Assembly (NCBI GenBank): GCA_030765625.1 | Contig: JAVCCF010000045.1 | Coordinates: 1 to 38,217 of the forward strand | Source: Candidatus Tenebribacter burtonii | GTDB taxonomy: Bacteria > Cloacimonadota > Cloacimonadia > Cloacimonadales > TCS61 | Direction of reading: 5' to 3' | Length of the DNA: 38,217 nt | Part shown: positions 1 through 38,217 of the stretch, in pieces | Position numbering within the stretch: position 1 is the first letter of the stretch | How the letters are laid out: every line of letters starts with the position of its first letter | The notes under the pieces: generated by a model | Databases searched by the model: none | Told to the model about the DNA's origin: nothing | What the model saw: the letters and a program-made list of their open reading frames with translations, nothing else | Program-made: the position numbers and the translations under genes

Positions 1-139
1 GAAATTCTTTAGTTCCATCCGTTGAACCGTCATCAACAACAACTATTTCCTTTTCTATTTTTACTGCTTGCACTTTATAAATTATTTCCTCAATGGTATC
101 AATCTCATTGTATGCCGGCATCACAACAGATAGTTTCAA
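1..139 (-). CDS. Family 2 glycosyltransferase, N-terminal part only (polyprenyl-phosphate sugar transferase type)
   Basis: Only the first 46 codons are in the window; the gene runs off the left edge. The start is a TTG at 137-139, preceded by AGGGAGGA, and it overlaps the stop of the upstream gene by 4 bases, so the two are probably translationally coupled. The fragment reads [11 protein letters not shown] near the start and VVVDDGSTDGT further on. These are the nucleotide-sugar-binding strand and first Asp motif of GT2 enzymes of the dolichol-phosphate mannosyltransferase/ArnC type. Lying directly after a small flippase-like gene and a UDP-sugar decarboxylase, it most likely charges undecaprenyl phosphate with a sugar on the cytoplasmic face. 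The family is clear; the substrate is inferred. Confidence 0.85.
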   Translation of the reverse strand, partial: MKLSVVMPAYNEIDTIEEIIYKVQAVKIEKEIVVVDDGSTDGTKEF

Positions 140-492
140 TGTATTCCTCCCTTTAAAGCAATCATAAAAACTCCACAAATAATTAGAAAAACTCCGATCC
201 AATTAAAATAATTTATTTGTTCTTTGAGAATAAAATGTGAAATCACCATAACCCATATATAACTTGATGCAATGATGGGATACAATATGGAAAGTTTACC
301 ATGTTTTAATGCTATAATAAATAAAACGGCTGATAATCCATAAAGACACATTCCTAATATTATTCGCCAATTAAAAATCCAGGAAATCAGATTGGCATTC
401 ACAGTTTTAGAGCCAATTTTGAAGAAAGTTTGTCCTAAAGATGCAAGGAATGCACAAAATAGAGTTATGAGAATCGCTACTGTTTGACTCAT
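136..492 (-). CDS. Small multidrug-resistance/EamA-like four-helix membrane protein, ArnE/ArnF-like flippase subunit
   Basis: This 118-residue protein is almost entirely hydrophobic, with four predicted membrane helices at about residues 4-24, 39-62, 67-87 and 95-114. The length and helix pattern are those of half-size DMT/SMR proteins such as ArnE and ArnF, which move polyprenyl-phosphate sugars across the inner membrane. The ATG overlaps the stop of the decarboxylase gene by 4 bases, and its own stop overlaps the TTG of the glycosyltransferase by 4 bases, so the three genes form a tight operon. An export role for a lipid-linked sugar is inferred from this context. A generic small-molecule SMR transporter cannot be excluded from sequence alone. 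Confidence 0.75.
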
Positions 493-1439
493 TTATAACT
501 CTTTCTCAAAAGATTATCAAAATACTCTATAGTTTTTTTAAGTCCAATATCCAAAGGAGTTTTTGCTCTCCACTTCAAAATGGTTTTTGCTTTATCTGTA
601 TTCGGGCACCTGTTCTTTGGATCATCTTGTGGTAGCGGTTTGTTTATAATCTTAGAATTTGAATTTATTAGTTTAATAATTTTCAGAGCCAGGTCTTTAA
701 TTGTTGTTTCTTCTTCATTACCTAAATTGATGGGACCAATGATCTCATCTGAAGAGCTCATTAATTTTATTAAACCATCAACCATGTCTTCAACATAGCA
801 AAAGCTTCTGGTTTGGTTTCCGTTTCCATAAATAGTTATATCTTTCCCCTGCAAAGCTTGAACAATAAAATTGCTGACGACTCTACCATCGTTAGTTTGC
901 ATATTGGGACCATAAGTATTAAAAATTCTGGCAACCTTGATCCTTAGTTCGTGCTGTCGATGATAATCGAAGAAAAGTGTTTCAGCGCAACGTTTTCCTT
1001 CATCATAGCACGATCTTATGCCGATTGGATTGACTTTACCCCAGTATTCTTCAGTTTGTGGATGAATCTCCGGATCACCGTAAACTTCACTGGTAGAAGC
1101 CTGCAATACTTTTACTTTCAGTCTTATTGCCAGATCGAGCACATTGATCGTTCCATGAACCGATGTTTTGATTGTTTGTACCGGATCGAACTGGTAATTT
1201 ACCGGTGAGGCGGGACAAGCTAAATTGTAAATTTCATTTACTTCCACATTAAATGGTTCGGTGACGTCATGTCTGATAGATTCAAAATAAGGATTATCTG
1301 AAAGCTCAATGATATTCCTTTTTGAACCGGTGAAATAATTATCTAAGCATATTACTTCATTATCTTCCTGCAGCAATCTTGCACAAAGATGTGATCCAAT
1401 GAAACCTGCACCACCTGTAACTAAAATTTTATTTTTCAT
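489..1439 (-). CDS. UDP-glucuronate decarboxylase (UDP-xylose synthase type), extended SDR family
   Basis: This enzyme converts UDP-glucuronate to UDP-xylose with loss of CO2, via a bound NAD+ 4-keto intermediate. The 316-residue product has the Rossmann motif [11 protein letters not shown] (8-18), the diagnostic stretch [12 protein letters not shown] (72-83), STSEVYGDP with Glu118, and the catalytic pair Tyr145/Lys149 in YDEGKR. The NLACPASP block is typical of UXS enzymes rather than dTDP-glucose dehydratases. I chose the ATG at 1437-1439 because GTGGAG lies just upstream; an in-frame start 10 codons earlier would add an un-SDR-like tail. The gene sits between a GT-C membrane transferase and a flippase/GT2 pair. 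ArnA's decarboxylase domain is homologous, but ArnA makes the 4-keto-pentose for Ara4N, so the exact product here is an inference. Confidence 0.9.
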
Positions 1440-1507
1440 TATATCTCCACAAAACTTAATCACTATCAAGTCAATTTACTCGTTAGTATTTTATATCTGC
1501 ACTCATA

Positions 1508-2854
1508 CTAAAAGAGATTAAATATAAACTTGAGTAAGTTTGTCAAATTATTAAAAACCTGGTGAAAGTAAACAGGTTCGTTGTATGAGATCATGCCAGC
1601 GGAGTATTGAAGCATAAATATTAAATTCCAAAATACAAGTAAAGTTAAAGTAATATAAAGTATTATTGAACTGCTTCTTTTTAGAACACTCAATAACATG
1701 GCAAGTCCAATTGCAAAAACGAAACTACAATTTACAAAACCGCGATTCCCAAAGCTGCTCCCGAATGACCAGAAACTCCAAGAAGCATTTAAATATAACT
1801 GCAGCAAAAATGCGATTGCAAACATAAATCCAGTTTTTCGTTGTTTTTTAATAAAGAGCACCAATCCAATCAGTGAAATTAAAATGACTGGATTCCAATA
1901 AATCAGTCCATGCAGTGGAGATAAAAGGCTATTGTAAATTTGCGGATGTAAAAAATTGAAGCCTTCGCCCTGATAAGAATATAAAACAAATTTGCCGTAT
2001 AGGATTTTCCACACGACAAATTGCGGCAGTAAAACAAGAAGAAATGTAAAAATAAAAACACAAATTCTAATAAATCGCTTCCAGATAAGGTTTTGGGGGA
2101 AACTTTTACTTTGTATTAACTCAATGAACAAGTCTATCACAGGTAAAATAAGAAATAAGATATTTTGCAATCGAACCAAAGACATGATGCCAGTGGAAAA
2201 ACCCGAAATGATCATATATTTAACAGTATAATTATTTCTGTTGTTCAACCAAAGATAAATAAACCAGGTTACAGTAAAAAGAGAAATCGCATGAGACATA
2301 GTAGTATCACTGCCAATATAGTAGATTATATTTGTGCCCAACGTAATAGCAGAGACGGTGATTAATGATACTGATCGATTAAAAAATTTCATCAAAATTC
2401 TATAGATAAGAGTTAATCCAATTAAGCCATAAAAAATGGATCCAAAACTAATGAAAAAATGATAGAGAACAGAGTAGCCATTTAAAGGAATATTCAATCC
2501 AAATAAGTTCAATAAAATTGTAAATATATGAGCCAAAAGAAAAAATGGTAACCATAACAAAGGCAAACCGATTGTATATTTGTTGTGCACATGTTTTGTG
2601 CAAGTTATGGTTTCGGGATTTGGAACACCATGTAGAAGAGGATTATAATCTCTGAATTCATTTGCGTAATGCAAATCTCCATCGATGAATAATGAGCGTA
2701 AATGAGCATAATATCCCAATCCATCACAAGTAATTAGATTTCCGATTTCATGATATTTAATGAGTTGTAGAGAAAAACAAAATATCAATAACACAATTAG
2801 TAAAATGAAAGGTTTTTCATTTATTAGTTTCATCATCCTAATGATTTGATTCAT
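1508..2854 (-). CDS. Polytopic membrane glycosyltransferase of GT-C type (PMT/ArnT-like)
   Basis: This 448-residue protein has about ten predicted membrane helices and a large first periplasmic loop, immediately after helix 1, that holds CDGLGYYAHLRSLFIDGD. An acidic residue in that loop is the usual catalytic position in GT-C enzymes using polyprenyl-phosphate sugars. The helix-rich body, the Arg-containing SLVRLQN segment after mid-protein and the short C-terminal end resemble the RgtA-D/PMT-2 superfamily. It heads the minus-strand glycan cassette, 68 bases before the decarboxylase gene. Its likely role is to move a lipid-linked sugar onto an envelope acceptor. The acceptor is unknown and the family call rests on topology and loop motif, not a close match. 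Confidence 0.65.
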   Translation of the reverse strand: MNQIIRMMKLINEKPFILLIVLLIFCFSLQLIKYHEIGNLITCDGLGYYAHLRSLFIDGDLHYANEFRDYNPLLHGVPNPETITCTKHVHNKYTIGLPLLWLPFFLLAHIFTILLNLFGLNIPLNGYSVLYHFFISFGSIFYGLIGLTLIYRILMKFFNRSVSLITVSAITLGTNIIYYIGSDTTMSHAISLFTVTWFIYLWLNNRNNYTVKYMIISGFSTGIMSLVRLQNILFLILPVIDLFIELIQSKSFPQNLIWKRFIRICVFIFTFLLVLLPQFVVWKILYGKFVLYSYQGEGFNFLHPQIYNSLLSPLHGLIYWNPVILISLIGLVLFIKKQRKTGFMFAIAFLLQLYLNASWSFWSFGSSFGNRGFVNCSFVFAIGLAMLLSVLKRSSSIILYITLTLLVFWNLIFMLQYSAGMISYNEPVYFHQVFNNLTNLLKFIFNLF

Positions 2855-2866
2855 ACTTCTTCACCC

Positions 2867-3136
2867 TTATATAAAGATCCACAATTTTATTGTGGAAATG
2901 AAATATAACAAAACACTAAAAGCAACGAAATATTTACTAAATTGGAATTTATTCTTTATCAGGATACATAATGAAATCGCAATGAAAGAACTGAAAACTC
3001 GTACGAAAGACCACTCATCACAGAATATATCACTCGAAAAGAAAAGTGAAAAAATAAGCCAACTAATCCAGCTGAAATGAATGAAATTTGATTCTGTAGT
3101 TTTTGACAAAGACACCTTGATAATTGGCCACACCAT
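2867..3136 (-). CDS. Small hydrophobic protein, possibly a remnant of a larger membrane protein
   Basis: The open frame gives 89 residues with three hydrophobic segments (about 22-36, 46-61 and 69-88) and a short charged loop, DEWSFVRV. It ends 12 bases before the GT-C gene on the same strand. No convincing ribosome-binding site precedes the ATG, and a TAG lies four codons upstream in frame. The sequence reads like the last helices of a polytopic membrane enzyme with the front removed. It may be a decayed gene or a genuine short membrane protein; I cannot assign a function. Confidence 0.35.
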   Translation of the reverse strand: MVWPIIKVSLSKTTESNFIHFSWISWLIFSLFFSSDIFCDEWSFVRVFSSFIAISLCILIKNKFQFSKYFVAFSVLLYFISTIKLWIFI

Positions 3137-3164
3137 TTTTAAAACCTAATTACTTCTTAATAAA

Positions 3165-3239
3165 TTATCCATTATTCTCCACCCTCTTCCTTATCATCTT
3201 CACTGTATCTTCATAATTGCCCCTTGAGAGAAAAAATTA
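3165..3239 (-). pseudogene. Possible C-terminal tail of a lost gene
   Basis: Between two stops (3237-3239 and 3165-3167) one minus-strand frame reads 23 codons ending SRGNYEDTVKMIRKRVENNG. The charged, amphipathic composition looks like the last helix of a soluble enzyme rather than random AT-rich translation. No start codon gives a sensible protein. With the truncated-looking membrane ORF just downstream, this suggests genes were deleted here. It is a weak call based on composition only. Confidence 0.2.
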
Positions 3240-3292
3240 TATATAATTAATGTTTTGAAGATTTGATTAAAGACTATTAAACAGATATTTTT

Positions 3293-4351
3293 TTACTTAT
3301 CTGTTAATTTCAACATCCAGAATGTAGATTCTAAAGCAAGTCCATTTTTTGATTTTCTATTTTCACCAAGCCCCATATGATAACCAGTGATAAAATAAGA
3401 GTTATTTTTCTCGTTAAGATATTCTTTTGGAAAAAGATATGTTCCATTTTTTTGCTTGAATTGCTCTAAATGTTGTAAACAATTTTTATACCATTTACTT
3501 TCTCGAGCACCTTTAAAAGGTCTCATAAGGATCATACGAGTTACAATATTCTGCTTGTGAAATTCATTAAGATTAAAATTGGAAAAACCAGGTAGCCAAA
3601 CATTCCAACCCAACACAGTATACCGTTTTACTCCAGCCATAACTATTCCGTAACCATCTGGGAATTTTTGATATTTTTCATTTAAAATATAGGAAATAAT
3701 TTGATCGATCTTATCAGGGAATTCGTCATAAAATGCTGAGAATGTAAGAAGATCATGTATCCACGGTAGTTTGAATTTTCCATCAAGATATAATTCAGGA
3801 TCTATAAGTGGATGATCATCAAAGGCTTTAGAAATTCCCTTATAATTAGCTTTATCAGCGAAAATTGAAAAATTATTATCTTTAGTAAAATTGTAGATCA
3901 TATTGATCCGTTCTCGAACAAATGTACTGACGGGTTCAATATCTTTAAAACCCGAAGCAGATAAAAATGAAGCAATAAGATTTTCATAGAAGAAATCAAT
4001 AGGATTCTCAATTGGTTCTTCTGATTCTGTTTCAATACTTTCTTTTAACCATTTCACATATGATTTTGATGAATCTTCCAATTTATTAAATCCAGCTTTG
4101 ATACCCATGAAGATAAGTTTACCCATGGCATTTTCGAAGCAATAATCATAGCTGCCATGTATATAATTTAGCCTTCGCTTATCTTTTAAGCATTTCATCC
4201 AATAATGAGCTTTTGGTGTTTTCATTAATTCAGTTCTTAAAGAAGAAATATTGTACTCAGACTTATCATTAGTAAGTTCTGTTGCCGTGCGATATCGAAT
4301 TACCGCATCTCCGTTTTCAAAAAGCCAGTCAATTAGTTCATTTTTGTTCAT
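3293..4351 (-). CDS. Uncharacterised soluble protein, possible alpha/alpha-toroid (prenyltransferase-like) fold
   Basis: This 352-residue protein has no signal peptide or membrane segment. The N-terminus (DWLFENGDAVIRYRTATEL) resembles the opening helix of proteins with squalene-cyclase/prenyltransferase-like alpha-alpha repeats. Spaced aromatic motifs such as KFPDGYGIVMAG, NVWLPGF and LALESTFWMLKL fit a helical barrel. I see no DXDD or zinc site that would support a cyclase or prenyltransferase reaction, so the fold is a guess and the activity is unknown. The start has AAGGAA seven bases upstream. It appears to be transcribed alone from a TTGACA-type promoter at 4385-4413. Similar small stand-alone proteins occur in anaerobes, but I cannot name a family with confidence. 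Confidence 0.6.
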   Translation of the reverse strand: MNKNELIDWLFENGDAVIRYRTATELTNDKSEYNISSLRTELMKTPKAHYWMKCLKDKRRLNYIHGSYDYCFENAMGKLIFMGIKAGFNKLEDSSKSYVKWLKESIETESEEPIENPIDFFYENLIASFLSASGFKDIEPVSTFVRERINMIYNFTKDNNFSIFADKANYKGISKAFDDHPLIDPELYLDGKFKLPWIHDLLTFSAFYDEFPDKIDQIISYILNEKYQKFPDGYGIVMAGVKRYTVLGWNVWLPGFSNFNLNEFHKQNIVTRMILMRPFKGARESKWYKNCLQHLEQFKQKNGTYLFPKEYLNEKNNSYFITGYHMGLGENRKSKNGLALESTFWMLKLTDK

Positions 4352-4384
4352 TCATTTTCCTTAATACTATTTAATTCACTAATG

Positions 4385-4413
4385 TATTGAAAATAATATA
4401 GATATAATGTCAA
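4385..4413 (-). promoter_or_regulatory. Candidate promoter for the 3293-4351 gene
   Basis: On the minus strand a perfect TTGACA (4408-4413) is followed 17 bases later by TCAATA (4385-4390), about 33 bases before the ATG. The -35 box is convincing; the -10 box is poor in a very AT-rich stretch. Confidence 0.4.
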
Positions 4414-4422
4414 TAAAAAAAA

Positions 4423-4445
4423 AGAGGTGGAAATAAACCACCTCT
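4423..4445 (-). terminator. Rho-independent terminator of the large secreted-protein gene
   Basis: Read on the minus strand, AGAGGTGG pairs with CCACCTCT around a 7-base loop and is followed at once by a run of nine T. It lies about 20 bases after the stop at 4468. The T run is almost contiguous with the TTGACA box of the next gene. Confidence 0.85.
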
Positions 4446-4467
4446 AATTATTTGCGTAGTTAAATGG

Positions 4468-7400
4468 TTATTTTAGTAAAATACACTTCCTTATGAATAA
4501 CTGTAAATCAGCCTGTAATTTATAAAGATAGATACCTGAAGCTATCGAACGATCATCATCATCATCACCATTCCATTCTATTGAATGCTCTCCAGCAGAT
4601 ATTTTTTCTTGGATCAAGGTTTTTATCAACTGTCCTTTCACGTTGAAAATTTGTATCGTAACATCTGAATCCCCAGCAAGATCAAATCGTATGGATGTGC
4701 TGGGGTTGAATGGATTAGGATAATTTCCGTGTAATTTTGTTACTAATGGAATTAATCCATTTCCACTGCTTGTTAATTCAATAGTAACTACATTTGATGA
4801 TTCAGATTCTTGCCCATCAGAATAAATTGCTGTTACATAGTATTCATAAATAGCTATTATAAGGTCTTCGTCTGTGTATGTAAGTTCATTAATTTCAGCA
4901 ATTTCAACTTCATCTCTATATACTTTGTAGGATGTTACTTCTCTTGTAGTTTGGGGCTCATCCCATTCTAAGATAATATCATTATATTCAATTGTATATG
5001 TAAGGTTTTGTGGAGCAAAACAATAGTTCAAAACAACATCTAGAGTAGTAATCTGTTCTGAAATGACTTCTACATTTTCGATTGTTACAGATTCGTATGT
5101 AGGCAAAGAAAATGTTACATCATATAATCCTGGAATTAATTCAGTAGTGTAATATCCTGTTGGGTCAACTGTTACGGTTGTTGTTCCTATTTGAACGGAT
5201 GTAGCATTTACACTTCCAGTTCCACCATTTAAAGTGATCGTACCTTCTAAAATACCGTTGCCTACAGTTTCTCCACCCGAAACGCAGATAACAGCTCCAT
5301 TCCTGCCTCCCATAATCATTTCCCAGGATCCATCACCTGCAACGTCTGGAATTCCGCCAATTGCATCACAGGCTGAACCAACTGGAGTTTGAGAAAGTAT
5401 ATTACCTGTTGCGCCATCCATAAAGTAACCAAAGTTACTGCCGAATAATGTTCCCCAGACAACATCATTGATTCCGTCTCCTGTGATGTCACCGATTTTA
5501 TCTACAACCCAGGGTTGATCTGCCACAGGTTGCAGCCAGATGTTATCACCGGTGTGACCATCAATCACGATTGCATTATCTTGTGTGCTGCGGGCTATGG
5601 CAATATCGGGATGTCCGTTTCCGTTTACATCGTTCAGTTTTTCAAAACGAATGATCAATCCACTTCCAATTGAACCACTCCATTCCATCGATCCATTGGA
5701 TGTATCAATTCCATAGTAATTTCCACCGAAATCTCCAACAACAACATCATTGATCCCGTTTCCGGAAAAATCATCAACTTCTGCCAATGCCCAAACTGAA
5801 CTTCCTCCAGTTGTGAATTCCCAGAGCTGTGAACCATTAGCTCCACTGATTCCCCAGATTTTACCCTCAGTTTCGTAAGAATTGGAACCACCTCCGATTG
5901 CATCAGGAACTCCATCATTATTAATATCGGAAATTCCAATACAACTGAATTTTGGCCCAGCTAAATAAAAATTCCAAAGCTCACTACCGGTTGTACCATC
6001 CAAACACATAACTCTTTGGGCATCACTACCTGTTGCTGCCAAAACATCTTGAATGCCGTCATTATTATAATCATAGGAAACATCTACCTGGTAAACCCAA
6101 CCTCCATCACCACCGTAAATACTTGTATTAAATGTCCAGATCAGTTGTCCGGTTTTCCCGGAAATAGCTCTTACTGCTCTATCTCCGCCAGTTGTACCTA
6201 CTATTACATCATCGTATTCGTCCGAATCAATATCCTCAATAATTTTCAGAGCGTTCTGATTATAGATATTTCCGGAATAGATTTCTGTTTCCCACAGTAC
6301 ATCACCTGTAACAGATGCATTGCCATTAAAGCAGCGCACAAAATTATCTTCAGAACAAATAATGACATCACCAACTTCATCACCGTTGATATCTTCTATT
6401 GGGGTAATTGCTTTAGGGCTGTTGTCATAACCTGTATTTATTGTGTATTGCCAAAGAATAGAACCAATGGCATATTGAGTGTTGTCACCAGTTCCTGTAA
6501 GAGCGATATCGGTAGTAAGTGCAGTAGGATCATTACTGTAGATCGTGCAAGTTGCGTTTATGGTTCCAGAAGATTGTGGATTAAACCAGATCCTGACATC
6601 AACTTCACTGGCGGGTGTAATTATTAGTGGAAGTTCAACAGTTTCATCCAAAATGTATTGAGTGTCGTCAAATTCAAATTGGGTTATTTCTAAATTGCCA
6701 GAACCTTGATTACTAATGTTAAGATATCTTCCAGTCAATGCATCGACCCGTATAGATCCATAGTTTAAATTTGTAGGAGAAATTACAATCTGGGGATCAT
6801 CAGTAACAGCATATCCGCTTAGTGTTACAAGCTCAAATGGATTAACCGGATCATTTGATTCAACGGTTAATATACAACTGTAGGCTCCCCAAACGGAAGG
6901 ATCAAAAATTATCGTTAAATTTTCAGTAGAGCTGGGAGTAATTGTGATCGGAAGTGTTTCATCAGAAGAAAAATCATTCAAAGTAAAATCAAGATTTGTA
7001 ATCATTAAATCTGCAGTTCCAATATTAGTAACAGGAAGCTCAACTGATTCTGGTTGTCCGATAGTAGTATTTCCAAAATTGTAATCATCCCAACCTAACT
7101 CAATAGCAGGTGTACCTACACCACCCAAATCAACTTTATAAAGATAATCAAAACCACCGCTGCCATTGTCACAATACCATAAATATTGTCCGTCGAATAC
7201 AATACCAGCAGGATCAGTTCCTTCAGAAGGATGTGTTTCTAACAGTGTTCCTGTAATCGGATCGATCTTATAAAGAGCATCTCCCCAATAATCAGCCATC
7301 CAGAGGTTATCATTTTCTAAACAAAGATCCCATGGTTGTGCATCAGGAGCTGCGAATTGTTGAATTATAGCTCCGGTATTATCTACTTTGTAGATCTCTC

Positions 7401-7827
7401 CATCAGGATCATAATAAGCAGTTACCCAAAAATCACCGCTATCATAAGCAATACCAGACATGTAGTGTGCTGGGAGGTCAAACTGTGATAAGATTGTTCC
7501 TGAGTTGATGTCTAATTCAATGGCTGTAGCCGGAATGGATGGACTTGTTACGTGATCTGTAATCCAAAGATTTGTTCCATCCCATGTCATTCCAAAACTG
7601 TCTCCAATGTTTGCATTAGAAAATTGAAGCTGATAAGTTCCATCACTTGGATCGATCTGGTAAACTTCATCTCCGTTTGCACCATAAATGCCGCAATAAA
7701 GATAAGTACCATCAAAAGCTAGTCCGGATGCTCCCTCGGGTATCGAGTAAGTTTGTACAATTGTCCACTCTGCTGATATGGGTATTATAATTAGTATGAA
7801 CAATAAAAATAAACATTTCTTTTTCAT
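4468..7827 (-). CDS. Large secreted multidomain protein with FlgD-like C-terminal sorting domain
   Basis: The product has 1119 residues. A signal peptide (1-19, MKKK then a hydrophobic core ending ISA) is followed by a streptogramin-lyase-like propeller (about 20-235) and two ASPM/Hydin-type Ig-like domains (240-342 and 343-447, each with NxG and SNDP motifs). A second FG-GAP/PQQ-like propeller follows (455-855, repeated DxNxDGxxD units such as DINNDGVPD that probably bind calcium), then a carboxypeptidase-regulatory-like beta domain (860-933), a fibronectin III domain (937-1018) and the sorting domain (1032-1119, NYPNPFNPSTSIRF to KCILLK). The ATG at 7825-7827 follows AGAGGGGGG. The protein should be exported and held at the surface by a type IX-like pathway. 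No catalytic residues are evident; a binding or scaffold role is likely but unproven. Confidence 0.88.
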   Translation of the reverse strand: MKKKCLFLLFILIIIPISAEWTIVQTYSIPEGASGLAFDGTYLYCGIYGANGDEVYQIDPSDGTYQLQFSNANIGDSFGMTWDGTNLWITDHVTSPSIPATAIELDINSGTILSQFDLPAHYMSGIAYDSGDFWVTAYYDPDGEIYKVDNTGAIIQQFAAPDAQPWDLCLENDNLWMADYWGDALYKIDPITGTLLETHPSEGTDPAGIVFDGQYLWYCDNGSGGFDYLYKVDLGGVGTPAIELGWDDYNFGNTTIGQPESVELPVTNIGTADLMITNLDFTLNDFSSDETLPITITPSSTENLTIIFDPSVWGAYSCILTVESNDPVNPFELVTLSGYAVTDDPQIVISPTNLNYGSIRVDALTGRYLNISNQGSGNLEITQFEFDDTQYILDETVELPLIITPASEVDVRIWFNPQSSGTINATCTIYSNDPTALTTDIALTGTGDNTQYAIGSILWQYTINTGYDNSPKAITPIEDINGDEVGDVIICSEDNFVRCFNGNASVTGDVLWETEIYSGNIYNQNALKIIEDIDSDEYDDVIVGTTGGDRAVRAISGKTGQLIWTFNTSIYGGDGGWVYQVDVSYDYNNDGIQDVLAATGSDAQRVMCLDGTTGSELWNFYLAGPKFSCIGISDINNDGVPDAIGGGSNSYETEGKIWGISGANGSQLWEFTTGGSSVWALAEVDDFSGNGINDVVVGDFGGNYYGIDTSNGSMEWSGSIGSGLIIRFEKLNDVNGNGHPDIAIARSTQDNAIVIDGHTGDNIWLQPVADQPWVVDKIGDITGDGINDVVWGTLFGSNFGYFMDGATGNILSQTPVGSACDAIGGIPDVAGDGSWEMIMGGRNGAVICVSGGETVGNGILEGTITLNGGTGSVNATSVQIGTTTVTVDPTGYYTTELIPGLYDVTFSLPTYESVTIENVEVISEQITTLDVVLNYCFAPQNLTYTIEYNDIILEWDEPQTTREVTSYKVYRDEVEIAEINELTYTDEDLIIAIYEYYVTAIYSDGQESESSNVVTIELTSSGNGLIPLVTKLHGNYPNPFNPSTSIRFDLAGDSDVTIQIFNVKGQLIKTLIQEKISAGEHSIEWNGDDDDDRSIASGIYLYKLQADLQLFIRKCILLK

Positions 7828-7858
7828 TACACCCCCCTCTTGTAAAATATTAAATATT

Positions 7859-7889
7859 AATATATTAGAAATGTATATAATATTGTCAA
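7859..7889 (-). promoter_or_regulatory. Candidate promoter for the large secreted-protein gene
   Basis: A perfect TTGACA on the minus strand (7884-7889) lies 19 bases from TATATT (7859-7864), or 17 from AATATA. It is about 55 bases ahead of the chosen ATG. The spacing is long for the best -10, so the exact start is uncertain. Confidence 0.45.
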
Positions 7890-8080
7890 ACAGAAATTGA
7901 TGATTTTTTTGCATTGTGTTAATTTATGATTCAAAAAAAAATTAAAAAATGTAAGAAAATTAATATTGCTGAACGGGGGGAATAAAATTCATTTATTAGT
8001 TTACAAAAATGAATATTATAATTATATTTGTAATTAAATTAAAAAGATAATATAAATGAAGTTACCATGACTGAAAGATA

Positions 8081-8107
8081 TTGTCAAAGCAAGAAATGTG
8101 CTATAAT
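8081..8107 (+). promoter_or_regulatory. Candidate promoter for the lipoprotein/barrel pair
   Basis: TTGTCA (8081-8086) is followed after 15 bases by a perfect TATAAT (8102-8107). This would give a leader of roughly 100 bases before the ATG at 8218. The short spacer lowers confidence. Confidence 0.4.
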
Positions 8108-8217
8108 TTTTAAAAAGGATAAATCTAAAACAGAAAAAGCATCATAATATATTGATTTAAAAGAAAATAAGGAAGAGTGAGTGATATTTGTTGTTGACGT
8201 CATTCATAGGAGGATAA

Positions 8218-10269
8218 ATGAAAAAATTGGTTTTAATAACATTTCTGATTCTACTCTTATTTAGTTGTTCAATACCCGAAAATTTGGGCATCCCTACTTG
8301 GACTTCAAAATTTCAGCTATACATTCTGAATGACACGTATGAGGCAATACAATTAGCAGAAGAGGATTCTGTACTTGTTGTTAATGGTGATTCAATTAGT
8401 TTTTACGAAACAATGAGTGAAACTGGTGATCTTGTTTTTTCAACAAATGTAATCGAAGATAATGATAACATAAGTATTGGAAACATTGAGATCGATGATC
8501 CAAATCCAATTGACACAGAAATTCCTTTAAATGAAATTGATCCAACCTTAGTTAATGGCTATATCCCAGCACCGGGAATTCTACCTTTTACGATGCCGGA
8601 TATTCTAAAAGACGATTTGGAACCTTTTGATGAATTTTTAGAAATTCAATTTATTTCCGGACAGATACAGTTTTCTCTAATGAATAATACCGCGATCTGG
8701 ATTGGAAATGTTAATGCAGGAGAACCACTGATAATTCATGTTTTGGATGTAGATGATAATGTGATTCTGATTCATGAATTCTCAGAAGATATTCCACCCG
8801 ATAATACGATTACAATAACTGAATTTGAAAGCCTTGCCGGAGTAACCATGTTTAATGAGATCAAGGTTCTTACAACAGGTGGTAGCAGGGGAACAGAAGG
8901 AGAAGGAGCTACTGTAGATATTGATGCAACGTTAGAAGTTAATATAGCTATTGTAAATCCGATCGCACAATATACAAACGCTCAAATTCCTGAACAAACA
9001 ACTAGTGACACTATATATGTAACTTTAGATGAAGATGTTACAATCTATCAGGCAACGCTTTCATACGACGATCAAAACATTACGATCGATATTGCAAATG
9101 ATATTGACTTGGATATGGTTGCAACGGTTTATATCGAAAAGTTAACTCTACCTACAAATGCCGAATCTTTTACATACACAATGAATATCCCTGCCAGCGG
9201 TGGATTTGGTCAAACTTCTTATGTAACAGAAATTATTAATATTGATGGTGCTATTCTAGGTGATGGCATTACATTGTTAGATAGCCTGAAAATTATAATT
9301 GATGCAATCACAGCTGATACAGGTGATGATTATCGGAAGATAAATTCTTCTGATGTATTCGATATTCAAACAACTATAGATGAGCTTGAATTTGCTTACT
9401 TTCAAGGAATATTAGATCCACGGGAACAAGACGAGGTTACTGGAGATGAAGTCATAGATATTGACTATCCGTATATTACTGGTGAGTTTGCAATTGCCGG
9501 ATACAGTGAAATTCGATTTGTTGTTGATACTTCTGTCCCAGCAATGCTTACTATTGATCTGAATTCTATTAATAGTGATGGAGATATAGAACAATTAGTC
9601 GATATCAATGGTGAAATTCCGATATTGGATATTACCGGAGGTGGAACAATTGTTGTGTTATCTTCGGATGAATACAACATCAATGAATTTATCTCTATCT
9701 TACCTGATAGTGTCTGGTACACTATTTATCCGATTATTGGAGATTCTGAAAATATGATTGAATATAATCAAGGTGATGTGATTGAAACAGAAATCATAAT
9801 AGAAGCACAGCTGGATATCGAAGCTGACTGCTGGGTAATTCCGAAAGATGGGGATGGTAATCCGAGAGTGGAAAAAATCGACACAGAAGATATTGGACAA
9901 ACCGAGATAGATGCTTTTCTAAACGCAAAATTAACTCTCAACTATATTAATACACTCGGATTTGATACCGGTGTCAAAATTTTAATTTCTCAACAAAAAA
10001 CGGATGATTTCACAGAGCTAATAAACCCCGATACAACCTTGTTCACTATTATCAATGTGCCAAATATTATACAATCAACTGGACCTGGAATGGAACAAGT
10101 TGAAATAGAAATAACAAAACATGATTTGGAGTTTTTCCGGAGAGATTCCGTGTTTGTAATTCCTAAGATCCAACTATTTTCAGAAGAAGGAACTCCGTTG
10201 TCTGGTTCGATCGAACTTCAAGCATTAATAGAACTTGAGATAGAAATCAGTAGTGGATTGATGGAATAA
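8218..10269 (+). CDS. Large surface or periplasmic lipoprotein of unknown function
   Basis: The 683-residue product starts with a lipoprotein signal: MKK, a hydrophobic core and a lipobox ending LLFSC with Cys17 as the lipidated residue, followed by Ser. The rest is acidic, rich in Ile, Asp, Glu and Thr, nearly free of Cys, and looks all-beta. Recurrent stretches such as ATLEVNIAI, DIEADCWV and NAKLTLNYI may be repeated beta-sandwich units near residues 240, 540 and 570. AGGAGG lies eight bases before the ATG. The next gene, an outer-membrane barrel, begins only a few bases after the stop, so the two are co-translated and probably work together at the outer membrane. I do not recognise a characterised family. 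Confidence 0.8.
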   Translation: MKKLVLITFLILLLFSCSIPENLGIPTWTSKFQLYILNDTYEAIQLAEEDSVLVVNGDSISFYETMSETGDLVFSTNVIEDNDNISIGNIEIDDPNPIDTEIPLNEIDPTLVNGYIPAPGILPFTMPDILKDDLEPFDEFLEIQFISGQIQFSLMNNTAIWIGNVNAGEPLIIHVLDVDDNVILIHEFSEDIPPDNTITITEFESLAGVTMFNEIKVLTTGGSRGTEGEGATVDIDATLEVNIAIVNPIAQYTNAQIPEQTTSDTIYVTLDEDVTIYQATLSYDDQNITIDIANDIDLDMVATVYIEKLTLPTNAESFTYTMNIPASGGFGQTSYVTEIINIDGAILGDGITLLDSLKIIIDAITADTGDDYRKINSSDVFDIQTTIDELEFAYFQGILDPREQDEVTGDEVIDIDYPYITGEFAIAGYSEIRFVVDTSVPAMLTIDLNSINSDGDIEQLVDINGEIPILDITGGGTIVVLSSDEYNINEFISILPDSVWYTIYPIIGDSENMIEYNQGDVIETEIIIEAQLDIEADCWVIPKDGDGNPRVEKIDTEDIGQTEIDAFLNAKLTLNYINTLGFDTGVKILISQQKTDDFTELINPDTTLFTIINVPNIIQSTGPGMEQVEIEITKHDLEFFRRDSVFVIPKIQLFSEEGTPLSGSIELQALIELEIEISSGLME

Positions 10270-10276
10270 GGTGGAA

Positions 10277-11506
10277 ATGATGAGAAGAATAATAATTACG
10301 ATTTCAATTTTAGTGTTAAGTTATTCATTGTTTGCAAATTTCAATTTTTTTCCTGATAATCCAGCTAACATAGCCAACAGAAATTATTCACAGATCACAT
10401 TTCCAGGTCTTACTTATGAATTTAATGTAAATAACTCTCTCTTAAAATTTGATGATATTAACCTATTCCAAGAAGGCAGAAGATTAAAAGAAAGTGAAAA
10501 AACAATGTTAACAAGTGACAATATTGATTTATATGGAAATTTTAATACCACATTGGTTGATTTTGGCAAAGGAAATTGGAATTTCTCAATAAAAACAATT
10601 GTTACATTCGATGTAGAATTACTGGATAAAATGTACACCAAACTTGTATTTTATGGTAACGAGAATGATGTTGTTTATATCAGTCATAACAGCGAGGGAA
10701 GTAAAGCTTTTGCATTTTGTAAAGCAAGTTTAGATTATGCCTACCCTGAAGCTTTGAATTTGGGAATGATACCCAGGTTATTCCCTTTTGAAACAGAAAA
10801 TAAATTTGTATCTGGGTTACGTGATCTTCCCGTATATGTTGGCGGCAAAATCAATCTTAATTACTCTTTGGTTTATGCAGGAGTAGTTGAAAGCAGACAG
10901 AAATTTGGCACCTTACCCGACAGCACTTTTTATGATATTTATACGCGTTTTCTGCATACTGATGAAGATTATAGCGGAAAACTTAATCCCAGTTTTGGGT
11001 TTGGTCTTAAGGTTCCATTTTACTCTGGATTCTTTCATTTAAGTATGGATAATATTTTTCTTCAATTGCGATATGAAGATCTTGCAGGAGGAGAATATTC
11101 GAAAGTTGTAACTGATTCTCTTCTTTGGCTTCAAGAAGGTCATGAAGCATTTGAATATGAGAATATTGAAAATGATTCGATCCATGCAGAAAGTAAAACA
11201 TTAAAAATTAATCCATCTTTCTGCATAGGTGCAGAATATCAGTTTTTCAACAAACTGGATGTTATGATGCGTTATACTAATAATCAATTTGCTTATATAG
11301 ATAGGTTTTATACTGCAGCGGGCATCCAGTATGGTACAATCCCACTTCAGATAGGACTGGGTTATGACGAAAATGTATACTTTCAGTTTAAAACCGGTTT
11401 AAATTTCAATAAATTTGAATGGATGATTGGATCTACTTTTTATCATGGTTTTTTTCGTTATGCTAAAGGGATTGGATTTCAATCCGCGATAAAGATAAAA
11501 TATTAG
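10277..11506 (+). CDS. Outer-membrane beta-barrel-like protein
   Basis: This protein has about 409 residues and begins MMRRIIITISILVLSYSLFA, a signal peptide. The mature part opens with FFPDNPANIANRNYSQITFPG and continues with alternating polar/aromatic beta strands to a C-terminal KIKY. The layout resembles FCB-group barrel proteins of the DUF5723 type (early asparagine/proline motif, then 10-14 strands); that similarity is from memory of the fold, not a database match. The start is one of two adjacent ATGs (10277 or 10280); AAGGTGG lies just upstream and overlaps the stop of the lipoprotein gene. A perfect 18-bp hairpin ends the transcript. Confidence 0.7.
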   Translation: MMRRIIITISILVLSYSLFANFNFFPDNPANIANRNYSQITFPGLTYEFNVNNSLLKFDDINLFQEGRRLKESEKTMLTSDNIDLYGNFNTTLVDFGKGNWNFSIKTIVTFDVELLDKMYTKLVFYGNENDVVYISHNSEGSKAFAFCKASLDYAYPEALNLGMIPRLFPFETENKFVSGLRDLPVYVGGKINLNYSLVYAGVVESRQKFGTLPDSTFYDIYTRFLHTDEDYSGKLNPSFGFGLKVPFYSGFFHLSMDNIFLQLRYEDLAGGEYSKVVTDSLLWLQEGHEAFEYENIENDSIHAESKTLKINPSFCIGAEYQFFNKLDVMMRYTNNQFAYIDRFYTAAGIQYGTIPLQIGLGYDENVYFQFKTGLNFNKFEWMIGSTFYHGFFRYAKGIGFQSAIKIKY

Positions 11507-11522
11507 AACTGGTAACCAATTA

Positions 11523-11562
11523 TATAATAAACAGCCTGTATGCTTACAGGCTGTTTATTATA
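11523..11562. terminator. Bidirectional terminator between converging genes
   Basis: A perfect 18-bp inverted repeat (11523-11540 with 11545-11562) closes on a 4-base loop. The stem core is GC-containing (ACAGCCTGTA) with A/T-rich arms that serve as U tracts in both directions. The stop codon of the minus-strand gene (11558-11560) lies inside the right arm. Confidence 0.85.
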
Positions 11563-13549
11563 ACAATCCCCATCTTTTTCTGAAAAACAATTCCATACAG
11601 AATACGAATAAGAAGAGAGCGATAAGATACCATTTTTTATAAATTGGGATCTCAAATTTTAATTTGATGATTTCTTTTTTTGCTTTAGAAATCTCAAGAT
11701 CACTCATATTTTCAATAAATTTGCCATTAGTTTTATTTGAAATATAAGATAACAAGGATAGATTTATTCCATTATCTCGACTTTCAGGGGAATTTTGTGA
11801 GATTATGAATTCACCTTCTGTTTGCAAATTAGATATTTTGTCTGAGATTACAAAATTATATTTTCCTGATTGTAGATCAGAAATTTTTATTGAGTGTTTA
11901 TTATTCTCTTTCAAAAAAAAACTTTGATAAACAATTTCACTCTCAGAATTTGTAACAGATATTTCTGCATTCATCTCTGTAATTGGGGAAAGTGTTTCGT
12001 CAAATGCAAGCAGGTTAATATTTATATCTTCACCGAGGTAGAAAGAATTCTTATCTAGTGATGCATAAAACCGATCAGAGCTTGTTTGTCCTAACCAAGA
12101 AAAAATGTTATGCATCAAATTATTATATCTATTATTAGAATTCCACAACTGCCATTTCCAAAGATCTAAGAAAGCAAAATGTAAGATTTTTCCATTCACA
12201 ATATTTTTAAATAATATTGCAGGACTTCTCTCATCATTATTAAATTGTGCAAGTACTTTTGCCTCTATTTTTGAATTAACATAGTAATATGAAACAGGAG
12301 GGATATTCTTTAATTCTTTTTTCTCAACTGAAGAAAACGTGCTAAATTGTTCACTTAGTTTGGTAAGTGCAAAAGTAGATTTAAAAATTCGATTTATACC
12401 GGATGAAATAGCTGGTGAAATATCTTCTAACTCAATTATTGGTTTTCCAACAATGAAAAGGCCTCCGCCATTTCTGACAAATCTATCAATTAATATTACT
12501 TCATTTTCAGAGAAATTTAGATTACCATAATTGATAAGTGTAAGAACATTAATATTATCCATTTCAGTTTCAAAACGTGTACTTTTATTACCAAACTGCA
12601 GCTGGTTCTTTTTCAATAAAAATTTGCTCTGCCAGTGTTGATTGTGATTTACTGCACTAATGATAAATTTTACATCCCAGTTTAAAATATCGGATATTAA
12701 TAAAACTTTAGAATGGTCACGTTTAACCTGAATAGCACTACTAAGGAGATTATTCTCTGTATTTGTTTCAGTAGAATCAGTAGTTATTTTTAAACTGATT
12801 GGAGTAAAACCAGTACTTTGAAATGATGTGTCAAAATTAATTTGCAGGAAATCTATTCCATTAAGATCAACCACTTTTTCATTGATCAACAAATCATTAG
12901 TATAAAGTTCAATTTTTGCTTTACCTTCATAATTTCCAACAGTAATTGTAGCTTCAATCGGTGTGATCTCATTTCTGTAAACTGATTTATTATGTTTAAT
13001 GTCTGTTAATTTAATATCAAAATCATCAGATTGGAAATGAGGGTCAATGGCATAAACTGGGATATTTTGGTTTCCGATCATCTCAAATTCTTCATCATTG
13101 AACCAGCCATCAGAAAGTAAAAAAATAGCTTCAATATTGTTTGAATCAATTTTTTTAAAGACCTGTAAAAATGTTTTGCTCAGGTTCGTAGATGTTTTAT
13201 TACCATTAATTCCATTAGCAAAATCAAAATTGATAATATTATAATCTTTTGATCCGATTATAGTTTCAATTTTATTATTAAAGTCTTTGAAGATTTCAGA
13301 TTTTGTTTGTTTTTTACCAAATTGTTGCATGCTTTCAGAGACATCATTTAGTATAACAACAGAAGGTCTTACAGCTTTATCATGGAAGAAATAGAGTATT
13401 GGATTTAGTAGCAGTAAAAATAAAATTATGATTGCAATAGAACGCAAACTGATCAATAATATTTTTTGCCAGTTATTAATTACAGGGATGGTTTTTTTAT
13501 AAAAAAAAGAGATCAGAATAATTGAGATTATTGCTAATATTATTATCAT
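11558..13549 (-). CDS. Membrane-anchored VWA-like protein with a glutamine-amidotransferase-like segment
   Basis: The product has about 663 residues. Two N-terminal helices (about 1-16 and 29-55) precede a von Willebrand A-like domain with the metal-ion site LNDVSES (Asp69, Ser71, Ser73), a candidate Thr near 121 and LLSDG (Asp147). Beta-rich Ig-like segments follow, then a GATase-1-like part with RNGGGLFIVGKP, another Ig-like part and a C-terminal helix ending in FFRKRWGLL. This architecture matches the large periplasmic VWA membrane proteins found beside BatA/MoxR-type genes, although no such ATPase is present here. I prefer the ATG at 13547-13549, three bases after the upstream stop. A TTG at 13556-13558 is an alternative that would overlap the radical SAM gene. 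Its role is unknown, perhaps envelope stress or assembly. Confidence 0.75.
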   Translation of the reverse strand: MIIILAIISIILISFFYKKTIPVINNWQKILLISLRSIAIIILFLLLLNPILYFFHDKAVRPSVVILNDVSESMQQFGKKQTKSEIFKDFNNKIETIIGSKDYNIINFDFANGINGNKTSTNLSKTFLQVFKKIDSNNIEAIFLLSDGWFNDEEFEMIGNQNIPVYAIDPHFQSDDFDIKLTDIKHNKSVYRNEITPIEATITVGNYEGKAKIELYTNDLLINEKVVDLNGIDFLQINFDTSFQSTGFTPISLKITTDSTETNTENNLLSSAIQVKRDHSKVLLISDILNWDVKFIISAVNHNQHWQSKFLLKKNQLQFGNKSTRFETEMDNINVLTLINYGNLNFSENEVILIDRFVRNGGGLFIVGKPIIELEDISPAISSGINRIFKSTFALTKLSEQFSTFSSVEKKELKNIPPVSYYYVNSKIEAKVLAQFNNDERSPAILFKNIVNGKILHFAFLDLWKWQLWNSNNRYNNLMHNIFSWLGQTSSDRFYASLDKNSFYLGEDININLLAFDETLSPITEMNAEISVTNSESEIVYQSFFLKENNKHSIKISDLQSGKYNFVISDKISNLQTEGEFIISQNSPESRDNGINLSLLSYISNKTNGKFIENMSDLEISKAKKEIIKLKFEIPIYKKWYLIALFLFVFCMELFFRKRWGLL

Positions 13550-13551
13550 GA

Positions 13552-14535
13552 TTACCAATTTTGATCAGCTTGAGCGTTTGTAAAAATAAAATTATCTTTT
13601 TTTAAATAATTATTTATTTTAATGGGCAGATATTTTAACTTTTTTTCTTTTTTTATTTCCTTAAGCATTTGTGAATCGAAACCTTTAAACAATGAAATAT
13701 CACGTGGCGAAATTTCTAGTGTTTTATTTTCAAAACAATTAAGTATTTCAATCTTAAGCATATCAGCTCTTATCAATTCTCCAAATGATTGATGATATGG
13801 TCCTGCTATAATATTTTCTTTATCAATATCCGAATGCAATCCCACTTTAATTACCTTTATTTTTTTTCCTCTAAACCTGTTTATCATTTCTGATGTTATC
13901 AAAATTGATTCTTTCAATGAAAGAGGAGAATAATTTCCTGAATTAAACCAGTTTTCAAGTTCAGTATTTTTTAGTACGATTGTCGGATAGATCCTTACAA
14001 AAGTTGGTTTAAGATTAATAGTTGTTTCAATTGTCGTTTTAAGAGATTCAGAATTAAATCCGGGAAGTCCCGGCATCAATTGAATGCCCAGTAAAAAATT
14101 ATTTTTCTTGATCAGGTTGCAGGATTCTATAGCAGTTCGAGCAATATATCCGCGTTTCGTAGCTTTGAGTACAGAATCGTCAAAACTCTGAATTCCCAGC
14201 TCAATTGTCTGAACGTTGTTTTCTTTACAAAAATCTAAAATTTCCTGATCTATTGAATCGGGTCTGGTAGAAATTCTGATACCGCTTATCAAATCTTTGT
14301 GTTTATTTACTGCATCTAAATATGCTTGTTGCAGTTTAAATGACAGTTTAGTAAATGTGCCACCAAAAAAAGCGATCTCTTTTTCTTCCAATTCATTATT
14401 CTCACAGAATTTTCTTACATTCTCCGAAATTGATTGAACTGAATGGATTTTACTTTTTGTTATTGTCAATTGATCACAATAAATGCAGTTGAAAGGACAT
14501 CCGAGATGAGGTATGAAAATTGGATAAATCTTCAT
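13552..14535 (-). CDS. Radical SAM protein, Elp3-like (COG1243-type) without acetyltransferase domain
   Basis: The 327-residue enzyme has the [4Fe-4S] motif CPFNCIYC (Cys13, Cys17, Cys20) near the N-terminus, then FFGGTF, RISTRPD, ELGIQSFDD and QLMPGLPG. These are the SAM-binding and core motifs of the Elp3/HemN-like radical SAM group. The C-terminal 70 residues do not resemble the acetyltransferase domain of Elp3. The gene starts 13 bases after rnc; a radical SAM gene of this type beside rnc is a recurring arrangement in anaerobes. The substrate is unknown, and RNA modification is only a suggestion. No clear ribosome site is visible, so translation may be coupled to rnc. Confidence 0.85.
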   Translation of the reverse strand: MKIYPIFIPHLGCPFNCIYCDQLTITKSKIHSVQSISENVRKFCENNELEEKEIAFFGGTFTKLSFKLQQAYLDAVNKHKDLISGIRISTRPDSIDQEILDFCKENNVQTIELGIQSFDDSVLKATKRGYIARTAIESCNLIKKNNFLLGIQLMPGLPGFNSESLKTTIETTINLKPTFVRIYPTIVLKNTELENWFNSGNYSPLSLKESILITSEMINRFRGKKIKVIKVGLHSDIDKENIIAGPYHQSFGELIRADMLKIEILNCFENKTLEISPRDISLFKGFDSQMLKEIKKEKKLKYLPIKINNYLKKDNFIFTNAQADQNW

Positions 14536-14547
14536 TATAGTTCAGGG

Positions 14548-15279
14548 TTATAATCCCAATTTGTTACAGGCATGTTTTGCTGCTTCCTGCTGGGCTGCTT
14601 TTTTGCTTAGACCTGTTCCTAAACCATAAGTATTATCTTTTATCAAAACCTTAACCGTAAATATTTTTTCATGTTCCGGCCCCTCAGCTTTTAAAATATG
14701 ATAATCTGGAGCTGCATGGAATTCTGCTTGTGTATATTCTTGAAGCATACTCTTGTAATCTGTTAGATGTCCTTTTTTAAGGTATGTAGAATAATTATTC
14801 AGAATGAATTTAACTATGAATTTTCGAGCTTTTTCAATGTTTCCATCAAGGTAAATTGCGCAGATCAGAGATTCCATTGTATTTGAAAGAATTGAATTTA
14901 ATCCACCTTTTCCTGCTGATTCAGTATTGAAGATTACGTAATCTTTAAGTTTTAATTTGCTTGAAACCAGAGCCAACATCTTCCTCGAAACGATCTTAGA
15001 TTTTAATTTTGAAAGTTCACCCTCGGTATATTCCGAAAATTCAAGAAACAGTTCTTCCGACACGATCAAGCCCAAAACAGAATCACCCAGGAATTCCATT
15101 CTTTCAAAAGGTGATCCCTTTGTATTCAAGGGTTCTCTAGAAGTGTGTGTAAGTGCAGCGATTAGAAGAGAAAGGTTATTAAAATTATAGCCAATGATCT
15201 TCTGAAATTTATTAAGATCAGAATGAGCAGAATCTTTTGTAGATATTTGTGAAATTAGAGATTTAATTATATTTTTCAA
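14548..15279 (-). CDS. rnc: Ribonuclease III
   Basis: RNase III cleaves double-stranded RNA in rRNA precursors and mRNAs. The 243-residue protein has the signature ERMEFLGDS (59-67), supplying Glu59, Glu62 and Asp66, then ILSNTMESLICAIYLD around residue 130. The usual second catalytic Asp is Asn133 here, with Glu136 kept. A double-stranded RNA-binding domain fills 168-243 (ends LSKKAAQQEAAKHACNKL). The start appears to be TTG at 15277-15279: no in-frame ATG occurs before the catalytic motif, and no good ribosome site is seen. The gene lies 30 bases after fabF, the normal end of the fab cluster. Asn at that position is, to my knowledge, seen in other bacterial RNase III proteins, so activity is expected. 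Confidence 0.95.
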   Translation of the reverse strand: MKNIIKSLISQISTKDSAHSDLNKFQKIIGYNFNNLSLLIAALTHTSREPLNTKGSPFERMEFLGDSVLGLIVSEELFLEFSEYTEGELSKLKSKIVSRKMLALVSSKLKLKDYVIFNTESAGKGGLNSILSNTMESLICAIYLDGNIEKARKFIVKFILNNYSTYLKKGHLTDYKSMLQEYTQAEFHAAPDYHILKAEGPEHEKIFTVKVLIKDNTYGLGTGLSKKAAQQEAAKHACNKLGL

Positions 15280-15309
15280 AATAGAATAAAGTGAATTAAC
15301 TGATTCAAT

Positions 15310-16563
15310 TCAATTGTATTTAATAAATTTTTTAAAGATAACTACTCCGTTATGACCACCAAATCCAAGAGCATTACTTAAAGCGTAGTTCACTTCCATC
15401 TCAATAGCTTTATTAGGAATATAATTAAGATCACAAGCTGGATCAGGGTTTTCGTAGTTAATAGTTGGATGCAATTTGCCAGTTGTAATAGATTTACAGC
15501 AAACAATAGCTTCAATAGCAGCAGCAGAACCAAGAGTGTGGCCAATCATAGATTTTGTAGAACTGATCTTTACTTTTCTAGCATACTCACCAAAAACAGT
15601 CTTTATTGCAGCTGTTTCATTCGAGTCATTTAAGAGTGTTGACGTTCCATGAGCATTTATATAATCTATTTCTTCTGGTTTTATTCCAGCATCACTGATA
15701 GCTATTTGCATAGCCCGTGCTCCACCTTCACCATTTTCTGCTGGAGCTGTTATGTGAAAAGCATCGCTAGTAGCACCATAGCCCACTATCTCGGCATATA
15801 TTTTAGCACCACGATTAACAGCATGTTCCATCTCTTCCAAAACTATTACTCCACCACCTTCAGCCATAATAAATCCATCACGCTCTTTATCAAATGGGCG
15901 ACATGCTTTCTGTGGCTCATCATTACGAGTTGATAGAGCTCTCATAGAACAGAATCCAGCTACTGCTAAAGGAGTAACAGAACCTTCAGCTCCACCTGTA
16001 AGCATAATATCTGCATCACCATATTGAATTGAGCGGAATGCAGTTCCAATTGAATGATTTGCAGATGCACAAGCTGAAGAGATATTAAAATTTATGGCTC
16101 TAAGATTAAATTCAATTGCAATTTCTGCAGATGCCATATTGGATATCATTTTAGGAATAAAGAAGGGGCTAACTCTCTTTGGACCTTTTCTCTCCATTTT
16201 ATATGCTTCTGTCTCAAATGTAAGCATACCTCCGATACCAGAAGATACGATTACTCCTGCCCTGTCATGATCAAAATCTACGTTATTCAATCCAGAATCT
16301 TTGAATGCCTGCCTTGCTGCAATTAAAGCATATTGTGTATAATGATCGAGTTTTTTTATTCTCTTTCTCTCAAAATAATCATTTGGATCATAGTTTTTTA
16401 CTTCGCCTGCAATTCTACTTGAATATTCTTCAGTTATTTCAAAATTTGTAATATAATCAACACCGGATTTTCCAGCAAGAAGATTCTTCCATGTATCCTC
16501 AACATTATTTCCAATGGCATTTATTGTGCCCATTCCGGTAATGACAATTCTCCGTTTGTTCAT
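15310..16563 (-). CDS. fabF: 3-oxoacyl-ACP synthase II
   Basis: FabF condenses malonyl-ACP with acyl-ACP during fatty-acid elongation. The 417-residue product has the standard length and all catalytic residues: Cys165 in SSACASANH, His305 in NAHGTSTLLND and His342 in KSMIGHTLGSA with Lys337. The glycine-rich C-terminus ALGFGGHNG is typical. GAGGT precedes the ATG. It lies downstream of acpP, separated by a small hairpin, and upstream of rnc. Confidence 0.97.
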   Translation of the reverse strand: MNKRRIVITGMGTINAIGNNVEDTWKNLLAGKSGVDYITNFEITEEYSSRIAGEVKNYDPNDYFERKRIKKLDHYTQYALIAARQAFKDSGLNNVDFDHDRAGVIVSSGIGGMLTFETEAYKMERKGPKRVSPFFIPKMISNMASAEIAIEFNLRAINFNISSACASANHSIGTAFRSIQYGDADIMLTGGAEGSVTPLAVAGFCSMRALSTRNDEPQKACRPFDKERDGFIMAEGGGVIVLEEMEHAVNRGAKIYAEIVGYGATSDAFHITAPAENGEGGARAMQIAISDAGIKPEEIDYINAHGTSTLLNDSNETAAIKTVFGEYARKVKISSTKSMIGHTLGSAAAIEAIVCCKSITTGKLHPTINYENPDPACDLNYIPNKAIEMEVNYALSNALGFGGHNGVVIFKKFIKYN

Positions 16564-16591
16564 AGTAACCTCAAAATTTTGATATTAATAT

Positions 16592-16619
16592 GGTGGAGCT
16601 ATAAATAAATAACTCCACC
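16592..16619 (-). other. Hairpin in the acpP-fabF intergenic space
   Basis: GGTGGAG (16592-16598) pairs with CTCCACC (16613-16619) around a 14-base AT-rich loop, just downstream of the acpP stop. There is no following T run, so it is not a standard terminator. It could stabilise the 3' end of a processed acpP message or attenuate transcription into fabF, matching the usual need for far more ACP than ketosynthase. Confidence 0.45.
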
Positions 16620-16630
16620 GGCAATATTAT

Positions 16631-16864
16631 TTAACTTAATTGTTTTTCAAGATATTCGATTGCTTTTCCAACAGTTACAAGTCCTTCTGCATCCTCATCA
16701 GCAATATCAATATCAAATTCTTCTTCAAACTTCATGATAAGTTCAACTGTATCAAGTGAATCTGCTCCGAGATCTTCAATAAAACTTGCCTCAAGAGTTA
16801 CCTCACCAATTTCTACACCTAATTCTTCTACGATAAGATCAATTACTTTTGCTTTAATGTCCAT
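16631..16864 (-). CDS. acpP: Acyl carrier protein
   Basis: This 77-residue acidic protein carries the phosphopantetheine attachment motif [10 protein letters not shown] with Ser36. It is the carrier for all fatty-acid intermediates. The length and four-helix pattern are standard. AAGGAGGAAATA before the ATG is the strongest ribosome site in the cluster, as expected for an abundant protein. It sits between fabG and fabF. Confidence 0.98.
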
Positions 16865-16884
16865 TATTTCCTCCTTAATTTTTG

Positions 16885-17628
16885 TTACATTATTAAACCG
16901 CCATCCACTTGGATGGTCTGACCTGTTATATAACTAGCTTCTTCAGAAGCCAGGAATATACATAAATTTGCTACATCTTTAACTGTACCCATGCGGGATA
17001 ATGGGATAGCAGCTGAATAATTGTCAATAACTTCTTGTGGTAATTTATCAGTCATTTCTGTTTTGATAAAACCGGGAGCAATTGCATTTACTCTAATATT
17101 TCTGGATGCAAATTCTTTTGCAGATGACTTGGTTAGAGCAATGACACCACCTTTGGAAGCAGCATAATTTGCCTGACCGGCATTTCCCATAATACCAACA
17201 ACAGATGCAATATTTAAAATTACACCTGAACGATTTTTTATCATATATCTGCAAACTTTTTGAGTGCAGAGAAATGTACCCTTAAGATTTACATCCATTA
17301 CTGCATTCCAGTCCGATTCCTTCATTTTCATGAGTAATCCGTCTTTTGTAATTCCTGCGTTGTTTATCAGAATATCAATCTTCCCGAATTTCTTATGGAT
17401 CTCTTTAAAAATGGAAGCGATCTCTTCTGAATTTGTTACATCAGCAGCGAAACCAATAGCTTTGTTTCCCATGTCGTCGATCTTCTGAACTGCAATATCT
17501 ATAGCTTCTTGATTAAGATCAATTATAATAGAAATTGCACCATGCTCAGATAACATTTCTGCGATGCTGAAGCCAATACCTCGAGCAGCTCCGGTAATGA
17601 TTGCAACTTTATCTTCTAAACGTTTCAT
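16885..17628 (-). CDS. fabG: 3-oxoacyl-ACP reductase
   Basis: FabG is the NADPH-dependent ketoreductase of fatty-acid elongation. The 247-residue SDR has TGAARGIG (12-19), NNAG (89-92), Asn114 and the catalytic Ser142, Tyr155 and Lys159 (YAASK). The C-terminus [12 protein letters not shown] is family-typical. The ATG overlaps the fabD stop by 4 bases and has GGAG upstream. Confidence 0.97.
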
Positions 17629-18566
17629 AACGTCTCCAAATCATTTTTTACAAGTTCAAACGTCTTGATTGTGTCGATACTTATAACTTTGATATTCTTG
17701 TCAATTTTCTTTAACATTCCAGCAAGCACTTTTTTGGGTCCGAATTCAATAAAAGTGTTCACACCTGCTTCGATCATGAAATTAATTGAATCAACCCAGA
17801 GAACAGATGAAGTAACTTGTTTTGCAAGATTTTTTTTTATTTCATTAATATCTGTAACAGGTTTTGCATTCACATTGGAAACTACTGGAATAGTTGTCTC
17901 ATTAAAATTAATTTTATTCATTTCTTTAGAAAGCCAGATTGCTGCCTTTTGAATAAGAGGAGAATGAAAAGGACCACCTACAACAAGTGGGACCACTCTT
18001 TTTGCACCTCTTTCTTGTGCAATCTCACAAGTTTTTTCAACTCCGGCTTTAGAGCCGGATATCACAGTCTGGACAGGTGTATTGAAATTTGCTGCGATTA
18101 CAATATCAATCTTAGAAGCTTCTTCACAAATAGCTTTCGCTTCATCCGAAGAAAGACCAATAATGGCAGCCATTGCGAAAGGTTTACCTTCATTTGCTTT
18201 GATCATGAATTCACCGCGTTTATGAACAAGAAACATTGCATCTTCTAAAGTAAGAACACCATTTGCAACAAGAGCAGAGAATTCACCTAACGAATGTCCT
18301 GCCACATAATCCGGGATGATATTGATCTTTTTAAGAACAGTATTTAAAGCAGCAATACTATGAAATAAAATTGCTGGTTGAGTAAATTTTGTTTCTTTAA
18401 GTTTTTCTTCCGGTCCTTCGGACATGATTTTACATAAATCAGTATTATTATTAATATCGAAATTTTTAAGAATATTCTCAAGCTCAACATTACTTTTAAT
18501 AAAATCCATAGCCATACCGACATATTGAGCACCCTGACCAGGAAAAATAAAAGCGATTTTACTCAT
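17625..18566 (-). CDS. fabD: Malonyl-CoA:ACP transacylase
   Basis: FabD loads malonyl groups from CoA onto ACP. The 313-residue protein opens with FIFPGQGAQYVGM and has the nucleophile elbow GHSLGE (Ser92) and His201 in GGPFHSPL, which complete the catalytic dyad. The length is standard. AAGGA lies upstream of the ATG, 17 bases after fabH. Confidence 0.97.
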   Translation of the reverse strand: MSKIAFIFPGQGAQYVGMAMDFIKSNVELENILKNFDINNNTDLCKIMSEGPEEKLKETKFTQPAILFHSIAALNTVLKKINIIPDYVAGHSLGEFSALVANGVLTLEDAMFLVHKRGEFMIKANEGKPFAMAAIIGLSSDEAKAICEEASKIDIVIAANFNTPVQTVISGSKAGVEKTCEIAQERGAKRVVPLVVGGPFHSPLIQKAAIWLSKEMNKINFNETTIPVVSNVNAKPVTDINEIKKNLAKQVTSSVLWVDSINFMIEAGVNTFIEFGPKKVLAGMLKKIDKNIKVISIDTIKTFELVKNDLETL

Positions 18567-18582
18567 TGTTTTTCCTTAATAA

Positions 18583-19578
18583 TTAAATTCTAATTAATAA
18601 ACTTCCAGATGTAAGACCAGCTCCAAAAGAAGCCATAAGCACTATATCACCATGACGTATTTTTTTGTTTCGAATTGCTTCATCCAAAGCCATTGGAATA
18701 GTAGCGGAGGAAGTATTTGCATATTTTTCAATATTTACAATTACCTTCTTTTCATCTATCTTCATTTTTTTTCCTAAAGCCTGAATAATTCTTAAATTTG
18801 CTTGATGTGTAATTAGCCAGTCAATAGAATGTACATCAAGATGATTTCTTTTTAACACAATATCACAAGCACTGTACATTGAGCGAATTGCATTTTTAAA
18901 TATTTTATTGCCTTCCATATAAACAGTATGAAGGTTTTCTTTCACAGTTTCTTCAGTTGCAGGCATACGTGAACCGCCAGCATTTTGAATTAATAGATCA
19001 TAATGTGTACCATCAGCAGAGAGTTCAGAATCAATAAATCTGGAAATATCTTTTTCTCCAGCACGAGATATTATTGTTGCTCCTGCTCCATCTCCAAAAA
19101 GAATACATGTTCCACGATCTGTCCAATTAGTTATCTTGGTTAATATCTCAACACCAACAATCAGAATATTCTTTGCAACTCCGGTTTCGATATACTGTTT
19201 TGCAATATTAGCAGCATATATCCAACCAGTACAACCAGCTGAAACATCGAAAGCTGGAAAATCTTTCAGTCCTAATTTTTGCTGCAAAATACAAGCGGTT
19301 GATGGGAATGGATGATCACCGGATATGGTAGCCACAATGATCATATCGATATCTTTAGTTTTAATTCGGGCAGCCTTGATAGCTTTTATTGTAGCTTCAT
19401 AAGCCAGATCAGATGCAGCTTGATTGTCAGCAGCAAGATGTCGTTCAGACATTCCTGTCCTAGTTCTTATCCATTCATCAGTAGTATCTACTATTTTTTC
19501 CAGATCAGAATTGGTTAGAATTTTATCCGGTACATACATTCCGGTTCCTGAGATTTTTGCATAATATTTAATACTCAT
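18583..19578 (-). CDS. fabH: 3-oxoacyl-ACP synthase III
   Basis: FabH starts fatty-acid synthesis by condensing acetyl-CoA (or a branched starter) with malonyl-ACP. The 331-residue protein has the complete triad Cys116 (DVSAGCTGW), His258 (THQANLRI) and Asn288 (YANTSSATIP). GAGGAG precedes the ATG. The gene begins two bases after plsX ends, so the two are expressed together. Confidence 0.97.
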   Translation of the reverse strand: MSIKYYAKISGTGMYVPDKILTNSDLEKIVDTTDEWIRTRTGMSERHLAADNQAASDLAYEATIKAIKAARIKTKDIDMIIVATISGDHPFPSTACILQQKLGLKDFPAFDVSAGCTGWIYAANIAKQYIETGVAKNILIVGVEILTKITNWTDRGTCILFGDGAGATIISRAGEKDISRFIDSELSADGTHYDLLIQNAGGSRMPATEETVKENLHTVYMEGNKIFKNAIRSMYSACDIVLKRNHLDVHSIDWLITHQANLRIIQALGKKMKIDEKKVIVNIEKYANTSSATIPMALDEAIRNKKIRHGDIVLMASFGAGLTSGSLLIRI

Positions 19579-19580
19579 GT

Positions 19581-20576
19581 TTATTTCTCCTCAAAATACT
19601 CTTTTGTGTGTTCCACGAATCCTGATCTTGCCAGATGTGCAGCAAGTCCAACAGCATTTTTTATTGCCTTTGCATTTGATCTTCCATGAGAGACAACTGA
19701 AATCCCGTTAAGTCCTACAAGTAGAGCACCACCGTATTCTGAATGATCTAATTTCTTTTTTAAATATGCATATGCCGGAAAAGATAGAAGTGCTCCTAGT
19801 TTTGCTATCCAGTCTTTCTTCATCTCACTTTTGAGAATCGACATTATTGAATAAGCTGCACCTTCAATAGTTTTGAGCATAACATTGCCAACAAATCCAT
19901 CGCAGACAACAACATCTACGATACCTTTTAGCAAATCTTTTCCTTCAATATTTCCAACAAAATTAATATCTTTATTTTCTTTTAACTTAACATATGTATT
20001 TTTAACCAGCTCATTTCCTTTTGTTTCTTCTTCACCGATATTTAATAAAGCAACTCTTGGATCATCAGTTTTGAAAAAGAACTTAAAATATAGACTTCCA
20101 AGGATTGCATATTGAACCAAGTTTTCCGAAGTACATTCTACATTTGCCCCGACGTCAAGAATGATCTCGGGATGAAATTGAGTTGGGAATGTGGTTGCAA
20201 TAGCGGGGCGAAGAATATTATTAACTCTTCCATAACCAAAGAGAGAAGCAGCCATTACTGCACCGGTATTCCCTGCACTTACAACAGCCTGAACCGTTCC
20301 ATCTTTATGTAATTGGATAGCTCTAACTAAGGAAGAATCCTTTTTCTTTCTAACCACACGTGATGGAGAATCGCTCATACTAATCACTTCAGATGCATGA
20401 GCAATTTCTATTTTATCTTTTGGATAATAGTATTTTTCTAGTTGTTTTGATAGTACGTCTTGTTTGCCCACAAGATATACTTTGTCGCAAAGTCCTTCCT
20501 TAATTGCAATAATTGCACCTTCCACTTCAGGGAAAGGTGCATTATCGCTGCCAAAGGCATCAATCGCTATATGCAT
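19581..20576 (-). CDS. plsX: Phosphate acyltransferase PlsX
   Basis: PlsX converts acyl-ACP to acyl-phosphate, the donor used by PlsY in phospholipid synthesis. The 331-residue product has the family blocks AIDAFGSDNAP at the start, SAGNTGAVMA, LDVGAN and VCDGFVGNV, and ends in the usual SNAKAIKNAV region. It follows rpmF by 19 bases, the common bacterial order. No clear ribosome site precedes the ATG. A weak AT-only inverted repeat (about 20589-20606) spans the rpmF stop and may influence initiation. Confidence 0.96.
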   Translation of the reverse strand: MHIAIDAFGSDNAPFPEVEGAIIAIKEGLCDKVYLVGKQDVLSKQLEKYYYPKDKIEIAHASEVISMSDSPSRVVRKKKDSSLVRAIQLHKDGTVQAVVSAGNTGAVMAASLFGYGRVNNILRPAIATTFPTQFHPEIILDVGANVECTSENLVQYAILGSLYFKFFFKTDDPRVALLNIGEEETKGNELVKNTYVKLKENKDINFVGNIEGKDLLKGIVDVVVCDGFVGNVMLKTIEGAAYSIMSILKSEMKKDWIAKLGALLSFPAYAYLKKKLDHSEYGGALLVGLNGISVVSHGRSNAKAIKNAVGLAAHLARSGFVEHTKEYFEEK

Positions 20577-20595
20577 ATTATTAAAATTTTAAAGA

Positions 20596-20775
20596 TTATT
20601 CTTTAATTTCTAATATTTTTTTTCCATTATAATGACCGCATTTTGCACAAATATTATGAGGTCTGCATTGCTCGCCACAATTTGAACAAATTGTTGTAGT
20701 TGGCGCATATATTTTGTAATGAGTTCTTCTTTTATCTCTACGAGATTTTGAAGTTTTTCTTTTTGGTACTGCCAT
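20596..20775 (-). CDS. rpmF: Ribosomal protein bL32
   Basis: The 59-residue product reads MAVPKRKTSKSRRDKRRTHY at the start, a textbook bL32 N-terminus. It then carries CSNC (30-33) and CAKCGHYN (43-50), the zinc-binding CxxC pairs. The ATG at 20773-20775 follows AAGGAT. It heads the fatty-acid operon, as in many bacteria, with plsX next. A longer frame over the same DNA is a shadow and should not be annotated. Confidence 0.97.
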   Translation of the reverse strand: MAVPKRKTSKSRRDKRRTHYKIYAPTTTICSNCGEQCRPHNICAKCGHYNGKKILEIKE

Positions 20776-20850
20776 TTTTTTACATCCTTATTCAATATTT
20801 TTAAACTCTTATAGATCAACACATTAGGCTATTAACCTTATCTAAAAACC

Positions 20851-20878
20851 AAGTTATTTTCAAAGGTTTGAGTGTCAA
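20851..20878 (-). promoter_or_regulatory. Candidate promoter for the rpmF-fab operon
   Basis: TTGACA on the minus strand (20873-20878) is followed after 16 bases by TAACTT (20851-20856), about 75 bases ahead of rpmF. The -35 box is perfect, the -10 weak. No FapR- or FadR-like operator could be recognised nearby. Confidence 0.4.
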
Positions 20879-20911
20879 GGTTTTTGGAATATTGATTTAT
20901 GATTGAAATTT

Positions 20912-22219
20912 CTATTTAATTATATCTAAAATTAATTTTTCCTTTTGGACTTCTTCATCAATTAACTTATAGCTACTCAATATTTTACTGATAATATTTT
21001 CTCCCTCATTTTTATTATTACAGAAGATATAACCAATAGTTTCATCTTTGCTGATTTTATCACCAACTTTCTTAGTTAAATATGCTCCTGAGGAATAATC
21101 TAATTTAGAATCAAGAGTTTTCCTACCAGCTCCGATCTCAATTAAAGCATAACCAATTTGCTGTGAATTTATAGAATTAATCCAACCTGATCTTTGTGAG
21201 ATTATTGGAATTTTATATTTAGCTTGAGGAAGAAGAGATAAATCATCACAAACTTCTGGGTTACCACCTTGAGCAGCAATCGAATCTTTGAAATATTTTA
21301 AAGCTTTTCCAGAGTTGATCACTTCTTCTAACATAGTTATGGCTTCCAGTTCAGTAGTGGCAACTTCTGAAAATAATAACATTTCTACAGCCAGAGCTTT
21401 TGTCAACATATCAATATCGGGAATATCTTTACCTTGCAGGTATTCAATTGTTTCTTTAATTTCCAGAGCATTTCCAATATATTCACCAAGTGGGGAATTC
21501 ATATTGGAAAAAATAACTGATACCTTCTGTCCGAATTTCTCACCGGTTTTTATGAGAAGATTTGCAAGTTCCTTTCCAGTTTCAAGATCTTTAATAAATG
21601 CTCCGGAACCAATTTTAAGATCAATAACAAGATTTTGCGCACCTTCAGCTATTTTCTTACTCATGATACTGGCAGTAATTAATGGTAGACTTTCCACTGT
21701 TCCAGTCACATCTCTCAGAGCATATATCCTGCGGTCGGCAGGAACCAGTTCTTCCGATTGACTTATTATGCAGAATCCAACTTTATCAATTATTTCTTTG
21801 AATTCCAAATCGTTGAAATCTGTTCTAAAGCCTGGGATCGATTCGAGTTTATCTAAAGTTCCACCTGTATGTCCTAATCCGCGACCGGATATCATTGGAA
21901 TCTTCCCACCACAAGCTGCAACAATTGGTGCCAGCATAATGGTAATTTTATCTCCAACACCACCGGTTGAATGCTTATCTACAGTTTTATATGATTTTGG
22001 AAATGTGATCTGTTTTCCTGATTCAATATATACTTTTGTTAAAGTTTGGATTTCTTCAATCTTCATATTTTGAAAGTAGATAGCCATTAACAAAGCTGAC
22101 ATTTGATATTCAGGGACTTCATTATTTATATAGGAATTAACAAAATATTCCAATTCATTTTGTGTTAATTCTTTTCCGGTTTTCTTCTTTATAATTAATT
22201 CAACTGGATTCATTTTCAT
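20912..22219 (-). CDS. deoA: Pyrimidine-nucleoside (thymidine) phosphorylase
   Basis: This enzyme splits thymidine or uridine with phosphate into base and pentose-1-phosphate, for salvage. The 435-residue length and motifs are clear: KHSTGGVGDK (phosphate site), then SGRGLGHTGGTLDKLE (the family signature) and RDVTGTVESLPLITASIMSKK. The C-terminal barrel-sandwich domain (about 345-430) is present. GGAGGGATAAT precedes the ATG, which overlaps the upstream aroDE stop by 4 bases. Whether it prefers thymidine or acts on all pyrimidine nucleosides cannot be told here. Its place at the end of a shikimate operon is unusual. Confidence 0.95.
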   Translation of the reverse strand: MKMNPVELIIKKKTGKELTQNELEYFVNSYINNEVPEYQMSALLMAIYFQNMKIEEIQTLTKVYIESGKQITFPKSYKTVDKHSTGGVGDKITIMLAPIVAACGGKIPMISGRGLGHTGGTLDKLESIPGFRTDFNDLEFKEIIDKVGFCIISQSEELVPADRRIYALRDVTGTVESLPLITASIMSKKIAEGAQNLVIDLKIGSGAFIKDLETGKELANLLIKTGEKFGQKVSVIFSNMNSPLGEYIGNALEIKETIEYLQGKDIPDIDMLTKALAVEMLLFSEVATTELEAITMLEEVINSGKALKYFKDSIAAQGGNPEVCDDLSLLPQAKYKIPIISQRSGWINSINSQQIGYALIEIGAGRKTLDSKLDYSSGAYLTKKVGDKISKDETIGYIFCNNKNEGENIISKILSSYKLIDEEVQKEKLILDIIK

Positions 22220-23595
22220 ATTATCCCTCCTAGATTACATATTTCAGAGATAAATTTTTTCTGTTGGAGCTTTGCTTGAAGTATCCAGAAATTTTTACCA
22301 TCAATATATTCAATATTATTTTCAATGCATCTGTTTATTAGTAAAGTATTTTTTTTTTTATAAGGTAGTTCCATTACTCTTTTTGGTAATTTTAAATTGA
22401 GTGATTTTAATAGATCTTCATTTTTAACGCCAATGGGAGTACAATTGATTATAAGATCAAACTTGTAATTTCCTAGCAATTGTAATTGAGTGAATTGTTT
22501 TTTGTTTTCATCTGCTAATTTTTTGCCAGCTATTTTGTTTCGACTTGAAATTGTTACATTGTCATAAGCTTGGAATGCCTTCAATGCGATCTCAGCAGTT
22601 GCTCCGCTGCCAATTATCAGGATAGATTCATCTTTTTTGATCTTCAATATCTCAATTGATCTTTGAAATGCTATCAAATCCGTATTCAACATTTCATCTG
22701 TTTTAGGTAGGAATAAGTTTACTGCAGAGAGTTGTTTTTTTGCTCCGACTTTTTTCTTAAGAGGCATTGTAATAGAAAATCCATAAAAATTAATATCGGC
22801 TTTATTTATCCAGTTCCATAGATCATCAATATCATCAGTTACAAAGGGAATATAAACTGCATTGAGTTTTTCTTTTGTGAAAAGATCGTTATAATATTTT
22901 ATTCCGAGAGAATGTTCAACCTGCTCTCCGCCAATAATTCCACCGATTTGTGTTTTTGGGGAAATTAATCTAAGCTTGAACAATTCTGCTTCTTCAGGTA
23001 TTAGTTGCCCTTGAGCAGTTCGATTGTTTGGAAGGCCAATAAATGTTGCATCAGCACCAAGATGCCGGAATAATATTCTGCTGATCTTTCCAAGTTTTCC
23101 CATCCCGGCAAAAATAACAGGTTTGTTTGATTCGGATATTATTTTTGAAAGTTTTATTAGATCTGAATATTTTGATACATTTACAGCTATTTTTAAAAAT
23201 CTTGAAGAAATTGAATTCGATTTTCTAACAACTTTGTTCAATTTTGTAAAATTGATATTTTCAGAGAAATCATGATACGATAAGATCAGATTATTTCCGG
23301 GAATAGAGGTAATTTCAAGATTATCAACTTCATTTATTTCAAGATCACAAACACAGTTTTTAATAGAAATAATTTTATTATAAAATTCTATTTTGTCAGC
23401 AATATCAGTTTTGTGTTTTCCACCTTCCTTTACACTGCGAATTGTCAGGATTGTTTTTTTATCAATTATTTCCTGCGGAAAGGATTGAAAATTTTTAGAA
23501 TAATCAAGTCGGAATTCTTTCCAGTAATTCTGATATTCTTTTGCTTTTTGAATTACGTAATCGTTATTAAGGTATGGAATTGAAAGAATTATCAT
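22216..23595 (-). CDS. aroDE: Bifunctional 3-dehydroquinate dehydratase (type I) and shikimate dehydrogenase
   Basis: The 459-residue protein carries two consecutive shikimate-pathway enzymes. The N-terminal type I dehydratase (about 1-212) has EFRLD (Glu28, Arg30), His108 in SYHDF, the Schiff-base Lys135 in FLKIAV and Gln197 in TAQGQ. The C-terminal dehydrogenase (about 215-459) has HSLG (Ser229), Lys280 after SITMPL, AVN (Asn293), NTD (Asp306), the NADPH loop IGSGATAE and NCTPIG. Its substrate motif departs from the usual HSxSPxxHN, and SITMPLK replaces NVTxPxK. The start is the ATG at 23593-23595, which overlaps the aroC stop by 4 bases; a start 12 codons earlier lies inside aroC and is less likely. 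This fusion is best known from plants but also occurs in bacteria. Confidence 0.92.
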   Translation of the reverse strand: MIILSIPYLNNDYVIQKAKEYQNYWKEFRLDYSKNFQSFPQEIIDKKTILTIRSVKEGGKHKTDIADKIEFYNKIISIKNCVCDLEINEVDNLEITSIPGNNLILSYHDFSENINFTKLNKVVRKSNSISSRFLKIAVNVSKYSDLIKLSKIISESNKPVIFAGMGKLGKISRILFRHLGADATFIGLPNNRTAQGQLIPEEAELFKLRLISPKTQIGGIIGGEQVEHSLGIKYYNDLFTKEKLNAVYIPFVTDDIDDLWNWINKADINFYGFSITMPLKKKVGAKKQLSAVNLFLPKTDEMLNTDLIAFQRSIEILKIKKDESILIIGSGATAEIALKAFQAYDNVTISSRNKIAGKKLADENKKQFTQLQLLGNYKFDLIINCTPIGVKNEDLLKSLNLKLPKRVMELPYKKKNTLLINRCIENNIEYIDGKNFWILQAKLQQKKFISEICNLGGII

Positions 23596-24893
23596 TGTCT
23601 TTTTTTGCTTTCTGATATAATAATATTCCATATATCTACAACAAGTGATTTATCAATATTCCATAATTTTCCTTTTTGTTTCAATTTGGCAAGAAGCTCT
23701 TCTTCTCGATCTTTATTCTCTATCTGAAGTTTGTTTTCCCGTTTGAATTTACCAACAAGTTTAGAAATTTTTTGTCTTCTTCCAATTGCGATTAGTATAT
23801 CTTCATCTATTTTATTAATTGCTTCTCGATAATCTGTTAATTGCAATTTTTTACCGGCAATCAATTTTTGATAGCTCAATGCATCTGCCAGAACAAGTTT
23901 TATCATTGCCATCGCAACCGGTATAATTCGTGGGATAATGCATGTGTCATGTCTTCCATGAGATTTGAATTCTACTTCTTTATTGTCTTTTGTTACTGTT
24001 TTTTGAGTTATGTTTATTGAGGAAGTAGGCTTAACTACAAAACGAAAAATAAGATCATTACCAGTACTTATTCCACCCAGAATTCCACCATGGTAATTTG
24101 TGAAAAATCCATCTTTATCCATCGCATCATTTGCTTCATTACCCTTTAGTGCAGCAAGTTCAAAGCCATATCCGAATTCTATTCCCTTCACGGCTCCTAT
24201 AGAGAGGGTCGCTTTTGCCAGATTTGCATCAAGTTTTTCAAAAACAGGATCTCCCAATCCTGTTGGTATATTTTTTATCTTTACTTCTACAATTCCGCCG
24301 ATCGAATTTCCTTCATTTTTTATATTGTTCAAATACTCAATTAAATTTTCGTAATTTGTTTTATCATGCCATGATAATTCGTTTTGAAAAGAATTATCAA
24401 TTTCTGTTACTTCAAATTTACCAATTTTTACAGGATAGATTTTTATGTTAATATCTTCTAAAATATTCTCAACCAATCCTGATGCTACAACTCGTGATAT
24501 AGTTTCTCTACCGGAAGCTCTTCCACCACCGCGATGATCATAGATCTTGAATTTTTTAAAATATGAGAAGTCTGCATGTCCGGGACGGAAAAGATCTTTT
24601 AAATGTTCATAATCTTGGCTGTGAGAGTCTTTGTTGTAAATCAATAAACAGATTGGCATTCCTGTGGTTTTACCTTCGAAGATACCTGATAAAACCTGTA
24701 GTTCATCCTTCTCTTTTCTTGTGGACGAGAATGTTCCCACGCCCGGTCTGCGTTTATCCAGAGCACTTTGGATCTTTTCTAATGGGAATTTGATACCAGG
24801 CTTTACATCTTCGATAACTACTCCGATTACCTTTCCATGACTTTCTCCGAAAGTGGTTATTCCATAATACTTCTCAAAACTGTTAGATTTCAT
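23592..24893 (-). CDS. aroC: Chorismate synthase fused to a C-terminal AroQ chorismate mutase
   Basis: Residues 1 to about 345 are chorismate synthase: TFGESHG, DKRRPG, FRPGHADFSY, GGGRASGRET and GRHDTCIIPR, binding FMN and EPSP. Residues about 350-433 align without gaps to E. coli AroQ mutase. Arg356, Arg373, Lys384, Arg396, Glu397 and the final Gln433 match Arg11, Arg28, Lys39, Arg51, Glu52 and Gln88; Asp48 is Asn393. The fused enzyme should make chorismate and convert it directly to prephenate. Chorismate synthase alone is usually 350-390 residues. The gene is first in its operon and overlaps aroDE by 4 bases. The start follows a weak AGGAAAG. Confidence 0.93.
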   Translation of the reverse strand: MKSNSFEKYYGITTFGESHGKVIGVVIEDVKPGIKFPLEKIQSALDKRRPGVGTFSSTRKEKDELQVLSGIFEGKTTGMPICLLIYNKDSHSQDYEHLKDLFRPGHADFSYFKKFKIYDHRGGGRASGRETISRVVASGLVENILEDINIKIYPVKIGKFEVTEIDNSFQNELSWHDKTNYENLIEYLNNIKNEGNSIGGIVEVKIKNIPTGLGDPVFEKLDANLAKATLSIGAVKGIEFGYGFELAALKGNEANDAMDKDGFFTNYHGGILGGISTGNDLIFRFVVKPTSSINITQKTVTKDNKEVEFKSHGRHDTCIIPRIIPVAMAMIKLVLADALSYQKLIAGKKLQLTDYREAINKIDEDILIAIGRRQKISKLVGKFKRENKLQIENKDREEELLAKLKQKGKLWNIDKSLVVDIWNIIISESKKRQ

Positions 24894-24920
24894 ATTCTTT
24901 CCTATTAATAAAACTGTGGA

Positions 24921-25035
24921 TATGATTGAATATTATAACTCAGTGTCAAATAAAACCTTTCCAGTTCAACTTCAACAGATTTCCATAAAAGATAATTTGA
25001 CAATATTGACTGATTTCATCTCATCGACGTACATA
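24921..25035. promoter_or_regulatory. Divergent promoter region between the aro and exb operons
   Basis: On the minus strand TTGACA lies at 24944-24949, ahead of aroC, with only weak -10 options 16-18 bases on. On the plus strand TTGACA (24997-25002) and TTGACT (25006-25011) precede exbB; the second is 18 bases from TACATA (25030-25035). The -35 boxes are clear, the -10 boxes are not. No operator palindrome was seen. Confidence 0.35.
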
Positions 25036-25052
25036 TTTTGTAAGGAGGAATG

Positions 25053-25718
25053 ATGGGTTTAATGGTTTTGGCAGCTGAGGTTCCAGTGGAAACCAGTTTA
25101 TTTTCGATTGCTTCGAAAGGTGGTTTCTTAATGATAATTTTATTTATCATATCAATTGTAGCATTATCAATAATAATAGAACGATTGATCAAATTAAAAC
25201 GATCACAAAGGAATGAAGAGGAATTTTTGCAGGAAGTTTATGGCCTTCTTGGTGAGAATAAACTTGAGATCGCAATTCGGGTGTGTGAAGATAGAAGTAA
25301 CAGTCCAATAGCCAACATAATTGTTAAAGCGATAAGTGTTCTCAATAGAGGAATGGATGAAACGAAAGAGGTGATAGAATCTGCTGTGAATAAGGAAATC
25401 CATCACCTGGAGAAAAATCTTGGGACACTGGCGACATTTGCGGCTATTGCACCTCTTATCGGTTTTCTTGGAACAGTTACCGGAATGGTGAAAGTCTTTA
25501 TGAGATTGGGTGAGACCGGTGGAGGAGTTGATATCAGTTTACTGGCAAATGGAATTTGGGAAGCTCTGATAACCACCATTGGAGGACTTACAGTTGGGAT
25601 TATCACGATTCTTTTTTATAATTATTTAGTTGGCAAGGTTGAAGATCTTACGCATGAGCTGGAAGAGAACTCAAATGAATTTATTTATACTGTTAGAGGT
25701 TTAAAGAATGATAATTAA
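25053..25718 (+). CDS. exbB: MotA/TolQ/ExbB proton channel protein
   Basis: This 222-residue (from 25053) inner-membrane protein has three helices (about 26-46, 120-145 and 165-190). It has the family motifs LGTLATFAAIAPLIGFLGTV and GMVKVF, and the cytoplasmic charged stretch ERLIKLKRSQRNEEE. With ExbD it uses the proton gradient to energise TonB. AAGGAGG at 25042-25048 lies four bases from the ATG at 25053; the overlapping ATG at 25050 is too close. It leads an exbB-exbD-tonB run. TolQ is the alternative name, but the partner at 26127 is TonB-like. Confidence 0.92.
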   Translation: MGLMVLAAEVPVETSLFSIASKGGFLMIILFIISIVALSIIIERLIKLKRSQRNEEEFLQEVYGLLGENKLEIAIRVCEDRSNSPIANIIVKAISVLNRGMDETKEVIESAVNKEIHHLEKNLGTLATFAAIAPLIGFLGTVTGMVKVFMRLGETGGGVDISLLANGIWEALITTIGGLTVGIITILFYNYLVGKVEDLTHELEENSNEFIYTVRGLKNDN

Positions 25719-26124
25719 AACGAGGAAAAAGCGGATCTCATCAATTGGATTGATCTCATTAACTGATGTTATCTTTCTCCTGCTTATTTTCCTCTTGATC
25801 TCTTCAAATTTTATTACAAACTCCGGTATCAAGGTCGATCTGCCCGGATCAAATTCCCAGCAGAATGAATATAATAAGAACATCAGTCTTACTCTCACCA
25901 AGAATAATGAGATTTTTATAAATAATGAAATTGTAAGTTGGGAAGAACTTCCTGATGTATTGAATAGAAAGCTGATTGATGACCCTGAGCAGGTTGTGGT
26001 AGTTCGAGCAGATGAGACAGTAGAATTAAAAAATGTGGTTAAACTTTTGGATATTGCCAAATTATCCGGAACAAATAGGTTTTTCATTGCAACTGAAATA
26101 CAAGTCGAAGGGACTGAAAAGTAA
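25708..26124 (+). CDS. exbD: ExbD/TolR family biopolymer transport protein
   Basis: The 138-residue protein has a short basic cytoplasmic N-terminus (KTRKKR), one membrane helix (about 17-38) that begins with the essential Asp20 in SLTDVIFLLL, and a periplasmic domain with VDLPGS and VVVRADETVELKNVVKLLD. The gene overlaps exbB by 11 bases, and AGAGG precedes the ATG. It is the partner of ExbB in the proton-driven motor. Confidence 0.93.
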   Translation: MIIKTRKKRISSIGLISLTDVIFLLLIFLLISSNFITNSGIKVDLPGSNSQQNEYNKNISLTLTKNNEIFINNEIVSWEELPDVLNRKLIDDPEQVVVVRADETVELKNVVKLLDIAKLSGTNRFFIATEIQVEGTEK

Positions 26125-26126
26125 AA

Positions 26127-26888
26127 ATGAACGAAAAAAATATAGGGATTTTTACTTCCATCTTTCTTCATCTTATACTTATTGGGATTGCTATATTTGT
26201 TCACTTTTCTATTTTACCCGAGAGTATTTATAAACGTATTGAGTTTATCGAATTCGGATTTGACGAAAGTGCAAATAATGAAAGATACATTTCACCTTCA
26301 TTCCAACCATCCAAAATTTCAGACACACAAGATGTTGGCAGATTGAGCAATTTAATCCCCAAAAAAGTAGATCTGCCTAAAACATTTTCTAAATCAAATG
26401 AACCTGTATATATTCCAGAACATAAAGAAACAGCTTTTAACCAATTAGATATGAATAAGAAAATTGGGAATTCACCAACTAAAATTAAAGCTAAAGTTAA
26501 TGAAAATTTAATAAATACATCAAAAATAAGCAAAGCAGAAGATACTACTACTCTTACAAACGATGATTATTTGAATTCAATTACAAATAGACTTCTTGGA
26601 GAAAGTGAGAGTGGTTTTCCTTATATTTTAGAAGGAGAAATAACCAACCGGAGAATATTGAATAAAGTAATTCATTCCTATCCTGAAGGTGTTCAGCAGA
26701 ATGCCAAAGTAAAAATAAAATTTGATGTTTTGCCTGATGGTACTGTCACAAATATTATTATTATTCAGAAAGCGGAACCCAGATTGGAATTCAATAGTTT
26801 AAATGCAATTAGTCAATGGAAGTTCAATTCTATTTCTCAGGATATTGTTCAGAAAGGTGTGATCACTTTTATTTATGAGTTAAAGTAA
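26127..26888 (+). CDS. tonB: TonB-like energy transducer
   Basis: The 253-residue protein has an uncleaved N-terminal anchor (about 8-28) and a periplasmic linker of roughly 135 residues. It ends in a TonB domain (about 185-253) with SYPEGVQQNAKVKIKF, VLPDGTVTNI and a NAISQWKF helix, close to the family pattern. The linker is not proline-rich but charged and Asn/Ser/Thr-rich, which is unusual for TonB. It begins two bases after exbD. It should link the ExbB/ExbD motor to outer-membrane receptors, none of which are encoded in this window. The ribosome site is weak, so coupling to exbD is likely. Confidence 0.85.
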   Translation: MNEKNIGIFTSIFLHLILIGIAIFVHFSILPESIYKRIEFIEFGFDESANNERYISPSFQPSKISDTQDVGRLSNLIPKKVDLPKTFSKSNEPVYIPEHKETAFNQLDMNKKIGNSPTKIKAKVNENLINTSKISKAEDTTTLTNDDYLNSITNRLLGESESGFPYILEGEITNRRILNKVIHSYPEGVQQNAKVKIKFDVLPDGTVTNIIIIQKAEPRLEFNSLNAISQWKFNSISQDIVQKGVITFIYELK

Positions 26889-26902
26889 TTGGGGAATGAT
26901 TG

Positions 26903-28102
26903 ATGAATAGGATATTAACCATTAATTCGTTGCAAGATGCAAAAAAAGAATTAGAGAAGATCAATGTTTCTACACAAGGTATTCAAGTGATGGCTCCGAA
27001 AGCTCTTGGACTTTCCATAAAACTTACAGATGTAAAACTTGGAGCAGCTAACATCCTGAAACAGGAAATGCTCTCGATTGGCGGTGATGCAGCTGTTGCA
27101 CGAGGTGTTGTTAATGGTAAACTCGAATTCAGCGATATGATCCTTTTGGGAAATTTGGATAAGATCAAAAAACTAGTAAAGAAGCTGAATTATCAAACAA
27201 TTTTTGGTTTACCGGAAATAAAACAAGATTTAATAAATATTATTGATAGTCAGGAAAATCCATATTCTAAAGTTCTTAATTGTAATGGAACCAGGTTAGA
27301 ATTAAATGAAACAAAAATAATGGGGATTCTCAATGTAACTCCCGATAGTTTTTCTGATGGTAATCTGTATTTTGATTCAAGTAAAGCTGTTAAACGAGCA
27401 TTAGAAATGATAGCAGAGGGAGCTGATATTATTGATATTGGTGGTGAATCAACCAGACCCGGAGCACAAAAAGTGAATGCAGAAACAGAAATAGAACGGG
27501 TTATTCCTATCATTAAGAAATTGAGAAAAATATCTGATATTCCAATTTCTATCGATACTACTAAAGCCGAAGTTGCAAAAGAAGCATTGAAGGCAGGAGC
27601 TTCCATACTAAATGATATCAGTGCTTTGCAATTTGATGCAGGAATGATAAAAGTCTTACAGAATTTTTCTGAAGTACCTGTAGTATTAATGCATATGCAG
27701 GGAACACCCGATACTATGCAGGATGATCCGTATTATGAAGATGTTATTGAAGAAATATTATTATTTTTTAAAGAACGTATAAATTTTTGTGTTGGGAATG
27801 AAATTTTACATGATCGGATTATTATTGATTCAGGAATCGGGTTTGGGAAAAGACAGGAAGATAATTTGGTAATTCTAAAGAAAATTGCTGAATTAAAATG
27901 TCTGGGAGTTCCTATAATACTGGGAGCTTCACGAAAAAGTTTTATTGGAAATATTTACGATTCAGAAATTACGGAACGACTTGCAGGAAACCTTGCTTCC
28001 ACGGCGTTTGCATTCCAAAATAATATAGAAATAATACGTGTTCATGATGTGATTGAGCAAAAGAATTTCTTAAATGTAATGAAAGAGATTAGGAAAGTAT
28101 AA
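26903..28102 (+). CDS. folP: Dihydropteroate synthase, long form
   Basis: FolP joins p-aminobenzoate to the pterin diphosphate in folate synthesis. About 399 residues from the ATG at 26903, which has GGGGA upstream; a TTG one codon earlier is possible. The synthase barrel spans about 130-399: MGILNVTPDSFSDG, IDIGGESTRPGA, SIDTTKAEVA, LNDISAL, MHMQGTPDTM, DSGIGFGKR and ILGASRKSFIG. All substrate loops are present. The N-terminal 125 residues are an extra domain with KQEMLSIGGDAAVARGVVNG. I recall similar extensions in DHPS of various anaerobes, so this is not unique. It overlaps cdaA by one base. Confidence 0.95.
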   Translation: MNRILTINSLQDAKKELEKINVSTQGIQVMAPKALGLSIKLTDVKLGAANILKQEMLSIGGDAAVARGVVNGKLEFSDMILLGNLDKIKKLVKKLNYQTIFGLPEIKQDLINIIDSQENPYSKVLNCNGTRLELNETKIMGILNVTPDSFSDGNLYFDSSKAVKRALEMIAEGADIIDIGGESTRPGAQKVNAETEIERVIPIIKKLRKISDIPISIDTTKAEVAKEALKAGASILNDISALQFDAGMIKVLQNFSEVPVVLMHMQGTPDTMQDDPYYEDVIEEILLFFKERINFCVGNEILHDRIIIDSGIGFGKRQEDNLVILKKIAELKCLGVPIILGASRKSFIGNIYDSEITERLAGNLASTAFAFQNNIEIIRVHDVIEQKNFLNVMKEIRKV

Positions 28103-28845
28103 TGAGTATTTTCATACCAAAAATTACCGATATTATTGATATTATAATTGTTGCGTTTATTTTATATAGAGTTTTTATACTGTTAATGAAAAGTGGTGGT
28201 TATCAAATGCTCTTAGGTTTGTTTGGAGTATTTATGATATATTTAACCGCATCGTTGTTGAAACTGAACATGATGACATCTATTCTGAAAGTTTTTAAAG
28301 ATTATTGGATCATTATCTTCATTGTTCTATTCCAACATGAGATTAGAAATTTATTTTCCCGTATTGCGCAAACTCACGACATGAGAACACTTTTTCAAAG
28401 TGCAAAAAAATCTTTTTATTCTCCATTATTAAATGCAGTTTCTATTATGTCTTTTAGAAAAATAGGCGCTTTGATAGTTATTGAAAACAAACGGAAATTG
28501 GATAATTATATCGAAAGCGGTGAGATCATTGATGCTCAAATCTCAGTTAAATTGCTTCTAACCATCTTCAATAATAAGACAATTCTTCATGATGGTGCTG
28601 TTATCGTTAGAAATGAAAGATTGTATGCAGTTAAGGTTGTATTGCCTCTTTCCGAAAGTGTGGAATATTCTCAGAGACTTGGAACGCGTCATCTAGCGGG
28701 TGTGGGTATAACAGAAAACACAGATTCATTTTCTATAATAGTTTCGGAGGAGACAGGCAAAATATCCGTTGCAAAAAATGGTGTACTTCATAGTGAACTT
28801 ACAATTGATGAACTTTCACAAAGGATAAAGGATGAAACATCCTGA
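28102..28845 (+). CDS. cdaA: Diadenylate cyclase, CdaA type
   Basis: The 247-residue protein has three N-terminal helices (about 9-30, 34-53 and 67-80) and a DAC domain with DGAVIV (164-169), LPLSES and GTRHLAG (194-200), then ITENTDSFSIIVSEETG. It would make c-di-AMP from two ATP at the membrane. The nucleotide-binding motif is RHL where the family has RHR, and the following AA is AG; this could alter activity. The gene is placed between folP and coaE; no cdaR or glmM is nearby. AGGAAAG precedes the ATG. Confidence 0.9.
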   Translation: MSIFIPKITDIIDIIIVAFILYRVFILLMKSGGYQMLLGLFGVFMIYLTASLLKLNMMTSILKVFKDYWIIIFIVLFQHEIRNLFSRIAQTHDMRTLFQSAKKSFYSPLLNAVSIMSFRKIGALIVIENKRKLDNYIESGEIIDAQISVKLLLTIFNNKTILHDGAVIVRNERLYAVKVVLPLSESVEYSQRLGTRHLAGVGITENTDSFSIIVSEETGKISVAKNGVLHSELTIDELSQRIKDETS

Positions 28846-29464
28846 CAGACCATTTTTAGTTGCAATAACCGGCGGTATAGCTTCAGGAAAAACAATTGTT
28901 TCCAAATGGTTTAGTGAGCACAACTTTTCAGTATTCGATGCTGATAAAATTGGTCATGCATTATTTAACAAACAATATTTTATTAATAAAATTAAAGATG
29001 TATTCGGAAAAGAAATCATTGTTAATGGCTTTGTTGATCGAGCAAAACTTGGGAAAATTATTTTTAACTCTGCAGATAAAAGAAAGCAACTAAATGATCT
29101 TCTTCATCCTGAAATCAGAAAGAAGATGCAGTATATTGTTGATGCAAGTTCACAAAATATTCTTATATTCGAAATATCACTCCTTTTTGAAAATGGCTTA
29201 CAAAAGGCATTTGACTTTATAATAAATATCTCAGCTCGAAATGAGATAAGAATAAAGAGAATAATTGAAAGAGATGGAATTACGGAAATTGAAGCACAAA
29301 AGCGAATTAACTCTCAAATGTCGGAGTTTGACAAACAGAACCTGGCAGATATAAACATTGTAAATGAAGAAGATATTGATGAACTATATTTGCAATTGCA
29401 GAAACTTATTTTACATATTAGAGAATTAAAAAGGAAAGATATAAAAAAAATTGCAGAATTATAA
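28832..29464 (+). CDS. coaE: Dephospho-CoA kinase
   Basis: This enzyme performs the last step of coenzyme A synthesis, phosphorylating dephospho-CoA with ATP. The 210-residue protein has the P-loop GGIASGKT (14-21), FDADKIGHAL, LHPEIR and the lid segment with RIIERDG and AQKRINSQM. The length is standard. It overlaps cdaA by 14 bases and has AAAGG ahead of the ATG. Confidence 0.95.
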   Translation: MKHPDRPFLVAITGGIASGKTIVSKWFSEHNFSVFDADKIGHALFNKQYFINKIKDVFGKEIIVNGFVDRAKLGKIIFNSADKRKQLNDLLHPEIRKKMQYIVDASSQNILIFEISLLFENGLQKAFDFIINISARNEIRIKRIIERDGITEIEAQKRINSQMSEFDKQNLADINIVNEEDIDELYLQLQKLILHIRELKRKDIKKIAEL

Positions 29465-29481
29465 TAGAATTTGGAGGAATT

Positions 29482-32103
29482 TTGAAATTTAGATACATAA
29501 CATTCGTAATAATAGTATTGAGTATTGTGATTTACGGAACACTGCTGTATAAACCTGCTCTAAAACATAAAATAATCTCTCATCCAGAATTTATCGAAAC
29601 ACCTTGTGGCGAAAAAATAAAAAAGGAACCGAAAGCATTGCCTAATGAATGGTTTGGATATCAAAGAGCTTATCCATATCATAAAATAAAACATGAAGCA
29701 TATTTGGAAGGTTTGCAGCAAGCAACAGAATTACATGCACAAACCAGGGGAAATCGTGAGTATAATTGGGAATTAGCAGGTCCAATCAATGTTGGTGGGA
29801 GAATTACAGATCTGGCAATTCACCCATCAAGTCCAGAAACATGGTATGTTGGTGCTGCTTCAGGGGGAATTTATAAAACAACTAATGAAGGAGCTGATTG
29901 GGAAAATATTTTTACTGATGCACCGGTTATTTCAATTGGAGATGTAGCTATCGATCCTAATAATGAAGATATTATTTATGCTGGAACTGGAGAAGCTAAT
30001 TCTTCAAGTCAGAGTTTTATTGGAAATGGAATGTATAAATCTGTTAATGCAGGCGAAAGCTGGGAGCATATTGGCTTGGAAAACTCGGCTTATATCGGGA
30101 GGATAATTGTAGATTATTCCAATTCTGAAAGAGTATTCGTAGCAGCAACTGGAACATTATTCAGTCCCAATGAAGAACGGGGAATTTATCGTAGTGATGA
30201 TGGTGGGCTTACTTGGGACAGAAAACTGTTTGTCACTGATTCCACCGCAGCTATCGATCTTGTACAGCATCCAATCAATCCTAATATTCTTTATGCTACT
30301 ATGTGGGAGCGAATGAGAGGTAGAGAGTACCGTCTATCCGGAGGATATTCTTCGGGGATCTATAAATCCGTCGATGGTGGTGATACTTGGGATGAATTGA
30401 CAAATGGACTTCCATATCATGATGGTGTGGGAAGAATTGGATTGGCAATTGCAAAAAGTAATCCTGAAGTATTATATGCATTTTATGACCAGCAACCGGT
30501 TGGAAATTACTCTTTTCTGGGAATATTCAAAACTACTGATGGAGGAGCGAGTTGGGTTCAAACCAATGATGGCAATATTACTGATATGAATTCCAGTTTT
30601 GGCTGGTATTTCGGGCAGATCTGTGTTGATCCTGCTAATGAAAACCGGGTTTATGCAATGGGTGTAGCTCTTTGTCGAACAGAAAACGGTGGAGATAGTT
30701 GGCAAATAATTGCAGATTATGGAAATATGGATGAAATACATGTAGATCATCATGCCATGATCATCGATGAATTTACAGGTAGAATCGTAGAAGGAAATGA
30801 TGGAGGATTATACACGAGTGATGATTATGGTAATAATTGGGATAAAATTAATAATATTCCATTAACTCAGTTTTATGCGATAGAAATGGACTTCCTGAAT
30901 CCAGAAAGAATTTATGGAGGTACACAGGATAACAGCACCATCAGAACTATGACTGGTGCTTTGGATGATTGGCATGTGATTTTAGGTGGAGATGGATTCT
31001 ATTGTAAGGTTGATCACACAAACTCCAATATAATTTTTGCAGAATCACAATGGGGTAATTTGCATAGATCATTAAATGGTGGTAATTGGTTTGAATATAT
31101 TGCCGATCAGATGAGTAATGATCGAAGAAATTGGTCTTCTCCACTTTCTATGCATCCAGTTGATCCTGCAGTTCTTTATTTTGGAACTTACAGAGTTTGG
31201 AAAACAACTAACAGCGGAAGTTACTGGGATGCCGTAAGTGCTGATCTTACAGATGGTGATTTTGGTACCAGTTATCATACAGTTTCTACGATCGCAGTGA
31301 ATCCTAATTATCCAAATGTGGTTATAGCCGGAACAGATGATGGAAATGTGCATGTCTCAGAAGATGACGGGAATAGCTGGTCAGATGTCACTGCAGGGTT
31401 ACCGAATCGCTGGATAACCAGAGTGGCTGGTGATCCATTTGATATGAACACAATTTATGTAACTGTTTCTGGTTTTCGATGGGATGAATCATATCCGCAT
31501 GTTTTCAAATCTATTGATCTTGGACAAAATTGGATAGAGATATCTTCTAACCTTCCACAATTACCTATCAATTGCATTACTCTTGATCCGGAAGTTCCAA
31601 ATAGAATTTTTGTAGGTTCGGATGCAGGAGTATTTTTTACAGAAAATGGGGGAGATGAGTGGCAAAGCCTTAGTAATGGATTACCAAATGTACCAGTTAT
31701 TGATATGCTTATTCACAATCCAACCAGAACGTTGTTACTTGGAACTTATGGCTGCTCTGCCTACACTATGGATTTGGAAGATTTGAATACAGAAGCAAAA
31801 GAAAATATTGTAACTGTTGGAGTGATTTTACTTCAAAATTATCCTAACCCATTCAATCCTGAGACAACAATATCTTTTAATCTACAAGAATCAGTTTCTC
31901 ATGCAGGAATTGAAATATTTAATATAAAAGGACAAAAAGTGAAAACGTTAAACGTAGTAAATCCTATTACAAATTCAATGAATAGTGTTGTATGGGACAG
32001 TAAAGATGATAATGGTAAAAAAGTTGCAAGCGGTACTTATCTATACCGATTAATATTAGATGATCAGGTTGTTACTTCAAAAAAAATGATTTTAATTAAG
32101 TAA
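29482..32103 (+). CDS. Secreted BNR/sortilin-like propeller protein with FlgD-like sorting domain
   Basis: The start is a TTG with GGAGGA upstream, giving 873 residues. An N-terminal hydrophobic segment (about 6-23) acts as signal or anchor. From about 95 to 770, repeats such as GGIYKTTNEGADWENI, GIYRSDDGGLTWDRK and GIYKSVDGGDTWDEL mark BNR/Asp-box blades of a sortilin (VPS10)-like beta-propeller; EGNDGGLYTSDDYGNNWDK is family-typical. The last 88 residues (786-873, NYPNPFNPETTISF to KKMILIK) form the C-terminal sorting domain. The fold is shared by sialidase-like, xyloglucanase-like and cell-surface proteins. No catalytic set is visible, so a binding role is as likely as an enzyme. It follows coaE by 17 bases. 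Confidence 0.85.
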   Translation: MKFRYITFVIIVLSIVIYGTLLYKPALKHKIISHPEFIETPCGEKIKKEPKALPNEWFGYQRAYPYHKIKHEAYLEGLQQATELHAQTRGNREYNWELAGPINVGGRITDLAIHPSSPETWYVGAASGGIYKTTNEGADWENIFTDAPVISIGDVAIDPNNEDIIYAGTGEANSSSQSFIGNGMYKSVNAGESWEHIGLENSAYIGRIIVDYSNSERVFVAATGTLFSPNEERGIYRSDDGGLTWDRKLFVTDSTAAIDLVQHPINPNILYATMWERMRGREYRLSGGYSSGIYKSVDGGDTWDELTNGLPYHDGVGRIGLAIAKSNPEVLYAFYDQQPVGNYSFLGIFKTTDGGASWVQTNDGNITDMNSSFGWYFGQICVDPANENRVYAMGVALCRTENGGDSWQIIADYGNMDEIHVDHHAMIIDEFTGRIVEGNDGGLYTSDDYGNNWDKINNIPLTQFYAIEMDFLNPERIYGGTQDNSTIRTMTGALDDWHVILGGDGFYCKVDHTNSNIIFAESQWGNLHRSLNGGNWFEYIADQMSNDRRNWSSPLSMHPVDPAVLYFGTYRVWKTTNSGSYWDAVSADLTDGDFGTSYHTVSTIAVNPNYPNVVIAGTDDGNVHVSEDDGNSWSDVTAGLPNRWITRVAGDPFDMNTIYVTVSGFRWDESYPHVFKSIDLGQNWIEISSNLPQLPINCITLDPEVPNRIFVGSDAGVFFTENGGDEWQSLSNGLPNVPVIDMLIHNPTRTLLLGTYGCSAYTMDLEDLNTEAKENIVTVGVILLQNYPNPFNPETTISFNLQESVSHAGIEIFNIKGQKVKTLNVVNPITNSMNSVVWDSKDDNGKKVASGTYLYRLILDDQVVTSKKMILIK

Positions 32104-32151
32104 TTATTAGTTGTTGAATTAGGAAAAAACAATATCTTTTTTAGAAGTAGT

Positions 32152-32179
32152 TTGACACAAAATCAAATGAATCTATAAA
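32152..32179 (+). promoter_or_regulatory. Promoter for the 32198 gene
   Basis: TTGACA (32152-32157), a 16-base spacer and TATAAA (32174-32179) form the best promoter seen in the window. It predicts a very short leader of about 12 bases that contains AGAGG. Confidence 0.65.
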
Positions 32180-32197
32180 AGGAATCAAGAGGTAAAT

Positions 32198-32626
32198 ATG
32201 AAAAGAATTATGTTGATAACCCTGTTGATCATTGCATTCAGTCTAAATGCTGAAATTATTAACAGTGCATTTACTCCCGAATTATTAATGCCATCTATAA
32301 TAAACATGAACAATCTTACAATAAATCATTCGATGTCATTCAGCAGCAGTATTTCTTCCAATAGTCAGAGTGCTTATGAATCAGTATATACAAATCATCT
32401 CAACTATAATTTTAATTCTAAATTGAATCTAAAAGTAGATTTGAATTTTATTAATTATGGTTCTGCAACTTATCAAGGTGGGATAGAATTTGATGGTAAT
32501 CATGATAATACATCTAAAGTTTTACCAAATTTTCAATTGAATTATAATCCTTCAGAAAATATGAGTTTCACAATAGAATTCAGACAGTATAATTCACCTT
32601 TTGAAAGAAATGGTCTATTTGACTAA
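32198..32626 (+). CDS. Small exported protein, probable beta-strand envelope protein
   Basis: The 142-residue product begins MKRIMLITLLIIAFSLNA, a signal peptide. The mature part is rich in Asn and Ser with alternating hydrophobic residues (LTINHSMSFSSSISS, LNLKVDLNFINYGS, MSFTIEFRQY), like four to six short beta strands of an outer-membrane or surface protein. There is no Cys. It has its own promoter and AGAGG before the ATG, and lies just after a C-terminally sorted secreted protein. I do not recognise a family. Confidence 0.65.
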   Translation: MKRIMLITLLIIAFSLNAEIINSAFTPELLMPSIINMNNLTINHSMSFSSSISSNSQSAYESVYTNHLNYNFNSKLNLKVDLNFINYGSATYQGGIEFDGNHDNTSKVLPNFQLNYNPSENMSFTIEFRQYNSPFERNGLFD

Positions 32627-32698
32627 GAGATTCTGTAATATTAATTATTTGTAAACATTAATGCTATTAATAAATTCAATCAATATTTGTATTTATCG

Positions 32699-34198
32699 CT
32701 AATCTTTAATATTTGTTATTTCTCTGATTGTAGCTTGAATAAACGATTTATTATTTAATTTAAAACTACTCAACCAAACTTCAGCAGTGAATAATTTTCC
32801 ATTCTTCTTCTTATAAATCCATTCAAATTTCATATTCCCATTCTCAAAGGTTTGGGCTATATATTTTTCAGCTATTTCTTGAGATAGTTTTTTAGCTTGC
32901 ATCAAGGGTGAAACATCAACAGGTGAAAGATTTAGAATTTCATCTTTCTTTGTATAACCAAATAATTTTATAGCTGCATTATTACAATCAATTAAGCCAT
33001 TTTTATCTTGTAAAATCACAGCATCGGTTGAAAACTCAAATAGTTTACGGTACCTCATTTCGTATTCTTGCCGTTCAACTTCATTCTCTCGTTGTTCTGT
33101 TATATTTTTTAAAGAACCAATAATTCTAATTTTACCCGAATCTTTATCTTCAATAATCTTAGCATTGATTATACATATTAATGGAGTTTTGTCTTTATCT
33201 TCCAAGATTATTTCGTAATCGTAAACATATCCATCTTTTGTTAATTTGGTTAAGAATATGTCATGCTGATTCTCATCATAATACAGATCATACATAGATT
33301 TACCAATTAATTCTTTACGTGTGTAACTTGAGTTAAATTTTACCGAAGGGCTGATTTCAAGAATTGTTCCATCAAATTCAGTTTCGTAGTAAATGTCTTG
33401 TATATTTTCGAAAATTCTAGTGTAGCTATCCATTGTTCGTTTCAATTTTAATTGGACCATTTTCTTATCAGTAATATCATTAAAGATACCAAAGGTACCA
33501 ATGAATATATTCTCATTAAATCTTGGACTGCCAATAATGTTTAGAAAGCGTTTCCTCCCATCTTTGCGAATAATTTCTAACTCATAACGTGAAGATTTAT
33601 TTTCTTTTCTCAGTTTATTATGCCGATGTACTTTATCTAAGTTATATTTATTAAGATAATCTGATAAATTAGTTTCTTCAAAGTCGCTAATTACACCACC
33701 GAAGATCTTTGCACCAGCTTCATTAATAAAGTTGAAGTTGTTTTCGGTATCAAATATGCAGATACCCTCGCCTGTTGTCTCAATAAGAATACGGAATTTA
33801 GCTTCACTCTCTATTAATTTTTGTTCCATTTCATGCTTGAAAAGAGCCATTTGTATTGTTGCTACAAGTTCTCTTTCCCTGAATGGTTTGATAAGATATC
33901 CAAAAGGAGCAGTTTTTTTTGCATCTTCAATAATTTCTTTATCGGAATAAGCAGTAAGATATATTATTGGAATATTCAAGTCAATAATATGCTTGGCAAC
34001 ATCAATACCACTCAACTTGTCTTTCAGCTTAATGTCTAATAGAATTAAGTCCGGGTGTATTTTGTTTATTGATTTAATAGCTGCTTCACCAGTCGAAATT
34101 GCTTCGGGGACTTCATAATTGTAATTTTTTAATATTTTTCTGATATCTTCTGCAACAATTGCTTCATCTTCTACAACTAATATTAGCTTCTTACCCAT
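32699..34198 (-). CDS. Response regulator with three PAS domains and no output domain
   Basis: The 499-residue protein starts with a receiver domain (1-125): VVEDEAIVAEDI, the phospho-acceptor in LLDIKL, YLTAYS and the Lys in IKPF. Three PAS/PAC domains follow (about 130-250, 255-375 and 380-499), with motifs like ILIETTGEGICIFD, IGSPRFNENIFIGTFGIFNDITD and EWIYKKKNGKLFTAEVW. The protein stops right after the last PAC (TIREITNIKD). There is no histidine kinase, GGDEF, DNA-binding or ATPase domain. It probably relays a signal by protein contacts or serves a kinase encoded elsewhere. AAAGGAAC precedes the ATG, with a TTGACA promoter candidate behind it. Confidence 0.9.
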   Translation of the reverse strand: MGKKLILVVEDEAIVAEDIRKILKNYNYEVPEAISTGEAAIKSINKIHPDLILLDIKLKDKLSGIDVAKHIIDLNIPIIYLTAYSDKEIIEDAKKTAPFGYLIKPFRERELVATIQMALFKHEMEQKLIESEAKFRILIETTGEGICIFDTENNFNFINEAGAKIFGGVISDFEETNLSDYLNKYNLDKVHRHNKLRKENKSSRYELEIIRKDGRKRFLNIIGSPRFNENIFIGTFGIFNDITDKKMVQLKLKRTMDSYTRIFENIQDIYYETEFDGTILEISPSVKFNSSYTRKELIGKSMYDLYYDENQHDIFLTKLTKDGYVYDYEIILEDKDKTPLICIINAKIIEDKDSGKIRIIGSLKNITEQRENEVERQEYEMRYRKLFEFSTDAVILQDKNGLIDCNNAAIKLFGYTKKDEILNLSPVDVSPLMQAKKLSQEIAEKYIAQTFENGNMKFEWIYKKKNGKLFTAEVWLSSFKLNNKSFIQATIREITNIKD

Positions 34199-34235
34199 TT
34201 AATGTTCCTTTAAATATTTAAAATAATTTTCATAA

Positions 34236-34264
34236 ATTCATTTAATTAACTTCTTTTCTGTCAA
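34236..34264 (-). promoter_or_regulatory. Candidate promoter for the REC-PAS gene
   Basis: TTGACA on the minus strand (34259-34264) precedes ATGAAT (34236-34241) after 17 bases, about 38 bases before the ATG. The -35 is perfect, the -10 is weak. Confidence 0.4.
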
Positions 34265-34295
34265 GTGGAATAATTATTTCAAAAGAATATTCTTA

Positions 34296-35549
34296 TTAAT
34301 GAAAAAACATCCACTCATAAAATTCTTCATTTATTATTAACAATTTGCCGCCAAACATTGTTCTTACCTTATCTTTGCTTAAACCATCAATTGTAATATC
34401 ATCTTTATTAAAAAGATTACTACTGAATGCAGGTACTTCATTTGTTTCTAACTTAACTTGATCGAAAATATCTGATGCATTGAGAAGTCCTGCCACTGTA
34501 ATATTTTCACCAAATGCATTATTAATAACTTTAACAACTCTTGTTTTTTGGGGGTGTAATTGATTGATCTCTTCTGAAATTCCTGAAATTGTTGAAAATG
34601 CTAATTTACCTGTGATAAAAACTATTCTCTCCTTCTTTGATTGGATATCGGGAATAAAATTGTATTTATTAATTTTCCAGTTTTCGAGAAGTAATCTGAT
34701 CATTCCAATTCCATTTTCTAATTGGGGATAACCATTATAGAAATTTTCGGGTGGTATTTTATAATTTGCCAGTAGGTAAATTTCATCGGAACAATAAGTT
34801 CGTGGAAATCTAGATGATAAGTTCAAAATTTGAATAGCTTGCTTTGAATTAACAGGAGATATTGGGGTAAGTAAATTGCGGAATTTTGATAATCCTACCG
34901 GTACGATTCCAACAGATAGTGCATTTATTTCTGGTGAAGTAAGGTCAATTAGTGTGTTTTCAAGCTCTTTACCATCATTCCATCCCGGGATAATTACAAT
35001 TTGAGTATGAAATTCAATTCCATTTTTACTTAGATATTTCAGCTTTTCAAGTATATTAAAATCATGTTTATAGCGGAGCATTTTTTTATGAAGGACTGGA
35101 TTTGTTGTGTGAACAGAAATATATAAAGGATTTAATTTTTGCTCGATCATTCTGGTAATATCTTTATCCGGTAAATTTGTTAGAGTAATAAAGTTCCCAA
35201 AAACAAATGAAAAACAGTAATCGTCATCTTTGAGATAAAGTGTATTTCTTAAATTATCCGGCATTTGATCAATAAAGCAAAATATACAATCATTAGCACA
35301 TGTACGACAATTATGTTCTGGAAGAATAATGCCAATGGGAGTTTCCCAATCTTGAAATATTTCTATACTATGTTCAATTCCAGAATTATCTAAATAGATT
35401 ATTTCTAAGATCTCATCTGCTGTATGAAATTGCAGATCCAGAAAATCGTTTATTTCATTCCCATTTATTGAAATGATTCTATCGTGAATTTGCAGTTTGG
35501 AACTATCCGCTAAACTATCCTTGACGATATCGTTAATTGTAATTGGCAT
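34296..35549 (-). CDS. PDZ-radical SAM protein of the DUF512 family
   Basis: The 417-residue protein has a PDZ-like N-terminus (about 1-70, ADSSKLQIHDRIISINGNEI). A cysteine cluster CRTCANDCIFC (Cys81, 84, 88 and 91) follows, of which CANDCIFC fits the radical SAM iron-sulfur motif. FIDQMPDNLRNTLYLKDDD, then ISVHTTNP and QIVIIPGWNDG, are typical of the DUF512 group found mainly in anaerobes. The C-terminal domain holds VPAFSSNLFNKDDITIDGL and GKLLIINE. The reaction is unknown. It follows the permease gene by three bases and has no clear ribosome site, so the two are probably coupled. Confidence 0.88.
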   Translation of the reverse strand: MPITINDIVKDSLADSSKLQIHDRIISINGNEINDFLDLQFHTADEILEIIYLDNSGIEHSIEIFQDWETPIGIILPEHNCRTCANDCIFCFIDQMPDNLRNTLYLKDDDYCFSFVFGNFITLTNLPDKDITRMIEQKLNPLYISVHTTNPVLHKKMLRYKHDFNILEKLKYLSKNGIEFHTQIVIIPGWNDGKELENTLIDLTSPEINALSVGIVPVGLSKFRNLLTPISPVNSKQAIQILNLSSRFPRTYCSDEIYLLANYKIPPENFYNGYPQLENGIGMIRLLLENWKINKYNFIPDIQSKKERIVFITGKLAFSTISGISEEINQLHPQKTRVVKVINNAFGENITVAGLLNASDIFDQVKLETNEVPAFSSNLFNKDDITIDGLSKDKVRTMFGGKLLIINEEFYEWMFFH

Positions 35550-35552
35550 AAA

Positions 35553-36656
35553 TTAATCTGAACTAATCACTGCAGAAACAACTTTCATAGATGGAATTCC
35601 CTTTAGAATTAGGTTGATTGCAGATGTAATTGGAACTGCCAGGATCATACCTACCGGACCCCATACCCAGTACCAAAAGATCAAAGAGATAAGAACAATA
35701 AGCGGTGAAAGTTTAAGACCAGTCCCCATAACTTTAGGCTCAATAATATTTCCTATGATCATTTGAGTTGAAATTAGAGATATTGAGATTGCGATCAATT
35801 GCCAGCTAAAACCATATTGAATGAAACAAATCAAAATGGGAAATGCTGAAGCAAATATAGAACCAATATTTGGTATATAATTCAGGATAAAGATAAGTAA
35901 GCCGGACATAACAACGAAATCAATGCCAAAAATAGCAATGAAAAACATGCTGATTAGACCTGTTACAAGACTAATAAGTGTTTTGTTGACTACATAAGTT
36001 TTTATCTGCCGTTCAATATCCTTCAAGACATTACTAAAATGATCTGCTTCATCTTTAGAAACTACTTTTTCAACACTAGTAAACATTTTTGTTCTTTCTA
36101 ATATGATAAAGATCATGAAAGCAACAGTGAGAAGAAGCTTAATAAAGAAATCAATAAAGTTGCCCATAGTTCCTGAAACTATCTTAGAAAGAGATAATTT
36201 GTCTGCCATTTGGAGCCAGTTAACTTTATTCTGTAGATAGAATGTAACCTGTTCCATAGGAATCTCAAATGTAGTAATAAGTCCCGAAATCATTGTTGTG
36301 AGCTGTTTTTCATATTTTGGAAAATCTGTAACAAAAGAAGAGACACTTGTATAAACAATCGTTCCTAAGACTGTAAATAAAATGAGAATAATAATAACAA
36401 CCAAGAAAATATTTACTATTACGGGTATCTTCTTACTATATAAGAATCGATTCAAAGGTTGGAACATAAATGATAAAAAGATTGCAAAAGTTAGAGGGAT
36501 AAATATTGTTTTCAACTCTTTTAGGAAAATCACAATGATAGCAAGTGCAATAATTCCAAGGAAAACTTTTATCGAATTCGATTCTCGAGATCTATTATTG
36601 TTATCTTTCTTTTCCTTTAACAGGCTTTCAGTAATTATTTTGTTGATCGTAGTCAT
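35553..36656 (-). CDS. AI-2E family membrane transporter (PF01594 type)
   Basis: The 367-residue protein has about seven to eight membrane helices, with the family pattern: paired N-terminal helices, a soluble loop (PKYEKQLTTMISGLI), then the conserved FGIDFVVMSGLLIFILNYIPNIGSIFAS segment in two parts and a C-terminal GNIIEPKVMGTGLKLSPLIV region. These proteins export small molecules or ions; the AI-2 name does not show a quorum-sensing role here. I prefer the ATG at 36654-36656 with GAGAGG upstream, though the spacing is long. A TTG 12 codons earlier is possible. Confidence 0.87.
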   Translation of the reverse strand: MTTINKIITESLLKEKKDNNNRSRESNSIKVFLGIIALAIIVIFLKELKTIFIPLTFAIFLSFMFQPLNRFLYSKKIPVIVNIFLVVIIILILFTVLGTIVYTSVSSFVTDFPKYEKQLTTMISGLITTFEIPMEQVTFYLQNKVNWLQMADKLSLSKIVSGTMGNFIDFFIKLLLTVAFMIFIILERTKMFTSVEKVVSKDEADHFSNVLKDIERQIKTYVVNKTLISLVTGLISMFFIAIFGIDFVVMSGLLIFILNYIPNIGSIFASAFPILICFIQYGFSWQLIAISISLISTQMIIGNIIEPKVMGTGLKLSPLIVLISLIFWYWVWGPVGMILAVPITSAINLILKGIPSMKVVSAVISSD

Positions 36657-36777
36657 ATTATTATCAATCCTCTCAATAATTTCTTTTTTCAACTTATGCT
36701 TAAATTAATAAACTAAGTTCACCTGACAAGGATTTTCATATTTTCCTAATTAGATATATCAAAAAATTATAATTGTC

Positions 36778-37737
36778 TTACTTATCTCCTAACTTTTTAA
36801 GCCTTCTCAGTCTATCCTGTTGATTTTTTACAATCCATCTATCTTTTGATAATTCTTCATAGGCTAATGTAAAGTTTTTCTTTGCCAATTCCATGTTGCC
36901 ATTTAATAAATATAATTCAGCTAATTCTTCAAATACATACCCGTCATCAGGTAAATTATTCTCTTCAATAACAGCTTGAATTTCTTTCTGTATTTTTAGA
37001 GCTTCTTCATTTTGTTTAAGAGATCGTAGGCATCTTCCAACTGTCCATTTTGCAATTCTTGCACCATTCTCATCTCCAACTTCCGTTCTCCATTCATATC
37101 CTTTTTGGAAATAAACAAGTGCCTGATCATATTCAGTTAGGCCTTGTAATATCCAGCCGATGTTGTTGTAAAGAGGACCCAGCCATCCTTTACAATTTTC
37201 ATCGGATGTTTCTTCAGCAATTTTCAGAGCTTTCAAATTCCAATCAAGTTGTTTGTCTGGTGGTTCAACTATGCCCATCATGTGTGCAGCATCAAGAGTG
37301 TAAATATCAAGTTTATTCTCAACACCAAATTCATAAGCTCTTAAAAAAAGTGGTTTGGATATCTCCCATTCACCTGAGTAATTAAATACACGTCCACGTT
37401 CTAAAAGGTATCGCATAAAAGCTGTTTTCATGTTATCATTCAACATACTTTTTACAGAATCAAGTGTTGCATGAGCCTGAATGAATTTACTCTGCAAGCC
37501 TTGAGTTCGAGCGATCTGAGTAAGAAGTTCGGCATGGTATTCTGCATCATAATAACTTTCAGCAGAATTCTTTAGTCCTTCTAATATTTCTATAAAAATA
37601 ATTTCAGTTGAATCTGGATGTTGATAATCCCACATGGCGTCAAAATTTGGTAATGGATTAATTCCAACTTCAGAATTTTTATCAACACTGCATCCCAATA
37701 ATGTAAATATTATTAAAATGTAGAACAAGTATTTCAT
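36778..37737 (-). CDS. TPR-containing lipoprotein
   Basis: The 319-residue product has a lipoprotein signal with lipobox LLGC and Cys16, then Ser. From about residue 75 it consists of tetratricopeptide-like helical pairs (GRVFNYSGEWEISKPLFLRA, GWILQGLTEYDQALVYFQKG, AELYLLNGNMELAKKNFTLA), a protein-interaction scaffold. AAGGAG precedes the ATG. It would be anchored in the envelope. Function is unknown; the TPR assignment is firm. Confidence 0.88.
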   Translation of the reverse strand: MKYLFYILIIFTLLGCSVDKNSEVGINPLPNFDAMWDYQHPDSTEIIFIEILEGLKNSAESYYDAEYHAELLTQIARTQGLQSKFIQAHATLDSVKSMLNDNMKTAFMRYLLERGRVFNYSGEWEISKPLFLRAYEFGVENKLDIYTLDAAHMMGIVEPPDKQLDWNLKALKIAEETSDENCKGWLGPLYNNIGWILQGLTEYDQALVYFQKGYEWRTEVGDENGARIAKWTVGRCLRSLKQNEEALKIQKEIQAVIEENNLPDDGYVFEELAELYLLNGNMELAKKNFTLAYEELSKDRWIVKNQQDRLRRLKKLGDK

Positions 37738-37793
37738 TAACTCCTTCCTTAATTACAGTAAAGTTCTTGAATGCATAATATATGACAAGAAAA

Positions 37794-37821
37794 AAAGCAT
37801 CTGACAAACATCAGATGCTTT
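37794..37821 (-). terminator. Rho-independent terminator of the barrel gene at the right edge
   Basis: On the minus strand AAAGCATCTGA pairs with TCAGATGCTTT around a 6-base loop and is followed by a T run of eight. It lies about 40 bases after the stop at 37862-37864, separating that gene from the TPR lipoprotein gene. Confidence 0.85.
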
Positions 37822-37861
37822 AGGTTATTAATTAATCCAAGTTGGATTAATATCAATTTGA

Positions 37862-38217
37862 TCAGAATTTTAGAGTAAATGACATTTTAAGCGATTGTAC
37901 AAAATCCTGCAATGTGTCATGATCCAAATCAAAAAGTCCCACAAAATCTATTTGCAGCTTCTTAGTTGGTTCAAAGCCAACTCCGTAGTAATAATTTGTT
38001 GAACTTAAAGTTGTTTTACTTTGATTTGAATATGAGCTATATGTGTTATCTTCTATTTCAACGGTTGAAGTTTCGTCACCATATTCTGTGATGATAACAA
38101 TCGGATCGGCATTTGTTACCTGTTTACTATGATTGTGAACTCTATACCTATTGTAGAAAGAAGCTCCAAATCTGACTGCCCATTTATTATTTCTGGTGAA
38201 TTTGTACTCTAAACCTA
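37862..38217 (-). CDS. C-terminal end of an outer-membrane beta-barrel protein (partial)
   Basis: The frame is open from the right edge to a TGA at 37862-37864 and encodes the last 118 residues. It reads as paired amphipathic beta strands: NNKWAVRFGASFYNRYRVHN, a long acidic/Ser-Thr loop, TTLSSTNYYYGVGFEPTKK, LQIDFVGLFDLDHD, and finally SLKMSFTLKF ending in Phe. A terminal Phe in an alternating strand is the usual assembly signal of outer-membrane barrels. The rest of the gene lies beyond the window. Confidence 0.75.
   Translation of the reverse strand, partial: GLEYKFTRNNKWAVRFGASFYNRYRVHNHSKQVTNADPIVIITEYGDETSTVEIEDNTYSSYSNQSKTTLSSTNYYYGVGFEPTKKLQIDFVGLFDLDHDTLQDFVQSLKMSFTLKF

Follow-up and report, generated by a model that had tools for sequence, protein, structure and literature searches.

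Two 2025 papers describe the BAM complex of Bacteroidota with its extracellular part: the lipoprotein BamH is anchored there by BamG, a barrel of the FadL family, on which its highly conserved N-terminus packs, BamG2–BamH2 lies in a putative operon, and homologues reach into the wider FCB superphylum (PMC12611786, PMC12578637). Cloacimonadota may possess a type IX secretion system (T9SS), according to another report (PMC11285876). A literature search returned nothing on DUF5723 under either name and nothing on Cloacimonadota outer membrane combined with lipoprotein; for Cloacimonetes outer membrane protein combined with BamA, the sole match dealt with Firmicutes.

The window analysed here is the whole 38,217-nt stretch of contig JAVCCF010000045.1 (assembly GCA_030765625.1) of Candidatus Tenebribacter burtonii, the source being a Candidatus Cloacimonadota MAG. 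It harbors a 1119-aa secreted protein (SEC), a lipoprotein (LIP), a barrel (BAR) and a membrane-protein neighbour (VWA), and was compared with 124 Cloacimonadota genomes, many of them incomplete. SEC, LIP and BAR had been picked out in an earlier note on this DNA, and all three genes proved to be real and located where that note placed them (Table 1). The T9SS channel SprA is encoded in the genome together with neighbours (523.8 bits), and sorting domains of this system number at least 149 (150 of 177 candidates scored); SprA was detected in 115/124 genomes of the phylum and in all 70 good genomes.

Table 1. Features of the window around the LIP–BAR gene pair.
Feature	Position	Strand	Description
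SEC	4468–7827	−	1119-aa T9SS type A cargo
T9SS type A sorting domain of SEC	4483–4722	−	TIGR04183, 38.5 bits, cut-off 23
Divergent SEC/LIP intergenic region	7828–8217		390 bases
LIP	8218–10269	+	683-aa acidic lipoprotein, long form
BAR	10271–11506	+	411-aa predicted FadL-fold outer-membrane barrel, remote DUF5723 relative; likely start ATG 10280
VWA	11558–13558	−	Membrane protein, conserved pair neighbour; VWA_CoxE 12.6 bits, below cut-off; DUF3244 just above cut-off
Radical SAM protein	13552–14535	−	Conserved neighbour
rnc	14548–15279	−	Ribonuclease III
fabF	15310–16563	−	fabF-type ketoacyl synthase
fabG	16885–17628	−	
fabD	17625–18566	−	
fabH	18583–19578	−	
plsX	19581–20576	−	

The LIP–BAR gene pair and the fab–rnc locus

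LIP and BAR form one co-directional gene pair in most Cloacimonadota genomes, tied to the fab–rnc locus in most families. LIP was followed by BAR on the same strand in 41/41 counted loci, and the same order was seen in six loci kept outside this count (L180, L184–L188). The gap between the two genes was within −32 to +25 in 39 of the 41, the outliers being −86 (an over-long ORF) and +337 (G075, with a stop inside LIP). The longest ORF of BAR in the window opens with GTG 1 nt past the end of LIP, and most BAR homologues start at the position of its ATG 10280; the close spacing is kept in relatives. LIP was detected in 26/124 genomes, and in 84/124 with a profile of order-level relatives (union 97); BAR alone was found in seven further genomes, bringing those with LIP or BAR to 104/124. 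The pair is mostly single copy per genome. It was not detected in G085 by the LIP and BAR profiles, a small tautomerase-like ORF occupying its place, and hence is not strictly essential.

In the loci read from families f3–f11, the pair lies within a fabF–rnc–radical SAM–LIP–BAR–VWA block with no adjoining sorted gene, and the gene 5′ of LIP was radical SAM in 11/11 loci with a visible 5′ gene. The pair adjoins fabF–rnc across f2–f11, and in much of the window's family it faces that block. This setting equally fits a lipid role for the pair. Under the main rival explanation, BAR would be a FadL-like channel through which fatty acids or phospholipid cross the outer membrane or move inside it, LIP would serve as a surface lid or donor, and the plsX–fab location would reflect this lipid role. 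The block, however, also includes the unrelated rnc and radical SAM genes, and this explanation is considered unlikely.

Predicted fold of BAR and features of LIP

The AF2 model of BAR (12 rows) had a pLDDT of 77 and a pTM of 0.75. Structural alignment of the model with VIA-align gave the best matches to FadL/TodX (Z 20–21; top match Z 21.2, rmsd 4.1, 266 aligned). Two entries of the T9SS translocon also matched, both in chain F, which we take to be PorV (Z 19.0–19.4, rmsd 6.7–8.3), as did a single chain in each of three BAM complexes from Bacteroidota (Z 18.2–19.7, rmsd 5.2–6.2). Foldseek superpositions were poor (TM about 0.4), the best E of 8.7e-7 coming with a TM of only 0.37 and an rmsd of 13. 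The NPA motif of FadL was present in 50 of 51 BAR homologues; it lies at residue 30 in the window's BAR, ∼7 residues past the probable signal peptide (cleavage judged by eye), and at residues 44–47 in 12/17 order-level barrels. Judged from the modelled barrel fold and the N-terminal NPA, BAR belongs to the FadL superfamily fold. Both the FadL/TodX top matches and the conserved NPA favour the lipid channel; barrels of this fold are not necessarily lipid transporters, as BamG illustrates in the BAM papers (PMC12611786, PMC12578637).

Profile comparison linked BAR to order- and class-level barrels (hhalign 99.8%, E 2.4e-29), some of which (L146, L179, L187, and L189) match DUF5723 (PF18990) above cut-off with E 1.3e-8 to 1.2e-21. 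The window's BAR is thus homologous at profile level to proteins above the DUF5723 cut-off, while neither it nor any other protein of its own genome matched PF18990 directly above the curated cut-off; several homologous barrels, L148 and L173 among them, likewise lacked such a match. BAR showed no match to PF03349 (Toluene_X), nor to PorV/PorQ models.

LIP carries a lipobox-like cysteine at residue 17, and its acidic residues far outnumber the basic ones (127 D+E versus 22 K+R), in agreement with the earlier description of a 683-residue acidic lipoprotein. Searches of known families returned no match for LIP. The earlier statement that none of the three proteins has a recognisable function therefore stands for LIP and falls for the others, as SEC has known domains and BAR a FadL-type fold with remote DUF5723 homology. 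The N-terminus directly after the lipidated cysteine is kept phylum-wide, roughly as C..P.W...L..PL.N..Y...L in nearly all rows, and in this respect LIP resembles BamH. The surface export signal of Bacteroidota, expected of a BamH, calls for at least two acidic residues within the six positions that follow the cysteine; this occurred in just 12 of the 41 LIP rows with a recognised lipobox (seven rows were set aside); one was counted by eye in the window's LIP. As LIP could not be modelled (AF2, 10 rows: pLDDT 41, pTM 0.29), we infer its surface position and its contact with BAR. Against solved structures, the BAR profiles and the window-family LIP profile matched no chain up to E 10, and therefore none of BamG, BamH, and PorV; the other LIP profile matched just one unrelated chain (E 0.044).

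SEC and other sorted neighbours of the pair

The SEC ORF (4468–7914, minus strand) encodes 1148 aa counted from the first ATG and 1119 aa from the signal-peptide Met at 7827, the length given earlier. The C-terminal sorting proposed for it was borne out by TIGR04183, and Por_Secre_tail and FlgD_ig in its tail were also above their cut-offs. The protein contains two ASH/HYDIN-type Ig domains and then a PQQ/FG-GAP propeller region; its N-terminal part was judged propeller-like by eye, and CarboxypepD_reg and fn3 were both below cut-off. With a sorting domain, SprA in the genome and a signal peptide recognised by eye only, SEC counts among the 149 or more T9SS cargoes in its own genome. The shared intergenic region before the LIP ATG measures exactly the 390 bases reported, and its five promoter-like sites are at chance level (mean of 5.2 in shuffles).

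SEC was counted from the best six or fewer candidates per genome (rows with E < 1e-100), so that non-detection is no proof of absence. On this count, 62 of the 104 genomes with LIP or BAR had no detected SEC; the pair is thus widespread without the secreted gene, which is one half of what the earlier note named as refuting its proposal. Conversely, no pair was detected in 6/48 SEC genomes, the clearest being G085 (92% complete), where SEC directly follows VWA. Gene order in relatives held for LIP–BAR throughout, but SEC divergently adjoins LIP in just 16 of the 42 genomes having both. SEC and LIP are separated by a TrmB-type gene in G100 and G101, and in the class-level family f13, a ClpB/GroEL-like gene pair precedes SEC in 8/10 loci with a visible 5′ gene. 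SEC is hence a neighbour of the pair, not an obligate partner.

Sorted proteins often occupy the position 5′ of LIP in f13-type loci and in the window's family, and they are of at least four unrelated kinds: SEC, a cohesin giant, the G067 genes, and a heparinase-like gene, with a G018 gene weakly so. Non-sorted genes in this position are radical SAM, genes in G020, G083, G091, G092, and G116, and the TrmB-type gene of G100/G101. Background rates of sorting were 26/442 upstream neighbours and 7/78 divergent neighbours, leaving out L180 and L184–L188, whose neighbours were read separately; in the first set, 29/491 non-SEC genes were sorted. The pattern 5′ of LIP was recognised post hoc. The other half of the refuting observation named in the earlier note, a pair unlinked to other sorted proteins, does not hold, as the cohesin giants, the heparinase-like protein and the G067 genes show. 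These neighbours, the alignment with chain F of the translocon entries and the presence of SprA in every good genome would suit a T9SS accessory, in which BAR would be a PorV-like shuttle serving sorted cargo generally together with a surface lipoprotein. Such a role is quite improbable, as BAR matched no PorV model, a separate PorV-family protein is present in the genome (86.4 bits against a cut-off of 90), and radical SAM takes the 5′ position in every visible f3–f11 locus.

Distance correlations across nine genomes were r 0.94 for LIP–BAR, 0.80 for SEC–VWA, 0.71 for SEC–BAR and 0.53 for SEC–LIP, and across 17 genomes, 0.85 for LIP–BAR, 0.82 for SEC–BAR and 0.67 for SEC–LIP (SEC trimmed to its first 900 residues for trees and distances). 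The weaker SEC correlations mark it as a looser member, yet not an independent one. SEC, LIP and BAR of the window's lineage all cluster with genus g3 and its VWA falls among g1 rows, as if SEC–LIP–BAR had been exchanged as one block; this reading draws on the VWA tree and identities, g3 being missing from that tree because the g3 loci examined hold no VWA. The SEC–LIP arrangement required three changes on the BAR tree and two on the VWA tree; both trees have open forks and thus do not fix whether gain or loss came first.

The earlier proposal was a complex of LIP and BAR dedicated to holding or exporting SEC. Divergent adjacency, the grouping of all three with g3, the high SEC–BAR correlation, and the pairing of long LIP with long SEC (five genomes) and short with short (six) at adjacent, readable loci speak for it. 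On the other hand, SEC is elsewhere or undetected in most pair genomes, SEC and LIP differ in descent in G101 and G093, long and short forms are mixed in G083 and G091, where the two genes are non-adjacent, and SEC tracks VWA better than LIP. Since the pair occurs without SEC, SEC without the pair, and other sorted kinds in the same spot, a SEC-specific complex is unsupported and very improbable; a broader association of the pair with surface proteins or sorted ones is possible.

The best, if tentative, explanation by analogy with BamG–BamH is that LIP–BAR is a general platform for large surface proteins. BAR would sit in the outer membrane and anchor LIP at the cell surface, the conserved N-terminus of LIP would pack against BAR much like BamH on BamG, and the platform would help large surface proteins fold, assemble or be held. 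SEC would be one cargo neighbour, its spot being occupied by different sorted proteins in other lineages. Two results lower confidence in this platform: Foldseek superposes BAR poorly, and SEC and BAR distances correlate strongly. A fuller version is doubtful: Cloacimonadota would have their own DUF5723-like lipoprotein–barrel machine, phylum-wide and beside fatty-acid/phospholipid genes, with a BamG–BamH-type surface job (folding or docking giant sorted proteins), cargo genes (SEC, cohesin scaffoldin, heparinase-like protein) swapped from lineage to lineage, and LIP–BAR alleles of two length classes exchanged between genera. For the way in which Cloacimonadota build their surface, this phylum-wide pair of a predicted FadL-fold barrel and a lipoprotein offers a concrete candidate, linked as it is to core biosynthetic genes and, in two families, also to sorted cargo; LIP–BAR would give DUF5723 a first functional lead.

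Comparison with known systems

Two other FadL-like (Toluene_X) places of the genome, both below cut-off, were considered as BamG. The first, a 470-aa FadL-like barrel, has no lipoprotein-like ORF adjoining (by eye); the second is the PorV-family protein. Searched against solved chains, neither reached BamG: one place gave no match up to E 10 and the other just a Cas6b chain (E 0.73).

BAR shares its best structural matches and the NPA near the N-terminus with FadL/TodX, but it lacks a PF03349 match and is accompanied by a lipoprotein gene. With PorV of the T9SS it has a FadL-type fold in common, in a host with a T9SS and with sorted genes often near in two families; unlike PorV, it is unmatched by the PorV model in a genome that has a separate PorV-family protein. 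DUF5723 is a function-less family that BAR reaches through its order- and class-level homologues. The BamG–BamH pair of the Bacteroidota BAM (and BamG2–BamH2) likewise combines a FadL-fold barrel with a large lipoprotein whose lipid-proximal N-terminus is conserved, phylum-wide. LIP–BAR differs in that its barrel is DUF5723-like rather than Toluene_X, is located by the fab locus, and has a short N-tail; that of BamG is longer than FadL's and threads the lateral opening.

Occurrence of the sorted protein and of the lipoprotein-barrel pair

The three genes placed by the earlier note, SEC (T9SS-sorted protein), LIP (acidic lipoprotein) and BAR (outer-membrane barrel), were all found to be present in the window genome, a MAG of 2.81 Mb that is 98% complete. 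In SEC, a pair of ASH/HYDIN-type Ig domains and a propeller region of PQQ/FG-GAP type were recognized, along with a FlgD_ig/Por_Secre tail and the sorting domain TIGR04183 (38.5 bits); its matches to CarboxypepD_reg and fn3 were both below the cut-off. The genome encodes at least 149 T9SS sorting domains (among 177 candidates, 150 were scored) as well as the SprA translocon, and SprA was detected in 115 of the 124 genomes of the phylum, Ca. Cloacimonadota. Sorted proteins are therefore not rare as neighbours: in the fetched loci, counted without LIP, SEC and cohesin genes, they made up 26/442 upstream and 7/78 divergent neighbours. A second sorted protein in the window, of 873 aa, showed Ycf48-like repeats and an F510_1955-type glycosylhydrolase match below the cut-off. 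At locus L194 (G000:C25) of the same genome, the gene of a PorV/PorQ-family protein scoring just below the cut-off adjoins those of an OmpA protein that resembles PorE (below cut-off) and of a giant protein, 3038 aa or longer, that looks sorted.

The first LIP profile detected LIP in 26 of the 124 genomes and a profile built from order-level relatives in 84, the union of both searches being 97. BAR was detected in 41, seven of these without a LIP match, and LIP or BAR in 104. Profile comparison showed the two LIP groups (98.7%, E 3.1e-16) and the two BAR groups (99.8%, E 2.4e-29) to be homologous. Most genomes hold one LIP; G118 holds several. Orthologues of the SEC propeller region (rows with E < 1e-100) were present in 48 genomes, 42 of them with LIP or BAR; neither was found in the other six (G069, G072, G074, G085, G110, G119). 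LIP or BAR occurred without detected SEC in 62 genomes. The pair is a wider object than first thought, and the proposed surface complex in which LIP and BAR hold or export SEC specifically is not supported.

Gene neighborhoods

In the twelve loci read from families f3-f11, the gene 5' of LIP was a radical SAM gene (rSAM) and the gene 3' of the pair was the membrane protein gene VWA, each in 11/11 loci where visible, and longer visible stretches showed the order KAS-RNC-rSAM-LIP-BAR-VWA (KAS, fabF-type ketoacyl synthase; RNC, rnc). In f2, VWA followed BAR in 5/5 loci and rSAM preceded LIP in 3/5. The block in the window runs on with fabF, fabG, fabD, fabH and plsX. For much of the window's family, LIP-BAR is oriented toward VWA and has its 5' side free, and SEC is its divergent neighbor there in 16 genomes, directly in 14; a TrmB-type gene intervenes in G100 and G101. 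This adjacency was taken from match coordinates for G099 and G076, and the G066 contig carries the 5' part of SEC only.

Other sorted proteins also neighbor LIP. In G082, G087 and G089 (L196, L195 and L197), LIP is divergent from the gene of a giant protein. The three giants belong to one cluster, and the frame of each closes with a T9SS sorting domain; cohesin/PKD repeats were shown for G087. These giants are scaffoldin-like, and fit the description by Williams et al. (2021; PMC8542988), who cite a T9SS review, of a cohesin scaffoldin with C-terminal attachment domain in Ca. Stygibacter. Two sorted genes lie 5' of LIP in G067; the neighbor is not sorted in G083, G091 and G092. Of nine f13-type loci with a visible 5' gene, eight have a heparinase-like sorted protein 5' of LIP; two of the f13-type loci belong to genomes from the family of the window.

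SEC has associations of its own. In f13 it is preceded by ClpB plus a GroEL-like gene at 8/10 loci with a visible 5' gene (L129-L132, L136, L137, L140, L141; a small ORF intervenes in one), and in the window's family ClpB, Hsp20 or HtrA genes lie in the fetched stretch of SEC at four loci (L091, L107, L110, L122). The link between the sorted propeller protein and chaperone genes is conserved. SEC is also flanked, in G100, G101 and the distant G118, by regulator genes of the TrmB type that all fall into one cluster. In G085, where profile searches of the genome did not find the pair, SEC directly follows VWA, and a 59-aa ORF fills the gap in the place of LIP-BAR.

Coordinates of features in the window and in the fetched loci
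Feature	Locus	Positions	Strand
TrmB-type gene flanking SEC	L109	6227-7060	
TrmB-type gene flanking SEC	L116	5424-6257	
TrmB-type gene flanking SEC	L129	5070-5933	
Tautomerase-like ORF (named by eye), G085	L123	3197-3587	
Split LIP, G075	L111	4573-6186	
Long BAR frame, G116	L188	4582-8079	
Second T9SS-sorted protein	window	29482-32103	+

Shared and separate history

Distances correlated best between LIP and BAR (r 0.85 over 17 genomes; 0.94 over the 9 with VWA); the values were 0.82 and 0.71 for SEC-BAR, 0.67 and 0.53 for SEC-LIP, and 0.80 for SEC-VWA (9 genomes). The window and its sister G095 clustered with genus g3 (G066, G065; for BAR also G090) in the trees of LIP, BAR and SEC, and in the VWA tree, which holds no g3 row, they stood among g1 rows. 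Identity to G066 versus congeners other than G095 was 67% versus 35-38% for LIP, 55% versus 45-49% for BAR and 84% versus 62-77% for SEC; VWA showed 73-75% identity to G097, G100 and G101. Judged from these groupings and identities, the block with LIP-BAR was exchanged between genera, probably with SEC as a part of it, which favors linkage as a cassette. SEC of G101 and G093 clusters outside the clade of its own LIP, which counts against functional dependence.

The barrel, the lipoprotein and comparison with BamG-BamH

LIP ranges from about 504 to 1300 aa, the differences within the window's family being due to an internal stretch that is present or absent. Classes of ~540 and ~680 aa occur side by side in one genus (L091-L116), and the two look exchanged between genera. 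No family match was obtained for the LIP members scanned, and AF2 gave no usable model. Nearly all members share, after the lipidated Cys, roughly the pattern C..P.W...L..PL.N..Y...L. In G075, LIP is split by a stop into open frames of 418 and 106 aa.

The NPA motif was present in 50/51 barrels; in G116 it lies at residue 784 of a single 1165-aa open frame, which may be a fusion or may simply extend too far. Two f13-type BAR homologues matched DUF5723 over nearly the full length (E 6.6e-20, 1.2e-21). The AF2 model of BAR (12 rows; pLDDT 77.4, pTM 0.75) had FadL/TodX as its best structural match, Foldseek giving E 8.7e-7, though with a TM of 0.37 and an rmsd of 13, and VIA-align giving Z 21.2, rmsd 4.1 and 266 aligned residues. 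Next in VIA-align stood a single chain from each of three Bacteroidota BAM complexes (Z 18.2-19.7), along with chain F from two T9SS translocon entries (Z 19.0-19.4). We take chain F to be PorV. The BAM chains are taken to be BamG, because BamG is named in the literature as the FadL-family subunit of those complexes.

The main rival reading gives LIP-BAR a role in lipid transport. In our working model, BAR would anchor LIP as a surface lipoprotein, and LIP so anchored would assist large surface proteins. Two 2025 papers show BamG to be a BamA-bound FadL-family barrel anchoring the lipoprotein BamH, whose highly conserved N-terminus is packed on BamG (PMC12611786, PMC12578637); according to the former, six of the seven other phyla of the FCB group have conserved both. 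LIP-BAR shares this layout in outline. The tail test and the sequence tests came out negative for it, and it is therefore not filed as BamG-BamH.

Follow-up and report, generated by a model that had tools for sequence, protein, structure and literature searches.

A single gene in the window (the whole 38,217-nt stretch of Candidatus Tenebribacter burtonii DNA that was analysed) joins chorismate synthase, AroC, to an AroQ-type chorismate mutase. From its sequence we infer, with a probability of roughly 0.85, that the product is a bifunctional AroC·AroQ enzyme endowed with both activities. The N-terminal domain would convert EPSP to chorismate, a reaction of chorismate synthases that depends on reduced FMN, and the C-terminal domain, attached through a short linker, would turn chorismate into prephenate as the cell's only AroQ mutase. 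Fusing the final step of the shikimate pathway to the mutase would commit chorismate to prephenate, because chorismate appears to have one fate in these cells. The evidence for this reading comprises domain scores above cut-offs, invariant charged residues, purifying selection, conservation in nearly all of the phylum, a CM_2 domain that is the genome's only one, and operons of a second phylum that include tyrA and sometimes pheA.

Domain organization of the fusion protein

The gene occupies a single open frame of 433 codons, with the following parts:

23592..24893, minus strand: aroC·aroQ fusion gene, 433 aa, ATG start (from domain searches and homologues)
23865..24893, minus strand: chorismate synthase domain, about residues 1-343 (Pfam 12-339), with GESHG, RPGHAD, GRASGRE and GRHD motifs
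23841..23864, minus strand: short linker, about residues 344-351 (from domain bounds and alignment)
23595..23840, minus strand: AroQ-type chorismate mutase domain, about residues 352-433, with Arg356, Arg373, Lys384, Asn393, Arg396, Glu397 and Gln433

The sequence-only reading of this locus had described a chorismate synthase joined to an AroQ mutase, and Pfam searches bear it out, both domains lying far above their cut-offs. Chorismate_synt (PF01264) scores 396.5 bits against a cut-off of 27 (E 8e-119, residues 12-339), and the C-terminus matches CM_2 (PF01817) with 61.5 bits against 27 (E 9e-17, residues 355-433, covering positions 1-79 of the 80 in the profile). The AroC domain also scores 376 with TIGR00033 (cut-off 212). 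The mutase falls below the equivalog cut-offs of the NCBIfam AroQ subfamilies, the best being TIGR01808 (42.5 vs 52.2) and TIGR01791 (42.0 vs 67.0), which leaves it in none of these named groups. The genome, 98% complete, contains one AroC and one CM_2 domain, the fused one. Helices are predicted at residues 356-386, 394-410 and 415-432 of the mutase domain; the AlphaFold model, made from 9 sequences, is of low confidence (mean pLDDT 47.5) and was dropped as a guide to domain placement.

Catalytic residues and selection

The alignment with E. coli AroQ, said earlier to be gap-free, was recovered by phmmer between residues 354-429 and positions 9-84 of 1ecm (E 1.7e-6). The offset is a constant 345, which places Arg11, Arg28, Lys39, Arg51 and Glu52 at residues 356, 373, 384, 396 and 397, and Asp48 at 393, where the protein has Asn. 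Gln88 corresponds to Gln433, which sits 4 residues beyond the aligned stretch and is the final residue of the chain. The catalytic set, the Asn and the ending at the Gln88 position are therefore all as first read from the sequence.

Conservation of these positions was scored in 44 distinct full-length fusions of the same architecture, with identities down to about 42%. The equivalents of Arg11, Arg28, Lys39 and Arg51 are present in all 44, and that of Glu52 is Glu in 43 and Asp in one. The Asp48 position varies (Asp in 33, Asn in 9, Gln in 2), so that the Asn of the window protein represents natural variation. Gln88 is retained in 34 fusions, absent from 6 and replaced by another residue in 4. 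In the AroC moiety, Arg125, Ser127, Arg129 and Glu130 are invariant (44/44); His19 is kept in 43 fusions and His106 and His315 in 42 each, with His106 changed to Tyr in two and His315 to Phe in two. The window protein has all of these histidines and the Arg/Ser/Glu motif. Purifying selection acts on the AroC domain (dN/dS 0.08-0.10) as well as on the mutase (0.10-0.19).

Five of the six fusions lacking Gln88 belong to one family, f10 (L104, L105, L113, L114 and L115), where the chain stops short of that position; in at least one of these, L115, AroC His106 is moreover changed to Tyr. Decay or a changed activity is possible in this group. Given these shortened chains, and the few AroC domains in which a conserved histidine is replaced, the fusions need not all be active. 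A change of activity could in principle apply to the fused domain generally, which would then act as an isochorismate-pyruvate lyase resembling PchB, or catalyse another reaction of chorismate. PchB does have the AroQ fold and gives weak matches; however, the fused domain scores 26.2 with the PchB equivalog NF005475, whose cut-off is 126, Glu52 is kept in 43 of the 44 fusions, and PF00425, the isochorismate synthase family that could supply isochorismate, has no match in the genome. We regard this alternative as very unlikely.

Distribution of the fusion

The nearest homologues are found in metagenome-assembled genomes (MAGs) of Candidatus Cloacimonadota, that of 'Ca. Tenebribacter davisii' being 79% identical. 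One homologue with 70% identity is titled Armatimonadota and may come from a mislabelled MAG. Among 125 Cloacimonadota genomes, 58 have a CM_2 domain and 57 have AroC. The two lie in one frame of 428-473 aa in 49 of the 58 CM_2-bearing genomes; in seven others the gene is interrupted by a contig end or a frameshift, and in the remaining two the mutase is separate. In one of these two (G033) the mutase stands alone and AroC gave no match. In the other (G024), a 91-aa aroQ overlaps the neighbouring aroC at the end of an AroDE-DAHPS-AroB-AroA-AroC-AroQ series. A further genome (G027) has a mutase–dehydratase protein in addition to the fusion. The AroC·AroQ fusion is nearly phylum-wide in Cloacimonadota, an uncultured phylum.

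The separate neighbours in G024 would fit the fusion being an artefact, with a frameshift or misassembly merging two adjacent genes. Yet the same single frame recurs, in diverged sequence, in 49 genomes; together with the 44 fusions reaching down to about 42% identity and the purifying selection on both domains, this refutes a chance or frameshift join and makes the chances of an artefact negligible.

Outside Cloacimonadota, a 387-genome sample yielded full-length fusions, among the matches listed, in two genomes of one genus (G339 and G198). No mutase tail was present on AroC at 38 loci checked in other phyla, longest frames included. G339 belongs to a phylum represented by 40 genomes, in which two families, f87 and f226, carry the fusion; mutases of the other families are free or carried by other proteins. 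The survey supports the earlier judgement that the pairing is rare.

In f87, the genes are arranged in the order DAHPS-AroB-AroDE-AroA-AroK-AroC·AroQ-TyrA, and the stop codon of the fusion overlaps the tyrA start. Downstream of tyrA lie a gene for a YddG-like exporter and a second TyrA-like gene (L212:12389-13201, L211:5451-6215), about 50% identical to the first. The f226 loci show a shorter or partial version of this order; in three of them a PDT-like gene adjoins tyrA (two confirmed by Pfam). The order AroC·AroQ-TyrA-PDT also occurs in this phylum. A separate kind of fusion was seen in G264 (L215:1203-2831), where shikimate kinase precedes chorismate synthase (SKI 10-171, Chorismate_synt 189-521).

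G416, a genome of the second phylum, encodes a 430-aa AroC (L291:9507-10799) with a mutase-like tail that lacks the Lys39-Arg51 segment and has no CM_2 match. Its mutase sits instead on DAHP synthase, as a DAHPS–CM fusion. The AroC tail reads as an eroded mutase. That the tail is eroded where another mutase is present suggests that activity is what maintains the domain in genomes that have no other mutase.

Evolutionary history

Phylogenetic analysis of AroC places the Cloacimonadota fusions in one clade (support 99) and those of the second phylum in another (98), to which the G416 protein is sister (99). A single origin of all fusions was not rejected by the AU test (p 0.62), and the tree in which they were joined had the higher likelihood. 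A tree of the mutase domain gave no resolution as to the origin, the domain being too short.

Users of prephenate and chorismate

Profile searches of the window's own genome gave no match to prephenate dehydrogenase (PF02153), prephenate dehydratase (PF00800) or Chorismate_bind (PF00425), the family of TrpE/PabB/MenF-type enzymes. The pattern extends to the phylum. PF02153 has no match in 18 of 19 near-complete Cloacimonadota genomes, 17 of the 19 carrying the fusion; the one match is partial (22 bits), occurs in G033, which lacks the fusion, and falls in what by eye resembles a glycerol-3-phosphate-dehydrogenase-type gene (L295:4452-5423). PF00800 is absent from 19 of 20 near-complete genomes, G027 having the only match. 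Both searches were positive in 14 of 14 control genomes. PF00425 is unmatched in 14 of 16 near-complete genomes; the two matches, in G011 and G024, lie beside genes that look like pabA and pabC. The mutase is the sole chorismate sink detected.

Fusion-bearing genomes have a DAHP synthase besides a KdsA-like copy, and most have AroB; in G011 only one of the two DAHP_synth_1 copies was found. Three genomes without the fusion (G032, G042 and G050) have a single DAHP_synth_1 match and lack AroB and the second copy. Given these occurrences, the pathway appears to be kept for prephenate. A divergent TyrA that escapes PF02153 is unlikely for the kind encoded in the second-phylum fusion operons, which scores 66-84 bits, though one TyrA of G416 scores only 49. 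Inspection by eye of the sequences neighbouring DAHP synthase and AroB (IspG-, outer-membrane-, NYN- and Ppx/GppA-like genes and polysaccharide-type genes) turned up no convincing candidate for a prephenate enzyme. Tentatively, and at slightly under even odds, we suggest that the only detected exit of the Cloacimonadota shikimate pathway is prephenate, used either by an enzyme with no sequence relationship to TyrA or PheA, or to make a product not yet recognised. The absence of prephenate users suggests that aromatic amino acid metabolism across this phylum includes a step not yet recognised.

This absence would also fit a fused domain that does not work as a mutase and serves AroC as a regulatory or structural module, for example as a sensor of prephenate or chorismate or as a docking piece for DAHP synthase. 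The N-terminal CM domains of DAHP synthases act mainly in allosteric regulation (PMC12202928), and the loss or replacement of Gln88 in 10 of the 44 fusions could be taken the same way. Against such a role, the charged catalytic set is invariant, the domain is its genome's only CM_2, the second-phylum gene directly precedes tyrA, and the one tail that coexists with another mutase, in G416, is eroded. On balance a module of this type seems improbable, and a working mutase is the reading we retain.

As a bifunctional enzyme, the fusion would probably be of benefit by coupling two steps in cells where no other user of chorismate was detected. Channelling of chorismate on the protein is a possibility that the fusion itself raises. 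Whereas AroQ fusions normally link the mutase to prephenate users or to DAHP synthase, this arrangement ties it to the producer of its substrate, at a branch point apparently stripped of its other branches. It is thus a natural setting in which to ask whether enzymes fuse once a branch point has lost its branches, and whether consecutive steps channel their intermediate.

Relation to known fusions

"Bifunctional" chorismate synthases, such as M. tuberculosis Rv2540c, share the name with the window protein, but combine the synthase with an NADPH:FMN reductase, not with a mutase. The label is found in the title of PMC2386126, for the M. tuberculosis type. Monofunctional chorismate synthases (PDB 5z9a, 1sq1 and 4lj2) share the whole AroC domain and lack the mutase. 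The AroQ·PheA and AroQ·TyrA proteins (the P- and T-proteins of E. coli; passages of PMC1173090 treat AroQ-TyrA fusions) likewise carry an AroQ mutase on a pathway-adjacent enzyme. In those proteins, however, the mutase is N-terminal and attached to a consumer of prephenate, whereas here it is C-terminal and attached to the producer of chorismate. DAHP synthase–CM fusions, of the Porphyromonas/Prevotella type or with N-terminal CM as in Bacillus and Listeria, also place AroQ on a shikimate-pathway enzyme; the steps they join are not consecutive (PMC12202928), in contrast to those of the window fusion. A chain uniting AroC and AroQ, and with them two consecutive steps, is previously undescribed as far as we found in the open-access literature; the passages returned from papers on AroQ fusions make no mention of a pairing with AroC.

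Neighbouring genes

Two further genes follow the fusion on the same strand:

22216..23595, minus strand: aroDE, type I 3-dehydroquinase fused to shikimate dehydrogenase (from domain searches and starts of homologues)
20912..22219, minus strand: pyrimidine-nucleoside phosphorylase gene, with a 4-base overlap with aroDE

The start of aroDE is probably the ATG at 23595, which would overlap the aroC·aroQ stop as ATGA, and not the longer open reading frame start at 23631. Among relatives, almost every complete locus has aroDE next to the fusion gene. The phosphorylase gene probably shares a transcript with aroDE. Elsewhere in the window, positions 26900-28102 encode a dihydropteroate synthase that has about 130 residues at its N-terminus as a separate stretch; the genome has no detectable PabB-type enzyme. 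In G011 (L099:9175-11823), AroD-AroE is in frame with the pyrimidine-nucleoside phosphorylase, giving a protein of 882 aa that could be a real fusion or the result of a lost stop codon.
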